Of a stretch of 64,000 nucleotides of DNA, positions 1-64,000 are shown in pieces (positions within the stretch are counted from its first letter, which is position 1; each line of letters begins with the position of its first letter). Made by a program: the position numbers and the translations under genes. Source of the DNA: Thiomicrospira sp. XS5 (GTDB taxonomy: Bacteria > Pseudomonadota > Gammaproteobacteria > Thiomicrospirales > Thiomicrospiraceae); assembly GCF_001507555.1 (NCBI RefSeq), contig NZ_LQBO01000001.1, forward strand, positions 434,001-498,000, in the 5' to 3' direction. The notes beneath the pieces are model-generated. The model worked only from the letters and a program-made list of their open reading frames with translations. It ran no database searches and was not told the DNA's origin.

Positions 1-1915
1 CGATGACAATCAGAGTCAACAGCCGTTGACGGTGCCAGACCATGGTGAGAAGGCTGATAATCATCAAGCCGAGGGCGACCACCAAAGTCACGCCGTCCAG
101 CGGCAGCAAGGCTCGGTCGCCGAGCAAGGCGCCCGGATACGTCAGGAAACCATAGGCGCCAATCACCAGCGAGGCGCCGATAATCCAAGCCGAAGCGTTC
201 TGCAAGGAACCTTTATCGAAGCTTCGGGTAACGCGAATCGAGGCATTGAATAATTTCTGTAACCAGAAGTTGAAGTACCGTTTGGCATTGATGCGGCGGA
301 AATAACGTTTGTAGAAGGCAAAGAAACGTTCGCGGCGGAAATACACCAGCACCCCGACGGCCATGGCGATAAAGCTCATCATTAACGGATAGTTAAATCC
401 GTGCCAGATCGCCAGACTGTACGCCGGGGCCGCTGTTTGTAAGGTGCCCATGACCGCCACCTGCAGAATCGGTGCGACGGTGTAAGCTGGGAAAATCCCG
501 ACGGCCAGACAAACAATAACCAAAATATCGACGGGAATTTTCATAAAACGCGGCGGTTCGTGCGGCGTTTTGGTCAAACCAATCGGTTCGCCGTTGAAGA
601 AAACATCGTGAATGAATCGAATCGAATAGGCCACCGAGAAAACGCCACCGATGGTGACCAGCACCGGAATCATCCAAGCCATAGAGTCGGCATTCGACAT
701 TTCCACCGCTTGCTGGAAGAACATTTCCTTACTCAGGAAACCGTTCATCAGCGGCACACCGGCCATGGCGGCCGAAGCGATGATTGCCAGCGCGGCGGTG
801 TGCGGCATGTATTTAATCAGACCGTTGAGTTTACGCATATCGCGGGTGCCGGCTTCGTGGTCGATAATGCCCGCCACCATGAACAACGAGGCCTTAAAGG
901 TGGCGTGGTTGATGATGTGGAAAATCGCCGCGACGGCCGCCAATTGCGTGCCGAAACCGAATAACAGGGTAATCAGGCCCAAATGACTGATGGTGGAATA
1001 GGCTAACAGACCTTTTAAATCATTCTTAAACAGGGCGGTGTAACCGCCGAGCAGGAAGGTGATCAAACCGGCGCTGCCAACCAACCAGGACCATTCCGGT
1101 GTGCCCGATAAAACCGGGAAAAAACGCGCCAGAAGGAAAATCCCGGCTTTGACCATGGTGGCCGAGTGCAAATAGGCCGATACCGGGGTCGGTGCGGCCA
1201 TGGCATGCGGCAACCAGAAATGGAATGGAAATTGGGCCGACTTGGTGAAAACACCCAACAGAATCAATACCAGAATCGGCAAATACAAAGGGCTGTTACG
1301 AATGACTTCGCCGGCTTGCAACACGTCGGTCAGCTGGTAGCTGCCGACGACGTTCCCCAGCAACAATACGCCCCCGAGCAAGGCCAAGCCGCCACCGCCG
1401 GTGATGGCTAAGGACATACGCGCGCCCTGACGGGCGTCTTTACGTTGCTGCCAATAACTGATTAGCAGGAAAGAGGTGATGGACGTCAATTCCCAGAACA
1501 CCACCAATTGAATCAGGTTTTCCGACAGCACAATTCCGAGCATGGAGCCCATGAACATCAGCAGGTAGGAGAAGAAGCGCCCCATGGAGTCTTTGGCGGC
1601 GAGGTAATAACGGGCATAAAAGATGACCAGTAACCCGATGATCAGAATCAATAAGGCAAACAGTAGGGCGAGGCCATCGAGGCGGAAAGCGAAGTGCAGT
1701 CCGATGGAATCAATCCAAGGCCAGCTTTGAATCAGGGTTTCACCTTGAAACGGCAAGGAAGCCGATGGCATCAGAAACGCCAATGAAAGGAGGGCAACAC
1801 CGCCGCTGGTCCAAGCCGCCGCCAGACGGTTCAGCTTGGAAGCCCACGCCGCCAAAATGGCGCCGAAAAAGGGAAGGAGCACCACGATGGGAAGATTAAA
1901 GGCCAATAGGTTCAT
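1..1915 (-). CDS. mrpA: MrpA/MnhA-type Na+/H+ antiporter subunit A (partial, 3' end beyond window)
   Basis: About 638 codons are visible, from ATG at 1915 to the left edge with no stop. The protein is a chain of hydrophobic helices starting MNLLAFNLPIVVLLPFFG. It carries the proton-channel family signatures HSATMVKAGIFLLARFFP, the discontinuous-helix stretch HATFKASLFMVAGIIDHEAGTRD, and MAGVPLMNGFLSKE. The H-E-A-G-T-R-D tail is typical of the large Mrp/Mnh subunit A rather than NuoL. In that family the protein is the main channel subunit of a multisubunit membrane cation/proton antiporter, so more mrp genes are expected to the left. No strong Shine-Dalgarno sequence is seen before the start. 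A NuoL/NdhF-like membrane partner of another complex is the main alternative. Confidence 0.85.
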   Translation of the reverse strand, partial: MNLLAFNLPIVVLLPFFGAILAAWASKLNRLAAAWTSGGVALLSLAFLMPSASLPFQGETLIQSWPWIDSIGLHFAFRLDGLALLFALLILIIGLLVIFYARYYLAAKDSMGRFFSYLLMFMGSMLGIVLSENLIQLVVFWELTSITSFLLISYWQQRKDARQGARMSLAITGGGGLALLGGVLLLGNVVGSYQLTDVLQAGEVIRNSPLYLPILVLILLGVFTKSAQFPFHFWLPHAMAAPTPVSAYLHSATMVKAGIFLLARFFPVLSGTPEWSWLVGSAGLITFLLGGYTALFKNDLKGLLAYSTISHLGLITLLFGFGTQLAAVAAIFHIINHATFKASLFMVAGIIDHEAGTRDMRKLNGLIKYMPHTAALAIIASAAMAGVPLMNGFLSKEMFFQQAVEMSNADSMAWMIPVLVTIGGVFSVAYSIRFIHDVFFNGEPIGLTKTPHEPPRFMKIPVDILVIVCLAVGIFPAYTVAPILQVAVMGTLQTAAPAYSLAIWHGFNYPLMMSFIAMAVGVLVYFRRERFFAFYKRYFRRINAKRYFNFWLQKLFNASIRVTRSFDKGSLQNASAWIIGASLVIGAYGFLTYPGALLGDRALLPLDGVTLVVALGLMIISLLTMVWHRQRLLTLIVI

Positions 1916-2036
1916 AATAATCGGATTCACTATAAAAGCAGTTTATAACCTGAAAAGGTTACCATAAAGCGCCAGCGAGTCAATGTTTTAGCGGTTTTTC
2001 TGCCAATTTTAATCCCGTCAGGAGAAAAATTTTTCA

Positions 2037-3902
2037 ATGGGGTTTCGTAAGTTGGTTTACTTTGCTGAAAATTCGGATAGGATTGGAGTTTTCAAGCCGG
2101 AAAACCGCGTCATGAACCCGATTGAACTGTCTTCAAACGCCCGACAACATTTGAAAACCCTGGTTTTGTTTACCTTGTTACTCAGTGTGACCGGTTGGGT
2201 TATGGCGGCGGACGATTACGTTGTGAAACTGGATTGGCCGACCATGATCATGTCGTTGCTCGGCGGGTTGGCGTTGTTCCTGTTTGGCCTGGACTTGATG
2301 ATTAAAGGCTTGTTGGCAGTGGCCGGTGAGCGCATGAAACAATTGTTGGGGAAGCTGACCGTCAACCGTGTGACTGGCGCGCTTTCCGGCACCTTGGTCA
2401 CCGCGGTGATTCAATCGTCGTCGGTGACGACGGTTTTGGTGGTGGGGTTTGTTTCCGCTGGGTTGATGACGGTGAGTCAGGCCGCCGGGGTCATTATGGG
2501 GGCCAACCTCGGGACCACCATCACCGCGCAAATCGTGGCGTTTAAAATCACCAATCTGGCGTTGTTGATGATCGCGGTCGGGTTTGTGATTCAGTTCGTC
2601 GGCCAGTTGAGTCGAACCCGTCATCTGGGGGAATTGATTCTCGGGTTGGGTTTGATTTTCTTCGGCATGAACGTCATGAGCGACGCCATGTACCCATTGC
2701 GCAGCTACGAACCCTTTTTGAATCTGATGGTGGAAATGCAGAATCCGTTTTATGGCATTCTGGTCGGGTTGGTGTTTACCGCGCTGGTGCAATCGTCGTC
2801 CGCGACCATCGGGATCGTGATTGTCATGGCCAGTAACGGCTTTTTAACGTTACCGGCGGGCATCGCCTTGTCGATGGGGGCGGATATCGGCACCTGCGTG
2901 ACCGCGATGTTGGCCGCCATCGGCAAATCGCGGGATGCGGTGCGTTCCGCCATGGTTCATGTCGGTTTCAATGTGTTGGGGGTGCTGATCTGGTTGCCGT
3001 TTATTTCCGTATTGGCGTATCTTTCGATATCGATTTCACCGTCGGTAACGCCGGATATCATCACCATGGATACCTTGGCGCAAAATACCCCGCGTGAAAT
3101 TGCCAACGCCAACACCATTTTCAAACTTTCCGCCCTGTTGCTGTTTTTGCCGATGGTGCCGTTGTTTGTCTGGGCGGTTTACAGGTTGTATCCGGTGGTG
3201 GAAGACGAAACCAACCAGCGCGAAATCAAACCCAAGTTTCTCGATAAAGGGCTTTTGTCCGCCCCGACCATGGCTCTGGATGCGGTGGAAATGGAAATCG
3301 ACAGTTTCCGTCAGCGGCTCAACAGCCTGTTTAATCATGCCGTACAGGCCGATTCAATCACGCTGGATAAGTTGACCTTTGAAGACAAATACGTGGAGCG
3401 GTTGAAGAACTATCAGCATCAGATATTGCTGTATCTGGGTAAAATCAGTGAGGCAGACCTGGACGAAACGCTGCAAAACCGGTATCTGAAGTTGATTACG
3501 GTGGTGAATATTCTGGAATCGATGGTGGAGACCATCGATAACGGCATTGTGCAGGCCAAGCACAAAGCCTTTGAGAATAAATTCAAACCGAGTGAAACCA
3601 TGATGAATTTACTCGGTAATCTCGCTAAAGAAGTCGGCAAAGGCATGGACAATGCGCTATTGTCACTCACCGAAAAAAACGAAGACAAAGCCATGCTGGT
3701 GTTGTCGGTCAAATCGACGATTGATCACTTGATTCAGGAAGCCTTGAAACACCAGGCACGTTATTTGAAAGCCGACGCGCAGCGGATGATGATTTTCCGG
3801 TTGGAAATGCAATTGGTGGATGCGTTCAAACGCATGCATACGTTATCCAAACGTATTGCACGTTATCAGATGAGTACGGCAACTGAAAATGATAAAAGTT
3901 AA
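2037..3902 (+). CDS. Na/Pi-cotransporter family protein with C-terminal PhoU-like domain
   Basis: 621 residues. The N-terminal half is hydrophobic and contains the two inverted Na/Pi-cotransporter repeats, each with a QSSS motif (VIQSSSVTTVLVVG and LVQSSSATIGIVIV) followed by GANLGTT or GADIGTC. The last 220 or so residues are helical and charged, like PhoU. The family moves phosphate or another anion with sodium across the inner membrane; the substrate here is unknown. The start at 2037 has AGGAGA 11 bases upstream. An internal ATG at 2113 (MNPIELSS) is a possible shorter start. A hydrophobic segment ending near TGWVMAADD could be a signal anchor. Confidence 0.85.
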   Translation: MGFRKLVYFAENSDRIGVFKPENRVMNPIELSSNARQHLKTLVLFTLLLSVTGWVMAADDYVVKLDWPTMIMSLLGGLALFLFGLDLMIKGLLAVAGERMKQLLGKLTVNRVTGALSGTLVTAVIQSSSVTTVLVVGFVSAGLMTVSQAAGVIMGANLGTTITAQIVAFKITNLALLMIAVGFVIQFVGQLSRTRHLGELILGLGLIFFGMNVMSDAMYPLRSYEPFLNLMVEMQNPFYGILVGLVFTALVQSSSATIGIVIVMASNGFLTLPAGIALSMGADIGTCVTAMLAAIGKSRDAVRSAMVHVGFNVLGVLIWLPFISVLAYLSISISPSVTPDIITMDTLAQNTPREIANANTIFKLSALLLFLPMVPLFVWAVYRLYPVVEDETNQREIKPKFLDKGLLSAPTMALDAVEMEIDSFRQRLNSLFNHAVQADSITLDKLTFEDKYVERLKNYQHQILLYLGKISEADLDETLQNRYLKLITVVNILESMVETIDNGIVQAKHKAFENKFKPSETMMNLLGNLAKEVGKGMDNALLSLTEKNEDKAMLVLSVKSTIDHLIQEALKHQARYLKADAQRMMIFRLEMQLVDAFKRMHTLSKRIARYQMSTATENDKS

Positions 3903-3935
3903 TAGATAACAATAAGTTGAAAGGGGAGAGCGCAG

Positions 3936-4184
3936 ATGAAACGTATGATTTTAGTCGTATTGGCCGCATTAGTTCTGAGCGCCTGCGGTAATAAACAGTT
4001 TGTGAAAAAGGCCGGGCAAAGCCCGGATCAATTCCGTAATGACATGAATTATTGTAAGGGCGAAGCACTGGGCGCTTGGGACGATCGAAACGGCGTGTCG
4101 CAAATCAATCTGCGCAGCCAGACCTCCGGACAAATGTCCTACGAAGACTGCATGCTTCAGATGGGTTACGAACAGGCCAAGTAA
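3936..4184 (+). CDS. Small putative lipoprotein
   Basis: 82 residues. A good ribosome-binding site (AAGGGGAGAG) stands about 8 bases before ATG. The N-terminus MKRMILVVLAALVLSAC is a lipoprotein signal with lipobox L-S-A-C, so the mature protein would begin at Cys17 and be membrane-anchored. The mature part has two further cysteines (in NYCKGEA and EDCMLQMGY) that could form a disulfide. It lies 33 bp after the Na/Pi gene on the same strand and may be cotranscribed. I do not recognise a family. Confidence 0.75.
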   Translation: MKRMILVVLAALVLSACGNKQFVKKAGQSPDQFRNDMNYCKGEALGAWDDRNGVSQINLRSQTSGQMSYEDCMLQMGYEQAK

Positions 4185-4191
4185 GGTTGTT

Positions 4192-4437
4192 TTATAAATC
4201 CTGTTTGACGTAATGGATGAGGTTTTCCGGTTGCGTCATTTCCGAGTTGGCATGGTCGCTGGTGTGGATTTCGTATTCGGTGAAATGGCCGTCTTCCTGA
4301 TCCAGTAGCTGTTCCGCGACTTTTTTCAGATAGTCTTTATTATTGTGTTTGGTCTTAAACACCAAACCGTGTTTTCCGGTCACTTTCAACACATAATGCG
4401 TCGCATCGACGGCGGGTTCCTTAATCATGGTATTCAA
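4192..4437 (-). CDS. Conserved-looking hypothetical protein, 81 aa
   Basis: 81 residues, soluble and charged, with no signal peptide or membrane segment and no motif I recognise. Its start overlaps the stop of the YjbQ-family gene by 4 bp (ATGA type), which implies translational coupling and makes it a genuine gene. It ends 8 bp from the convergent lipoprotein gene. Confidence 0.6.
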   Translation of the reverse strand: MNTMIKEPAVDATHYVLKVTGKHGLVFKTKHNNKDYLKKVAEQLLDQEDGHFTEYEIHTSDHANSEMTQPENLIHYVKQDL

Positions 4438-4853
4438 TCTCCCTGAAGCGTCACCACCACCTGGCGATTAAAACGCCCAGTGCGATGTTCGTATAAAAAA
4501 AGGCCCTGCCAGGTGCCCATATTCAACCGACCGTTGGTGATTGGGATGGTATGGCTGGTTTCCGTTAAAAGGGTGCGGATGTGGCCTGACATGTCGTCGT
4601 CGCCTTCGTAATTGTGGCGGTAATTGGCATCGCCGTCGACAATGTGTTTTTGCATCCAGTATTCAATGTCTTCGCGGACCGTCGGATCAGCGTTTTCGGT
4701 AATGATCAGCGACGCCGAGGTGTGTTGGCAAAACACATGGCACAAGCCGACATTCAGCCCCGATTCCTCCACCACCTGATTGATGTCCGGGGTGATATTG
4801 AAGGTGCCGCGATTGGCGCTGTTAAAGGTCAAAGTGGTTTGGTAGGTTTTCAT
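4434..4853 (-). CDS. yjbQ: YjbQ/UPF0047 family protein
   Basis: 139 residues, the usual length of this family. Recognisable signatures are HVFCQHTSASLIITENADPTV near residues 39-59, then HNYEGDDDMSGHIR and the C-terminal GTWQGLFLYEHR. Members have been described as secondary thiamine-phosphate synthase-like proteins of uncertain physiological role; the conserved His and acidic residues are thought to bind metal. It is the first gene of a two-gene minus-strand unit with the downstream 81-residue protein. Confidence 0.9.
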   Translation of the reverse strand: MKTYQTTLTFNSANRGTFNITPDINQVVEESGLNVGLCHVFCQHTSASLIITENADPTVREDIEYWMQKHIVDGDANYRHNYEGDDDMSGHIRTLLTETSHTIPITNGRLNMGTWQGLFLYEHRTGRFNRQVVVTLQGD

Positions 4854-4960
4854 AAATCCGTTCTGTGTTCGTGCGTTTTTGATACGTTAAATTTAGCACA
4901 GAAGCCGTTTAACGCCTAGGGTAAAAAAATAATGGGGTTTTTCATCGGTTTCGTGGCTTG

Positions 4961-4966
4961 TATAAT
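4961..4966 (+). promoter_or_regulatory. Candidate -10 element upstream of prlC
   Basis: A perfect TATAAT on the plus strand between yjbQ and prlC. The best -35 (TTTCAT around 4940) is weak and its spacing is short. The palindromic element at 4989-5150 sits between this hexamer and the prlC start, so it would be transcribed into the prlC 5' leader if the promoter is real. Confidence 0.3.
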
Positions 4967-4988
4967 TCGGTAAACTATTTTAACTATA

Positions 4989-5150
4989 AGAGAGCTTTGC
5001 ATGAGATGGATGCACGGATAAAAATGGCTAAAATTTCCCTGAATGTCGTTGAAAAACTCGTTAATAGCCCGCTATTAGCTTCGTTTTCCGCCTAATTCAG
5101 AAAAATTTTATCTCATTTTTCTATCGCGCCCCACTCATGCAAAGCTCTCT
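4989..5150. mobile_element. MITE-like element, 162 bp, 17-bp perfect terminal inverted repeats
   Basis: The ends are AGAGAGCTTTGCATGAG (4989-5005) and its exact reverse complement (5134-5150), flanked on both sides by TATA/ATA. The interior is itself an imperfect palindrome: CTGAAT...AAAAAC pairs with GTTTT...ATTCAG, and the centre is TAATAGC-cc-GCTATTA, so the whole element can fold into one long hairpin. It has no ORF, so it would be non-autonomous. No transposase is visible in the window and only one copy is present here. Confidence 0.7.
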
Positions 5151-5171
5151 ATAAAAAACATCGGACCTGTT

Positions 5172-7211
5172 ATGAACCCATTATTGCAAATCGATCAATT
5201 GCCGGACTTTCAAGCGTTTCACGTGGAACACATCCAACCGGCAGTGGAAACCCTTTTGGCGGAAAATTTGGACGCCATCGACGCTTTGGTGCAGGATACA
5301 GCCACGCCTACGTGGGAAAATTTCGTGGAGCCTTTGGAAGCCTTAAGCAATCGTCTGGAACGCGTCTGGGGGCCGGTCGGGCACTTGGATGCGGTGAAAA
5401 ACAGCGATGACTGGCACGCGGCTTACACCGGTTGTCTGGAAAACATCACCGATTACTACACGCAAGTGGGCCAGAACCAAGGTTTGTTCAAAAAATTCGA
5501 GCAGGTCGCCCAATCCGAAGCGTTCGAATCCTATTCATTGGCACAGAAAAAAGTGGTGGAAAACGCCCTGCGTGATTTCCGTTTGTCCGGCATCGATTTG
5601 CCGAAAGACAAACAAGCGGAGTACAAACGCTTGTCTCAGGAGTTGTCTCAACTGAGCAGCCAGTTCGGCAACAATGTCTTGAAAAGTACCCAGGCCTGGT
5701 CGAAATCGGTGGAAGACGAAGCCGAGTTGGTTGGTTTGCCGGAGAATGCGCTGGGCTTGCTGCAACAATTGGCGCAGCAAAAAGAACAATCCGGTTGGTT
5801 GGTGACGTTGGATTTTCCATCGTATCTGGCGGTGATGACCCATGCCGATAACCGCGATTTGCGCGAAGAAGTCTATCGTGCTTTTGCCACCCGCGCTTCC
5901 GAACAGGCCGCCGATCCGCAATACGACAATTCCGACAATATCCGTAAGATTCTCCAGTTGCGTCACGAAAAAGCCCAGTTATTGGGGTTCAACGATTACG
6001 CCGAGCTGTCGTTGGCGACCAAAATGGCGGATTCCAGCGAGCAGGTCATCGGTTTTTTGCGTGATCTGGCGGCCAAATCGAAACCGCAAGCGGAGCAGGA
6101 ATTGGCGACGCTGGCGGATTTCGCGCGTCGTGAACTCGGACTCGACGACTTGCAGCCTTGGGACGTGACCTATGCGTCGGAAAAATTCAAAAACGCCACT
6201 CTGTCCTTGTCGCAGGAAAAACTGCGTCCGTATTTTCCGGTCACCAAAGTGCTGGCCGGTTTGTTCAAAATCACACAGACCTTGTTCGATGTAAAGGTCG
6301 TGGAAAAACAAAATGTACCGGTTTGGCATGACGATGTGCGTTATTTCGAGATTTTGAATGCCACCGGCGAGCCCATCGCGGCCTTTTATCTGGACTTGTA
6401 CGCGCGTGAAAACAAGCGCGGCGGAGCCTGGATGGATTCAGCCATCAGCCGGTGGCGTCACCCGAAAGGCGATTTACAGGCACCGGTGGCCTATCTGGTA
6501 TGTAACTTCACTCCGCCGGTCGGCGACAAACCGGCCTGCTTGACGCACGACGAAGTCACGACCCTGTTCCACGAATTCGGCCACGGTCTGCATCACATGT
6601 TGACGGAAATGGAGCATTTCGATGTGTCCGGCATCAACGGTGTGCCGTGGGACGCGGTGGAGTTGCCGTCGCAGTTTATGGAAAACTTCTGTTGGGAGCG
6701 GGAAGGCATCGACGAAATCACCGCGCACATTGACAGCGGCGAGACCTTGCCGTCCGATTTGTTCGAGGCCTTGCAGCAAAGTCGTGGTTTCCAGTCGGCG
6801 ATGATGATGGTGCGCCAGTTGGAATTCGCCCTGTTCGATTTCCTCGCTCATGCCGATTATCAACCGGACGCGCCACAGCCGATTTTGGCATTGGCCAAGC
6901 AGGTGCGCGATGAAGTGGCGGTGATCCAACCGCCGGCGTATCATCGTTTCCCGCAGAGCTTCAGCCATATTTTCGCGGGCGGTTATGCGGCCGGTTACTT
7001 CAGTTACAAATGGGCGGAAGTCTTGTCGTCCGATGCGTTCAGTCTGTTTGAGGAAAAAGGCGTGCTGAATCCGGAAATCGGCGTGAAGTTCCGCAACACC
7101 ATTTTGTCGGCCGGCGGTTCGGTGCATCCGATGACGTTGTTCAAAGCTTTCCGCGGCCGGGAACCGCAAATTGATGCTTTGTTGCGTCATTCCGGTATCA
7201 AAGCAGCGTAA
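5172..7211 (+). CDS. prlC: Oligopeptidase A (M3 family zinc metallopeptidase)
   Basis: 679 residues, normal for PrlC/OpdA. The zinc site HEFGH is at residues 467-471, with the third ligand Glu497 in VELPSQ; the typical downstream HRFPQSF and GGYAAGYFSYKWAEVL are present. The enzyme degrades short cytoplasmic peptides, including signal-peptide remnants. It ends in a perfect 24-bp palindromic hairpin that probably acts as terminator. An in-frame copy of CCAGGCCTGG (5690) encodes Gln-Ala-Trp. The upstream leader holds a MITE-like element. Confidence 0.95.
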   Translation: MNPLLQIDQLPDFQAFHVEHIQPAVETLLAENLDAIDALVQDTATPTWENFVEPLEALSNRLERVWGPVGHLDAVKNSDDWHAAYTGCLENITDYYTQVGQNQGLFKKFEQVAQSEAFESYSLAQKKVVENALRDFRLSGIDLPKDKQAEYKRLSQELSQLSSQFGNNVLKSTQAWSKSVEDEAELVGLPENALGLLQQLAQQKEQSGWLVTLDFPSYLAVMTHADNRDLREEVYRAFATRASEQAADPQYDNSDNIRKILQLRHEKAQLLGFNDYAELSLATKMADSSEQVIGFLRDLAAKSKPQAEQELATLADFARRELGLDDLQPWDVTYASEKFKNATLSLSQEKLRPYFPVTKVLAGLFKITQTLFDVKVVEKQNVPVWHDDVRYFEILNATGEPIAAFYLDLYARENKRGGAWMDSAISRWRHPKGDLQAPVAYLVCNFTPPVGDKPACLTHDEVTTLFHEFGHGLHHMLTEMEHFDVSGINGVPWDAVELPSQFMENFCWEREGIDEITAHIDSGETLPSDLFEALQQSRGFQSAMMMVRQLEFALFDFLAHADYQPDAPQPILALAKQVRDEVAVIQPPAYHRFPQSFSHIFAGGYAAGYFSYKWAEVLSSDAFSLFEEKGVLNPEIGVKFRNTILSAGGSVHPMTLFKAFRGREPQIDALLRHSGIKAA

Positions 7212-7222
7212 GAAAAGGTGTG

Positions 7223-7246
7223 AAAACGCCCAGGCCTGGGCGTTTT
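7223..7246. terminator. Bidirectional hairpin built on CCAGGCCTGG
   Basis: A perfect 24-bp palindrome of the form AAAACGC-CCAGGCCTGG-GCGTTTT, 11 bp after the prlC stop. Its GC-rich stem followed by T4 on either strand resembles a short Rho-independent terminator. The T run is short, so termination strength is uncertain. Confidence 0.6.
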
Positions 7247-7274
7247 ACAGATAACCAATTTCCGGGAGGTGCCG

Positions 7275-7481
7275 ATGGCAAAGTGGCTGATTATGGTTGG
7301 CGCTTTATTGCTGGTCATCGGCGTGCTGTGGCATTTTGTCCCCGGGTTGTTCAGTTGGTTCGGTAAACTGCCGGGCGACATCGATCACCAAACCGAAAAC
7401 GGTCGGGTGTTCATTCCCATTACTTCCATGATTCTGATCAGCCTGGTGCTGACCGTTCTATTGAATCTATTTAACCGATAA
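7275..7481 (+). CDS. DUF2905 family small membrane protein
   Basis: 68 residues with two hydrophobic segments, the first MAKWLIMVGALLLVIGVLWHF and the second ITSMILISLVLTVLLNLF, separated by the family signature GKLPGDI near residue 35. GGGAGG lies 5 bases before the ATG at 7275 and decides this start over an in-frame GTG at 7269. Function is unknown. Confidence 0.85.
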   Translation: MAKWLIMVGALLLVIGVLWHFVPGLFSWFGKLPGDIDHQTENGRVFIPITSMILISLVLTVLLNLFNR

Positions 7482-7522
7482 AACGACCAAGCCCGGGTGG
7501 TTTATGGCATCTTTTGATTGGA

Positions 7523-8926
7523 TTATTTCTTTAAATCGAGTGTGCAAGCAATTGGATTTCTGTTGGTACGGCGCTGTTTGCGCTTGAAAAAGCCATAAGG
7601 TAAAAGGCCGATTAATAAGGTCAAAAATCCGTAAAATGCCACTTCGGGCCGACTGTAGAGGGTATAGCCCAAAATCCAAAAATTGCCGCCGATAAACGTT
7701 AGCGGAATCCAGGGATAGCCCGGTGTTCGGTAGGGGCGTTTAAGGTCTGGGCGATTGCGGCGCAAGACCATTAATCCAGCTACGGTTATAATCGCCGACA
7801 GCGACAGCGTAAATCCGATGTAGATGAGCAGAGTGTCGTAAGCGGACAGAATAATCATGACGATTGCAATGGCCGCTTGTAACAGAATCGCAGCGGCGGG
7901 CGTGTGGCGGGTTGGATGAATGCGCCCGAAATGATCGGGAAAAAGCCCATCCTGCGCCATGGCAAAATACACTCTCGGTCCTGCCATGATCATGGCGCTC
8001 ATTACCGACAGTAAGCCAAATGCAATGGCGGCAGAGAACCAGAAAGCGATTTTCGAATCAAAAAGCGCGGTCGCGGCCGTCTGGCCAATGTCGAGTTGCC
8101 CGGCCATTTGTTGCGGCGGCAAGGCGTATAAGTAAAGTAAATTGAGTAGAAGGTAGAGTACCAGCACGAAAAGGGTTCCGGCAATCAGAGCCCAAGGAAG
8201 GTTCTTTTCTGGCCGATGGATTTCGCTGCCGAGATAGGCCGCGGCATTCCATCCGCTGTAAGCGAAGGAAATAAAAATCAGCGCGACGGCAAACGATGAA
8301 AAATCAAATTCCGCAGAGACCGATCGCGATGGCCGGAAATGCTCGAAATCGCCGTCTCCGAGTGTGAATCCCAAGATAATGAATAAGACTATGAAACCGA
8401 CTTTATAGAGGGTCAACAGGTTTTGTATGCCTTTACCGATGTGTACGCTGTGCAGGTGAAGCAGTGAAAAAACCACAACGGCGGCAACGGCGAGCAGGGT
8501 GACCGGCGACAGTTGGATCCAGTCGTTTTCCAGTAAGGACAAACCGGGTTCTGACAGAGAGGTGCCGCCGAAAAAATAGGTCGCAAAAGCAATGGCGGCT
8601 GCAGCGATGGGCGCGGAAAACCCGACGATTAGCGAAATCCATCCCGATAAAAAGGCTGGTAAATCGCCGTAAGCGGATTTTAGATAAATGTATTCGCCCC
8701 CCGCTTCTGGAAACATGGCCCCTAATTCGGCATAACAAAAGGCACCAATCAACGCGAACAAGCCACCGATCAACCAAGCGGCCAATAGTTGTTCCGCCGT
8801 ATTTAATTCGCTCATCACAAAACCGCTGGTGGTAAAAATGCCACTGCCCACCATATTGGCGATGACGAGAATTGTGGCGGAGAAAAAACCGATTTGTCGT
8901 TTGAGCTGGGGAGCGTTTTCGGTCAT
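7523..8926 (-). CDS. APC superfamily amino-acid permease
   Basis: 467 residues with about 12 hydrophobic segments. The substrate-binding helix motif GSGIFTTSGF is at residues 27-36, with EAGGEYIYLK further on, both typical of APC transporters. The substrate cannot be told from sequence. Its start overlaps the stop of the exported methylase-like gene by 4 bp (ATGA), so the two are translationally coupled and placed in the iron-region operon. A role in moving an amino acid or amine related to that pathway is only a guess. Confidence 0.85.
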   Translation of the reverse strand: MTENAPQLKRQIGFFSATILVIANMVGSGIFTTSGFVMSELNTAEQLLAAWLIGGLFALIGAFCYAELGAMFPEAGGEYIYLKSAYGDLPAFLSGWISLIVGFSAPIAAAAIAFATYFFGGTSLSEPGLSLLENDWIQLSPVTLLAVAAVVVFSLLHLHSVHIGKGIQNLLTLYKVGFIVLFIILGFTLGDGDFEHFRPSRSVSAEFDFSSFAVALIFISFAYSGWNAAAYLGSEIHRPEKNLPWALIAGTLFVLVLYLLLNLLYLYALPPQQMAGQLDIGQTAATALFDSKIAFWFSAAIAFGLLSVMSAMIMAGPRVYFAMAQDGLFPDHFGRIHPTRHTPAAAILLQAAIAIVMIILSAYDTLLIYIGFTLSLSAIITVAGLMVLRRNRPDLKRPYRTPGYPWIPLTFIGGNFWILGYTLYSRPEVAFYGFLTLLIGLLPYGFFKRKQRRTNRNPIACTLDLKK

Positions 8927-9771
8927 TGCACCGAAGTACCGATGTACAACAGGTGTGCAGGCAATTTTTCACCACCGGTGCGTTCGACGATATTACCGAT
9001 CGTTCCGCGCCAAACACGTTGTTTCGTTTCGTATCCTGCCAGAGCGACAATGGCAACTGGCGTGGTTTCCGGCAATTCAAAAGAGAGTCGTTGTATCGTA
9101 TCCGACAGGTTTCGGTTCATGAATAGCACGAGTGTCGTTCCACGTTTGATGGAATTGACGGCTTGTTTTAAACCGGCATCACTGTGTAATTGAAAAGCTG
9201 CGGTTAAGCTGACCGTTTGATTAGCGCCGGACATCATGCTTTGGCCCAAAGCGGCATTGGCCGCATTGAAACTCGACATACCGGGAATGATGATGGGATC
9301 CAGGTCGGCGAATTCCGTCATATAAGCGATGTGGGGACCAAAAATGGTTGGATCACCGTGTTCGATAACGGCGACGTTTTGGCCTTCTTCAATGGCATTG
9401 CGTACCGCTTGACGTACTTTTTTACGTTGAGATGCGAGTGCTTCGGGTGATTTTCTCATTTTTGGCGGTAGGTTTTTTGGCTGCACTTCTCGGAATAGCA
9501 AATGCCCGGCGTCCATAATGACTTTGCCCTGCAGTTCGTTTTCAAGCGGGCCGGGTTTTCCGCCCATGATCAAAACCAGATCGGCTTTCTGCAAGGTTTT
9601 TTGGGCCTTTAAGGTCATGTTGTCCGGGTCGCCGCTGCCGACACTGACCAGGTAAAGTTGTCCTTGAGATGCGGTTGACGTTGTTTGACTCATGGCCATT
9701 GCGGAAAACCCGGCCAATAGGCCGACAATTAAGGTGAAAAATGCGCTGAGTTTAAAATGAATTCGATGCAT
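8923..9771 (-). CDS. Exported tetrapyrrole-methylase-domain protein
   Basis: 282 residues. Residues 38-68 match the N-terminus of the tetrapyrrole (corrin/porphyrin) methylase fold (YLVSVGSGDPDNMTL...ADLVL), and GDPTIFG at 139-145 matches its second SAM-site loop. The first 27 residues form a signal peptide or anchor (FFTLIVGLLAGFSAMAMS). Ordinary members are cytoplasmic, so export is unexpected because SAM is not known in the periplasm. It follows the TonB receptor gene by 66 bp and is coupled to the permease. It may bind a tetrapyrrole or a corrinoid/haem-like ligand instead of methylating it. The domain call is firm; the function is open. Confidence 0.75.
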   Translation of the reverse strand: MHRIHFKLSAFFTLIVGLLAGFSAMAMSQTTSTASQGQLYLVSVGSGDPDNMTLKAQKTLQKADLVLIMGGKPGPLENELQGKVIMDAGHLLFREVQPKNLPPKMRKSPEALASQRKKVRQAVRNAIEEGQNVAVIEHGDPTIFGPHIAYMTEFADLDPIIIPGMSSFNAANAALGQSMMSGANQTVSLTAAFQLHSDAGLKQAVNSIKRGTTLVLFMNRNLSDTIQRLSFELPETTPVAIVALAGYETKQRVWRGTIGNIVERTGGEKLPAHLLYIGTSVQ

Positions 9772-9837
9772 TGTTAATGTCCTAAGTATTGGATTAATGA
9801 TTGAAAATCGACCCGAATTATTCAGGTCGGTTGTCGA

Positions 9838-12096
9838 TTAGAAACGGTAGCTGGCTTCAATTCGGATATCGCGACCCGGTTCCGGTGTAGCGGAGTCGTC
9901 GTCTCCCGACGAGGCCTGACTGCTGTACTGCTCGTTAAAAATATTGTTGACGGCGAGTGCAATTTCCAATCCTTTCAGTTGATGCGGTTGCCATTGCAAC
10001 TGAGCGTTGTGCAGGGTGTAGCCGGAACGATCAATGTCGTCGCGTTTCAGGTCGGCAACGTATTTGAGGGTATAACCCAGTGAAATGTCGGAAGTGGCTC
10101 GCCACAGGTTGTCCCAAGCAATCGTGTCACCCATTGAGGCAGCCATGCGTCGTGTGAAAGCAACGGCCTCGCCGTTTTGTTCGGTATCGGCGTGTGTGAA
10201 GCTCAGGTGAGTATCGAACGGATCGGTCCACCAATCGACACGAATTTCATAGCCCTTAGTGGTGATGGGGTCTTCATTGTAAAAGCCAGTGACCGGGAGG
10301 CCTCTTTGCCCACCGATTTGTGCGATTAGGTTTTCAATACGGGTGTCGAAAAGTGAGACCTGTGTTTTGAAACGGTCATTGGCCGTCATTAGGTTGGTCT
10401 GTTCGAAACGCAGTCCATATTCGGTGGTTTCGGATTTTTCGGGTTTCAGTGATTTGCCATAACGGTCTTTTCCAGGTTCTTGGTTGATGGTGGCGTTGTC
10501 GACGGTGTCTGCCAACCAACCAATGGGTACGATACCGGTCATGCGGTTGGCTTCACCGTAGGAGGCAAAACCGGACAGTCCGTAACCGAATTCAGCATCA
10601 AGTCCAACATTCGGGGAGATGGCGGTATCGGTTAAACGGGTATTACCGTATCGAGTGTCGAAATCGTCGAAACGCGCTCCAAAGGAGACCAATACCGGTC
10701 CGGCTTGCATGCGGTCTTGAAGGTAAAGTCCCTGTGTTTTGACACCGACATGGGTGCCAGTTTCTTGGCCATCGTCCCAGACGTGACCGTCTTCTTCGGT
10801 ATAGTCGGCACCGACCGTCAGGGCGTGGTTGGTTTGACCAATGTCAAAGCGGGCAATGTTTCGTAAATTGACGCCAAGGCCGTCACTTTGCATTTTGCTG
10901 GTTTCCCGTTTAAGCGAGTTTTCGCTCCAATAGGCGTTGATTTTCCAATCGACCCAAGGGTTGTTTTCCGGCGTATAGCGATGGTCAATGATATAGGTCG
11001 TGCGTTCGGTTTTTTGGTGTGTCGGCACGGCGGCTTTGCTACTGGTGTAATCCCAGTCCCCGGTGTAAAGTCCTTCATCTGTGTAGTTTTCCGCACTGAC
11101 GCGCAAACTGTTGTCTTCAAGATCCAATAAACTGAATTTGGCGAAAAGGTCTTTTTTTTCACCGTTGGAACCGTTGATTTTATCGCCGTTTCCGTCTTTG
11201 TATTCGCTGTAATCGTAATCGGAATAATGGACGAGAAGTCCGGCATGTTCGCCGAATTGGCCGTAAGCGGATCCGCCTTTTTTCCAGCCTTCGTCAACGG
11301 AGTTGTAACCCGCTTTCAGACTAGCGCCAATACGTTCGCCAGGATTAAGCATGTCTTGGGCGTCTACAGTTTCAAAACGAATACTCCCGGCCAGTGCTCC
11401 AGGCCCTTGATCCGCGCTGGGCAAGGTTTGCACTTCAACCTGCTTTAGGAGATCTGGATCTAGGGTGCCGATATTACCCCGGTGTTGAAACAGGTTCATG
11501 CCTTGAGATGCGCCGTCGAGAGTGACGTTGAGGTTGCTCCCTTCTATGCCGCGTAAATAGAGGCGTTCAGCAGCGGGTGATCCGCCGCCAATTTGGATGG
11601 AAGAATCGTTTTTAAAAACTTCTGCTTCATCTTTGGCTTGAAATCGTTCAATTTCATTTAAGGATAAATCGCGTGATTCGAAGCTGCGATTGAGTTTGCT
11701 GTCGGTTGTGACTTCAATGGTGCTTAGAACATTGTCGCCGGCATAGTCTTTTGAGTTGATGGTGACACGTTTTTCGTCGTTGAAGTGAGCTTTAAGCTGA
11801 GATCCTTGCAATAGTTTGGCAAGGCCTTGTTTAACGGAAAATTGTCCGTTCAGACCTTGTGTGGTTTGCCCTTCGAGTAAGGCACCGTCCACGCTGAGCA
11901 GCAGACCGGAGGTTTTGGCAAAATCAGCCAGTGCCGTTGACAATTTTCCGGCCGGAATCTGATAGCTTTGTACGGTGGAAGTGGTTTCGGCAAAGGAAAC
12001 AGTTGGCGCTAAGGCCAGTGAACCTGCGGTGACGAGCAATCCGCTTTGAAGCGCTAATGCTCGCCACAAACGGTTTTTCTGAGTTGTGGGTTTCAT
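9838..12096 (-). CDS. TonB-dependent receptor with N-terminal STN signalling domain (FecA-like)
   Basis: 752 residues. A signal peptide ends near TVSFAETT. Residues about 40-115 form an STN domain (YQIPAGKLSTALADFAKTSG...QGLNGQFSVKQGLAKLLQGS), the periplasmic part that talks to a FecR-type anti-sigma factor. Next come the plug (IEVTTDSKLNRSFESRDLSLNEIERF, LYLRGIEGSNLNVTLDG) and a 22-strand-type barrel ending in aromatic YRF. It should import a ferric siderophore or other metal chelate using TonB energy. A matching FecR/FecI pair lies at 15-16.6 kb. The ligand is unknown. Confidence 0.9.
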   Translation of the reverse strand: MKPTTQKNRLWRALALQSGLLVTAGSLALAPTVSFAETTSTVQSYQIPAGKLSTALADFAKTSGLLLSVDGALLEGQTTQGLNGQFSVKQGLAKLLQGSQLKAHFNDEKRVTINSKDYAGDNVLSTIEVTTDSKLNRSFESRDLSLNEIERFQAKDEAEVFKNDSSIQIGGGSPAAERLYLRGIEGSNLNVTLDGASQGMNLFQHRGNIGTLDPDLLKQVEVQTLPSADQGPGALAGSIRFETVDAQDMLNPGERIGASLKAGYNSVDEGWKKGGSAYGQFGEHAGLLVHYSDYDYSEYKDGNGDKINGSNGEKKDLFAKFSLLDLEDNSLRVSAENYTDEGLYTGDWDYTSSKAAVPTHQKTERTTYIIDHRYTPENNPWVDWKINAYWSENSLKRETSKMQSDGLGVNLRNIARFDIGQTNHALTVGADYTEEDGHVWDDGQETGTHVGVKTQGLYLQDRMQAGPVLVSFGARFDDFDTRYGNTRLTDTAISPNVGLDAEFGYGLSGFASYGEANRMTGIVPIGWLADTVDNATINQEPGKDRYGKSLKPEKSETTEYGLRFEQTNLMTANDRFKTQVSLFDTRIENLIAQIGGQRGLPVTGFYNEDPITTKGYEIRVDWWTDPFDTHLSFTHADTEQNGEAVAFTRRMAASMGDTIAWDNLWRATSDISLGYTLKYVADLKRDDIDRSGYTLHNAQLQWQPHQLKGLEIALAVNNIFNEQYSSQASSGDDDSATPEPGRDIRIEASYRF

Positions 12097-12209
12097 GGTT
12101 TTCCTTTTAATTTTCAGTAAATGTAAATCGTTTCCATATGAGAAGCCGTACGAAAATTAAAAAAGGGAACTGGGTTGATCGGTTTTATGAGGTTTTTTTG
12201 CCTGTTTAG

Positions 12210-12310
12210 TTAACCCGAATATTTTATAAATTTGCACCGAACTTGCTTGATCCTTGTGAAACCAATGCGCTGCGCAATCTCAGCACAAATTCATGAAACA
12301 TTCGGGTTAA
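12210..12310. repeat. Intergenic repeat family B, copy 1 (101 bp)
   Basis: Bounded by TTAACCCGAAT (12210-12220) and its exact inverse (12300-12310). The inverted arms continue imperfectly for about 27 bp (consensus TTTYATRAATTTG). A second copy lies at 27071-27237. This copy sits between the TonB receptor promoter region and the end of the PepSY-flavoprotein gene. It has no coding potential and is MITE- or REP-like. Confidence 0.75.
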
Positions 12311-12320
12311 GTGAAAAACG

Positions 12321-12330
12321 CCAGGCCTGG
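12321..12330. repeat. Intergenic CCAGGCCTGG copy
   Basis: The core is preceded by AAAAACG, so on the minus strand it reads core + CG + T-run. It lies just after the PepSY-flavoprotein stop (12349) in the direction of that gene and could assist termination there. Confidence 0.6.
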
Positions 12331-12348
12331 TGGTAACCGTTTAAAATT

Positions 12349-14757
12349 TCAATAAATGTCACGCAAGTAGCGGTTATGCGCCAAAAGCGTTTGGTAATCG
12401 GTAGGGGACAAGATGCTTTGCAAGGCATCGTCGACGGCTTTAGCCATGGTATCGGCGCTGCCACACACCAAAATCACCGCACCTTGCTGGACCCAGCTTT
12501 GAATCTCTTCCCCGGCCTCGCGCAGCTTATCTTGAACATAGCCTGCCTGCTCGCGGGAAAAGGCTGTGGTCAGTTTTTCAAGCTGACCGTTTTTTAGCCA
12601 GCCATTCAACTCGTCTTGATAATAGAAATCAGAGGTTTGGTTGCGTTCACCGAATAATAACCAGTTTCGATAATGGCCGTGCTGGACGCGTTGTTGCAGA
12701 TGAGCACGCAAACCGGCCAGTCCGGTGCCGTTCCCGATTAAAATCAAAGGGCCGGAATGGTTGGTATCGAGATGAAACGCGCTGTGGGACTGAATGGTCA
12801 GATAGGCGGTTTGGCCGAGCGTGAGTGAATCCGTGAGAAAACCGGACCCTTTTCCAAGTGTATTGTTCTCAAAACGCACTTGACGTACCAAAAGCTGTAA
12901 GCCGTCGGTTTCCGGAATGGAGGCGATGGAGTACTGACGCGTCGCGGTGGTTTGGTCGTCTTTCAGGGTAAGTTCAACCAAATCGCCCGCTTGCCAATCA
13001 ACGGTTTTTGCATTGGCCGGTTCAAAGCACAAATGGTAGGTCGGCATGCCTTGGCTGCCGGGGTTGAGTAAAGTGCGTTCGGTTAAGCGCCATTCATCCG
13101 GTTCCGCGATTAAGGATACTTCTCGATTTCCGCCGAGCTGAATCAGCAAATTCTGCCAGGCCTGGAGGTTTTTCGGATTTAATTTATCGACCGTCGTACA
13201 AGGTTGAAGGGCGGTTGCGCCGCTTTGGCGCATCCAGTTATCCAAAGCCAAACCAAAGGTACAGAAATGCTCATAATGGCTGTCACCCAATGCCAGTACG
13301 GCAAATTGAAGGTCGGGTTTGAAAGCGGTTTCGGCTTTAAGGTGTTTGGCAAAACGTCGGGCGCTGTCCGGCGCTTCGCCTTCTCCAAAGGTGGAGGCAA
13401 TCAATAAAACCAGGGACTTGTCGGCCAGTTGTTCGGGCGTTAATTCCCCCAAACCGGTCAGGGCGGTTGCTCGGTCGGTGTCCTGTAATATTTGCCCGGT
13501 CAACCAGGCCAGTCGTTCGGCACTGCCGTTTTGGCTGGCATAGACAATCACCGTGTCCGCCTGTGCCAGCGGCACGGTTTTGAGGTTGGCTTGTTGTTTG
13601 GCTTCACGACGCAGTTTGGCGGTTTTGCGACGATCCATATACAGCATGAAGCCGGTAATGCCGAACAGGGGTAATGATAAGGCGGTGATGAATAATAGAA
13701 TGCGTCCAGGCAGGCCGAAAAACTCGCCAGTATGTAAAGGTAACATGCTGGACATGATTTTTTCGTTAAAGGCTTTATCTTCATAACGTTGGTGTTTGAC
13801 AGCTTGCCAGTTTTTTCCTTCTAGAACTAATGTGTTTCGGGCGCGGGAATGTGCCGGCTGTGGATCAAAATATTGGAATTCGTAGCGGTTGGTGTTTTTG
13901 GGCAGTCGTAAAGTGGCGTGGCGGTATCCATTTGTGGCAAGATGTTGTTCAAATGCCTGCCAGGCCTGGTCGATTTGCATTGAATTGGCTTGGTTTGATG
14001 ATGGCCCGGCCGGTTGTTTTCGGGGTGAGGGTTTGGCCTGTTTGGAACCGCCGCGTACCGGTTTTGGTACGCCGGTGATGGCGTAGAGGCCACTCCGGTA
14101 CCAGTCGTAGGACCAGTAAAGTCCAGTGAAAGAAGCCAGTAATAGAAAAATCAGTACCCAAGTGCCGATGACGGCATGTAGATCGGATAAGAAGCTGCGC
14201 CCGGTTTTTTGAGGGTTGAAAGTTAACCAGGTTTTGAGACGGTGCCAGGTTTTCGGCCATCGTAGATAGAGGCCTGACAGCACCAGCACGATTAAAGCAA
14301 GCGTGGAAGCACCGACGATTTGTTTGCCGGGTTTATCCAGTAAGAGCCAACGATGCAGCGCCATAACCGTATGAAAAAAATCGTGACCGACTTCATCCTG
14401 CCATCGTACTTGACCGGTATAAGGATCGACATAGCGGGTTTCGCCGCGTCGCGCCCGTTTGCCGGTGCCGGGCAATGCAAAATTAACGCGGGCCGCTTCG
14501 AAAGGGTTTTTCGAAAACGTCAGGGCGTTCACGGTTCGATCGGGGTGGGATGTTTGGATGCGAGTCAACAAAGTTTGCGGCGATAGCCGAGTGGCGTTAT
14601 CTTGCGGTTGAACCATCATTAAATCCGTGTTTAAGGCTCGGATGATTTCACGTTCGAATGATAAAATTGCCCCGGTGGTGCCGACAATCATCAGGATCAG
14701 GCCGGCGGTGATTCCAAAGATCCAATGAATTTGGAACCAGGCGTTTTTAAATGTCAT
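12349..14757 (-). CDS. PepSY-membrane / flavodoxin / FAD-NAD(P)H reductase fusion
   Basis: 802 residues from ATG at 14757, chosen because AAGGA lies 7 bases upstream; an in-frame codon at 14793 would add 12 residues. The N-terminal half is a PepSY-type transporter-associated protein with about four membrane helices (WIFGITAGLILMIVG, YVDPYTGQVRWQDE, LLDKPGKQIVGAST). The C-terminal half is a flavodoxin domain (VIVYASQNGSAERLAW) and an FAD/NAD(P)H module (RQYSIASIPE, LILIGNGTGLAGLRAHL), as in sulfite-reductase flavoproteins. Such fusions are thought to reduce ferric siderophores or pass electrons across the inner membrane. Three-part build and siderophore context agree. It holds two CCAGGCCTGG copies (13156, 13960), both read Gln-Ala-Trp. 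Confidence 0.9.
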   Translation of the reverse strand: MTFKNAWFQIHWIFGITAGLILMIVGTTGAILSFEREIIRALNTDLMMVQPQDNATRLSPQTLLTRIQTSHPDRTVNALTFSKNPFEAARVNFALPGTGKRARRGETRYVDPYTGQVRWQDEVGHDFFHTVMALHRWLLLDKPGKQIVGASTLALIVLVLSGLYLRWPKTWHRLKTWLTFNPQKTGRSFLSDLHAVIGTWVLIFLLLASFTGLYWSYDWYRSGLYAITGVPKPVRGGSKQAKPSPRKQPAGPSSNQANSMQIDQAWQAFEQHLATNGYRHATLRLPKNTNRYEFQYFDPQPAHSRARNTLVLEGKNWQAVKHQRYEDKAFNEKIMSSMLPLHTGEFFGLPGRILLFITALSLPLFGITGFMLYMDRRKTAKLRREAKQQANLKTVPLAQADTVIVYASQNGSAERLAWLTGQILQDTDRATALTGLGELTPEQLADKSLVLLIASTFGEGEAPDSARRFAKHLKAETAFKPDLQFAVLALGDSHYEHFCTFGLALDNWMRQSGATALQPCTTVDKLNPKNLQAWQNLLIQLGGNREVSLIAEPDEWRLTERTLLNPGSQGMPTYHLCFEPANAKTVDWQAGDLVELTLKDDQTTATRQYSIASIPETDGLQLLVRQVRFENNTLGKGSGFLTDSLTLGQTAYLTIQSHSAFHLDTNHSGPLILIGNGTGLAGLRAHLQQRVQHGHYRNWLLFGERNQTSDFYYQDELNGWLKNGQLEKLTTAFSREQAGYVQDKLREAGEEIQSWVQQGAVILVCGSADTMAKAVDDALQSILSPTDYQTLLAHNRYLRDIY

Positions 14758-14989
14758 TTTGTTTTCCTTGTGCAAGCGTGTCGAGCGAAGCACCAGTTGA
14801 AATCGGTTTCACAATGCATTCACCATGAAGTTGACGCATGATAAGCTTTCGGGCACCTCGAATAACCCCGGTGGATTCTGGCAACGCCAAGTTCGTCAGA
14901 TCAAGGCATGGCGTTGGCTTCGGTTTGGGCTCAAATTGGCGCTCATCTTTGAATAAAGCCGAAACAGATTTGAAAAAGGGAACCGTCAA
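14747..14989 (-). CDS. Small protein, possibly HemP-like
   Basis: 80 residues if the TTG at 14989 is used; no ATG is available before the conserved-looking part and no clear ribosome-binding site is seen. The stretch STGVIRGARKLIMRQLHGE resembles the G-x-R-x-L-x-I-x-H-x-G core of haemin-uptake protein HemP, but the usual RLT-x-x-GKLILTK ending is missing. It overlaps the start of the PepSY-flavoprotein gene by 11 bp and sits in the FecR-to-receptor interval, where HemP-like genes are common. It may be a chance ORF. Confidence 0.35.
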   Translation of the reverse strand: MTVPFFKSVSALFKDERQFEPKPKPTPCLDLTNLALPESTGVIRGARKLIMRQLHGECIVKPISTGASLDTLAQGKQNDI

Positions 14990-15091
14990 TAAGCGTTTTA
15001 TCGGTTTGGTTTATGGGTGCGATATGTATGGGTGGCATGGGAAGGTCCGACGGTTATTGATGATTCAGAATGCCCTGTGTAAACCGTCCTG

Positions 15092-16060
15092 TCATGGAAA
15101 AATCTGCCAGGCCTGATGTTGGTTTTGATGGATATCCAGATTTAAGGCATTGGCAACAGATTCCAATGTCTGTGAGAGGTTTCGGGTGGAGAAGGTGCCG
15201 ACCAATCGACGCTGATTTAGCCGTTCATCCAGTTCAATATTGTGCTTGGAGTAACGTTGCAATTCTTCAATGAAATCAATCAATGGCCAGTTGTCGACCA
15301 CGAGCAGGCCTTCGGTCCAACTGGACCGGAAAGACTCTGCTTTTTCAACCAGACCGATGGCCGTGGCTGTGAAATGCACTTGCTGACCGGGTTGTAATGT
15401 TTGTTTTTGCCCGTGTAGATTTTCAATGTCGACTTGGCCGTCGAAGACCGCGATGATGGTATTTTGAAAGCCGCTACGAACGCTGAAGCGGGTGCCTCTG
15501 GCCGTCATTTGACCTTGTGCCGATTTAACGAACAGTCTACGTGGAGTTGGTCGATAATCCGGGGCGGTTTGTACTAGAATTTCGCCGTTTCTCAAGTAAA
15601 CACCGCGTTGTTGCGCATTGTAATCGATATCGACGCAGGTGCCGGTATTAAGCCAGACTTGTGATTGGTCGGCCAATTGCAGTCGGTCGTTTTGGCCGAT
15701 ATCGGTTTGGTATTGTGCCGATAAGGCGAGGATTTGAAAGGCTAACTGTTCAGCATAGTGTGATTGTGCCAAATAGCCGGCGCCAAACAGGCCGAGCAGG
15801 CCGACGGACAGCTTTTTCAATGCCGCTCGTCTCCCCATGCCTTTGGGCGCGTTTAATGCGGCCCTCGCCAGGGTCGGGTCGAGACCCGACAGGTGTTTTC
15901 CGGCTTGCTCAACCCGTTGCCAAGCTTGGCCGTGCTTTGGGGATTGATTCAACCAACGGTGCCAATCGTTTTTGTCTTTTTCACTGACCGACTCGTCGTT
16001 TAAAATCGCATACCATTCGCAGGCAGAGGCCAGGGCGTGGTGTTCGTGTTCTTTATTCAA
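15092..16060 (-). CDS. fecR: FecR-family anti-sigma / transmembrane signalling protein
   Basis: 322 residues. The N-terminus has the DUF4880/FecR-N pattern (ACEWYAILNDESVSEKDKNDWHRWLNQSPKHGQAWQRVE), followed by one membrane helix (LSVGLLGLFGAGYLA near residue 90) and the FecR domain (YQTDIGQNDRLQLADQSQVWLNTGT, ARGTRFSVR). The C-terminus is an STN-like subdomain. FecR proteins relay occupancy of the TonB receptor to the ECF sigma factor. It overlaps the sigma gene by 8 bp. The matching STN-bearing receptor is at 9838-12096. Confidence 0.93.
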   Translation of the reverse strand: MNKEHEHHALASACEWYAILNDESVSEKDKNDWHRWLNQSPKHGQAWQRVEQAGKHLSGLDPTLARAALNAPKGMGRRAALKKLSVGLLGLFGAGYLAQSHYAEQLAFQILALSAQYQTDIGQNDRLQLADQSQVWLNTGTCVDIDYNAQQRGVYLRNGEILVQTAPDYRPTPRRLFVKSAQGQMTARGTRFSVRSGFQNTIIAVFDGQVDIENLHGQKQTLQPGQQVHFTATAIGLVEKAESFRSSWTEGLLVVDNWPLIDFIEELQRYSKHNIELDERLNQRRLVGTFSTRNLSQTLESVANALNLDIHQNQHQAWQIFP

Positions 16061-16574
16061 CGGCTTTCTCCTCGTCCGCAGCGAGAATACAAGCCATCAT
16101 GGCTTGGGCCATGTATTTCTTGACCATGCGTTCGCTGACGTCCAGCTTGACCGCGATTTCACGGTATTTCAAACCGTCGAACTGAGCCATCATGAAAGCC
16201 CGGCGGGGTTTTTCCGCTAAGCTCGATAAGGCTTGGTCGATTTTGAGCAGGGTTTCGATGATTCCATTGAGGTGTTCACTTGACGGGGCCGTGGGTTCCG
16301 GCATGGCCGAGATGGCATCCAAATAGGCTTTTTCAATTTCCTCACGTCGCCATTTATCGATTAAAAGGCCTTTGGCGATGGTTGCCAGATAGGCTCGGGG
16401 TTCTTTGCATTTCAAGCATTGGCCGGATTTTCTCAAAATTCGGACAAAGGTATCCTGTGTCAGGTCTTCTGCTGTGTGTGAGCAACCGGCACGATGACAA
16501 ATCCAGCCTTGCAGCCAGCTTTGGTGTTCGGCATATAAGGTGACGACGGGAATACGATTCAGTTCTTCACTCAT
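16053..16574 (-). CDS. fecI: FecI-like ECF sigma factor
   Basis: 173 residues from ATG at 16574; an upstream in-frame codon at 16619 would add 15 unlikely residues and run into the Fur-like palindrome. Region 2 is visible (AEDLTQDTFVRILR, EPRAYLATIAKGLLIDKWRR), and region 4 (EKPRRAFMMAQFDGLKYREIAVKLDVSERMVKKYMAQAM) matches iron-starvation sigma factors. It should direct transcription of the TonB receptor unit when FecR signals. Overlap with fecR shows coexpression. Confidence 0.93.
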   Translation of the reverse strand: MSEELNRIPVVTLYAEHQSWLQGWICHRAGCSHTAEDLTQDTFVRILRKSGQCLKCKEPRAYLATIAKGLLIDKWRREEIEKAYLDAISAMPEPTAPSSEHLNGIIETLLKIDQALSSLAEKPRRAFMMAQFDGLKYREIAVKLDVSERMVKKYMAQAMMACILAADEEKAVE

Positions 16575-16608
16575 AGCGGAAAATATAAGGTAATGCTGAT
16601 AAAAAGTA

Positions 16609-16627
16609 AATGATAACACATATCATT
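16609..16627. promoter_or_regulatory. Candidate Fur box upstream of the ECF sigma gene
   Basis: AATGATAACACATATCATT is a near-palindrome (ATGATA-n5-TATCAT) resembling the Fur consensus GATAATGATAATCATTATC. It lies 35-53 bp before the sigma-factor ATG on the minus strand, where a repressor would block the promoter. Iron control of FecI-type genes by Fur is well established; the assignment here is by similarity. Confidence 0.55.
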
Positions 16628-16653
16628 TTTATTTTGTTTATTGGTGATTAATT

Positions 16654-16677
16654 AAAACCGCCAGGCCTGGCGGTTTT
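16654..16677. terminator. Bidirectional hairpin built on CCAGGCCTGG
   Basis: A perfect 24-bp palindrome AAAACCG-CCAGGCCTGG-CGGTTTT with a six-base T run on the plus strand. It lies between the divergent fecI and mbnP genes. No plus-strand gene ends here, so it may insulate the two promoters or be a DNA-level signal and not a working terminator. Confidence 0.45.
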
Positions 16678-16727
16678 TTAAATTCCAACCAATTTCCTTT
16701 TTAAAAGTAAGTATTTAAGCGTAAGGG

Positions 16728-16744
16728 TGCGACAATTTGTCGCA
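16728..16744. promoter_or_regulatory. Candidate RegA/PrrA/RegR-type binding site upstream of mbnP
   Basis: TGCGACAATTTGTCGCA is a perfect 8-1-8 palindrome. Its core GCGAC-N5-GTCGC fits the known RegA-family pattern; against the RegR consensus GNGRCRTTNNGNCGC as I remember it, one position differs. It lies 78 bp before the mbnP start. A RegB/RegA pair is encoded at 21.2-23.1 kb. Confidence 0.5.
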
Positions 16745-16821
16745 TTGTATGTTTCCATTTCGGTTTCTAGAATGGCTTCCTCGTTTGTCTTAGTAAAATT
16801 CAGTAACAAGGATGGTTCTTT

Positions 16822-17757
16822 ATGAAAACATTATTTTTAGCCGGAGCGGCTTTTTTGGCGACGGCACTTTTGACCGGTTGTGGAGGCTCTAGCAGCAGTA
16901 GTACGGATGATGGCAGCGATACTCCGGCATCTCAAGAAACAACGCTGAAAATTCCCTTTACGGCTGTGACCGGTGAAACCGAAATCAGTTGTGGAACCCC
17001 TGTGAGTGGTTTGGGTTCATCGGATACGTCCGGTGAATTTCAGTATGCCGCCTGGTTTGTGTATGACGTTAAATTGGTGACGGAAACCGGGGATGTCGAT
17101 ACGCAATTGATTGAAAATGATTTTCAAAACGCCGATTACGATTTCGCCTTTTTGGAATTCCGAGACATTCTTGGTGGGTGTACGCATGCCGATCAAGAGC
17201 CCTATCCAACCAACAGTATGCTGACATTGACAGCCAATGTGGATGCTTCTCAAGTAAAAGGCGTTAAGTTTAAATTGGGCATGCCTTATGAGCCGAACCA
17301 TACTGTTGAAAATAAATTTCAACAGGAAAAAGCCTATTACGCCATGTTGTGGAACTGGCAGGCCGGTTTTCGTTTTATGCGTGTTGACTTGATTCCAGAC
17401 GGTGGGTTTACGCAAGGCGGCACTTTGTATGAAGACACCACCTTTAACTTTCACCTGGGTTCAACCGGCTGTGAGGGCGATCCGGTTGCATGTGTGCAAC
17501 CGAACAATACAACGGATTTTGTTTTAACCAACGATCAGTTTGTGGTGAATGAAAGCGGTACCGGCACCAAGGTTAAATTTGATTATGCCGAATTGGTGTC
17601 CGGCATGGATTTGACGGTGGATGAAGGCGGTTCAAAAGGCTGTATGTCGGCTTTGCAGGATCCGGAATGTACGCCGATGTTTTATAACTTAGGCATTCCG
17701 TTGGGTGACAAGGTCGGTCGTACCGATCAGCAGGTTTTCTCGCTTCAGTTGAACTGA
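16822..17757 (+). CDS. mbnP: MbnP-like copper-binding lipoprotein (metallo-mystery pair, four-Cys family)
   Basis: 311 residues. Lipobox L-T-G-C at 17-20 is followed by a serine/acidic linker. The mature part has the family's conserved cysteines (C57, C120, C217, C224 and a later pair in KGCMSALQDPEC), and tryptophans at 177 and 179 in AMLWNWQAGFRFMRVDL. In characterised pairs, MbnH oxidises a Trp of MbnP to kynurenine, creating a copper site. The gene sits 3 bp before the di-haem partner. AAGGA precedes the ATG by about 9 bases. No methanobactin precursor was found nearby, so this is a stand-alone copper module. Confidence 0.88.
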   Translation: MKTLFLAGAAFLATALLTGCGGSSSSSTDDGSDTPASQETTLKIPFTAVTGETEISCGTPVSGLGSSDTSGEFQYAAWFVYDVKLVTETGDVDTQLIENDFQNADYDFAFLEFRDILGGCTHADQEPYPTNSMLTLTANVDASQVKGVKFKLGMPYEPNHTVENKFQQEKAYYAMLWNWQAGFRFMRVDLIPDGGFTQGGTLYEDTTFNFHLGSTGCEGDPVACVQPNNTTDFVLTNDQFVVNESGTGTKVKFDYAELVSGMDLTVDEGGSKGCMSALQDPECTPMFYNLGIPLGDKVGRTDQQVFSLQLN

Positions 17758-17760
17758 TCC

Positions 17761-18939
17761 ATGCCTCGCCTTGCTTTTTTTGTACTGCTTTTGACTTTGA
17801 TCGCCGCGCAAACCGGCTGTCAGGGCATGAGCAGTGAAACCACGATTTCCGACCCGTCCGGCGATGCCGACGGGTCGTTTGATTGGAATGTGCCCAAAGG
17901 GACGCCTTTACCGGTGGTGCCCGACGATAATCCGGTCACGGAAGAAAAATTCCAACTTGGACGACATCTCTTTTACGATGTGCGTTTGTCGGGCAACGGC
18001 ACGAAATCCTGTTCGTCCTGCCATTTACAGCATTTGGCTTTCAGTGACGGCGTCGCACGTCCAAGTGGTTCCACCGGCCAAATGCATCCGAGAAATTCAC
18101 AGGCGTTAGTGAATGTCACTTATTTTCCAACCTTAAACTGGGCCAATACGGCGACAACACGGCTTGAACTGCAAATTCCGGTGCCTTTGACCGGTGATGA
18201 TCCGATTGAATTGGGTGTCAATGAAACCAACAGTGAAGAAGTGTTGGATCGTTTTCGTCAAGATGAACGTTATCAGCAGCTTTTCGCAGACGCTTATCCA
18301 GACGAAGAAGACCCTTATGACTTCCATAACATCATCTACGCTCTGGCGACCTTTGTACGGGGTTTAAACAGTTTTAACAGCGATTATGACCGTTATCAGC
18401 AAGGCGATTCCAATGCGTTGACGGAATCGGCCAAACGAGGCATGAACTTGTTTAACGGCGAGCGGTTGGAATGTTTTCATTGTCATGAAGGCATTACGTT
18501 CAGTAATGCTTATCGTGATCGTACACAACAAAGGCCCGTGCCGATCGAATTCTTCAATAACGGTTTGTATAACCTGGATGCAAACGGGAGTTATCCCGAA
18601 GGCGGTGAAGGTTTGTTTGATATCACTCAAAAGTGGTCGGATATGGGTAAATTTCGTCCACCAAGCCTGCGAAATGTCGAGTTGACGGCTCCCTATATGC
18701 ACGACGGTTCCAAAGCGACTTTAGAGGAGGTTGTTGCGCATTATGCGGCAGGTGGCACTGTGACGGAATTCGGACCGAATGCCGGAGACGGCCGTTCCAA
18801 TCCCAATAAAGCGTCGGAAATTGTCAGCTTTGATATTACCGAAGCGGAAGTGAACGATTTGGTGAATTTTTTAAAAAGCCTGACCGATCATGACTTCATT
18901 AATAACCCGCGTTTTTCCAACCCGTTTTTAGAAGAATAA
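17761..18939 (+). CDS. mbnH: MbnH-like di-haem cytochrome c peroxidase family enzyme
   Basis: 392 residues. Two haem c motifs are present, CSSCH at 84-88 and CFHCH at 238-242. The surrounding pattern (LGRHLFYDVRLSGNGTKSCSSCH, AFSDG, FRPPSLRNVELTAPYMHDGS, LEEVVAHYAAGG) is that of the MauG/CcpA-like family. The N-terminus ends in a possible lipobox (AAQTGC20). It should act in the periplasm, taking electrons from the Trp of the adjacent MbnP. Gene spacing of 3 bp upstream and 5 bp downstream marks a tight three-gene operon. Confidence 0.9.
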   Translation: MPRLAFFVLLLTLIAAQTGCQGMSSETTISDPSGDADGSFDWNVPKGTPLPVVPDDNPVTEEKFQLGRHLFYDVRLSGNGTKSCSSCHLQHLAFSDGVARPSGSTGQMHPRNSQALVNVTYFPTLNWANTATTRLELQIPVPLTGDDPIELGVNETNSEEVLDRFRQDERYQQLFADAYPDEEDPYDFHNIIYALATFVRGLNSFNSDYDRYQQGDSNALTESAKRGMNLFNGERLECFHCHEGITFSNAYRDRTQQRPVPIEFFNNGLYNLDANGSYPEGGEGLFDITQKWSDMGKFRPPSLRNVELTAPYMHDGSKATLEEVVAHYAAGGTVTEFGPNAGDGRSNPNKASEIVSFDITEAEVNDLVNFLKSLTDHDFINNPRFSNPFLEE

Positions 18940-18944
18940 ATTGT

Positions 18945-20147
18945 ATGCAATATGTTTTATGGATTTGTCTGGCATTGATATGGTCGTTCAATGCGCAGGC
19001 ACATGGTGTGAATTTGGCGCCTCAGGATACCGAATACGCCATTTGGTCATCGGCGAGTTTCACGTGGAACTCTAATGGTGCTGTAGGGAATAATGAATAT
19101 TGGCGTATTCCCGGTTTGATGATGGGCGGCGATGCGACGCCGGCCAAGGAAGGTTTGAATCTGGATGATGCTTTGTTAGGCGGTCACTATGCTTTTAACG
19201 ATAAAGCGAAAGTGACGGCAAAACTTGGCGTTCACAGTGATGATGGCGATCATCATGCGGCTGTGAATCTGGAAAATTTGTTTGTCAGTTATCAAATGGT
19301 CCAGTCGTTTGGTGTCTCCTTAGGGCAGATGGAAGCAAATTTTTCGCCCACGGCATCGTATCATGCCAGTTTGCAACCAATGGCCGAAGCGCCTTTGGTG
19401 GCGGACGCCTTTTGGGGTCGAAGCTTTCACGATGTTGGAGTCAATGCCGTTTGGAAGCCGGTGCCCCAATTGACCATCGGCCTGGAAGCCTGGGACGGTC
19501 AGTCTTTTCCGGCAACACCCGGCGATCAAGGCGGCGCCCAGGATATTTATCTGCAATGGTTACAACATTGGCAAGGTTGGCATTTACAAGCCGGTATCTG
19601 GGGAATGCGAGCCCAGGCTTATCAACGAGGGGATGACCGTTATACAGCGGGGCATTCGCACAGTTCGGACTTTGAAACCTTACCGACCGACGTTCGTTTT
19701 ACCGGCGATACGACGCTAACGGGGTTGTGGCTACAGGTAATGACACCGACTTGGCAGGCCTGGCAGTTTCAATTGTTGGCGGAACTGGTGCATTCTGAAT
19801 CGGATGGTGACATTTTGGATGCGACGCGTCAGGCAGATTACACCAATGACAACTATGGGTATTATGTGATGCCCACTTTGGTATGGGGCAATCATCAATT
19901 CAGTTATCGTTATGAAATGTTGTATTTAAAAAATGACGTGACTGGTGCGGCGGCGGGAATTTTGGCTAAAGAGGCGAATTTGATCAATGATAAAGACCCA
20001 AGCCGGCAAACCGTGCAATGGCGCTGGCAAATGAGTCGAAATTTCGCCTGGCGTTTGGCCTACGTGTATGACGATACACTCCCTGAATCCACCGAGCGGT
20101 ATAGTTTGGGTGTGGTTTGGCAATCATTATTATTCAGTTCGTTATAG
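18945..20147 (+). CDS. Outer-membrane beta-barrel-like protein of the mbnPH operon
   Basis: 400 residues with a cleavable signal peptide (ALIWSFNAQA-HG). Alternating hydrophobic/polar strands, abundant Trp/Tyr and Gly (QDIYLQWLQHWQGWHLQAGIWGMRAQAY) and a C-terminal aromatic strand (YSLGVVWQSLLF) indicate a beta-barrel of the outer membrane. His-rich loops (DDGDHHAAV, AGHSHSS) could bind metal. It is the last gene of the mbnP-mbnH operon and may let copper or the substrate cross the outer membrane; that role is inferred from context only. Confidence 0.7.
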   Translation: MQYVLWICLALIWSFNAQAHGVNLAPQDTEYAIWSSASFTWNSNGAVGNNEYWRIPGLMMGGDATPAKEGLNLDDALLGGHYAFNDKAKVTAKLGVHSDDGDHHAAVNLENLFVSYQMVQSFGVSLGQMEANFSPTASYHASLQPMAEAPLVADAFWGRSFHDVGVNAVWKPVPQLTIGLEAWDGQSFPATPGDQGGAQDIYLQWLQHWQGWHLQAGIWGMRAQAYQRGDDRYTAGHSHSSDFETLPTDVRFTGDTTLTGLWLQVMTPTWQAWQFQLLAELVHSESDGDILDATRQADYTNDNYGYYVMPTLVWGNHQFSYRYEMLYLKNDVTGAAAGILAKEANLINDKDPSRQTVQWRWQMSRNFAWRLAYVYDDTLPESTERYSLGVVWQSLLFSSL

Positions 20148-20175
20148 GGAATCATCTTGATTGAAGGTAAGGCAT

Positions 20176-20207
20176 AAAAAAACCGCTTTAAAAGCGGTTT
20201 TTTTATT
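20176..20207 (+). terminator. Rho-independent terminator of the mbnPH operon
   Basis: Stem AAACCGCTTT / AAAGCGGTTT followed by a T run, 30 bp after the operon's last stop. The mirror A run means it can also work for the convergent PCuAC gene. Confidence 0.85.
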
Positions 20208-20227
20208 TGTTAAATTGACAACAATTT

Positions 20228-21103
20228 TTACATCATCGGATAGATGGACGCCAATTTGTCGAACTGTTCTTTGGTGAGGATTTTCTTCATGTTATCCCGA
20301 CAGTCGATTTTGGTTTCCGCTACCTGACGGCGCAATGCCAAGGTTTTCTCGAACTTTTTCATCAATTCCGCTTTGGATTCACCGGCCAAAGCATCTTGAA
20401 TCAACTCTTTTTCTAAGGTTTGGATTTCATTAAACAGGCGAGACATTTCCTGGCTGTGGGCCTTTGGCCAAGCTTTGATTTGAGTGACTTGTTCGGCACT
20501 TAAACCCAGTTCAGCCGCATTTTTGACGGCAATACCGGTCAGATTCGGCAGCGCCGGATTGGCGTGCATCACCAAACGCATGGCATGGCGGTTCTGGCCG
20601 TTACTCAACATTTTTCCGGACATCATGCCTTGTTTCATGTGGCCTTTTCCACCCATCATCGGTTTCATTAAGGGGCGACCGATGGCATCGATGGTTTTGG
20701 TGGAACCATCGTCAAATGTCAGGTCGATTTTAATGTGTTGGCCCTCTTTTACCGGCTCGGTAAGGTTGATCAGCATGATGTGCAATCCACCGGGTTGCAA
20801 AGCGGTTTTCTGGCCGGCCGGCAAGTCGATTTTCGGCACCTGGCGCATGCGCATCACGCCGTTGTCGTGAATGTGGGTGTGCAGTTCGGTGACCTTGTTG
20901 ATGTAAGCTTTGGCCGAAACCAGAGCATGGTCTTTGGAACCGGTATTGTCTATCACCATAAACGCGGCGGTGGCTGGCGCGCCCGGCGGCACCATCCGAA
21001 CGTAAGGATTTTCGATTTTAATGCTGTCGGCAACACTGGCGGCCCAAGCTTGGGCGTTGAGGCCAAGGCTGATGATTAGGGCGAATAAAACAGAAGGCTT
21101 CAT
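20228..21103 (-). CDS. PCuAC copper chaperone fused to a Spy/CpxP-like domain
   Basis: 291 residues from ATG at 21103, which has AGGAG 6-7 bases upstream; a TTG two codons earlier is less likely. A signal peptide ends AQAWAA. Residues about 25-150 are a PCuAC domain with the copper ligands spread as H-M...M...H-x-M (ELHTHIHDNGVMRMRQV...GGLHIML). A Met-rich linker (MMGGKGHMKQGMMSGKM) leads to a helical C-terminal domain with LTKEQFDKL, as in the periplasmic Spy/CpxP/LTXXQ family. PCuAC delivers Cu(I) to cytochrome oxidase in the periplasm; the extra domain may sense or buffer metal. It converges on the mbnPH operon. Confidence 0.85.
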   Translation of the reverse strand: MKPSVLFALIISLGLNAQAWAASVADSIKIENPYVRMVPPGAPATAAFMVIDNTGSKDHALVSAKAYINKVTELHTHIHDNGVMRMRQVPKIDLPAGQKTALQPGGLHIMLINLTEPVKEGQHIKIDLTFDDGSTKTIDAIGRPLMKPMMGGKGHMKQGMMSGKMLSNGQNRHAMRLVMHANPALPNLTGIAVKNAAELGLSAEQVTQIKAWPKAHSQEMSRLFNEIQTLEKELIQDALAGESKAELMKKFEKTLALRRQVAETKIDCRDNMKKILTKEQFDKLASIYPMM

Positions 21104-21213
21104 GTACAACTCCTATTGCAATGATTAAATGGTGAAAAACCCGCCCGACGGCTACGGCAGGCGTTGGTTGTGTCATTTTATGGGATGTTCGAGTTCGCCA
21201 TTCAGTTTAGCCT

Positions 21214-21228
21214 GTGGCATTTTGTCGC
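21214..21228. promoter_or_regulatory. Candidate RegA/RegR-type box between regA and the PCuAC gene
   Basis: GTGGCATTTTGTCGC agrees at every position with the RegR consensus GNGRCRTTNNGNCGC as I remember it. It is 111-125 bp before the PCuAC ATG and just after the regA stop. It shares TTTGTCGCA with the palindrome in front of mbnP. Confidence 0.5.
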
Positions 21229-21243
21229 ACCAGAAAAATGTGG

Positions 21244-21810
21244 TTATTTATGGACGGGTTTCTTTTGCAATTTCCGTTGCAGTGTGCGGCGGTGCATGTT
21301 GAGGGCGCGGGCGGTGGCGGAAATATTGCCGTCGTGTTCCATCAAGGTGCGTTGAATGTGTTCCCATTCGATGCGTTTGGGTGACATGGTGTCGTAATGG
21401 GCCGATGGCACGGGCTCGGCTTCCACTTCCACTTCGGTTTCCGTTTCGTCGCTGTCCAGTTCGAGCGATTTGAGAATATCGGCGAGCGAGGCCGGTTTGC
21501 ACAAATAATCGCAGGCCCCGTGTTTCATGGCTTCCACCGTGGTAGCGATGCTGGCGTAGCCGGTCAGAATCACCACCCGGCATTCCGGTTGCCGATCGAT
21601 AAGATACGCCAGCAATTTTAAACCGCTGTCGCCTTGCAGGTTCAGGTCGAGAATCGCGCGTGAGAAGCGCATGGTGTCGATTAAATCTTGAGCCTTACTC
21701 ACGGTATCGGCGGCATGGATTTGATGGCCTTGGCGCTGCATCATGCGTGTCAGCGTCGTTAAGAAGGCGCTGTCGTCGTCCACAATCAAAATATCGGTCA
21801 AATCATTCAT
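21244..21810 (-). CDS. regA: RegA/ActR/PrrA-family response regulator
   Basis: 188 residues from ATG at 21810. The receiver domain has D11/D12, phospho-acceptor D55, T83 and K105. A short acidic linker (ETETEVEVEAE) replaces the family's proline hinge. The C-terminal Fis-type helix-turn-helix, DGNISATARALNMHRRTLQRKL, is the RegA signature. It activates or represses redox-dependent respiratory genes. Its start overlaps the kinase gene by 8 bp. Candidate target boxes lie before the PCuAC gene and mbnP. Confidence 0.93.
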   Translation of the reverse strand: MNDLTDILIVDDDSAFLTTLTRMMQRQGHQIHAADTVSKAQDLIDTMRFSRAILDLNLQGDSGLKLLAYLIDRQPECRVVILTGYASIATTVEAMKHGACDYLCKPASLADILKSLELDSDETETEVEVEAEPVPSAHYDTMSPKRIEWEHIQRTLMEHDGNISATARALNMHRRTLQRKLQKKPVHK

Positions 21811-23077
21811 GAGTGGGAACCTCCATGACGCTTTTGGGGAGTCGGATTTCCGCACGGGTCTCGTTTTTGGCGCTTTCGAAATGCAGTTCCCCTTGATAAC
21901 GTTCAACAATCATTTGGGTCAGATATAGGCCAATCCCTTCACCATCACATTGTTCAAGTGGCTGTTTTCCGAGCTGTGCACATTCAACATTACGAATTCC
22001 TTCGCCGTGGTCAATGACTTGGAAAATGAAACCATCGTCATTTAATTCACACTGTAACGCGACGTAATCCGGGCTGTAACGGGCGGCGTTTTCCAAAAGG
22101 TTCAACACCGCCAGAGACAGACTGTTGTCGATGTGCAGAGTGATCGGCGTGTTGGGCAGGGTGGTTGGCAATTCGTGCATCGGGTGCAGGAGGGTAAATT
22201 CTTCTTTCACCTCGGCGATAAAATCGGACAAGGCACATGAAAAACGCCCAGGCCTGACCGATCGGTCGGCTTTTCGGCGGATATTGCTCAGTGCTTTTTG
22301 ACAGACACTGAGTTGATTGGCCATGATGTCGAGGTCTTGTCGTGCCTGTGGTGACAGGCAGATTTGTCGTAAACTGCTTTCAATCAAGGATAGGGTGTTT
22401 AATGGTGTGCCGAGGCGGTGGGCGGATGAGGCCGCAAACGTTGCCAATGCCAACAGGTATTCGTGTTGCAGGGCTTGTTTCTGGTTTTTCAACAAATCCT
22501 GTTGCTGGGCGTCCAGTTTTTGGCGCAACGGGAAGACAATCATCATTACCAGCACCGAAATGCCGAGAAAAACCGCGGCCGAACCGCTCAAATGCCAGTC
22601 GAAGAAAGCATTGAGGCTGGGAATTTTCATGCTCATAATCGGTACATAAAAGCGATTGAGCAGGAAATAGATGGCGGTGGCCAGCAGAATCAGAATGAAA
22701 GCGGGTTGGCGCGAGAAGATGACCAAGCCGATGGCGATGGGAGCGATTAAAATGTGGATCAGTGGATTGATGGCCCCGCCGCTGTCGTACAAATAACCGC
22801 TCAGCACCATCAAGGAAAACACAAACAACGCCAATACCTGGCCTTGGGACAGGCTTTTGAACCGCGGTAAGATGAGATACAGCAAAAAGGTACCGATCAG
22901 TTGCAGCGGCAGCCACAACAGGTACATGCGGTCGGGCAAATGGATGTGATAGACCCAATGAAACCAGGATAGCGCCAGCACCAGCACACAGGACAGGAAC
23001 AGCATGTAATGGGCGAAAAATTGCAGTTGGTGGGCTTGCATCGGCGTGCGCCACCAGCCGGGCAGTGAAATCGACAT
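21803..23077 (-). CDS. regB: RegB/PrrB-family redox-sensing histidine kinase
   Basis: 424 residues from ATG at 23077; 23119 is an alternative adding 14 residues, and neither has a good ribosome-binding site. Six membrane helices precede the kinase core. The quinone-site motif GGAINP (100-105) corresponds to RegB GGxxNPF. The H-box is AASSAHRLGTPLNTL with H220, and C259 in LSVCQKALSNI is a candidate for the redox cysteine. The ATP-binding N-box is LNLLENAARYSPD. The kinase is expected to signal the respiratory redox state to the coupled RegA. Confidence 0.92.
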   Translation of the reverse strand: MSISLPGWWRTPMQAHQLQFFAHYMLFLSCVLVLALSWFHWVYHIHLPDRMYLLWLPLQLIGTFLLYLILPRFKSLSQGQVLALFVFSLMVLSGYLYDSGGAINPLIHILIAPIAIGLVIFSRQPAFILILLATAIYFLLNRFYVPIMSMKIPSLNAFFDWHLSGSAAVFLGISVLVMMIVFPLRQKLDAQQQDLLKNQKQALQHEYLLALATFAASSAHRLGTPLNTLSLIESSLRQICLSPQARQDLDIMANQLSVCQKALSNIRRKADRSVRPGRFSCALSDFIAEVKEEFTLLHPMHELPTTLPNTPITLHIDNSLSLAVLNLLENAARYSPDYVALQCELNDDGFIFQVIDHGEGIRNVECAQLGKQPLEQCDGEGIGLYLTQMIVERYQGELHFESAKNETRAEIRLPKSVMEVPTHE

Positions 23078-23539
23078 GGTTTTCAATCGGGTGTTCTTAG
23101 AATAGGCTATTGTAGCCATTGCCCCGAATGCGAGCCTGAGGGGAGTTTGACAAAACCCTTAAGAAATAATGGAAAAGCGGATAAGCTGCTGACTAGTATG
23201 GCAGAAGATGAAAATGAGAGCCTGGCCAATAGGATGGCATTTACGAATTTGCTTAGCCCTAAAGCCTGTTGCATAACGGGTACCTGTTTTTGGCACAATC
23301 GTTTCGGGTTTTGTTCGTCATGCAGCCGATTTGGCTTAACGGTTGGTTCCGGTTATAAATGGCTTCTGGCGATTGATAACCAGAATTGAATGGGCAAGCC
23401 GGATGGGCACCTTTATAATGCGGCAGGTTTTGGAGGCGAACAGCACTGGGTGAAAAGATTGCAATCGGTTGCTGACTTGTGTCAAATGAAACTCTCTTAG
23501 AGTCAAAATGCCGAATCAATGAATGCCAAAGGATGAAGA
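23078..23539. other. Gene-free divergent region regB-lplT
   Basis: No gene is supported in these 460 bp; the short ORFs lack ribosome-binding sites and composition signals. It should hold the divergent promoters for regB and lplT. The only clear element is TATAAT at 23414-23419 on the plus strand, 121 bp before lplT, without a convincing -35. No RegA-type box was noticed here. Confidence 0.5.
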
Positions 23540-24829
23540 GTGAATAACGGATTTTTTCTGACAAGACGGTTTTTTCCGCTGTTTTGGGTGCAGTTTTTGG
23601 GCGCCTTTAACGACAATCTGTTCAAAAACGCTTTGGTGATGCTGATTACCTTTCGCCTGGCGGAAAGTCCGGAGCAAGCCGGGTTATTGATTACGCTGGC
23701 CGCCGGGATTTTCATTCTGCCGTTTTTCCTGTTTTCGGCGTTTGCCGGTCAGTTGGCGGATAAATACGAGAAGACCGCGTTGATTCGAAAAATCAAATTG
23801 GCGGAAATTCTCATAATGCTGTTCGGTGCCATGGCTTTGATGACTCAGAGCGTCGAGCTATTGTTTGCGGTGCTGTTTTTGATGGGGGTGCAGTCGGCGT
23901 TTTTCGGGCCGATCAAATACGCCGTCTTACCGGAGCATTTGGCCGATCAGGAATTGTTGGACGGTAATGGTTGGTTCAGCGCCTCCACGTTTGTGGCGAT
24001 TCTGTTGGGGACGATTGCCGGCGGTTGGGTGGTATTGACCGACGGTGGGGAAACCGGCATGGCGGCGGCCATTTTGGTGGTGGCGGTGTTGGGCTATGTT
24101 GCCAGCCGCTTTGTGCCGGTCAGTGCGGCGGGAGACGCATCCTTGACGGTGCAATGGAATCTGTGGCGTAACACCCGTCAGGAAATGGCGTTGCGCCATG
24201 ATTTCCCGCAAGCGTTTTTCGCGGTGTTGGCGATTTCGTGGTTTTGGTTTCTGGGCGCCACCTATTTAAGTCAGATTCCGGTGCTGGTGGCCGACCAGCT
24301 TGGCGGGGATGACAAAGTGGTTTTATTGTTTCTGACGGTGTTTTCCGTCGGAATTGCGCTGGGTGCTTGGTTGGCGGGGCGCTACCAAAAACCGGTGCGC
24401 AGTCTGACCAATGTGCGTTGGTTAGTGTGGCTGCTGATGGCGATTTCAGTGGCGATTCTGATTGGAAATCTCGCCATGAATCAGGTGGTGTTGGCGGATG
24501 ACCTTGTCGGTATTTCGATGTTTTTGACCCAATGGCCGTCGGTGGTGGTGTTAGTGACCATGCTGCTGATCGCGACTTTCGGCGGTTTGTTTACGGTGCC
24601 GCTTTACACGCTACTGCAAGTGAAGACGCCGCATCATTTCCGTTCGCGAATGGTGGCGGTCAATAACATCACCAATGCGTTGTTGATGGTGGTGTCGTCC
24701 GTCTTCATTATGGCGTTGTACGCATTTGAATTCGATTTGACGCAAATTTTATACAGTGTGGCGCTGTTAAATTTATTGGTGGCCTTCTGGTATCTGAAAC
24801 GCGGACGTGTGTTGACACAACCTTCGTAA
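23540..24829 (+). CDS. lplT: LplT-like lysophospholipid transporter (MFS)
   Basis: 429 residues with about 12 membrane helices. It opens RRFFPLFWVQFLGAFNDNLFKNALVMLI, the signature of the LplT subgroup, with FFGPIKYAVLPEHL further on. It begins with GTG at 23540 preceded by AAGGA. The gene lies 49 bp before aas on the same strand, the arrangement known from Escherichia coli, where LplT flips lysophosphatidylethanolamine into the cytoplasm for re-acylation by Aas. That pairing makes the substrate assignment fairly safe. Confidence 0.88.
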   Translation: MNNGFFLTRRFFPLFWVQFLGAFNDNLFKNALVMLITFRLAESPEQAGLLITLAAGIFILPFFLFSAFAGQLADKYEKTALIRKIKLAEILIMLFGAMALMTQSVELLFAVLFLMGVQSAFFGPIKYAVLPEHLADQELLDGNGWFSASTFVAILLGTIAGGWVVLTDGGETGMAAAILVVAVLGYVASRFVPVSAAGDASLTVQWNLWRNTRQEMALRHDFPQAFFAVLAISWFWFLGATYLSQIPVLVADQLGGDDKVVLLFLTVFSVGIALGAWLAGRYQKPVRSLTNVRWLVWLLMAISVAILIGNLAMNQVVLADDLVGISMFLTQWPSVVVLVTMLLIATFGGLFTVPLYTLLQVKTPHHFRSRMVAVNNITNALLMVVSSVFIMALYAFEFDLTQILYSVALLNLLVAFWYLKRGRVLTQPS

Positions 24830-24878
24830 GCCGGGCGGACCGGTCGATTTTGTTCATCTTAAAAAAAGGAAAACAATA

Positions 24879-27035
24879 ATGGTGAGCCTGACTATCAAGT
24901 TGTTATTAAAACTCTTTTACCGGGTGGAAATCACCGGGTTGGAGCACTACCATCGGTTGGACCAATCCGGCGAACCGATGTTGATTGTCGCCAACCATAC
25001 CTCGCTGTTGGACGGTGTGCTCATCAGTACCTATCTGCCGGGTGACACCGCTTTTATGATCGACGAAACCCATACCCGAAAATGGTATGAACGGTTTTTG
25101 CTGAGCTTTGTCGACCACTTTAAAGTCGAATTCCATAACCCTTATGCCACCAAGAAAGTCATTCAAGAGTTGAAGAATGGCAAGCACTGCATGATTTTTC
25201 CGGAAGGGCGCATCACTACCACCGGCAGTTTGATGAAAATCTACGAAGGCACGGGTCTGGTGGCGCATAAAGCCAAGGCGAAGATTCTGCCGATTTACAT
25301 TCAAGGGGCCCAAAAAACCCATTTCTCCTATTTGGACGGCATGAAGATGGCGTATATGAAACGCCAGTGGTTTCCGAAAATTACTTTAAAGGTCTTGCCA
25401 CCGGAAACCATTGAATTGCCAGCCGGTTTCAAAGGGCGTCAAAAACACCAATTTTTCAAAAATCGTGTTTTCACGCTGATGCGTGATAATCAGTTCCACG
25501 CCAATTACACGCCCAAATCCTTGTATCGAGCCTTGGTGGACTCGGCGCGGGAATACTCCGCGTCGGATATTTGCGTTGAAGACATCAACGAGGTGGCCTT
25601 GTCGCGTAAAAAACTGCTGTTGGCGTCGCGTATTCTGGGTAAAAAATTGCACCGGCTGTTGAAGGACGAAAAACGGGTGGCGGTGTTATTGCCGAATGTC
25701 AGCGGTATGCCGACCACCTTTTTCGCCCTGCAGGCTTACGGTTATGTCCCGGCCATGTTGAACTTCACCGCCGGCTTGGGGCCGATGAAATCGGCCTGTG
25801 AAACGGCGGAAATTCAAACCGTGCTGACATCGCGCAAATTTGTGGACGCCTACGAGCTCCATGCCACGGTAGACGCCTTGTCCGAACAGGTACGCTTCCT
25901 GTATCTGGAAGACATTCGCGCCACGGTGGGGCTGATCGATAAATTGGCCGCTTTGTTGGGCCGTGCCTCGGCGGTGCCGGGGTATCATCAGCCCGCGGAT
26001 GAAGAAGGGGCCGTGTTGTTTACTTCCGGTTCGGAAGGCGCGCCGAAAGGCGTGGTGTTATCGCATAATAACCTTTACAGCAATGTCGAGCAGATTTCCG
26101 CCATGCTGACCTTGTTGCCGGGTGAGCAGTTGTTCAATGCCCTGCCGACTTTTCACAGCTTTGGCCTGACGGCCGGGTTGCTGTGGCCGTTGTTGAAAGG
26201 CGGCAAGGTGTTTTTGTATCCGTCGCCGCTGCATTATGGCGTGATTCCAGAATACGTTTACAACCTCAATGTGAAGATTCTGTTCGGTTCCGATACTTTT
26301 TTCAGTGGGTACGCTAAAAAAGCCGATCCGTACGACTTTTACAGTGTGCGTTATTTGGTGGCGGGCGCGGAGAAATTGCGCCCGGAAACCCGTCGCCTGT
26401 ATGCCGACGAATTCCTGACGCCGATTTTGGAAGGCTATGGTGTGACCGAAACCTCGCCGGTCTTGGCGGTGAACATCCCGCTCAGTTTCAAAAACGGCAC
26501 CGTCGGGCAACTGGTGCCGGGCGTGGATTATCGGTTGCGCAAAATCGACGGTATTCAAGAAGGCGGCAGCCTGACGGTGAAAGGGCCGAATATCATGATG
26601 GGGTATTTGATGCCGGATCAACCGGGTGTGCTGCAGCCGCCGAAAGACGGTTGGCATGATACCGGTGATGTGGTGGAAGTGGATGAGGACGGCTTTATCA
26701 GCATTAAAGGGCGTGCCAAACGCTTTGCTAAAATTGGCGGGGAAATGATTTCATTGGCGGCCGTGGAAAGCTACATTAATAAAGCCAGCCCGGAAGGTCA
26801 TCACGTGGTGGTGGCGGTGGCCGATGAACGCAAAGGCGAACAGTTGCTTTTGGTCACCAACGACGAATCCCTGAGCCGTCATACGGTTAAAGAAGCCGCC
26901 AAAGCGGCTCAGGTGTCGGAAATCATGGTGCCAAGAACCGTGATTCTGGTCGAGGAAATGCCCGTACTCGGCACCGGTAAAACCGATTATCCGGCGGTGC
27001 AGAAAATCGCCGACGGTCACTTCAAACGTGATTAA
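24879..27035 (+). CDS. aas: Bifunctional acyl-ACP synthetase / lysophospholipid acyltransferase
   Basis: 718 residues. The N-terminal PlsC domain has the catalytic HX4D (NHTSLLD, about residues 39-45) and FPEGRITTTG. The C-terminal AMP-binding domain has the P-loop TSGSEGAPKGVVLSH, then YGVTETSP and GWHDTGDVVEVDEDG. Together they activate a fatty acid on ACP and transfer it to a lysophospholipid at the inner face of the membrane. AAGGA precedes the ATG. A CCAGGCCTGG copy lies 4 bp after the stop. Confidence 0.95.
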   Translation: MVSLTIKLLLKLFYRVEITGLEHYHRLDQSGEPMLIVANHTSLLDGVLISTYLPGDTAFMIDETHTRKWYERFLLSFVDHFKVEFHNPYATKKVIQELKNGKHCMIFPEGRITTTGSLMKIYEGTGLVAHKAKAKILPIYIQGAQKTHFSYLDGMKMAYMKRQWFPKITLKVLPPETIELPAGFKGRQKHQFFKNRVFTLMRDNQFHANYTPKSLYRALVDSAREYSASDICVEDINEVALSRKKLLLASRILGKKLHRLLKDEKRVAVLLPNVSGMPTTFFALQAYGYVPAMLNFTAGLGPMKSACETAEIQTVLTSRKFVDAYELHATVDALSEQVRFLYLEDIRATVGLIDKLAALLGRASAVPGYHQPADEEGAVLFTSGSEGAPKGVVLSHNNLYSNVEQISAMLTLLPGEQLFNALPTFHSFGLTAGLLWPLLKGGKVFLYPSPLHYGVIPEYVYNLNVKILFGSDTFFSGYAKKADPYDFYSVRYLVAGAEKLRPETRRLYADEFLTPILEGYGVTETSPVLAVNIPLSFKNGTVGQLVPGVDYRLRKIDGIQEGGSLTVKGPNIMMGYLMPDQPGVLQPPKDGWHDTGDVVEVDEDGFISIKGRAKRFAKIGGEMISLAAVESYINKASPEGHHVVVAVADERKGEQLLLVTNDESLSRHTVKEAAKAAQVSEIMVPRTVILVEEMPVLGTGKTDYPAVQKIADGHFKRD

Positions 27036-27038
27036 TCG

Positions 27039-27048
27039 CCAGGCCTGG
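27039..27048. repeat. Intergenic CCAGGCCTGG copy after aas
   Basis: The core lies 3 bases beyond the aas stop, without the T-tract seen at other copies. It is not an obvious terminator. Confidence 0.5.
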
Positions 27049-27070
27049 GTCGGGCAGGGTCAACCGGCCC

Positions 27071-27237
27071 TAACCCGAATATTTCACAAATTTGCACCGA
27101 CCTTGCTTGCTCCTTGATTCCACAAGAAATATTTTCTCAGTCGGTCGTAATCACGGATACGACACTTCTTCGAAAATTTCCTTGTGAAACCAATGTTCCG
27201 CGCAATCTCAGCACAAATTCATGAAACATTCGGGCTA
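27071..27237. repeat. Intergenic repeat family B, copy 2 (167 bp)
   Basis: Same outer arms as 12210-12310 (TAACCCGAAT at 27071, ATTCGGGCTA ending at 27237). It carries 68 extra bases in the middle, bounded by CCTTG direct repeats (27112-27116 and 27180-27184), so copy 1 looks like a deletion derivative or this one holds an insertion. The right arm contains the TAG stop codon of batD (27235-27237). Confidence 0.75.
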
Positions 27238-28914
27238 AGATTCGTTTGGGTAAATCGGTTCCAGTTTCTGGCCGGAACCGGTTTTGGCGGGCGCGTTTTG
27301 CGCTTGGCGTTGCAGGTGTTGGATTTCCGCACAAATGTCGGCCAGCGTCTGCGGCGCCAGCGGTTCCTGATGATACAGATGCGCCTTAAGGCGCTGTAAG
27401 TCCGTCAGCAGACGATCGCTGCTTTCAATGGATGCTTGTTGCTGCCAAGCCAAAACGGCGCGGTACACTGATTTGGCGTCCAATTCCGCTTCATCACAGA
27501 CCGTGTCCATTTCCGGCGATTTTGACCAGGCCTGGTCGTTTTTCAGATTGGCGGTTTCCGTTGGTTCGCTCGGTAAATTTTGCAGTGCCCGACGCCATTT
27601 CAGTGCATACCAAAGCGTTATCAACCACAATCCCAGCAGCAGAACACTGAACCAGGAAACCGACCAAGTGGTTGAATCCGTTGTGGATGTTTCACGTGAA
27701 ACGGTTTCATGGGTTTCCGGCAAAGTTGCGGTATCAAAGGTGTTGCTTTGAGATGTCAGCGCCGGTAACACCGTCAGGGTTTTGGCTGGTAGCGTAATGG
27801 TTTCCAGCGTGTTTTGTTCGGTGTTCCACCAGTGCAGGGTCAGCTCCGGCAATACGATGTCTCCCGGTTCGGTCGGAACGATGGCGAGCTTTTCCACCTT
27901 CTGGCTTTGCATGCCGTTTTCGGTGGCCTGGTTATTGGTGTGGGGCTGATCCGGATAAATATGGAAATGCGCCTGCTCTTTGAACTGGAAATCCGGCAGT
28001 TGCGAGGCCAGGAGTCCATCCGCTTGCAGGGTCAGAGTTCGCGTAATGGAGTCGCCGACCCGAATCGGATTCGGGGTTTGCCAGTCTTCGATGAGGCGAA
28101 CCTCTTTGGCCGGTAACCAGGCGGATTGCGCCGGATAGGTGTCCGGTTGCGGTTGTACATTCAATGCAATCGGCTGGGTTTTATCCTGCACCAGTTTCAG
28201 CACGCCGCGGTATTGAATCCGGCCGTTGAAGCTTTGCGGCGGAATGGTCATGGCACCGCTTTTTTGCGGGTAGAAGGCCCAGGTCCATTCATAGACTTCG
28301 TACAGTTTTCCGCCGATACGCTTTTGGTAATTGAATTGGTTGCGGATGTTCTGGGTGATGGCGTGGTCGAAACTCGGCGGGCGGATATTACCGTTGAGGA
28401 ACTGGCCGAGATGATAAAACCGCAGGGTGAAGAGCACTTCCTGTTGCACATAGGGTTCCGTGATGTTCACGCTGGATTCGAGAAAGCTGCTGCCCAGCTG
28501 ACGTGAATCCGCTTTCGGCGCTTCCGAAACATGCAGCACGATTGGGTCGCTGAGCGCGCCGTCGACATTGAATGGGGGAATCACCAGATCGCCGGCTTGT
28601 TTTGGCGTGAGGCGCACGTCCCAGCGGGAATAAGCCTGATAGTTGCCGTTGACGATTTGAATCTGACTGCTGCGCTGGCTGCCCAGTAGTTCGAACTGGT
28701 CCTTCAAGCTATTGAAATCCGGCGAGTCGAACGTCTGGAAATCGGTTTTCACCACCAGGGTGATGATGTCGCCCATTTCGGCGTCCTGATGGTCGATTTG
28801 CGCGGTCACACCGCGGGCAAACGCCTGGCTGGTCACCAACAGGATGAGAATCAGTGCCAGGGTAATCAGAATCACCCTTTTCAAGTATCGGCGAGTGTGT
28901 GCTTGTGTCATCAT
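27235..28914 (-). CDS. batD: BatD-like protein (aerotolerance operon), copy 1
   Basis: 559 residues. A signal peptide ends TSQAFARG. Repeated beta-sandwich segments follow (AEMGDIITLVVKTDFQTFDSPDF, EPYVQQEVLFTLRFYHLG, VGDSITRTLTLQADGLLASQLPDF), typical of BatD. One membrane helix (WSVSWFSVLLLGLWLITLWYALKW) and a cytoplasmic tail complete it. It would sit in the inner membrane facing the periplasm with the VWA proteins of the operon. The CCAGGCCTGG copy at 27526 reads Gln-Ala-Trp. The stop codon falls inside a family B repeat, so the last residues may have been altered by insertion. Confidence 0.88.
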   Translation of the reverse strand: MMTQAHTRRYLKRVILITLALILILLVTSQAFARGVTAQIDHQDAEMGDIITLVVKTDFQTFDSPDFNSLKDQFELLGSQRSSQIQIVNGNYQAYSRWDVRLTPKQAGDLVIPPFNVDGALSDPIVLHVSEAPKADSRQLGSSFLESSVNITEPYVQQEVLFTLRFYHLGQFLNGNIRPPSFDHAITQNIRNQFNYQKRIGGKLYEVYEWTWAFYPQKSGAMTIPPQSFNGRIQYRGVLKLVQDKTQPIALNVQPQPDTYPAQSAWLPAKEVRLIEDWQTPNPIRVGDSITRTLTLQADGLLASQLPDFQFKEQAHFHIYPDQPHTNNQATENGMQSQKVEKLAIVPTEPGDIVLPELTLHWWNTEQNTLETITLPAKTLTVLPALTSQSNTFDTATLPETHETVSRETSTTDSTTWSVSWFSVLLLGLWLITLWYALKWRRALQNLPSEPTETANLKNDQAWSKSPEMDTVCDEAELDAKSVYRAVLAWQQQASIESSDRLLTDLQRLKAHLYHQEPLAPQTLADICAEIQHLQRQAQNAPAKTGSGQKLEPIYPNES

Positions 28915-28951
28915 GCGTTACCGTTTCGTCGTTCAATCGTATTGTAAAGCG

Positions 28952-30961
28952 TTACCACATTTTATCCTCATATTTGGGATTGGACGGGCCGCCTTGTTGC
29001 TGGTATTGGTATTCAAATTTGCGCTTCAGGAACAGAGCCGGTTCGTCGGGAATCTGTTTCAGCCAGTTTTGGCGCGCCTGTTCTTCTTCGGATTGCTGGG
29101 CGGTCAGCGCTTTGCCGTCGCCGTTGGAGCCGGCGTCGGATTCGGACAGCCCTTGCCCCAATTCCTGGCCGGGTTCTTTGGGTTGCTTCGGTTGTTCGCC
29201 GCCTTCTTTCGATTGCAAGTCGCCGTCACGCGGCTCCGCATTTTCATCGTTTTCGCCCAGGCCTGGTGATTTTGGCTCCTGTGCCTTTTCCGAAGGCTTA
29301 GGTTGATAAGGTTCGTTTAAATCGCTGTTTTGCGACTGACCATTGGGTTGCGTTTGCCCATCGCCACTTTGACCGCTTTCGCCGTTTTGATTCGACTGGG
29401 CGTTGGGCGACGGTTGGTTGTTCTCGGACGATTGGTCACCGTCTTGCGGTTTGGGCTGACCTTGCTGGTCCGGCTGCTGTTTATTCGGGCCTTGCTGTTT
29501 CTGGTCGCCGGATTCCTGAGCGTTTTGTTGCTTTTGTACCTCGAGAATCTGGTCCATTAAGTCGAGGTTCTTTTGGGCGTCCGTGAGTTTTGGATCGGCT
29601 TTCAGCGCCTTTTCATATTGTTCTTTGGCGTCTTCAAACTGGCCGAGTTTGGCCAGTGCATTACCTTGGTTGTAATGCCCTTGGGCGCTTTCGTCGAGGC
29701 TGAATTGTTTGGCGGCTTCTTTGTATTTGCCTTGTCGATACAAGCTGGCGCCGCGCCAGAGTGGGTCTTCGAATCGGTCCAGCGCCGTGTCGTAATCCTG
29801 TTTCAGCCATTTTTCATAGCCTTGTTGGTCGGGCGATTTGAACACGTCAAGTAAGGTGACGCTGGTGTTGTCATCGGTTTTGACCTCTTTCGCCCAGGCC
29901 GGAGACGGTGAAACGAGGCCGCCGGAAAGGGTTAAGCCCAGCAGACCGACGCTTAACCAGGAGAACGCCCAGCCGCGGCGGTAGGCCAATGCGCCCAGCG
30001 GTACCAGCAACCACAGCAGGTACACGCCTTCGTCCAGCCAGTTCGACAGGGTTTTATCGGATGAGGGTTGATTGTCCGAGCCGAATCCGCTCAAAGTGTC
30101 TGGCAGCAATTGGGCGGTGTCGACGTCTTGCATGGATAAAGTCGAGAGGGTGGCATCGGTTTGTTGCGCCAAGGTTTGGAAGCGTTGGAAAGGCACTTTC
30201 GCCATGACGATTTTGCCGTTTTCGTCCTTGATCAGCCCGTAATTCGGTACCTGAATCGGCCCGCCGTTCGGGGTGCCGACTACCAGAATGCTGAGTTGCA
30301 AATGGTGTTGTTTGACCTGTTCGGTGATGGCGGCGAGTTCCGACGCTTCGACATCGTCGGTGACCCACAGGATGTGGCCCTGTTTGACATGGGCGCCTTT
30401 GAATAAGGTTTGGGCCTGTTCGAAACCGGCCACGGCATTGGCGCCGAAACTCGGCATAATCAAAGGACTGAGATTGGGCGTCAGCGCCAGCAAGGTTTGG
30501 TTATCTTCGGAAATGGGTGCGATGGTGTGCGCGGTGCCGGCATAAGCGACCATACCAACATTCAATTCCGGATGGGCTTTCAGGAGGTCGAGAATTTTAT
30601 AGCGTGCCCGGCTCAAACGATTGGGTTTGAGGTCGTCCGACAACATCGACAGCGATAAGTCGAACAAAATGACCGTGCCTTGATGGTTTTTTTCCGCCGG
30701 CACTTCGACTTGTTTCCAGCTGGGACCGGACAGAGCAATGATGGCGATGCTCCACAGAATCGCCAAACCGAGGACCGGCCAGGGGAAGACGCTTTCTTCG
30801 GATTTCTCGCCCAGCAGGACCGGTTTGAAACGTGGTGAGATAATCGCATTCCAGGCGCCTTGCCGTCCGCTTTGTTTCCAAAGTTTCCAGACCAGCCAAA
30901 ACGCCGGAATCAAGGCCAACAGCCATTCGGGGCGGAGGAAGTGCAAAGTGGCGTTTTCCAT
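28952..30961 (-). CDS. VWA-TPR protein (BatB/BatC-like fusion), copy 1
   Basis: 669 residues from ATG at 30961, whose first base is shared with the TGA stop of the gene before it; an in-frame codon at 31021 is less likely. Two N-terminal membrane helices frame a VWA domain with an intact MIDAS start D-L-S-L-S (TVILFDLSLSMLSDDLKPNRL). A third helix, then TPR units (YNQGNALAKLGQFEDAKEQYEKALKADP), and a long Gln/Pro/Gly/Ser-rich tail follow. It corresponds to BatB joined to BatC. CCAGGCCTGG at 29257 reads Ser-Pro-Gly-Leu. Confidence 0.88.
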   Translation of the reverse strand: MENATLHFLRPEWLLALIPAFWLVWKLWKQSGRQGAWNAIISPRFKPVLLGEKSEESVFPWPVLGLAILWSIAIIALSGPSWKQVEVPAEKNHQGTVILFDLSLSMLSDDLKPNRLSRARYKILDLLKAHPELNVGMVAYAGTAHTIAPISEDNQTLLALTPNLSPLIMPSFGANAVAGFEQAQTLFKGAHVKQGHILWVTDDVEASELAAITEQVKQHHLQLSILVVGTPNGGPIQVPNYGLIKDENGKIVMAKVPFQRFQTLAQQTDATLSTLSMQDVDTAQLLPDTLSGFGSDNQPSSDKTLSNWLDEGVYLLWLLVPLGALAYRRGWAFSWLSVGLLGLTLSGGLVSPSPAWAKEVKTDDNTSVTLLDVFKSPDQQGYEKWLKQDYDTALDRFEDPLWRGASLYRQGKYKEAAKQFSLDESAQGHYNQGNALAKLGQFEDAKEQYEKALKADPKLTDAQKNLDLMDQILEVQKQQNAQESGDQKQQGPNKQQPDQQGQPKPQDGDQSSENNQPSPNAQSNQNGESGQSGDGQTQPNGQSQNSDLNEPYQPKPSEKAQEPKSPGLGENDENAEPRDGDLQSKEGGEQPKQPKEPGQELGQGLSESDAGSNGDGKALTAQQSEEEQARQNWLKQIPDEPALFLKRKFEYQYQQQGGPSNPKYEDKMW

Positions 30962-32031
30962 CAGTGACGCCCTCCGGTTTTTGACGCGGTTGGGCGACGT
31001 CGCCAGCGATTCGGATGCCATTGCGGATAGACCCGAAGCATCACCACCAGCAAACTCAGCAGCATCGCCAGCCCCAGCGGCCAGTGGAACAGTTCGTCGC
31101 GTAGGCGATAACTGTTGACGTCGTGTTCACTGGATTCCAGTTGGTTGATGAGGGTGTAGATCTCATTGAGTTTGTCGGTATCGGTGGCAAGGAAAAACTG
31201 GCCGCCGGTCAAGTTGGCGACCTGTTGCAGGGTATGGGTGTCCATATTATGACCGCGGCCGAACAGGAAGTCGTCGATGGCGGCGGGGTCTTTCTGGCCG
31301 ATGCCGATGGTGTAGATTTTCAAGCCCATTTTTTCCGCCTGCTTGGCGGCATCCAACGGGCGAACCGCACCGGCGGTGTTGGAGCCGTCGGTGAGCAGAA
31401 TCAAGACGGCGTTTTCCTGTTTGGCTTTGTGCAGGTGTTTGAGAGCAATGCCGATGGCATCACCAATGGCGGTGTTATTGCCCGCCATGCCGATTTCGGT
31501 TTCCTTTAGCAGGGTTTCCACGGTGTTGAGGTCATAGGTCAACGGGCTTTGCAGAAACGCCTGGGAACCGAATACGACCAATCCCATGCGGTCGCCTTGG
31601 CGGTTCTGGATGAAATCTTTCACCACGTGTTTGACGGCGGTCAGCCGGTCAACGCGGTGACCACCGAGCATCATATCGTCCTTTTCCATACTGCCGGATA
31701 GGTCCACGGCCAGCATCAGGTCTTTACCGCTGGCTTGAAAAGGCGTGGTGTTCAGAAACCACACCGGACGCATGGCGGCCAGAATCAACAGTATCCATAA
31801 TAGCAGCGCCCAAGGCGGCAACCGATACGGGTGGGCCTTGTGTTGCAGCAAGGTGCTTTTTCGCGCGCTTTCCAAGCGTTGCATCAAATGCGGAGCGAGC
31901 AATGGAATCTGTCGCTTCGCGGCCGGTTTCAACACCAGGCGAATCACCCATGGCAAGGGCAGAAACGCCAGCATCCACGGCCAGAGAAAATCGAATTGTT
32001 GCCAAAGTGCGGTCCAGTCGTTAAAGGTCAT
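30961..32031 (-). CDS. batA: VWA protein (BatA-like), copy 1
   Basis: 356 residues. Membrane helices at both ends frame a VWA domain with full MIDAS D-L-S-G-S (LMLAVDLSGSMEKDDM), then GNNTAIGDAIGIAL and LLTDGSNTAG, which supply the Thr and Asp positions. Residue pattern and length fit BatA. Start and stop overlap both neighbours, so the operon is translated as a coupled chain. Confidence 0.9.
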   Translation of the reverse strand: MTFNDWTALWQQFDFLWPWMLAFLPLPWVIRLVLKPAAKRQIPLLAPHLMQRLESARKSTLLQHKAHPYRLPPWALLLWILLILAAMRPVWFLNTTPFQASGKDLMLAVDLSGSMEKDDMMLGGHRVDRLTAVKHVVKDFIQNRQGDRMGLVVFGSQAFLQSPLTYDLNTVETLLKETEIGMAGNNTAIGDAIGIALKHLHKAKQENAVLILLTDGSNTAGAVRPLDAAKQAEKMGLKIYTIGIGQKDPAAIDDFLFGRGHNMDTHTLQQVANLTGGQFFLATDTDKLNEIYTLINQLESSEHDVNSYRLRDELFHWPLGLAMLLSLLVVMLRVYPQWHPNRWRRRPTASKTGGRH

Positions 32032-32507
32032 TTGTGGTGTCCTTTAATCCAGTTGCGGGCGTAATCCAGTGTGTCACGGATGGCGGCTTCCGATTGAATC
32101 GGGTTGGGCCGATAAGCCGATTCCAGACAGGCTTGCAGGTGTTCCGGCTGGTCGATATAGAGCGCGGTCTGATGTAGGAAATTCACCCAGGCCTGGCCGC
32201 TGAGTTCGGCGACCTGACGCCGACCGTAATTGGTGATGGCGACCTGTTTGAGCAGTTTATTGGCCAATTGCAATTGCTGTTGCGGGGTCTCCGCGTGGGC
32301 GACTTGTTGGTCGAACAGGTTCAGGGCTTCTTGGCGGTAGCGGTTATTGCGTTTTTGGGTCAGGTAATACCAGGTTAAACCAATCAGAATTCCACCGATG
32401 CCGACGAACAGGCCGATCAGCGTTTGCGACAGCGGCCACCAGCCGACCGGGTCGGGGACGGCGATGTCGTTCATTTGAGCCAGCAATTGTTCGATTTTCG
32501 GATCCAT
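32028..32507 (-). CDS. DUF4381 family membrane protein, copy 1
   Basis: 159 residues with one membrane helix near residues 27-48 (LIGLFVGIGGILIGLTWYYL) preceded by the family's PDPVGWWPLS motif. The rest is a cytoplasmic helical domain. DUF4381 proteins are regular members of MoxR/Bat operons with unknown function. It overlaps batA by 4 bp and touches the DUF58 gene. CCAGGCCTGG at 32187 reads Gln-Ala-Trp. Confidence 0.85.
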   Translation of the reverse strand: MDPKIEQLLAQMNDIAVPDPVGWWPLSQTLIGLFVGIGGILIGLTWYYLTQKRNNRYRQEALNLFDQQVAHAETPQQQLQLANKLLKQVAITNYGRRQVAELSGQAWVNFLHQTALYIDQPEHLQACLESAYRPNPIQSEAAIRDTLDYARNWIKGHHK

Positions 32508-33421
32508 TATCGAAGAATTCCTTGTGTCATCAGCGCTTTGACCGGGTCTTCGTCGGTGGCGATGTCCACCAACGGTAAATGCCAGGGCGCGAGTTGTTGA
32601 TGCAGGGTTTGCCAGGCGTTTTCGTAGAGTTCGGTGTATTGCTCGCGAAAGGCGTCATCCAGCGTATTGAGGGCCATTTCGTGGTCGCCGTCGGTCAGCT
32701 TCAGTTGCCCTAAGGTCGGCAGATGAATTTCCAGCGGATCGTAGACGTGTATCAAAGTGATGTCGGCATGGCGTTTCAGTTGGGTCAGTTTTTCGATAAA
32801 GGCGTCGCTGCTGTTGAGGAAATCGCCGATCAGAAACACGCGGGTGCCGGGGCGTAAATGTTTTTGCAGTTGCGACAGTTGTGTCAGCCAATTTTCTGCA
32901 GACGAGGTGCCGGGTGAGCTGAGTTGTTGCTGCAGCGCCAGACTTTGATGCAGAAACTGCATCACCGAAGTTTGATGGTGGCGTGGCTCGACCCATTGAT
33001 GCCCGATATGGTTAAAGGCCAATCCGCCGAAACGGTCGCCTTGTTGCAGCGTGACCCAGCCCAAAGCGGAGAGCAGTTGCAAGGCCGTATCGGATTTGAA
33101 ACGGGAACGGGAACCGAAAAACAGTTTGGGACTTTGCTCCAGCACGCAGACCACCGGTTTTTCCAGTTCTTCGGTAAAGACTTTGGTGTGGGTTTTCTGG
33201 GTGCGGGCGCTGACTTTCCAGTCGATGTGGCGCACGTCGTCTCCGGCGGTGTATTCACGCACTTCGCTGAACTCCATGCCGCGGCCTTTGCGAATGGCCT
33301 GGTGGTAGCCGCCTTTTTCGGAAATGAGTTTTTGTTGTTGCGCCAGACGTCGCGGTTTCACGTGAAACCGTAAAGCGATTAAATCGTCCATTTGCGTGTA
33401 AGGGCTGGCGGCGTGCGACAT
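32507..33421 (-). CDS. DUF58 domain protein, copy 1
   Basis: 304 residues. The DUF58 hallmark RKGRGMEFSEVREYTAGDDVRHIDWKVSARTQKTHTKVF is complete, followed by a VWA-like fold (VCVLEQSPKLFFGS, VFLIGDFLNSSD). DUF58 proteins are cytoplasmic partners of MoxR ATPases. It lies 20 bp after moxR and touches the DUF4381 gene. Confidence 0.9.
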   Translation of the reverse strand: MSHAASPYTQMDDLIALRFHVKPRRLAQQQKLISEKGGYHQAIRKGRGMEFSEVREYTAGDDVRHIDWKVSARTQKTHTKVFTEELEKPVVCVLEQSPKLFFGSRSRFKSDTALQLLSALGWVTLQQGDRFGGLAFNHIGHQWVEPRHHQTSVMQFLHQSLALQQQLSSPGTSSAENWLTQLSQLQKHLRPGTRVFLIGDFLNSSDAFIEKLTQLKRHADITLIHVYDPLEIHLPTLGQLKLTDGDHEMALNTLDDAFREQYTELYENAWQTLHQQLAPWHLPLVDIATDEDPVKALMTQGILR

Positions 33422-33441
33422 GCTGAAATCCTTGCGGTGGT

Positions 33442-34425
33442 TTAAATCACCGGCACCAGTTTCAAGAGATCGTCGACCAGGCTGTCGCTGGTTTTTCCGT
33501 TGGCTTCGGCCTCGAAGCTGACCAGCAAACGGTGGCGGAACACGTCATGCACCACGGCTTGCACTTCTTCCGGTGAAACGAAATCCTGGCCTTTCAGCCA
33601 GGCCAGTGCGCGAGCGGTGCGCGACAGCGCGACGGTGGCACGCGGGCTGACGCCGTATTCGATGTAACGCGCCAAGTCGGCATCGTATTTGTCGGCCTGA
33701 CGGGTCGCCATGACCAGTTCGACGATGTAGGTTTTGGTTTCCTCGGACAGATACAAATTGAGGATTTCGTCGCGGGCGCTGAAGAGTTCGTCTTGCGACA
33801 TCATTTCCGAGGTGCTGGTCACGTCATCGCGGGCTTCACGTTCCACCAAATCGAGGATCAATTTTTCCGCCGCCGAATTCGGGTAGTCGATTTTGACGTG
33901 CATCATAAAGCGGTCGAGTTGGGCTTCCGGCAGCGGATAGGTGCCTTCCTGCTCGATGGGGTTTTGCGTGGCCATGACCATAAATAACCGTTCCAACGGC
34001 AGACTGTGTTTGCCGACCGTGACCTGTTCCTCGGCCATGGCTTCTAAAAGTGCGGATTGCACCTTGGCCGGGGCGCGGTTGATTTCGTCGGCGAGAATCA
34101 GGTTATGGAAAATCGGGCCTCTTTGCAGTGCAAAGTCACCGGTCTCTTGACGGTAGATTTCGGTGCCGGTGATGTCGGACGGCAGTAAATCCGGCGTGAA
34201 CTGGATACGATGGTAATCGCCTTCGATGAGGCTGGCGAGGGTTTTAATCGCTTTGGTTTTCGCCAGGCCTGGCGGCCCTTCCACCAGCAGATGCCCGTCG
34301 GCCAACAGCGCGATGAGCATGCGTTGTGTCAGATGGGATTGACCAATAATCTGCTGATCGAGCGTGTCGAGCAGTTGCTGGGCTTTTTGTTGTAGGGCGG
34401 TTGTCGCAGTCGTCGTAGCGGTCAT
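33442..34425 (-). CDS. moxR: MoxR-family AAA+ ATPase, copy 1
   Basis: 327 residues from ATG at 34425; earlier in-frame Met codons at 34437 and 34491 are less likely. Walker A is GPPGLAKTKA, Walker B LILADEINRAP, sensor 1 MVMATQNPIEQEGTYPLPEAQLDRF. MoxR ATPases act as chaperones that activate metalloenzymes or envelope complexes together with VWA proteins. It is the first gene of the six-gene minus-strand operon. The Walker A codons contain CCAGGCCTGG (34263). Confidence 0.93.
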   Translation of the reverse strand: MTATTTATTALQQKAQQLLDTLDQQIIGQSHLTQRMLIALLADGHLLVEGPPGLAKTKAIKTLASLIEGDYHRIQFTPDLLPSDITGTEIYRQETGDFALQRGPIFHNLILADEINRAPAKVQSALLEAMAEEQVTVGKHSLPLERLFMVMATQNPIEQEGTYPLPEAQLDRFMMHVKIDYPNSAAEKLILDLVEREARDDVTSTSEMMSQDELFSARDEILNLYLSEETKTYIVELVMATRQADKYDADLARYIEYGVSPRATVALSRTARALAWLKGQDFVSPEEVQAVVHDVFRHRLLVSFEAEANGKTSDSLVDDLLKLVPVI

Positions 34426-34535
34426 TGGGCGTTCCATTTGATAAAACAGGGTTGTGATTCGGTTTCGTCGCCGTTCCGGTGAGGTTCGCACCCGCGCTTG
34501 GCCGGCGTTTCGGTCTTTTATGATTCGCGCGCTTT

Positions 34536-34570
34536 ATTATAGGAGGATAAACGAATTTCTCAATTGAGAA
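34536..34570 (-). promoter_or_regulatory. Candidate promoter and palindromic operator of MoxR/Bat operon 1
   Basis: On the minus strand, TTGAGA (34563-34558) and TATAAT (34541-34536) are separated by 16 bp. The -35 lies within a perfect 14-bp palindrome TTCTCAATTGAGAA (34557-34570), a likely regulator site. It is about 110 bp before the moxR start. Confidence 0.5.
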
Positions 34571-34620
34571 AAGAGTAAAAGCCTAAGCAATCTTGGAGGA
34601 ATCTTGACCATGGCTTTTGC

Positions 34621-34630
34621 CCAGGCCTGG
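34621..34630. repeat. Intergenic CCAGGCCTGG copy
   Basis: The core is followed by CGG-TTTT on the plus strand. It lies between the hybrid kinase stop (34667) and the moxR operon promoter; GCCAGG-type symmetry extends by only one or two bases, so it is a weak hairpin. Confidence 0.5.
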
Positions 34631-34666
34631 CGGTTTTCGGTTTTATGTTCCGTTAGGACGTGGCGG

Positions 34667-36958
34667 TCATTTTTGGAGGAATTTGCGCAGCACGCGTTTC
34701 AGTTCGCGAAGGTTGAGCGGTTTGGCCAGGTATTCGTTCATCCCGGCGCGCAGGAAACGCTCGCGGTCGCCGGTCATGGCGTTGGCGGTTAAGGCGATAA
34801 TCGGCAGGGATTCACCGATATAGGCCAGTTTTCGGATGTGTCGGGTGGCCTCGATGCCGTTCATATTCGGCATGTTTTCGTCCATCAACACCAAGTCGTA
34901 CTCTTTGTGTTGAACCGCTTCCACGGCTTCCACACCGTCGCGGGCGATGTCGAACGTTAGTCCTTGTTTCTTGAGGATGGCGGACATCAGCATCTGGTTG
35001 GTCTGGTTGTCTTCCACCAGCAGAACATGGCCTTGGAAGGGTTGGGCTTTGTCCGACGGCTCCGGTGTGGATTGATTCAGTTGCACCACTTCGGCGGGAA
35101 TGCTGAAAGAGAAGGTGCTGCCTTTGCCGAGTTCCGACTTAAGGTGCAGATGGCCGCCGAGCATTTCCACCAGTTTGACGCTGATGGTCAGACCGAGGCC
35201 GGTGCCGCCGTATTTACGGGTGGTGGCGGTTTCCGCCTGGGAAAAGGCTTCGAAAATGCGTTGCTGGGCGTCTTCGGTCATGCCGATGCCCTGGTCTTTG
35301 ACGGCGCAGAATAGAAAGCCGTCCTGATAGTCGATGTCCAATGAAATGCTTTTTTCGGGGTCGGTGAATTTCACGGCGTTGGAGAGCAGATTGGTGAGCA
35401 CTTGTTTAACGCGCAGGATATCGGTTTTCAAGCCCGACGGTAAGGCGGACGACAGTTTGACCGAGAAGGAAATATTCTTTTCGCTACAGCGGGCTTTGAA
35501 AAGGTCGGCCGTGCTGTTGAATTCGACGCGCGGGTCGAATTCGACCGGGTCGTATTCCAGTTTGCCGCTTTCGATTTTGCTGAAATCCAGAATGTCGTTG
35601 ATGATGCCGAGCAGAGAATGGCCGGATTTATCAATGGTGTCGAGGTATTTTTTGGCTTCTTCATCGAGCGGTTTGTCTTTCAGCAGACCGATGAAACCGA
35701 GAATGGCGTTTAATGGGGTGCGAATCTCGTGCGACATATTGGCGAGGAATTCACCTTTCGCTTGGGTCGCGGCCAGTGCTTTATTTTTTTGCTCTTCCAA
35801 GTCCTGGTTAATGCGTTCATTTTCGGAAATGTCGAACATCGAAATGATGAAACGCTGGTATTTATAAGACTTGACCGCGGAGATTTGGAAGATGGTGGTT
35901 TTGCCTTTGTAGTCGACTTTCGCTTTGTGAGTGAGGTGTGGATTATTGATTAGGTATTCAATCCAATTCTCGTCTTCTTTCTTGTAAACGTAACCGTCTT
36001 CCTGCACGAACAGGTCGCAGATGCAGTCGTAGTCTTTGGCGAACGCTTCCAGCGAATCGTAATCCGGGAAGAATTGGAAAAACCCGCCACTGGCATCGAT
36101 GATGCGGGTGCCGTCATTGACGATGATGATATTGGACTGCGAATCGAGAATGTCTTGAGTGTAATCCTGGTTGATTTCAATTTGGCGCGTGGTGTTGCTG
36201 ATGTTGCGGCTCAGGGCCCAGAAGCCAAGTAAACCAAGGATCAAAGCGGACAGAGACAACAGAATTTGCAGGTTGCGGTATTCTTTTTTCTGCTCATCGA
36301 CTTCCTTTTGGATTTGCTGGAAGTTCAGTTTATTACGATAGAAAATGCGGTTGGCGTCTTCTTTAATACGGTGAAAAATCGGTTGGAAAAATTTGACTTC
36401 GAGCTTCAGGTTGGTCAGGGCCTCGGCCAGTTTTGGGCTGTTTTCCAGGCGCAGGCGGTCCAGTTCGTTGAGGCTTTCGGTCAGTTCGACGAGTTTGTCG
36501 TTGATGATTTTGAATTTCGGCAGAATATCGGCTCGGGCAAAAGAGAAATGGTCTTTAATGCGTGGCGTGTACTGAAAAATTTCGAACTGTTCTTCCGTGT
36601 TGGGTAGGTTCAAATCCAATCGATGGCGGTAAATGCCGCCTTCGTTGAGAATGCTCAAGGAATGTTCAATTTCGCGCTGTTGTTCGAGAATGTCCTGAGT
36701 GAGGATTTTGCGGAGGTGTTTGTTTGGAAACGCCGCCATTTGGAAGAAATCCGACTCGATCTTATGGATTTCCAAAATGATTTCCTGACCGATGAGGTTT
36801 TCCACCTCGGAATTTTTCACTTTCATGTCCAGTTCATGGATAAAGTTGGAGACGCTCAGGTTTAAAACCGCTTGGGACCCGAAACCGAAAATAAACACCA
36901 CCAGCAACAGGAAAAGGTTGCGTGGGGTTTTGTTGAATTTCTGTCGGATTCGCTTCAT
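34667..36958 (-). CDS. Hybrid sensor histidine kinase with C-terminal receiver
   Basis: 763 residues. A membrane helix (FLLLVVFIFGFGSQAVLNL), a helical periplasmic region of about 200 residues and a second helix (LLSLSALILGLLGFWAL) come first. A PAS-like domain, the HisKA H-box NMSHEIRTPLNAILGF, HATPase motifs (NLLSNAVKFTD, KYGGTGLGLTISVKL) and a receiver (LVLMDENMPNMNGIEATRHIR) follow. Its start overlaps the gene for a periplasmic-binding lipoprotein by 4 bp, so the lipoprotein is probably its ligand-sensing partner. No separate output regulator is encoded beside it. Confidence 0.92.
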   Translation of the reverse strand: MKRIRQKFNKTPRNLFLLLVVFIFGFGSQAVLNLSVSNFIHELDMKVKNSEVENLIGQEIILEIHKIESDFFQMAAFPNKHLRKILTQDILEQQREIEHSLSILNEGGIYRHRLDLNLPNTEEQFEIFQYTPRIKDHFSFARADILPKFKIINDKLVELTESLNELDRLRLENSPKLAEALTNLKLEVKFFQPIFHRIKEDANRIFYRNKLNFQQIQKEVDEQKKEYRNLQILLSLSALILGLLGFWALSRNISNTTRQIEINQDYTQDILDSQSNIIIVNDGTRIIDASGGFFQFFPDYDSLEAFAKDYDCICDLFVQEDGYVYKKEDENWIEYLINNPHLTHKAKVDYKGKTTIFQISAVKSYKYQRFIISMFDISENERINQDLEEQKNKALAATQAKGEFLANMSHEIRTPLNAILGFIGLLKDKPLDEEAKKYLDTIDKSGHSLLGIINDILDFSKIESGKLEYDPVEFDPRVEFNSTADLFKARCSEKNISFSVKLSSALPSGLKTDILRVKQVLTNLLSNAVKFTDPEKSISLDIDYQDGFLFCAVKDQGIGMTEDAQQRIFEAFSQAETATTRKYGGTGLGLTISVKLVEMLGGHLHLKSELGKGSTFSFSIPAEVVQLNQSTPEPSDKAQPFQGHVLLVEDNQTNQMLMSAILKKQGLTFDIARDGVEAVEAVQHKEYDLVLMDENMPNMNGIEATRHIRKLAYIGESLPIIALTANAMTGDRERFLRAGMNEYLAKPLNLRELKRVLRKFLQK

Positions 36959-37824
36959 TGACGGGCCTTATGCGGTTCGGTTTCTTCCGCGGGTGGTAAA
37001 GCGGCAAGCGCTTGCTTTAATTCTTCCGGGGTCAGGAAGCCGTATTGCGCAAAGGTTTCCAAACCGTGTCTTGAACTGGCGAAGGCCATGAACTCCTTGG
37101 CGAGCTCCGGTTCTGTGGAAAACGATAGCAAGTTCAGCTCCAGAAGTTTGGGTGGCGCCAGCGATTTGGGTAACAAGATGGCGTCGACATAAAGTTCGGT
37201 TTCCGGCCATTTAGTGGTGGCGTACCAGTTTAACGCCAGATCGGCATGGCGATTTTTGATGGCGGTGAAAATGCGGTGCGAGTCGGTAGTGAAATAGGTG
37301 ACGTTGTCATACACCTTGTCGGTAATGCCGACCTTGTCGAGCAAGACTTTCGCGTTTTTTCCCACCGCGCCCGATTCCGGTGCCGACAGCACCACGGAAA
37401 TATCCGGATCGTAAAGTTGGTTCAGGCTGTCGGTTAAGTGTCGCGGATTGCCTTCCGGCACCACCAGCGCGATGCGGTTGTAGCCCACGAAAACATGCTC
37501 TTTTAATAATCCATCGGCTTGGTGTTTGGTGCGGTAGGAGTCGGAACCGGGAAAAAAGATATCGCCTTTGCGTTCCACCTTCAAGGTACGGTACAAATAA
37601 CCGCTGGCCCCTTGTTTAATGGTGACGTTGACATCATGAATGGCTTCGAACTCGTAAGCCAGTTGCTGTAAGGGGCGCACCATGGTGATGCCGCTGTAGA
37701 TGACAAGTTCCGGTTTGTCGGTTTCGGAGTCCGAGCCGAGATTTAAGAATGTGGAATCTTGAGCGTCACACCCCAGCAACAGTAAGCTAAGCAATAGTGC
37801 TGATAATAGGCGGAAAGGGTTCAT
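36955..37824 (-). CDS. ModA-like periplasmic-binding lipoprotein
   Basis: 289 residues from ATG at 37824 (GGAAG about 9 bases upstream); a codon at 37860 would add 12 residues ahead of the signal peptide. Lipobox LLLGC anchors it. The mature part is a type-2 binding protein: LVIYSGITMVRPLQQLAYEFE, IKQGASGYLYRTL, GDIFFPGSD, ESGAVGKNAKVLLDKVG. This is closest to the molybdate/tungstate/sulfate-type group, but no permease or ATPase genes accompany it. Coupling to the hybrid kinase suggests sensing and not import. The ligand is not known. Confidence 0.8.
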   Translation of the reverse strand: MNPFRLLSALLLSLLLLGCDAQDSTFLNLGSDSETDKPELVIYSGITMVRPLQQLAYEFEAIHDVNVTIKQGASGYLYRTLKVERKGDIFFPGSDSYRTKHQADGLLKEHVFVGYNRIALVVPEGNPRHLTDSLNQLYDPDISVVLSAPESGAVGKNAKVLLDKVGITDKVYDNVTYFTTDSHRIFTAIKNRHADLALNWYATTKWPETELYVDAILLPKSLAPPKLLELNLLSFSTEPELAKEFMAFASSRHGLETFAQYGFLTPEELKQALAALPPAEETEPHKARQ

Positions 37825-37907
37825 AATCAAGGGCTTCCGATCAATCTTGAGTCCTTTCATTCTACACCAAATCCACCCAAGAAGGCGGAGGAGTTATTCA
37901 ATGCCGA

Positions 37908-38906
37908 CTATTTAGGCTTGTCCGCCAGCATCACGGCGCGTAATGGCGCAGGGTAGCCTTCGACCGTTTTATGATGGTCATTCGGGTCAAGGAAATCTTC
38001 GAGCGATTTCCAATCCATCCATTCAGTGGAGCGCTGTTCTTCCAATGAGGTTTGGTTAAGATCCACGCAACGGACGTTTTTGAAACCGCACTTTTCCAGC
38101 CACAGTTGCAACTCGGCCACCGACGGAATGAACCAAACGTTATTCATCTGGGCATAGCGTTCTCTCGGCACCAGTAATTGACCGAAATCGTCCGGCACCA
38201 CCAATGTTTCCAGCACCAATTCGCCGCCCGGGCGCAATTGACGTTTCAAGTCGAGAATGTGGTCGATGGGCGAGCGACGGTGGTACAGCACGCCCATGGA
38301 AAAGACGGTGTCGAACACATCGGACTGCTGGCTGGCCGGAAGTTGTTCCAGTGTCAGCGGCAAGAAATAGGCCGGTAAGTCTTCCCCGAGGAAACGCTTG
38401 ATGGCGAGGAACTGGGTCATGAACAACATACTGGGGTCAACGCCGACCGCCAGAGATGCACCGTCGCCCAACATGCGCCACAGGTGGTAACCGCTGCCGC
38501 AACCGATGTCCAATACCTTGCGACCTTCCAGCGGGGCCAAGTGCGGTGCGACGCGATCCCATTTCCAGTCCGAACGCCATTCGGTGTCGATGGCGATGTT
38601 TTCGATCTCGAACGGGCCTTTACGCCAAGGGATAAAAGCGCGTAACGCCTCGGTCAATTCCGCGCGGTCGGCCTCGGAAAAGTTTTCCGAACGAGCGGTG
38701 ATGGCACTTTGATTCAGCCAGGCCTGGTCGGAAGTGGGGAACTGCATAATGCGGTCCAGCGCCGGTAACCAGCGCGGTAAATTGCCGTTGGCATCGGCGT
38801 CCAGCGCCATATCCAACGCCGGTGGCAGGCTGGTTACCCAGTGATTGAGACGAAATTTTTCTAATTGCGGCCAGAAGTTGGCGTAATGTTGATGATGGTG
38901 TTTCAC
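37908..38906 (-). CDS. cmoB: tRNA U34 carboxymethyltransferase CmoB
   Basis: 332 residues, the usual CmoB length. Characteristic stretches are LRAFIPWRKGPFEIENIAIDTEWRSDWKWDR, the SAM-fold motif VLDIGCGSGYHLWRM and FSMGVLYHRRSPIDHI. CmoB transfers the carboxymethyl group of Cx-SAM to 5-hydroxyuridine at tRNA position 34. It follows cmoA by 35 bp. CCAGGCCTGG at 38718 reads Gln-Ala-Trp in DQAWLNQS. Confidence 0.96.
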   Translation of the reverse strand: MKHHHQHYANFWPQLEKFRLNHWVTSLPPALDMALDADANGNLPRWLPALDRIMQFPTSDQAWLNQSAITARSENFSEADRAELTEALRAFIPWRKGPFEIENIAIDTEWRSDWKWDRVAPHLAPLEGRKVLDIGCGSGYHLWRMLGDGASLAVGVDPSMLFMTQFLAIKRFLGEDLPAYFLPLTLEQLPASQQSDVFDTVFSMGVLYHRRSPIDHILDLKRQLRPGGELVLETLVVPDDFGQLLVPRERYAQMNNVWFIPSVAELQLWLEKCGFKNVRCVDLNQTSLEEQRSTEWMDWKSLEDFLDPNDHHKTVEGYPAPLRAVMLADKPK

Positions 38907-38941
38907 ATGGAACCTTTATAGTGTCGATTCAAGTCGTTCAA

Positions 38942-39661
38942 TTATTTGATGGCCAGAAAGGACGCGAAGTTATACGCCTGAAACCAGATATTGGCGTGTT
39001 CGAAACCGGCTTGTTTCATGCGGTCCAAATGCGTGGCTTCGGTGTCGCTGATGAGCACGTTTTCCAAAGAAGCGCGTTTCTGGCCGATTTCCAATTCGGA
39101 ATAACCGTTGGCGCGTTTGAATTGCAAATGCAAGTGTTCGATGGCCTGTTGCATCGGTTCGGAATCGAAATGGATTTTTTCCGACAAAATCAAAATGCCG
39201 CCCGGCCGCAACCCTTGGTAAATGCGGTCAATCAATGACTGACGCGCTTCTGGCTCGATGAACTGCAGGGTGAAGTTGATGACCACCACCGACGCGTTTT
39301 CGATGACGGTCTCGGTCATGTCTTCGCACTGCAAGGTCACCGGAATATCGGAATGAAACCCTTCAATATGCTCCCGAGCGCGGTCGATCATCGGCTGGGA
39401 CGTATCCACGGCGATAATGCGGCAACCGGACGGCGCTTTACGGCGCATGGTCAAGCTCGCCGCCCCCAGCGAACAGCCCAAGTCATAGAGTTGGGAATCG
39501 GGTTGAGCATATTGCGCCGTCAGCTCCCCGATGCCGGTCAAAATGGTTTGATACCCCGGCACCGAGCGCTGAATCATATCCGGAAAGACGGCCACGACCG
39601 ATTCGTCGAACTGAAATTCGCCGACGGCTTCATGAGGTTGGGCATAGATGGTATCTTTCAC
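38942..39661 (-). CDS. cmoA: Carboxy-SAM synthase CmoA
   Basis: 239 residues. The N-terminus (FQFDESVVAVFPDMIQRSVPGYQTIL) and SAM motif (LYDLGCSLGAASLTMRR) are diagnostic. CmoA makes carboxy-S-adenosylmethionine from SAM and prephenate for CmoB. It is the first gene of cmoA-cmoB and possibly of the longer unit that continues into the binding-protein/kinase pair. Confidence 0.96.
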   Translation of the reverse strand: MKDTIYAQPHEAVGEFQFDESVVAVFPDMIQRSVPGYQTILTGIGELTAQYAQPDSQLYDLGCSLGAASLTMRRKAPSGCRIIAVDTSQPMIDRAREHIEGFHSDIPVTLQCEDMTETVIENASVVVINFTLQFIEPEARQSLIDRIYQGLRPGGILILSEKIHFDSEPMQQAIEHLHLQFKRANGYSELEIGQKRASLENVLISDTEATHLDRMKQAGFEHANIWFQAYNFASFLAIK

Positions 39662-39772
39662 AGTAATCCGGTCCTATGGGTTGCTTGATGGTGGCTTATT
39701 ATAAAAGATTTGTGGGAAACAGTGATAGTGGTGATATTGGGTTGGTTTCAGGGAGTGGCGTAATGAATTTAC

Positions 39773-39782
39773 CCAGGCCTGG
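39773..39782. repeat. Intergenic CCAGGCCTGG copy
   Basis: The core is followed by TCGTTTTT on the plus strand. It lies between the YciI-like gene stop (39824) and cmoA start, with no symmetrical stem beyond the core. Confidence 0.5.
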
Positions 39783-39823
39783 TCGTTTTTGAATTAAAAA
39801 TAAAAGTTAGGAATTTAATTTTA

Positions 39824-40117
39824 TTACGAACTTTTGATCATTTCTTCAAAACCCGCTACATACTTGCTGGGCACGAATTCAGTAATTTCATAACTAGCCA
39901 AATTTTCTTTGTGAAAAGGGTCTTCAGTTAAAATGGTGCTTAGCTCTTCTTTGGTGTCTGCAACAGCCAAAATAATACCGCCACTTCTAGGAACTTTTCG
40001 CCCAGAAGCAAGGAAATTTCCTTTTTCATAATATTTTTCAAGAAATTTAATATGCTCAGGAATAAATTTGTCTACCACTGACAAATCGACTGTATATTCT
40101 ATTGATACGACAAACAT
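39824..40117 (-). CDS. YciI-like protein
   Basis: 97 residues with the YciI/DGPF fold pattern: FVVSIEYTVDLSVVDKFIPEHIKFLEKYYEKGNFLASGRKVPRSGGIILAVADTKEE in consecutive segments, then EDPFHKENLASYEITEF. The family has a ferredoxin-like fold with a conserved His (residue 22) and Asp near EDPF, function mostly unknown. The gene is clearly more AT-rich than its neighbours and stands alone, so recent acquisition is possible. Confidence 0.8.
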   Translation of the reverse strand: MFVVSIEYTVDLSVVDKFIPEHIKFLEKYYEKGNFLASGRKVPRSGGIILAVADTKEELSTILTEDPFHKENLASYEITEFVPSKYVAGFEEMIKSS

Positions 40118-40269
40118 TTAATTTTCCTATTCACATAACGTTAAGCTGATGGCCGTTTGAATCTATGGGTATAGACCTGTCACGCTGAAAAACCTGTTTT
40201 GATAATACAACAAATATTTTTGCGTAGCCAGTTGGCACATGTGCAACAGCGTTCTTAGAACTGCCTTAT

Positions 40270-41403
40270 TCAAACGTAAGCGCGTTTTTTCTGGGTGACT
40301 TTATAGAGATAGTTGCGGGCTTCTTCGTATTTGAGGTTTTTGCGCAGGTGGCTGTAGACCGCTGAGGCGCTCATGGCGTTGATTTTGGAAAAGGCGCGGT
40401 CGCGGTTGGAATCGAAGGCTTTGAGCACATTGCCGCTGCCGGTGTTGTAAGCGGCGATGCAGCAGTATTCGCGTGCTTTGGCGTTTTTGACGTTAGACAG
40501 ATACCGGGTGAACAAAATGTGCAGATAGACGGTGCCCATTTCGATGTTATTGCCCGCTTTGAACAGATAATCCTTGGTGGGGGTGCCGTCTTTTTTGTAT
40601 AGAAAACGGTAGGCGTCGCGCCCGGCGGATTGCGGCACGATTTGCATCAACCCGTAAGCTGGAATATGACTCATGGCGTAAGGGTTGAAGGAGCTTTCGG
40701 TTTCGATAATGGCGTAAATCAAGGCCGAATCCACGCCGAAGCGTTTGCTTTGGCGGTTGACGTAACTGGCGTAATGTTTCTGCTGGGCCTGATTGTGGTC
40801 CTGAATCATGTCGAAGGTGACGTAACGGCGTTTTTTGCCGTTGTAGGTATCGACGTGATAGGCGTGCTTCATCAGGTATTCGGCGTAACGATTGGCGCGC
40901 CATTGGGTGCCGACGGGCTTTTTGTCCTGGTCGACGACCAGGTCGTACAAAAACGGGGTTTGCCCGGTTTTGACGGCTTTGTCGGACAATAAATCGACCT
41001 TGGAGGGATTTTCCGGTGTCAGCAGGGTGCTGATGATCGCGGCTTTCAACGCGGCGTCGGGCTTTTTCTCGTCCACGGTTTCCACGCGGATGCGGCCGGT
41101 GTTGAAATTGACGATGGCGCGGCTTTTGTATTGGTCGGTGTATTTGACGTATTCTTTCGGGGTGGCGACCTTTTCATCGCCCCAGGTTTTGGCGAGTTCC
41201 TGAATCATGCTTTTCAGTTGCTTGCGCACCAACTGGTCCAGCGGGGCCACGCCGGTGGAAGGAATCTGCGCACTCAGGGCGGACGGTACGTCGCCGTTCG
41301 ATAACTGCTGGGCGGAGGCCAGGCTGCGCCGGATTTCGTTCCCCGTGCAGCCTGACAGCAAGCCGGTGGCGGTCAGCAGGGTGAGAAATTGGCGGCGTTT
41401 CAT
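40270..41403 (-). CDS. mltC: MltC-like membrane-bound lytic transglycosylase
   Basis: 377 residues from ATG at 41403, chosen because GAGGAG precedes it and the protein then begins with a lipoprotein signal (MKRRQFLTLLTATGLLSGC). The C-terminal SLT domain has the catalytic glutamate in AIIETESSFNPYAMSHIPAYGLMQIVP and CIAAYNTGSGNVLKAF. An N-terminal DUF3393-type domain precedes it, as in MltC. It would cleave peptidoglycan at the outer membrane. It is the last gene of cmoM-nuclease-mltC. Confidence 0.9.
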   Translation of the reverse strand: MKRRQFLTLLTATGLLSGCTGNEIRRSLASAQQLSNGDVPSALSAQIPSTGVAPLDQLVRKQLKSMIQELAKTWGDEKVATPKEYVKYTDQYKSRAIVNFNTGRIRVETVDEKKPDAALKAAIISTLLTPENPSKVDLLSDKAVKTGQTPFLYDLVVDQDKKPVGTQWRANRYAEYLMKHAYHVDTYNGKKRRYVTFDMIQDHNQAQQKHYASYVNRQSKRFGVDSALIYAIIETESSFNPYAMSHIPAYGLMQIVPQSAGRDAYRFLYKKDGTPTKDYLFKAGNNIEMGTVYLHILFTRYLSNVKNAKAREYCCIAAYNTGSGNVLKAFDSNRDRAFSKINAMSASAVYSHLRKNLKYEEARNYLYKVTQKKRAYV

Positions 41404-41434
41404 GGCGTCTCCTCGGTTGGTCGCGTGGACCGGG

Positions 41435-42355
41435 TCAATATCGGCTCGGCAAATTGGCGACTTGCGATAATGACCAGGCCTGGGGGTTTTGGCTGGATTC
41501 CAGCGAATGTTCAATAGCATCGTCCAATTGCCAGAAAAAATCAATCCCGGTTTGCGCTTCCACGGCGTCGATGGTGGTGACGTATTTCAGCAAACTGTCT
41601 TTCGGTTTGGCGGTTTGCGGCAGGATAAACGCCAGCGCTACCGGGGCTTTTCCGTCATCCGACGGGCGGATGAAAATTTTGTAGAAGGCTTTGGGGATGG
41701 CGATGGGCGCTTTTTGGAAGCGTTTCGGGTCGGCGTCGAAAATCGGCCCGGTCACCACCCAGAAATCACCGAATTGTTTGGAAAAGAAATCGGCGCTGAC
41801 TTCTTCCAGGCGTTGCCAGATCTTCTGATTGAACTGCGGTTTTTGCGGGGTGATGTTGGTCATCAGAAAGGTTTCTTTTTGCGCGGCGAAACCGTAACGG
41901 CTGGCGATGACGTAATTCGGTGCCATGTGCCCGCGGTCGTAACCGCTGCGGGTGTAGTCGGAATGGCGGATGTGCGCCAGCGAGCGCCAGTCGGCTTCAA
42001 AGCGCGGCCGTTTGCCGTAAGGTACGGTGTCGGGGGTGACTTTGTAAGTCACCCAAACCGGATTGGCCAGCGTTTCGGAATAAGCCAGCATGAAACCGTC
42101 GTTGCGCAGAACGTGGGTTAAGGTCTGCAAATCGTTCTGGGTTTTTGGCACGCCCATATAGGCCATATTCGGCCGCGCGATTTCGACTTCGTAAACGTAT
42201 TTCAAGCCGCCGATGAGCAGTAACAGGCCGAAGAGCGTCGGTATCCAGAAAAAACTCAGTTGCAGCAGTTTGGGCTGTTTCGACAGCTCGGAAAACAGGG
42301 TGTTGAGCAGGCGTTTTTGTGACGCTTTGTGTGAACGGCTGGAAAATCGAGTCAT
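41435..42355 (-). CDS. Membrane-anchored DNA/RNA non-specific endonuclease (NucA/NUC1 type)
   Basis: 306 residues. One N-terminal helix (LSFFWIPTLFGLLLLIGGLKYVYEV, about residues 33-57) anchors the protein without a cleavable signal. The catalytic motif is complete: YDRGHMAP, with NMTN-equivalent LMTNITPQKPQFNQKIWQRLE and WVVTGPIF downstream. Such enzymes need Mg2+ and cut single- and double-stranded nucleic acids. The catalytic part should face the periplasm, where it could process incoming DNA or scavenge nucleotides. It overlaps cmoM by 4 bp. CCAGGCCTGG at 41474 reads Gln-Ala-Trp. Confidence 0.88.
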   Translation of the reverse strand: MTRFSSRSHKASQKRLLNTLFSELSKQPKLLQLSFFWIPTLFGLLLLIGGLKYVYEVEIARPNMAYMGVPKTQNDLQTLTHVLRNDGFMLAYSETLANPVWVTYKVTPDTVPYGKRPRFEADWRSLAHIRHSDYTRSGYDRGHMAPNYVIASRYGFAAQKETFLMTNITPQKPQFNQKIWQRLEEVSADFFSKQFGDFWVVTGPIFDADPKRFQKAPIAIPKAFYKIFIRPSDDGKAPVALAFILPQTAKPKDSLLKYVTTIDAVEAQTGIDFFWQLDDAIEHSLESSQNPQAWSLSQVANLPSRY

Positions 42356-43191
42356 GAATCGGAGTCCGGTTTGTAAGCTAAAAAGTGAACATAACGCCCC
42401 ATGTGGCGGTAAGTGGCCTGGCGGCAGTAACGGTATTCCAACGCCAGCAGTTCGTCCAAGTCGCTGTCGGCCAGGACTTGCGGTGAAAGATAATCGTGAA
42501 ATACACGGATGCCGGTTTGCTGGCGAATTTCGAAACCGAGGGTTTCGAGTTGTTCAATCATGTCTTCCGGGTACTGCGGATTGGGCGGAGTGAGTTTTTT
42601 GCCTTTGCCGATGTAGGCGTCGGACAAAATATGCTCCCAGCGCCAGCTGCCCTTGAGCACATTGTTGTAGACGAAGGCATTGCGGTTATAGAACAGCAAA
42701 GATAAATATCCGCCAGGCCTGACCTTGTCGGCCACGGTTTGCAATCCGGTTTTTGGGTCGGCCAGCCATTCGATAACGGCGTGAAACAGCACCACATCGA
42801 AGGTCGGTAATTCCGGTGCCAGGCTTTGCGCCGAACCGTGCAGGAAGGTGGCTTTCAGTTGCTGGTCGGCGAAGTTTTGTTGGGCGCGCGCCAGCATTTT
42901 GCGTGACAAGTCGCACAGCGTCAAGTCGTGCCCGGCTTCGGCGAACCATTGGCCCATTTGCGCGAAACCGCACCCGGCATCCCAGATGGATAACGGTGTG
43001 GAGAACGGCGTTTGAACCGAATCACCCAGGCCTGGCGAATTGTGCGAGGCTTCGCCATCGCGTAAAAAGCCCAGGTCTTCTTTCAGCAGTTTGAGGCGCC
43101 AATCGCCTTTGACGGTGTCGTAAACCCGTTTTTCGAACTTGTCGATCAGACTGTCGAAATTGCGGTCGGCTTGCACGGTTTTTTTGGGCAT
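42352..43191 (-). CDS. cmoM: tRNA (cmo5U34) carboxymethyl methyltransferase CmoM
   Basis: 279 residues. Matches to CmoM (SmtA) are DRNFDSLIDKFEKRVYDTVKGDWRLKLL, the SAM motif WDAGCGFAQMGQWFAEAGHDLTLCDLS, LFHAVIEWLADPKTGLQ and the C-terminal TGIRVFHDYL and ALEYRYCRQATYRHMGRYVH. It methylates cmo5U34 to mcmo5U in certain tRNAs, the step after CmoA/CmoB. An exact CCAGGCCTGG (43026) reads Ser-Pro-Gly-Leu, and a one-mismatch copy lies at 42713. Confidence 0.93.
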   Translation of the reverse strand: MPKKTVQADRNFDSLIDKFEKRVYDTVKGDWRLKLLKEDLGFLRDGEASHNSPGLGDSVQTPFSTPLSIWDAGCGFAQMGQWFAEAGHDLTLCDLSRKMLARAQQNFADQQLKATFLHGSAQSLAPELPTFDVVLFHAVIEWLADPKTGLQTVADKVRPGGYLSLLFYNRNAFVYNNVLKGSWRWEHILSDAYIGKGKKLTPPNPQYPEDMIEQLETLGFEIRQQTGIRVFHDYLSPQVLADSDLDELLALEYRYCRQATYRHMGRYVHFLAYKPDSDS

Positions 43192-43349
43192 GGGGCCGTT
43201 GGATTCCGGTGGTTTGAAAGTCGATATTATAGGCCATTTCAGTCCACGTCTGAAATGGGATTCAACGCCGATAAAGCGGGCTTATCAAGAAATCGTGTCG
43301 CCCATATAAAAAACTTATAAAAAGTAATGAATATTTGTTTTAAGATGGC

Positions 43350-44657
43350 GTGATTGAGGTTGAAGCGATTACCTTTGCGATTAATCACCCTTTTCGGGGG
43401 TTCGATACCGGGAGCCGACTCTTGCAGCAAAAAATCATCGATTTGATTAACAACAGTGAAACCGTGGTGTTTTATTGCGAGTATGCGCCCAAATGGCCGG
43501 TGCGCTACCTCACCGATAATTTCGCGGCGTTCGGCTATGACCCGGAGGCGTTGTATCGGCAGGAATTGTGTTATCAGGATTTGATTCACCCCAAGGATTT
43601 GGTGCCGCTGGAACAGGAAGTCGCGGCCAGGGCGCGTGACGGCGATTCGCATCTGGCGAAAACCATCCGCTTGCGCAAACCGGACGGCGATTATGCCTGG
43701 GTGGACATTCGCTTGACCTTTGAGCGGGATGCGGCGGGTGACGTCACCCATTTGCTGGGGAAAATCGTCGATGTGACCGAAAAGGTACAGGCCGAGGAGC
43801 GTCTGAAAATTTTCGTTAAGGTCATCGAGCAAACCGCCGATTTCGTCAAAATCACCGACCGGGACGGCCGATTGGTGTTCGTCAACCAGGCGTTGCTCGA
43901 CAAAACCGGTTACACCAAAGACGAGCTCTTAGGCAAAACGCCGGGCATGCTGAAATCCGAGATGCAGGATCAGACGAAAGCCAAGGCACTGTGGGATAAG
44001 ATTCTCTCCGGCCAGGTGTACCAGAATCGCATTATGAACCGTTGCAAAGACGGTTCCACCTACCATGAAGACACCACCATCAGTCCGATTTTCAATGCCG
44101 ACGGCGAGATTGAATATTTCGTCTCCACCGGCAAGGACGTTTCCGAACAGGTCAAAATGCAACAGGCGCTGAATGAAATGGCAATGAAGGATGTGTTGAC
44201 CGGGCTGTGCAATCGGCGTCATTTGACCGAAGTGATTGAAACGGAAATGCGGCAACGCATGCAGAGCGGCCAGATGTTCAGCCTGATTTTGTTCGATGTG
44301 GATCATTTCAAACAAATTAACGACGATTATGGGCACGATGTCGGCGACGAAATTCTGATTGAAATTGCACGTTTGGCGAAGTGTTTGAGTCCGGACATCG
44401 ACCATGTCGGCCGTTGGGGTGGTGAAGAGTTTTTATTGCTGGGGTTGGACTTGGAGTTGCCGTCGGCATTGGGATTGGCGGAAGTGTTGCGGGACGAGGT
44501 GGCTTGTTTCGATTTTCCGACCGTCGGGCAGGTGACCGTGAGCGTTGGTGTGACCTTGTGCCGGGAGGAGGATACCGAAGCGGATTTATTTAAGCGGGCC
44601 GATCAGGCGCTGTATCAAGCCAAGCATAAAGGGCGTAATCGGGTGGAAGTCTTTTGA
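43350..44657 (+). CDS. PAS-PAS-GGDEF diguanylate cyclase
   Basis: 435 residues if GTG at 43350 is used. A TTG at 43422 with GGGAG about 7 bases upstream is a shorter alternative (411 residues). Two PAS/PAC units (FYCEYAPKWPVRYLTDNFAAFGYDPEALY; ADFVKITDRDGRLVFVNQALLDKTGY) precede a GGDEF domain with the active motif G-G-E-E-F near residue 357 (HVGRWGGEEFLLLG). No I-site RxxD stands five residues before it. It should make cyclic di-GMP in response to a cytoplasmic signal. The LapA-like adhesin at 57-64 kb is of a type controlled by c-di-GMP. Confidence 0.9.
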   Translation: MIEVEAITFAINHPFRGFDTGSRLLQQKIIDLINNSETVVFYCEYAPKWPVRYLTDNFAAFGYDPEALYRQELCYQDLIHPKDLVPLEQEVAARARDGDSHLAKTIRLRKPDGDYAWVDIRLTFERDAAGDVTHLLGKIVDVTEKVQAEERLKIFVKVIEQTADFVKITDRDGRLVFVNQALLDKTGYTKDELLGKTPGMLKSEMQDQTKAKALWDKILSGQVYQNRIMNRCKDGSTYHEDTTISPIFNADGEIEYFVSTGKDVSEQVKMQQALNEMAMKDVLTGLCNRRHLTEVIETEMRQRMQSGQMFSLILFDVDHFKQINDDYGHDVGDEILIEIARLAKCLSPDIDHVGRWGGEEFLLLGLDLELPSALGLAEVLRDEVACFDFPTVGQVTVSVGVTLCREEDTEADLFKRADQALYQAKHKGRNRVEVF

Positions 44658-44676
44658 CGTCAACGTCAGGAGGGTA

Positions 44677-44706
44677 ATAAAAAAGTGGCCGGATAAACCG
44701 GCCACA
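44677..44706 (-). terminator. Rho-independent terminator of the secreted hydrolase gene
   Basis: On the minus strand, stem GTGGCCGG / CCGGCCAC with loop TTTAT is followed by TTTTTTATT. It lies 43 bp after the hydrolase stop. Confidence 0.85.
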
Positions 44707-44748
44707 GGGAAACATCAAGGTTTCTTAACGTTTCAAGGGGGAAGTCGA

Positions 44749-45672
44749 TTATTCGCCTTTGATGAAGTCGGCGGCGCTGTCCGCCAGGTCTTCGGCAAAG
44801 AAGTCGCGGAAGAAGTGTCCGGCTCCGTCCACAACGGTTACCGTAACTTGTTCGGTTTCAACACCGTTCATTTTCTCTTCCAGGTCGGTGACTACCGTAT
44901 CGGCAGAACCGATAACGACCAGCGTCGGTTTCTTGGCGTCTTTCAATAAGGTTGGCGTGTCCATGCGCGGTTCATTTTTGTAGTAACTGACCACGGCATT
45001 GGCTGTCGCGGAGGTGTCTTTACAGTAAATGAAGTTGATGTTTTTGATTAGCGTGTCGCCTTTACCTTCGGCCACCAGCTTTTCGGCTTTGGCCAGAATC
45101 GGTTCGATGGATTGACCGTATTTTTTCTTGTAATCGGCTTTTTCGGCATCATAGTTCCACGTAGCCGGGGCAATCAGTACAACACGTTTGACCGCCGGGT
45201 CATCCTGTTCAACACTGAACCAGGCCGTTTGGTTGCCGCCGCGCGAGTGGCCCATCAAGGTGATGTCGTTCGCGCCTTGTTTTTTCAGCCAGTTCAACCA
45301 GAAACCGATTTCACCGACAGCGTCTTCATGGCGATGACGGTGCGGGGTTTTACAATCGTATTCACCGTGACGGTCGTCAACGCCCAAGCTCAAGTTAATG
45401 GCCAGAGAGCTGATGCCGCGGTCGGCCAACAGTTGCTGAAGGTTGGCGTAGGTGCTGCGCCCGGCATGCGTCAGCGTGCCGTGGGTCAGAAGAACCATGC
45501 CGTCCTGATAGCTTTTGCCGTCCGCCATCAGCAAGTTGGCGTTGACGGTCAGGTCGTTGTATTTTTGCTTGATTTCTTTGCTCTCGGCCGCTTGCGCGGT
45601 CAAGGTGAATACCGACAACAACAAGGCGACCAGCATAAGTGGCAGTCGGTTGAATCGAGTCATCGTGTTCAT
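44749..45672 (-). CDS. Secreted alpha/beta hydrolase
   Basis: 307 residues with a cleavable signal peptide (LMLVALLLSVFTLTAQAAES). The fold shows VLLTHGTLTHAG (oxyanion region), nucleophile elbow GHSRGG with the serine near residue 149, and a late VVDGAGHFF that supplies the histidine. The aspartate is probably in GSADTVVTD. A periplasmic esterase or lipase-like role fits, but no substrate can be named. AAGGA precedes the ATG. Confidence 0.8.
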   Translation of the reverse strand: MNTMTRFNRLPLMLVALLLSVFTLTAQAAESKEIKQKYNDLTVNANLLMADGKSYQDGMVLLTHGTLTHAGRSTYANLQQLLADRGISSLAINLSLGVDDRHGEYDCKTPHRHRHEDAVGEIGFWLNWLKKQGANDITLMGHSRGGNQTAWFSVEQDDPAVKRVVLIAPATWNYDAEKADYKKKYGQSIEPILAKAEKLVAEGKGDTLIKNINFIYCKDTSATANAVVSYYKNEPRMDTPTLLKDAKKPTLVVIGSADTVVTDLEEKMNGVETEQVTVTVVDGAGHFFRDFFAEDLADSAADFIKGE

Positions 45673-45788
45673 GGGAGGTATCCTTTATTAGTTGATTTTT
45701 CGGATTAAAGTTTAATGTGATTCAAACGCTGAAATGTGGATTAATTATGATTTTAGAAGCGGCTGATATGGTGATGCCGAAAGGTGGG

Positions 45789-46463
45789 TTATTCGGCGTC
45801 GCAGCTTTCGTACGGCAGCCCGGCCGCTTTCCATTCAGGGAACCCTTCCGAAAGTCGCCAGGCCTGGCGACCGGCGGCCTGCAACTGTTCCACCATCTGA
45901 TAAGAGTAAACACAATAAGGCCCGCGGCAATAGGCGACGATGGTGTCGGTTTCGTCTGCTTCCGGCAGTTTCGCGAGGGTGGTGTCGATGTTTTCCGGCA
46001 AGACGTTGATGGCGCCTTTAATGTGCCCTTGTTGGAATTCCTTGGCGGGGCGGACATCCAGAATCAGCACCTTTTCCTGGTCGAGTTGTTCGGCCAGCGC
46101 TTGGCTGGAAATGACCGGCGTTTGGTTTTTACCGGGCATGATGGCGTCCATCAAACGATCCACTTCCGCCAGATGGGTTTCGGCGGTTTGACGAAGATGA
46201 TGGACCAGTTGCACCACATCCGAACCGGCCAGTTGGTACAAGCGATTTTTGCCCTGTTTGCGAACCGCGACCAGCCCGGCTTGTTTCAGTTGCTGAAGGT
46301 GTCGAGAGGTGTTGGCCAGACTGAGCCCGGTCAATTGACTGAGTTCTTCGACACTGCGTTCCGCCTGCGCCAAATAATCCATCAGCTCGATGCGCTGCGG
46401 CGAGGAAAGGCTGCGTCCGATGAGCGCGAGTTGTTCGAAAAGTTGTTTTTTAACGGTCGACAC
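45789..46463 (-). CDS. ArsR-family regulator fused to a rhodanese domain
   Basis: 224 residues. Residues 1-90 are an ArsR winged helix (SPQRIELMDYLAQAERSVEELSQLTGLSLANTSRHLQQLKQAGLV). Residues about 118-220 are a rhodanese domain with active-site loop CRGPYCV (Cys179). The fusion type is linked to sulfur or reactive-sulfur sensing, where the rhodanese cysteine may be persulfidated. It is divergent from an MFS transporter and an 11-bp inverted repeat lies between them. CCAGGCCTGG at 45858 reads Gln-Ala-Trp. Confidence 0.9.
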   Translation of the reverse strand: MSTVKKQLFEQLALIGRSLSSPQRIELMDYLAQAERSVEELSQLTGLSLANTSRHLQQLKQAGLVAVRKQGKNRLYQLAGSDVVQLVHHLRQTAETHLAEVDRLMDAIMPGKNQTPVISSQALAEQLDQEKVLILDVRPAKEFQQGHIKGAINVLPENIDTTLAKLPEADETDTIVAYCRGPYCVYSYQMVEQLQAAGRQAWRLSEGFPEWKAAGLPYESCDAE

Positions 46464-46600
46464 AGTTTGTCTCCGATGGTTAAAAGGGCCGGTTCGGCTC
46501 AGTTTAAGACACTTAGTGCTGTTTTCACAATTCTTGTCATATTATCCAAGCGATAGAGCGTATCTTATCCAAGACAGGGTTTGGCTGTAAAGGATTTAAT

Positions 46601-46630
46601 TTAACATTCAATTGATTGATTGAATGTTAA
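46601..46630. promoter_or_regulatory. Inverted-repeat operator for the ArsR-rhodanese regulator
   Basis: TTAACATTCAA (46601-46611) and its exact inverse (46620-46630) are separated by 8 bp. Perfect 11-bp arms in a short divergent region next to a self-encoded ArsR-type regulator make this the probable operator. It overlaps the -35 of the MFS promoter. Confidence 0.75.
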
Positions 46631-46648
46631 AAGGCGGGCCGATATAAT
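46620..46648 (+). promoter_or_regulatory. Sigma-70-type promoter of the MFS gene
   Basis: TTGAAT (46620-46625), 17-bp spacer, TATAAT (46643-46648). The -35 is part of the operator's right arm, so regulator binding would exclude RNA polymerase. The MFS start codon is 39 bp downstream of the -10. Confidence 0.75.
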
Positions 46649-46686
46649 ACGGCGACTATCCGTTGATTAACAATAGGTCGCCTCTT

Positions 46687-47985
46687 ATGGAACCGCGCCA
46701 TTCACCCAACAAAACCAACATTGAACACGGCATTTTCGTGAACCGCCACCAGTTTGGTTTGCATGTATTGCAAATCTTTATGGTGGGTTTGACCATCGGC
46801 ATGATTCGCGTGGTGGTGCCAGGCCTGGCGGAAACCGAGTTTGGGCTGGCCGATCAGGCGTTTTTCCTGCTGACGTCGTTTGTGGTGGTGTTCGGCATCA
46901 TCAAAGCGGTCATGAATTTATTCGCCGGGTGTTTGAGCGAACAGTATGGTCGAAAATCGGTTTTGGTTTGGGGCTGGTTGGTCGCGCTGCCGGTGCCTTT
47001 TTTGCTGTTGTACGCCGATAGTTGGGGCTGGGTGATTGCGGCGACGGTTTTGCTCGGCTTTAACCAAGGGTTAGCCTGGTCGATGGCGCTCAACAGTAAG
47101 CTGGATTTGGCCAAGCCGTCGCAAAAAGGACTGGTCAACGGCGTGAATGAATTTTCCGGCTATGTTGCGGTCGGGCTGGCGGGCGTGATGACGGCGTATT
47201 TCGTGGACTGGTTCGGCGCGCGCGAAGGGCTGTTCATTTTCAGTCTGGCGGTGATTTTGTTGGGATTGGTTTTGGCGGAGTGGACGATTGTGGAAACCCT
47301 GCCTTGGGCGGCACGTCATCAGGCCTTGGTTGAACGTCCGGATGCCGAGCCGGACAGTCGCTCGTTCAAACAATTGTTTCGTTTGGCCAGCCGAGACAAT
47401 GCCGCTTTGGTCGCCATCAATCAGGCCGGCTTGGTGGAAAAATTTACCGATGCGTTGGTGTGGATTTTCCTGCCGGTGTATTTTCTGGCGCAAGGGCTGA
47501 CCTTGGTGGAAGCCGGGGCGATTATCGCGGTGTACGGCCTGGTGTGGGGCGGCGGTCAATTGGTGACTGGGCCTTTGTCGGATAAGATCGGCCGCAAGGG
47601 CTTGATTGTCTGGGGCATGTGGTTATGTGGCGCGGGCGTTTTGGCGATTCCATTGTCGCAGGGTGTGGTCTGGTGGAGCTTGGAAGCGGGGCTGGTCGGG
47701 CTGGGCATGGCCATGTTGTATCCGAATCTGGGCGCGGCCGCCGGGGATTTTGCGCCGGTGGCTCATCGCGCTACCGTGATTGGAATTTACCGTTTCTGGC
47801 GCGATTCCGGTTACGCCTTCGGTGCCTTGGCGATGGGCTTGGCGGCGCAGATTTCGCAGGATTTGCAAACGCCTTTTTGGTTGGTCGCAGTGTCGATGGG
47901 GCTGTCGGGCATTTGGGTCGCGCTGAAAGTGCATTATTCGGATGACAGGGACCCGCCAACCACTGCGAGTGAAAAACGGGGTTAA
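46687..47985 (+). CDS. MFS transporter controlled by the ArsR-rhodanese regulator
   Basis: 432 residues from ATG at 46687; an in-frame TTG at 46663 is closer to the promoter but less likely. Twelve hydrophobic segments, with the MFS loop signature NLFAGCLSEQYGRKSVLVWG after helix 2 and GPLSDKIGRKGLIVWG after helix 8. Substrate unknown; the regulator suggests a sulfur compound or toxic oxyanion. CCAGGCCTGG at 46819 reads Pro-Gly-Leu. Confidence 0.87.
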   Translation: MEPRHSPNKTNIEHGIFVNRHQFGLHVLQIFMVGLTIGMIRVVVPGLAETEFGLADQAFFLLTSFVVVFGIIKAVMNLFAGCLSEQYGRKSVLVWGWLVALPVPFLLLYADSWGWVIAATVLLGFNQGLAWSMALNSKLDLAKPSQKGLVNGVNEFSGYVAVGLAGVMTAYFVDWFGAREGLFIFSLAVILLGLVLAEWTIVETLPWAARHQALVERPDAEPDSRSFKQLFRLASRDNAALVAINQAGLVEKFTDALVWIFLPVYFLAQGLTLVEAGAIIAVYGLVWGGGQLVTGPLSDKIGRKGLIVWGMWLCGAGVLAIPLSQGVVWWSLEAGLVGLGMAMLYPNLGAAAGDFAPVAHRATVIGIYRFWRDSGYAFGALAMGLAAQISQDLQTPFWLVAVSMGLSGIWVALKVHYSDDRDPPTTASEKRG

Positions 47986-48003
47986 TTCGCCGATAAATTT
48001 TTT

Positions 48004-48050
48004 CAAACCGCTTTTGAAGAGATGGAACGGTTCCCGTAGCGGTTTTCTTT
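48004..48050 (+). terminator. Possible terminator hairpin after the MFS gene
   Basis: Stem AAACCGCT (about 48004-48012) pairs with AGCGGTTT (48038-48045) and encloses a smaller GGAACGGTTCC palindrome; TTCTTTTAT follows. It overlaps the region where the promoter of the second MoxR operon is expected (TATACT at 48051-48056). Confidence 0.4.
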
Positions 48051-48079
48051 TATACTGAACATCAAATAAGGATTTTCTG

Positions 48080-48133
48080 ATGGGTTTCGCATTGGGACGT
48101 CCGCAACCTCACGGAGCAAAGGAATCATTATGA
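48080..48133 (+). CDS. 17-codon leader-like ORF coupled to moxR copy 2
   Basis: ATG at 48080 has AAGGA 7 bases upstream. The ORF encodes MGFALGRPQPHGAKESL and its TGA overlaps the moxR ATG (ATGA). The moxR gene also has its own ribosome-binding site (AAAGGA) inside the ORF. It could be a translated leader that couples to moxR. It is very short and may be chance. Confidence 0.35.
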   Translation: MGFALGRPQPHGAKESL

Positions 48134-49131
48134 CTGCAACCGCCACGACCTCTCAGGCCGACTTCACTGTTCTGAAAACGCATTTGCAAAAAGTCATCGT
48201 CGGGCAGGAGGACTTGCTGGACAGGATGATGATTGCCATGCTCACCGGCGGACACTTGTTGTTGGAAGGGCCGCCAGGCCTGGCGAAAACCACCGCGGTG
48301 AAAACCTTGGCGGATGCCGTGAAAGCGTCTTTTCAACGTATCCAGTTTACCCCGGACTTAATGCCGGGTGATGTCATGGGCTCCGATATTCTCGACCCGA
48401 ACACCGGACAACTGACCTTTGTAAAAGGCCCGGTATTCAATGAAATTCTGCTGGCGGATGAAATCAACCGTGCGCCGCCGAAAGTGCAGTCCGCTTTGCT
48501 GGAAGCCATGGCGGAGAAACAAGTCACCGCCGGAGGTCTGACCCGTGAATTGCCGGAGCTGTTCATTGTCATGGCCACGCAGAACCCGTTGGAACAAAGC
48601 GGGACCTATCCGTTGCCGGAAGCCCAGCTCGACCGTTTCATGTTGCACGTGGTATTGGATTACCCGGATGAAGTGGAAGAGTTGGAAATTCTGCGCCGTG
48701 ATCGCGCCCATCATTTCGGTGAGGACAAAGAAAAATTGTCGGCGTTCTTAACGCCGGAAAAAGTCATGGCGGCGCGCCATCAAATTGCCGAACAATATGT
48801 CTCCGAAGCGGTGGAAAAATATATGGTGGCATTGGTGGGGGCGACACGTCGTTTGGCGCAATGGGACGCGGACATGGCCGAGGTATTGGAAATCGGCGCT
48901 TCGCCGCGCGCGACCTTGTCGTTGTTGCACGCCGCCAGCGCCAAAGCCTGGCTGGAACAGCGCGATTTCGTGACGCCGGACGATGCCATCGCCTTGTTGC
49001 CGGATGTGCTGCGCCACCGTATTCGAGTCAGTTTTGCCGGTCGCGCGCAGCAGTGGACCGAAGACGCCGTTATCGAGCGCATTATCGAATTGGTGCCGGT
49101 CCCGGTTGCGACGGAAGCGCAGCCGGGTTAA
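48130..49131 (+). CDS. moxR: MoxR-family AAA+ ATPase, copy 2
   Basis: 333 residues. Walker A [10 protein letters not shown], Walker B [21 protein letters not shown] and sensor [24 protein letters not shown] (with I-V-M-A-T) are intact. It is clearly paralogous to the copy at 33.4 kb yet differs across most positions. It leads a second six-gene operon of the same order on the opposite strand. Its Walker A codons also contain CCAGGCCTGG (48274). Confidence 0.93.
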   Translation: [333 protein letters not shown]

Positions 49132-49141
49132 GGGGACGTCA

Positions 49142-50128
49142 GTGCTTCGTTGGATGCAATCGGCTTTTACCAACTGGTTTCCCGGCTTGAAGCCGGGAGC
49201 CGGCGTGCCCGAAACCGCTCGTCTGACCGATCCGATTCTGTCGGCGCGCGCCATTCATGCCTTAGCCGATGAGGTGGCGCAATTGGGTGACAAAATCGGC
49301 GTCAATCCGAAAGCCAGTGATGCCCGCAAACAGGGCGAACAAACCAGTCGTTATCTCGGTTCGGGCATGGAGTACGAAGAAAGTCGCGCTTATCAACCCG
49401 GCGATGACGTCCGTCATCTTAACTGGCGTTTAATGGCCCGAACCGGCCAAGCCTACACCAAATTGTTTCAGGAAGAGCGTCAGGAAAGTTGGACGGTGAT
49501 TGTTGATCAGCGCCAATCGATGCGTTTCGGAACACAATCACGCTTGAAGGTGGTGCAAGCGGCCAGGGCGGCCGGTTTATTTGCGTGGTTGGCGGAACAA
49601 AATGCCCGCCCGTTGGAAGGCGTCGCCTTGGCGGAAGGTGCACGCACCTCGCCGATTTTCGAAGGGCGCGGTACTTTCGAACGGTTTATGGAATTCGTTT
49701 CGGTGCCTTGTCCGCCGTTGCGCAACGTCACCGAATCACGATTGTCGGATGAACTGCTGGCGTGTTTGAGCCGGTTGCAGTCCGGCTCGCGGTTGGTGAT
49801 TTTGAGCGACTTTGCCGATTTGGACGACGCCAGTCTGCGGGTACTGGCCGCGCTCAGCGAAAAAGTGATGGTGCAGGCGGTGTTGCTGGAAGATCCGGTG
49901 GAACGGAATCTGCCGAAACTGCCCGGTTTGAAGTTGCAGTCGCTGAACGGCGGGTTTGAATTAGACCATTTGTCGGAACGCCAGCACCACAGTTATCAGC
50001 AATGGGCGGAACATTATTTTGACGAAAAAATACACCGGCTGGCAGGCCTGGGCATTTCGGCCGTGTCGTTATCGACAGTCGATTCACTGGCGCATTTGAC
50101 GAAAGTCTTGGGAGAACAATATGGCTGA
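49142..50128 (+). CDS. DUF58 domain protein, copy 2
   Basis: 328 residues from GTG at 49142, which has AAGGGG 6 bases before it; ATG at 49154 is possible, and the longer reading frame reaching back to 48983 overlaps moxR in another frame and is rejected. The DUF58 hallmark is present (GMEYEESRAYQPGDDVRHLNWRLMARTGQAYTKLFQEE), with DQRQSMRFG and LVILSDFADLDD downstream. Starts 11 bp after moxR. Confidence 0.9.
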   Translation: MLRWMQSAFTNWFPGLKPGAGVPETARLTDPILSARAIHALADEVAQLGDKIGVNPKASDARKQGEQTSRYLGSGMEYEESRAYQPGDDVRHLNWRLMARTGQAYTKLFQEERQESWTVIVDQRQSMRFGTQSRLKVVQAARAAGLFAWLAEQNARPLEGVALAEGARTSPIFEGRGTFERFMEFVSVPCPPLRNVTESRLSDELLACLSRLQSGSRLVILSDFADLDDASLRVLAALSEKVMVQAVLLEDPVERNLPKLPGLKLQSLNGGFELDHLSERQHHSYQQWAEHYFDEKIHRLAGLGISAVSLSTVDSLAHLTKVLGEQYG

Positions 50129-50648
50129 TACCCAAGCGATGCAAATGGCGGAAAACACCTTGATTGATATTGAAGTGCCCATGCCGCCGGGGATTGATTG
50201 GCTGGGCGGTTTGTTGATGTTGGGCTGGGGCCTGCTGGCCGTGTTGATGGTGCTGTTGTTGGGCACGATGGTCTGGTTCGTTTGGCGCCGGGCTCAGTTG
50301 TATTGGCGTTTGGAACGCCTCAAGCGTGCGCTTGCGAAATCGTCTCCTGAACATGGCGCGGTGCAGTTGTATCAAGCGCTGCAAACCGCTAAACGCCATG
50401 ACTTATTAAGTTCTGACGCCGAAGCGCCGCTCAAGCAGGCAATCGACCAGGCCTGCTTCGGGCCGAAAACCGTTTCACGTGAAACCTTGTCTTCTTTAAT
50501 TCAAACCTTTCAAGCGGAATTGAAAGCCGCCGCGCCTTCAATGGGCGACGCTGTACGTGCTTTGCCGACGATTGTGCGCACCGGCCTGAACCGGTTAGGC
50601 CTTGGGCGCGCAAACGCCGAACAAACCCTGCGAGGCGATCACAAATGA
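50121..50648 (+). CDS. DUF4381 family membrane protein, copy 2
   Basis: 175 residues. Motif EVPMPPGIDW leads into one long membrane helix (LLMLGWGLLAVLMVLLLGTMVWFVW), then a cytoplasmic helical region. Placement between DUF58 and VWA genes matches copy 1. Overlaps of 8 bp and 4 bp with its neighbours show coupling. A one-mismatch palindrome copy lies at 50447. Confidence 0.82.
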   Translation: MADTQAMQMAENTLIDIEVPMPPGIDWLGGLLMLGWGLLAVLMVLLLGTMVWFVWRRAQLYWRLERLKRALAKSSPEHGAVQLYQALQTAKRHDLLSSDAEAPLKQAIDQACFGPKTVSRETLSSLIQTFQAELKAAAPSMGDAVRALPTIVRTGLNRLGLGRANAEQTLRGDHK

Positions 50649-51736
50649 CTTGGGAAGCCTTGATTGATGCTTTGAAATCCTGGCACGAAGTGACCTTTCA
50701 AATGCCGTGGGCGTTTGCCGCGTTGATTCCGGTCGGTTTGCTATGGGTATGGCATGTCTGGCGGCCAGCGCGTTCCGATTGGGATCAGACGGTGACGGCG
50801 CAGTCGTTATTGTTCCGACATTCGTTGATTGACCGGCTCGGGTACGATGCGGCCAAACCGCATTCCCATAAAAGCTTGCGTTGGTTGTTGAATGGTTTAC
50901 GGGGATTGATTTTCTTAGCGTTGGTGACGGCGTTGGCGCAGCCGGTCAAGCAGGTGCCATTACCACCGGAACCGCAGACCAAAACCGTGCGTGACATTGT
51001 GTTCGTGGTGGAAACCTCGGTCAGTATGGTGTTGGAGGATTATCAGCTCGGCGATGAATCGAAAAGTCGGGTTGAAGTGATCCGAAATGTGTTGGATAGG
51101 TTTATTTCCGGTTTGGCCGGGAATCGGTTTGGCTTTATTTTGTACGCCGATGAGGCCTTTACGTTGATGCCGTTGACGTCCGACGGCACCACGGCGCGGC
51201 TGATGTTGAAACGATTGGAACCTTATCTGGCAGGCCGTACCGATGAGGGCACCGGCGCGGCCCTGGGCTTGGCGTTGCAACAGGTTGAGCAGGGCACCGA
51301 CACCACGGAAAACCGAGTCATCGTCTTGATCTCCGACGGTTCGACCCGCGACAGCGCCATCCCGATTTCGGAAGCGATTAATTATGCGCAAGGCTTGAAC
51401 GTACCGATTTACACGGTCGGTATCGGTTCGCGTTCCGACGACGCCGACCAGCGCGAATTCCGCGGGTTGTTGTATGAACCGCTGGAATCCGGGTCTTTGA
51501 AACAGATCGCGGCGGAAACCGGCGGGCGTTATCATCAAGTGGGCAGCGGCGCCGATTTACAGCAGGTGTTGCAGGCGATTGATCAAACCGAAGGTGTGAG
51601 CATTGATGTGCCGCGTCCGAAGTTCCGTGAAATTGCCTTGTACCCGTATTTCGTCGCCTTGGCGTTGGCCTTGTTTATTGTGTATTTTGCTTCGGTGCAG
51701 TTGCTGGCCGGACGCTTGCAACAGGAGGCCGCGTGA
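50645..51736 (+). CDS. VWA protein (BatA-like), copy 2, with altered MIDAS
   Basis: 363 residues, membrane helices at both ends and a VWA domain between. The MIDAS start reads E-T-S-V-S (IVFVVETSVSMVLEDYQ, near residue 122) where D-x-S-x-S is canonical and copy 1 has DLSGS. The downstream positions are kept (GRTDEGTGAALGLAL, VLISDGSTRDS). Glu may still bind metal, but the change is unusual. The gene overlaps the next by one base. Confidence 0.87.
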   Translation: MTWEALIDALKSWHEVTFQMPWAFAALIPVGLLWVWHVWRPARSDWDQTVTAQSLLFRHSLIDRLGYDAAKPHSHKSLRWLLNGLRGLIFLALVTALAQPVKQVPLPPEPQTKTVRDIVFVVETSVSMVLEDYQLGDESKSRVEVIRNVLDRFISGLAGNRFGFILYADEAFTLMPLTSDGTTARLMLKRLEPYLAGRTDEGTGAALGLALQQVEQGTDTTENRVIVLISDGSTRDSAIPISEAINYAQGLNVPIYTVGIGSRSDDADQREFRGLLYEPLESGSLKQIAAETGGRYHQVGSGADLQQVLQAIDQTEGVSIDVPRPKFREIALYPYFVALALALFIVYFASVQLLAGRLQQEAA

Positions 51737-53724
51737 TGGACGCCTGGTTGCAATGGGAGTGGCGCGACGCGACGACGCTGTGGTTTTTATTGGCGCCGTT
51801 GGTGTGGGGGCTGGTTTCGACTTGGTTGCGACGCCGTCAAACCGCGCAATACGCCGAAAGCCATTTACTGCCTTGGGTGAAGGTCACGCCGGAGGCGTTA
51901 TTGGCCGAAGCGGCACAGGTGGAACAGGCCACACAAAAACGTAAATTGGCCAGGCCTGGGCGTTTTGTGCGCGGCCTGTGGCGATTTGTAGCTGGGTTGT
52001 TCCAGCCGAAATGGTTGCTGTCGTTGGCGTGGATGTGTTTGATTATCGCCTTGGCAGGGCCGCGTACCTTGGTGCCGTCCCCACAGGAATCGACGCGTGC
52101 CGGTGTCGATATTCTGGTGGCGTTGGACACTTCCCGCTCTATGCTGGTTCAAGATGTGGCACCGAACCGTTTCTTGCAAGCCCGTGCCTTGGTGGAATCG
52201 TTGGCCAATCGTTTGGAACCGGATGACCGTTTGGGACTGATGGTGTTTGCCGGTCGGCCGCATTTGGTGGCGCCTTTGTCATTTGACCGAGCCTTGTTCG
52301 AGCATTATCTGAACTTGGTGCGTCCCGGCATTTTGCCGACGCGCGGTTCCGATGAAGAAGCTGCCGTGGCGTTTGGTTTGGAACATCTCAAACAGACAGC
52401 CGGCCCCGCCAAGGTACTGTTGATGTTTACCAATGGTCAGCCGGCTCCGGAGTCGCTGGAAGCGGTTTCCGAGCGATTGAAAGCGGCGGTGGCTTCGGCC
52501 AAGGAAAGTCAAACCCGGGTGGTGTTGGTTGGTGTCGGACGTGAAACCCCCAGCCCGATACCGTCAATGGAGCATCCAAGCGGCACGGTGTATGTGCATG
52601 GTCGTCAGGTGCGTTCCCAGCTGGAAAGCGCGGAATTGACCAAACTGGCAACGCAGTTGGGCGGGGATTATGTGACGGCGAACCGTTCCGGTGACTTTTT
52701 GGAACAACTGTTGAATTTGGTGGCACAACAGGCGGAAAAACGTACTTTCCAAGCCTCTCAGCCGGTGTGGCAGGATCATGCGGAAGGCTTTCTTTGGGCG
52801 GCGTTTTTCGCGTTATTGTGGAGTTTTTTCCCGGTCAAACGACGTTTTGTCGATCAACGCTTTTCAGCAAAAAGCAGCTCGAAAGCCAACCTAACGGTTG
52901 GGCTGGTGGGCGTCGCCTTGATGAGCGGGCTTCAACCGGAGCCGGTGTGGGCGGACACTCAGGTGGGCACCGCTCAAAAGGCGTATGAGGCGTTTCAATC
53001 ACAGGATTACGATACGGCTCAGGAAACTTATAACGAATTATCGACGTATCAAGGCTTGTTCGGGGCCGGTGCGGCCGCATACCGCAATAAAGACTTCGAA
53101 TCTTCGGTGGCGTATTTTCGTGACGCCGCCGTGCTGGGATTGACGGATACCGACCGAGCTCAGGCCTTGTTCAATTTGGGGAACAGTTATTATCAGGCCG
53201 GTCTCTTGCCACAGGCGATTGAAGCCTATGAACAGGCGTTGGTGTATCAGCCGGATTACGATAAAGCCAAACATAATTTAGCCTTGGCAAAGCGTCAACG
53301 ACAACGGCAAAGTGGCCAGCAACAAAATGAAGAACAAGGCGACGGTCAAGGCGAAGGCACCACCAGCCGGGATGCCGAGGGCGCGTTTTACGGCGGACAG
53401 CGGCCGAACCCGGATGAAGTGGGCGAAGGGGCGTCCGGTGATGCGCCGGAAGGCGAGAAGGACGGTCGGGAATTCGTCTTGCCGGATCAGCCGGAAGGCA
53501 CGGACTTTTCATTGGAGTCGGGGTCTCAAATGCAATTAAACGACACCGCCAATGCGATTTTGGACCAACAACAGCGGGTGCGCCGTATTGAACAATTTGA
53601 GCACGATATGCAGAAAGTGGACGATAACCAGTCGTTATTATTGAAAAACCTGTTTGAGCGAGAGGAAGGCTTCCAGGCCTCGCAGGACGAACCGCATCCA
53701 TTGCCGGGGGTGAAACCATGGTAA
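51736..53724 (+). CDS. VWA-TPR protein (BatB/BatC-like fusion), copy 2
   Basis: 662 residues from ATG at 51736, with AGGAGG 7 bases upstream. A VWA domain with intact D-T-S-R-S (DILVALDTSRSMLVQDVAPNRFL) is flanked by membrane helices, then TPR repeats (ALFNLGNSYYQAGLLPQAIEAYEQALVYQP) and a Gln/Gly/Glu-rich tail. Same architecture as copy 1. The CCAGGCCTGG at 51950 is read in a third phase, Ala-Arg-Pro-Gly. Confidence 0.88.
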   Translation: MDAWLQWEWRDATTLWFLLAPLVWGLVSTWLRRRQTAQYAESHLLPWVKVTPEALLAEAAQVEQATQKRKLARPGRFVRGLWRFVAGLFQPKWLLSLAWMCLIIALAGPRTLVPSPQESTRAGVDILVALDTSRSMLVQDVAPNRFLQARALVESLANRLEPDDRLGLMVFAGRPHLVAPLSFDRALFEHYLNLVRPGILPTRGSDEEAAVAFGLEHLKQTAGPAKVLLMFTNGQPAPESLEAVSERLKAAVASAKESQTRVVLVGVGRETPSPIPSMEHPSGTVYVHGRQVRSQLESAELTKLATQLGGDYVTANRSGDFLEQLLNLVAQQAEKRTFQASQPVWQDHAEGFLWAAFFALLWSFFPVKRRFVDQRFSAKSSSKANLTVGLVGVALMSGLQPEPVWADTQVGTAQKAYEAFQSQDYDTAQETYNELSTYQGLFGAGAAAYRNKDFESSVAYFRDAAVLGLTDTDRAQALFNLGNSYYQAGLLPQAIEAYEQALVYQPDYDKAKHNLALAKRQRQRQSGQQQNEEQGDGQGEGTTSRDAEGAFYGGQRPNPDEVGEGASGDAPEGEKDGREFVLPDQPEGTDFSLESGSQMQLNDTANAILDQQQRVRRIEQFEHDMQKVDDNQSLLLKNLFEREEGFQASQDEPHPLPGVKPW

Positions 53725-55202
53725 ACCTTTGGCGGCGTTTTGGGGTTCTCATCGGGTTCGGGTTATTTTTACCAGGCCTGGTGTTAGCGGACAGCCGTAT
53801 GTATCCGGAAGAAGTGGTGCTTGGGAATCCGGTGACCTGGATTATCAGCGGCGAGCAGGTGGAAAACGATTTTGAACAGCTTGATTTAAGCGTGTTGAAA
53901 CAACATTTTGTCATCCATGATATTGAAGGGGGCTCTAGCCGTTTACGCCTTCGACTCTACCCTTATGAGGCCGGGGTGTTTCAATTACCGGCCATGCATC
54001 ATGGCGGGCTCCACGTGAAACCCATCACCATTCATGTGCAGGAAAACCCGGAAGTTTCTGTTACTTGGCAGGCACCGCAAAAACAGGCCTATCCGGACGA
54101 AGTGCTGTATTGGCGCGCCGATGTTTCGGCCAAAGGGGAGAATATTCCAATCCGTGCGTTACCGACGGAGAATGACCCGAATCAAGTGTATCAATGGCTG
54201 GGGACGGCGGAGCCGAAAGCCGACCATACCTTGTTTGATAACCATGTGCGCTTGGTTTCCGCGGTGCGTTTTCTGAAGCCGGGCGCCTATTCCTTGCCGT
54301 CACCGGGGGTGCGGGTGGATTCATCGGCGTATCGGCATGAATTATTCTTTGCGCCACCACAAACGGTTCAGGTAAGGCCGATGCCCTCCTATTTACCGGC
54401 GGTGTTGCCGGTTGGTCAGGTCTCGTTAAGCGCCGATTTCAACCCATTTTGGGTGGTGACAGGGGATTTGTACCACTGGGTTTGGCGCTTGAACGGGCAG
54501 AATGTCACCGATGAGCAGTTGCCGAATCTGGCCTCGCAACTCACCGATACCGAGGGGTTTGAATGGTTGATGCCGACGGTGGAGCGGACTCAGGCGGTGA
54601 CCGAGTCCGGTTTGATGAGCCGGGCGGAAATCGACCAGCCATTTCGAATTTTGGAATACGGCTGGGTGCGTTTGCCGGCGTTGCGTGTGACCTATTTCAA
54701 TCCGCAAAGCGGTCGTTTGGAGGATGTGGTTTTCCCGGCGCAGTCGATGGTGGCCTTGCCGGGCGCAGTGATTGTGTTCGGGCAATTATTATTGGCGTTA
54801 CTGGCACTTCTGAGTTTGAGAGCGGTTTGGTTGGGGCTGCGGGAAGCGTTTTTGAAGTGGCGTTTGCTAGCCGGTTTGAAGCAGGCCGACAGTGTGCTTC
54901 AGGTTTGGCAACAAGTGGATGCCTGGTCGCGTCGCCAGCTGAGGCATCGACAAAATGGCCAGGCCTGGCCGGTTCCGGTTATATCAAAAGACGTTTCCGA
55001 TTCGCCGCAACCGAGCCTGGGAAGCTGGTTGCAAGTGTTTGAATCCGAGTACGGTGACAATGCACAGGCGCGGACGCTGGTGGAGACGCTGAATGAATAT
55101 TTCTATTCAGAACGCCATCCGGCGGTGAAGTTGGCGGCCCAGGATTGGGCCAAGTCGTTACCGCTGCTTAAAGTGTCGTTCAGTCGTTTGCGCCGTTTTT
55201 GA
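53718..55202 (+). CDS. batD: BatD-like protein, copy 2
   Basis: 494 residues with signal peptide (LIGFGLFLPGLVLADS), beta-sandwich segments (YPEEVVLGNPVTWIISGEQ, EAGVFQLPAMHHGGL, QAYPDEVLYWRADV), one membrane helix (GAVIVFGQLLLALLALLSL) and a cytoplasmic tail. It closes the second MoxR operon and overlaps the convergent 85-residue membrane gene by 23 bp. Two CCAGGCCTGG copies (53772, 54959) are read Pro-Gly-Leu and Gln-Ala-Trp. Confidence 0.83.
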   Translation: MVNLWRRFGVLIGFGLFLPGLVLADSRMYPEEVVLGNPVTWIISGEQVENDFEQLDLSVLKQHFVIHDIEGGSSRLRLRLYPYEAGVFQLPAMHHGGLHVKPITIHVQENPEVSVTWQAPQKQAYPDEVLYWRADVSAKGENIPIRALPTENDPNQVYQWLGTAEPKADHTLFDNHVRLVSAVRFLKPGAYSLPSPGVRVDSSAYRHELFFAPPQTVQVRPMPSYLPAVLPVGQVSLSADFNPFWVVTGDLYHWVWRLNGQNVTDEQLPNLASQLTDTEGFEWLMPTVERTQAVTESGLMSRAEIDQPFRILEYGWVRLPALRVTYFNPQSGRLEDVVFPAQSMVALPGAVIVFGQLLLALLALLSLRAVWLGLREAFLKWRLLAGLKQADSVLQVWQQVDAWSRRQLRHRQNGQAWPVPVISKDVSDSPQPSLGSWLQVFESEYGDNAQARTLVETLNEYFYSERHPAVKLAAQDWAKSLPLLKVSFSRLRRF

Positions 55203-55437
55203 GGGCGCCGAAGGTCTGACGGTATTTTTTATAAGCAATCGCTAAGGCGTAAATTAACGCGATCCAGATAATGGTTTGCCCGGCATAAGATAGGCCGATG
55301 GAAAAGGTGTTTTCACGGATAAAACTGGGCACCATCAGCAGAACGCCGAGCACCCAGCCCAGAAAAATGGTTTTCAAGGCGATTTTCAAAATGCCTTTCA
55401 TTAACAGTTGTTTGTGTTCTTTGGATCCGATTTCCAT
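55180..55437 (-). CDS. Small membrane protein, 85 aa
   Basis: Two hydrophobic segments (IFLGWVLGVLLMVPSFI and AGQTIIWIALIYALAIAY) with charged ends. Its 3' end overlaps the convergent batD gene by 23 bp. No family recognised. It lies 34 bp after trxC on the same strand. Confidence 0.6.
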   Translation of the reverse strand: MEIGSKEHKQLLMKGILKIALKTIFLGWVLGVLLMVPSFIRENTFSIGLSYAGQTIIWIALIYALAIAYKKYRQTFGALKNGAND

Positions 55438-55470
55438 AGTCTTTCCTTGCCGTTGGAAGAAGTGATCCGA

Positions 55471-55893
55471 TTATAGAGCACTTTTGACCCAATTCACAAA
55501 ACTTCCCAAATCCATCGCACCGGATTGGCGGGTGATTTCCTGGCCGTTTTTGAAAATGGCCAAGGTCGGGATGGAACGAATATTGAACTGAGCGGCCACC
55601 TGTTGTTCATTTTCGGTATTGATTTTCACCAAGCGGGCATGAGGTTCCAATTGGGCCGCAGCCTGAGAAAAGGTGGGTGCGAACATTTTGCACGGGCCGC
55701 ACCAAGGCGCCCAGAAATCGACCACCAACGGTTGGTCGGTTTTTTGCAAGGCGCGCAGGAATTGCTGGCCGGTCATTTCCACCGGCTGGCCGGTGAAGAC
55801 GGGGTGTTTGCATTTTCCGCAATTGGGCGACTCAGAGAGTTTTTCGTCTGGAATGCGGTTGAGTCCGCCGCAGTGTGGGCACATGATAATCAT
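55471..55893 (-). CDS. trxC: Thioredoxin 2
   Basis: 140 residues. The N-terminal zinc finger has cysteines 5, 8, 25 and 28 (CPHC...CGKC), and the active site is WCGPC (64-68). This domain order identifies TrxC and not TrxA. It reduces cytoplasmic disulfides and is often induced by oxidative stress. AGGAA lies 8 bases before the ATG. Confidence 0.95.
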   Translation of the reverse strand: MIIMCPHCGGLNRIPDEKLSESPNCGKCKHPVFTGQPVEMTGQQFLRALQKTDQPLVVDFWAPWCGPCKMFAPTFSQAAAQLEPHARLVKINTENEQQVAAQFNIRSIPTLAIFKNGQEITRQSGAMDLGSFVNWVKSAL

Positions 55894-55980
55894 GGTTGGG
55901 TTCCTCTAAAAGTTTGCTTAAGCGCGTTTGATAAGGCTAATTTCTGATTTAATAGGGACGATGACGCACCTTTCAAGCGT

Positions 55981-56436
55981 TTATTCCAACCAGTCCGGTT
56001 TGGGACTTTCCCGTTTACCGGCTTCAAACCCTTCGTCAACAAAGCCGTGCAAGGTGAGATCGTGGCTGTGAATCAGCTCGATCAATTTTGGGTTGTCGGC
56101 GGTCAGTTTCGCTTCCACACCGTTTTCAATCGCGCGATATTCCATTCGGATCTGATCTTTATATTCGAATAAGGCCGCGAACAGCGGATCCCAGGAGCGG
56201 ATGGCGCGCCCCATGCCAAAGCGTTTTTCCATGCCTTCAACATGCGCCTGTAATACTTTCGCCAGTTCCGGATCGTCGCTGGTGGTGCGGGCAATAATGC
56301 CGTTTTCCAGCCGTTCGGTTTTGCGGGATAAGGCTTGGTGGTGTTCCAAGAGTTTTGAGAAGAGGGCTTGGTCTTGGCGATGTTGTTCATCGGTGCCGTG
56401 CCCGTGACGATAAGGTTTTCCGTTAACCGTTTTCAT
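55981..56436 (-). CDS. Uncharacterised protein with an internal duplication
   Basis: 151 residues from ATG at 56436 (GAGG about 8 bases upstream). Two halves repeat a pattern R-x-x-E-N-G-[IV]-x-A-x-x-T-x-D-[DN]-P-x-L-...-H: TERLENGIIARTTSDDPELAKVLQAH and YRAIENGVEAKLTADNPKLIELIHSH, about 60 residues apart. The protein is His-rich (HGHGTDEQHRQD, EHH) and has no cysteine or signal peptide. Metal binding is conceivable. I know no function for it. Confidence 0.7.
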   Translation of the reverse strand: MKTVNGKPYRHGHGTDEQHRQDQALFSKLLEHHQALSRKTERLENGIIARTTSDDPELAKVLQAHVEGMEKRFGMGRAIRSWDPLFAALFEYKDQIRMEYRAIENGVEAKLTADNPKLIELIHSHDLTLHGFVDEGFEAGKRESPKPDWLE

Positions 56437-56487
56437 AAGCAATGCCTCGTTGAAAAGGGAGGTGAGGGTTTATTTTAGACAAAAAAA

Positions 56488-56512
56488 AGCGCGATAGGGT
56501 CAGTATCGCGCT
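56488..56512 (-). terminator. Rho-independent terminator, minus strand
   Basis: Stem AGCGCGATA (56488-56496) pairs with TATCGCGCT (56504-56512); on the minus strand eight T follow. It would end minus-strand transcripts from the 56753-57088 gene. Confidence 0.85.
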
Positions 56513-56514
56513 TC

Positions 56515-56740
56515 GTTCTATCTGAGGAGCGGATTCAAAAAGCTGAGGAGACCATTTTGAATCACAATTAATTTTGAGGTTTTAAGGGTAAAACCAACTT
56601 AACGTCATCCTTTTCATTAAGCTTGAGTTCAGTGTATTGGTTTCAATGGAGTTGGTCAATTCGATAAGCTTGAAGGAGTATGAAGGACTCTTGAAGGAAG
56701 TGTGTCCAATATGAAAAACCGCCAGGCCTGGCGGTTTTCT
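56515..56740 (+). ncRNA. Candidate Csr/Rsm-type small RNA
   Basis: A gene-free stretch with seven GGA triplets in about 225 bases. Hairpin GATTCAAAA / TTTTGAATC (56532-56563) has GGA in its loop, and AAGGAGT / ACTCTT near 56671-56690 exposes another. GGTTTTA / TAAAACC (56578-56595) forms a third stem. The plus-strand terminator hairpin at 56715-56738 would end the transcript. GGA in loops is how RsmY/CsrB-type RNAs bind CsrA. No clear promoter was found. Confidence 0.3.
56715..56738. terminator. Bidirectional hairpin built on CCAGGCCTGG
   Basis: A perfect 24-bp palindrome AAAACCG-CCAGGCCTGG-CGGTTTT, same sequence as that at 16654-16677. It lies 15 bp after the stop of the minus-strand 111-residue gene and could also end a plus-strand small RNA. 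Confidence 0.6.
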
Positions 56741-56752
56741 GTGCTGTTTCCG

Positions 56753-57088
56753 TTAAACTGGAATGTCGTTTTGTGACGCCATATAGTTGGCGCGCAATTG
56801 CAAATCCGATGCGGAACTCAAGTTGTTAGTGGCTTGGTTCGCGTCAACGGGTGCATCTTCGACCGATTGCATATCGTTGACTGTCTGACTTTTCACCAAA
56901 TCACGATAATCGACGGCTTGTGCTTTCGATTGGTCGGATAAAGTCACCGTCGTGTTATTGGCGGAAGACGTTTCGGCCGTGGTTTTATCGGTCACTTTCG
57001 GCTCTTTCGCCAAAACATCCGTCAAGCCGTTTGCCTGGGTATAAAGCGCCTGAGTGGCCGAAGCCAAAGTAGGGTTGACGTTGTTCAT
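56753..57088 (-). CDS. Small hydrophilic protein of unknown function, 111 aa
   Basis: Rich in Ala, Asn, Ser, Thr and Gln, with no cysteine, signal peptide or membrane helix. It has a near-perfect ribosome-binding site (AAGGAGG) 6-7 bases before ATG and an AT-rich upstream region with TATAAT, so it is probably well expressed. It ends in two terminators. No family recognised; its composition resembles extended or secreted-appendage proteins. Confidence 0.65.
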   Translation of the reverse strand: MNNVNPTLASATQALYTQANGLTDVLAKEPKVTDKTTAETSSANNTTVTLSDQSKAQAVDYRDLVKSQTVNDMQSVEDAPVDANQATNNLSSASDLQLRANYMASQNDIPV

Positions 57089-57305
57089 AATGACCTCCTT
57101 AAATCCATTAAGGGTGCGTGTATAAAATAATCTATTGATTTCATTATATTAAAAAAATATAAAAAGTCCAATAAGTATTTGTTTCGGTAAGAAATTCAGA
57201 CATTTTTTCGAATACTGACCCTAGGTACAATTGTTTGTTGTTTTCGTTTCGTTAAAATTGAATCAAATCAAAGAATTCTGTCTCGTTTTTTAGAGGGTTA
57301 AAGCT

Positions 57306-63701
<6,396 letters not shown>

Positions 63702-63718
63702 TGACGATTGTTTTATTT

Positions 63719-63747
63719 AAAAAAGGTACCAAAAGGTGCCTTTTTTA
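63719..63747 (+). terminator. Rho-independent terminator of the adhesin gene
   Basis: Stem AAAAAAGGTACC / GGTGCCTTTTTT with loop AAAA, followed by ATT, 18 bp after the adhesin stop. Confidence 0.88.
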
Positions 63748-63845
63748 TTCCGTGCTCAAGAACTCGGGAAGTTGATAAAAGTTTAATTTACCCTTCTTTT
63801 TTTTGATAATATGATTTTTCATAAAACTGCGTAGGTTTGCTCGAT

Positions 63846-64000
63846 ATGTCTCAGACCCGGTCTGTCAAAAATCCGATTTATATTCAGGATGATTTATCGG
63901 ATATTAAATTGATTTGTGAAGAAGGTTCTTTGTCGGTTTTTTCGGCCAAACAAGTATCGGATGGCAAGGCCGGCAAGCAGACAGTGCGGGTTCTGACGGA
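63846..64000 (+). CDS. Start of an unidentified gene, cut by the right edge
   Basis: Open from ATG at 63846 to the window end (51 codons), beginning MSQTRSVKNPIYIQDDLSDI. It follows the adhesin terminator by about 100 bp. The visible part has no signal peptide or domain I can assign. In LapA-type loci such a position can hold a secretion ATPase or regulator, but nothing visible supports that. Confidence 0.55.
   Translation, partial: MSQTRSVKNPIYIQDDLSDIKLICEEGSLSVFSAKQVSDGKAGKQTVRVLT

Follow-up and report, generated by a model that had tools for sequence, protein, structure and literature searches.

What is a tetrapyrrole-methylase-fold protein doing behind an apparent export signal, among genes for outer-membrane uptake? 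To our knowledge, this fold is regarded as strictly cytoplasmic, owing to its SAM dependence. The question is raised by a gene in the 64,000-nucleotide stretch of the Thiomicrospira sp. XS5 genome that we analysed as a whole (hereafter, the window), for which an original prediction, made from the sequence alone, proposed a periplasmic derivative that handles an imported ligand.

A tetrapyrrole-methylase-fold protein with an export signal in an iron-type operon

The gene is an intact ORF of 849 bases (8923..9771, minus strand) coding for 282 amino acids, of which residues 39–261 match PF00590 (TP_methylase; 122.5 bits against a Pfam cut-off of 27.8). Both motifs that had been singled out as typical of the fold are present: VSVGSGDPD begins at residue 42 and includes the core motif GSGDPD (residues 45–50; 9622..9639, minus strand), which corresponds to GAGPGD of CysG. 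HGDPTIFG (residues 138–145; 9337..9360, minus strand), which in CysG/CbiF contributes to the SAM pocket, contains a GDP triplet that is near-invariant across the exported family described below. The preceding residues 1–26, MHRIHFKLSAFFTLIVGLLAGFSAMA (9694..9771, minus strand), followed by MSQ, comprise a positive n-region, a hydrophobic stretch and an AMA cleavage site, with the best 19-residue Kyte–Doolittle mean (2.0) at residue 8. By hydropathy and visual inspection, the criteria also applied to all other family members, this N-terminus reads as a Sec-type signal peptide, like the N-termini of 42 of 44 family members, which bears out the export signal originally proposed. The mature protein lacks cysteine. 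Eight bases upstream of the ATG lies an AGGA Shine–Dalgarno-like site (9780..9783, minus strand), and neither of the in-frame ATG codons at M25 and M27 is preceded by such a site.

As predicted, the gene is flanked on the same strand by a TonB-dependent outer-membrane receptor upstream and an APC permease downstream. The receptor (9838..12096, minus strand; PF00593, PF07715) carries an STN signalling domain (PF07660), scores 253.4 bits against the haem-receptor model TIGR01785, under the cut-off of 316.85, and lacks the FRAP/NPNL haem-receptor motifs. The permease (7523..8926, minus strand; PF13520) is LAT/SLC7-like, with BasC (6f2g) and human LATs as its closest solved relatives, and its ATG overlaps the methylase stop codon (ATGA). 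The permeases retain the G-x-G and YSGW motifs; in APC transporters, these contact the backbone of the bound amino acid. Further upstream, a fusion of PepSY_TM, flavodoxin and FNR domains (12349..14793, minus strand; PF03929, PF00258 and PF00175) is predicted to be an NADPH-driven inner-membrane reductase facing the periplasm, and is preceded by genes for a FecR-type anti-sigma/sensor protein (15092..16060, minus strand; PF04773 and PF16220) and a FecI-type ECF sigma factor (16053..16619, minus strand; Sigma70 domains and FecI models). Translation of FecI more likely starts from the ATG at 16574; the FecI of a sister species begins at MSEEL. At the fecI start, a Fur-box-like palindrome, TGATAACACATATCA (16611..16625, plus strand), has three mismatches to TGATAATNATTATCA; nine sites this close to TGATAATNATTATCA occur in the window versus 1.7 expected, and the palindrome is suggestive only as a Fur site. 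The assignment to an iron-uptake operon thus draws support from the FecI and FecR homologues, the reductase and the palindrome, which together would favour iron as the metal in this organism. No NikK, NikL or NikMQO genes were detected among the scanned neighbours in the window; such genes occur only beside some of the homologues.

Other parts of the window deserve mention in their own right. Divergent from the fecI operon, on the plus strand (16822–20147), are genes for an MbnP-like copper protein and an MbnH di-haem enzyme, each of which exceeds its NCBIfam cut-off, and for a protein of 400 aa that matches no Pfam family; together with a PCu(A)C copper chaperone (20228–21109), they possibly constitute a copper locus beside the iron-type operon. 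Two apparently paralogous clusters of MoxR, DUF58 and von Willebrand (Bat-like) genes, recognized by reading the ORFs, are located at 27235–34491 and 48130–55202. At 57306–63701 (plus strand), the window encodes a repeat-rich protein of surface type, 2131 aa in length, that has a long PEPE repeat and two near-identical halves resembling vWA domains by eye.

A family spanning at least three phyla

Protein searches in the genus, the family, 369 gammaproteobacterial and 398 Pseudomonadota genomes recovered no orthologues of the window protein, matching CysG-type paralogues only. A genome scan with a single sequence produced no matches; viral contigs yielded none with artificial alignments that steered the pattern, and all matches on plasmids were either enzymes of cobalamin or sirohaem synthesis or distantly related receptors. 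We turned to a fixed-spacing DNA pattern (GDP..G-x17-PG) over conserved positions of the fold, which matched the window alone in 150 genomes and was then scanned over one genome per species, its restriction to one loop length introducing a bias. Among the matches listed were eight orthologues with 36–45% identity over 246–278 residues, one with 35% and a distant one with 29%, from Thiococcus, Thauera, Alcaligenaceae, Pigmentiphaga, Desulfobulbus, Syntrophobacterales, Desulfobacterales, Aliarcobacter and two metagenome-assembled genomes; many matches from Streptomyces and Bacillota were ordinary cobalamin-type enzymes. Profile searches detected members in 29 of 247 Desulfobacterota genomes and in two of 200 Campylobacterota genomes, the second of the latter copies being broken by internal stops. 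Overall, the exported family spans at least three phyla (Pseudomonadota, Desulfobacterota and Campylobacterota), with at least 44 members in at least 40 loci of 9–19 kb (shorter at contig ends). The loci were drawn from the pattern scan and from the Desulfobacterota and Campylobacterota surveys, which biases the frequencies, and related loci do not count as independent observations. In the phylogenetic tree, the split between exported and control sequences has moderate support (SH-aLRT 67), and several inner clades are strongly supported.

An N-terminal export signal was recognized in 42 of the 44 members, in two cases lipoprotein-like (L201, with IGC, and L217, with FGC). The exceptions, L109/L222 and L081/L221, come from Pigmentiphaga and Alcaligenaceae; these copies (L109:2062–2832 and L081:6764–7537) reside in Burkholderiales-type genomes. 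The original prediction had named homologues that start at the core, without a signal, as evidence against itself. Such proteins do occur, twice, but both are nested inside the exported clade and stand outside uptake loci, so that the signal and the uptake context are lost together and the two look like secondary, re-internalised forms. They, along with the in-frame ATGs at M25 and M27, are also what could be said for a mis-called start, that is, an ordinary cytoplasmic methyltransferase translated from one of the internal codons. With the Shine–Dalgarno-like site at the upstream ATG only, signals in nearly all homologues and no uptake context around the signal-less relatives, this explanation appears highly implausible.

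The family also includes composite architectures. Some members are tandem two-domain proteins (L195, L196, L201 and L202), L197 is a fusion of DUF4198 and methylase domains, and several have an N-terminal Oxidored_molyb-like domain (L227 and L228; the match is weak, below the cut-off, in L227). In the latter two (L227:6747–8585 and L228:7395–9197), the tetrapyrrole-methylase domain is fused behind this molybdopterin-oxidoreductase-like domain.

Conserved association with TonB receptors and permeases

We counted neighbours encoded on the same strand within 4 kb in 41 loci, including that of the window, and around 15 ordinary tetrapyrrole methylases, mostly of the genomes that yielded the first orthologues. 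TonB receptors were found in 34 of the 41 family loci versus one of the 15 controls (Fisher p 2.5e-7), APC permeases in 21 versus none (p 3e-4) and DUF4198/NikK-like proteins in 20 versus none (p 4e-4), the p-values being indicative, since the neighbour profiles were built from the same loci and the loci are related. NikL-like proteins accompany ten family loci and none of the controls, and none of the 41 loci has a cobalamin or sirohaem context. The TonB receptor is directly upstream of the methylase in 24 loci, including receptors 34–42% identical to that of the window, and the next downstream gene of the system encodes an APC permease in 11 loci and a DUF4198 protein in nine. The 4-base overlap between methylase and permease is identical in Desulfobulbus (L191), Thauera (L212), Aliarcobacter (L213) and the window. 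In this survey of neighbours, of the kind proposed with the original prediction, the context of TonB receptor, APC permease and DUF4198 protein recurs among homologues when set against matched controls. Given that the same signal, architecture and neighbours recur in homologues from three phyla, the combination seen in the window gene is, on these comparisons, beyond chance.

Other neighbours include ExbB/ExbD/TonB-like proteins, CbiM/CbiQ beside L201 (the single locus with NikMQO/CbiMQO genes), a DUF364 ‘heavy-metal chelation’ protein beside L227 and exported FmdE-domain proteins beside L203 and L215. The NikK- and NikL-like neighbours, together with CbiMQ, would favour nickel or cobalt as the metal in Desulfobacterota. 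FecI/FecR genes, in turn, are found in the window, where the receptor has an STN domain, and beside L191, as would be expected if the exported protein were a sensor or adaptor of FecR/receptor signalling rather than a ligand processor. However, most family loci lack FecI/FecR and many carry metal-transport genes instead, making such a role very improbable.

Several further observations on these loci were made. Exported TupA-like binding proteins are encoded near other members (L203 and L225), and exported nucleoside hydrolases adjoin three more (L220:5363–6841, L230:6253–7740 and L226:6345–7487), two of them being fused to an FmdE domain. In a Syntrophobacterales locus, L215:6501–7304, next to the genes for the exported tetrapyrrole methylase and an exported FmdE protein, encodes a SAM-methyltransferase domain of class I that carries a signal peptide. 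Elsewhere, homologues of this class I enzyme lack signals, though several are found near FmdE and TonB receptors, and the idea that exported class I methyltransferases play a part more generally is therefore unsupported. The receptors of three modules (L216:9996–12146, L210:4629–6776 and L226:3803–5851) have sub-threshold matches to NCBIfam TonB families that take their names from CU, PCPU, PUIUD and FCYXU motifs, in which U may denote selenocysteine.

Receptor, methylase and permease are exchanged as a cassette

We compared the locus with that of a sister species (G002), in which the flanking genes are 95–97% identical to those of the window at the DNA level. The sister species has FecI (96% identity), FecR (65%) and the PepSY reductase (84%) at the same locus, along with a receptor only 26% identical to that of the window and a DUF4198 protein; both the methylase and the APC permease are missing from this locus. 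In a blastn alignment of the window with L250, the segment comprising TonB receptor, methylase and APC permease (7482..12345, ~4.86 kb) corresponds to a mere 38 bases in the sister species, indicating that the three genes were gained or lost together. Such joint exchange is as expected if the methylase serves the ligand of the receptor.

Fold, SAM pocket and enzyme identity

An AF2 model of the window protein, computed from the family alignment of this protein and the listed orthologues, has a mean pLDDT of 80.4 and a pTM of 0.65. Its best Foldseek match in the PDB is precorrin-4 C11-methyltransferase (3nei; E 1.3e-14, TMt 0.77), and the top matches are enzymes of this kind (3nei, 4e16 and 1cbf) plus CysG, with target-normalised TM scores of up to 0.78 against the single-domain enzymes. 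Like CbiF/CobM and the wider PF00590 family (CysG/SUMT, CbiL), the exported family has the complete fold, the GDP motif and the Met/Ala columns of the SAM pocket; it differs from CbiF/CobM in being exported, in the ~18–20 additional residues between the two motifs and in its separate branch in the tree. No NCBIfam model scores above its cut-off for the window protein. Identity with CbiF/CobM is rejected by TIGR01465 (83.1 bits against 259.65), and identity with SUMT/CysG by PRK06136 (73.4 of 198) and the CysG model (76.7 of 400). The genome encodes three PF00590 proteins, namely, one CysG-sized, one RsmI-like and the window protein, and thus lacks a cobalamin pathway in which the latter could be employed; a role in cobalamin biosynthesis was rejected on this ground. 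Borosin-type peptide methyltransferases share the tetrapyrrole-methylase fold; we tentatively set this identity aside, the GDP motif being retained in the window protein.

The residues that we take to line the SAM site of CysG (P225, G301, G302, D303, P304, I306, T331, M382 and G411) were transferred to the family through the genome's own CysG. Across the exported family, the columns of G302, D303, P304, M382 and G411 (as Ala) are within the 15 most conserved of 235, and those of T331 (Ser/Gly) and I306 rank 33rd and 76th, respectively. At the positions of G302, D303, I306, T331, M382 and G411, the window protein has G, D, I, S, M and A, and four of these six columns are near-invariant in the family. 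Methionine occupies the 382 column in 46 of 49 exported domains versus six of 42 controls. The P225 and G301 identities are lost in the window protein and the closest family members; the pocket, which the original prediction had proposed to inspect in a structural model, is otherwise largely intact. In the region of CysG Asp248, the reference reads ADVILYDRL and the window protein ADLVLIMGG, where a counterpart of this aspartate is not apparent by eye.

The strong conservation of these columns implies that the pocket is under strong constraint, which, while short of proof of SAM binding, makes it less likely that the enzyme simply decayed into a binder. The original conclusion that an exported member of the fold would for that reason be a ligand-binding derivative is therefore unsupported, several of the CysG pocket residues being near-invariant. 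Nevertheless, a pure periplasmic binding protein, in which the fold holds a metal chelate or a corrinoid/porphyrin and the old SAM pocket binds part of the ligand, should be considered as a tentative alternative. It would fit the periplasmic location without a methyl donor, the exchange linked to the receptor, the tandem two-domain members, the fusion to the binding-type DUF4198 domain and the loss of the P225 and G301 identities, but less readily the GDP and Met382 columns, conserved as strictly as, or more than, in ordinary enzymes of the fold, or the same core being retained by the two re-internalised cytoplasmic relatives.

The opposite possibility, a true periplasmic SAM-dependent methyltransferase, would methylate an imported chelator or tetrapyrrole, leading to metal release, while the permease supplies SAM or swaps SAM for SAH (or methionine for homocysteine). 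Consistent with it are the conserved pocket columns, especially that of Met382, the translational coupling of methylase and permease in four taxa and the permease motifs, which imply an amino-acid-bearing substrate, such as SAM and SAH are. Furthermore, the L215 cluster includes a second, unrelated methyltransferase domain of class I with an export signal, and the exported nucleoside hydrolases adjoining members in L220, L226 and L230 could be SAH scavengers. By contrast, no clear counterpart of the SUMT catalytic aspartate emerged from the comparison by eye, an exported class I enzyme was seen in one locus alone, and neither a periplasmic SAM pool nor a SAM-exporting APC transporter had a match in the open-access literature. 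We know of neither, and of no periplasmic availability of SAM in general, and consider such an enzyme unlikely. A dedicated extracytoplasmic SAM-methylation system, in which an APC antiporter feeds SAM or removes SAH and the exported enzyme methylates the imported chelate, releasing or rerouting the metal, appears rather improbable.

A proposed role in metal-chelate uptake

We favour, with a probability of roughly 60%, the reading that the window gene encodes a periplasmic member of a distinct tetrapyrrole-methylase-fold family which would act as the ligand-handling part of TonB-dependent metal-chelate uptake modules. It is suggested by the signal peptide, the complete fold, the conserved operon, the exchange with the receptor and the fusion to, or neighbourhood with, NikK/DUF4198- and NikL-like proteins. 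Weighing against it are the absence from the window locus of the DUF4198 and NikL neighbours by which homologues are linked to nickel or cobalt, the loss of the P225 and G301 identities in the closest members and the fact that SAM is not known to occur in the periplasm. Of the original proposal of ligand handling after outer-membrane import, the receptor-tied role is backed by the gene context, the cassette exchange and the DUF4198 fusion. Haem as the ligand is doubtful, given the sub-threshold haem-receptor score, the missing FRAP/NPNL motifs and homologue neighbours that point to nickel/cobalt or iron chelates.

In the scenario we envisage, the receptor would bring an organic ligand complexed with iron, nickel or cobalt across the outer membrane to the periplasm, where the exported protein could bind the ligand in the cleft that holds a tetrapyrrole or corrin in CysG/CbiF and process it using the retained SAM-type pocket. 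The PepSY reductase might reduce the metal, as proposed for HiuB/FoxB (PMC13001220), and help to free it, and the APC permease may import the amino-acid-bearing part of the ligand or exchange an amino-acid-like co-substrate. Within this favoured reading, the processing would probably amount to binding or a reaction other than methylation, real periplasmic methyl transfer being the less probable variant.

Among known systems, the nearest precedent in kind for an exported tetrapyrrole methylase appears to be HmuS, the haem de-chelatase of Bacteroidota, which is a chelatase of the CobN/ChlH type put to new use in an operon for TonB-dependent haem uptake (PMC12583661). In both cases, an enzyme family of tetrapyrrole biosynthesis is reused in a TonB-receptor operon, in HmuS to process the imported ligand; HmuS differs in fold and chemistry, in lacking an APC permease and in that its ligand is known to be haem (PMC12583661). 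HiuABC/FoxB-type systems pair a TonB receptor with a PepSY inner-membrane protein needed for the use of siderophore iron, PepSY proteins acting in the periplasmic use of ferri-siderophores, but neither a tetrapyrrole-methylase protein nor an APC permease is described for them (PMC13001220). The NikKMLQO system (PMC2667541) resembles the modules in that NikK-like DUF4198 and NikL-like periplasmic proteins often adjoin family members, whereas the core of the family is the TonB receptor, the exported methylase and the APC permease. In Caulobacter, DUF4198 and TonB genes belong to the Fur regulon (PMC3751524). In the open-access literature, we found nothing relevant on exported tetrapyrrole methylases associated with TonB receptors or on periplasmic SAM-dependent methyltransferases.

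Together, these comparisons suggest a previously unremarked family of exported tetrapyrrole methylases, in which an enzyme of cofactor synthesis would have been relocated to the periplasm, there to act on metal complexes taken up from outside. The family gives a context for the orphan NikK/DUF4198 and NikL proteins, noted in an earlier survey as lacking a transporter and left unplaced there (PMC2667541). It also hints that metal uptake may include a further step in which the ligand is processed, new in kind but comparable to that of the recently described HmuS. As an exported, receptor- and permease-coupled family in which the SAM pocket is kept, it raises the question of SAM chemistry in the periplasm. 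If extracytoplasmic SAM-methylation proved true, we would know of no earlier example of a soluble SAM-dependent enzyme that works in the periplasm and has a cofactor supply of its own.
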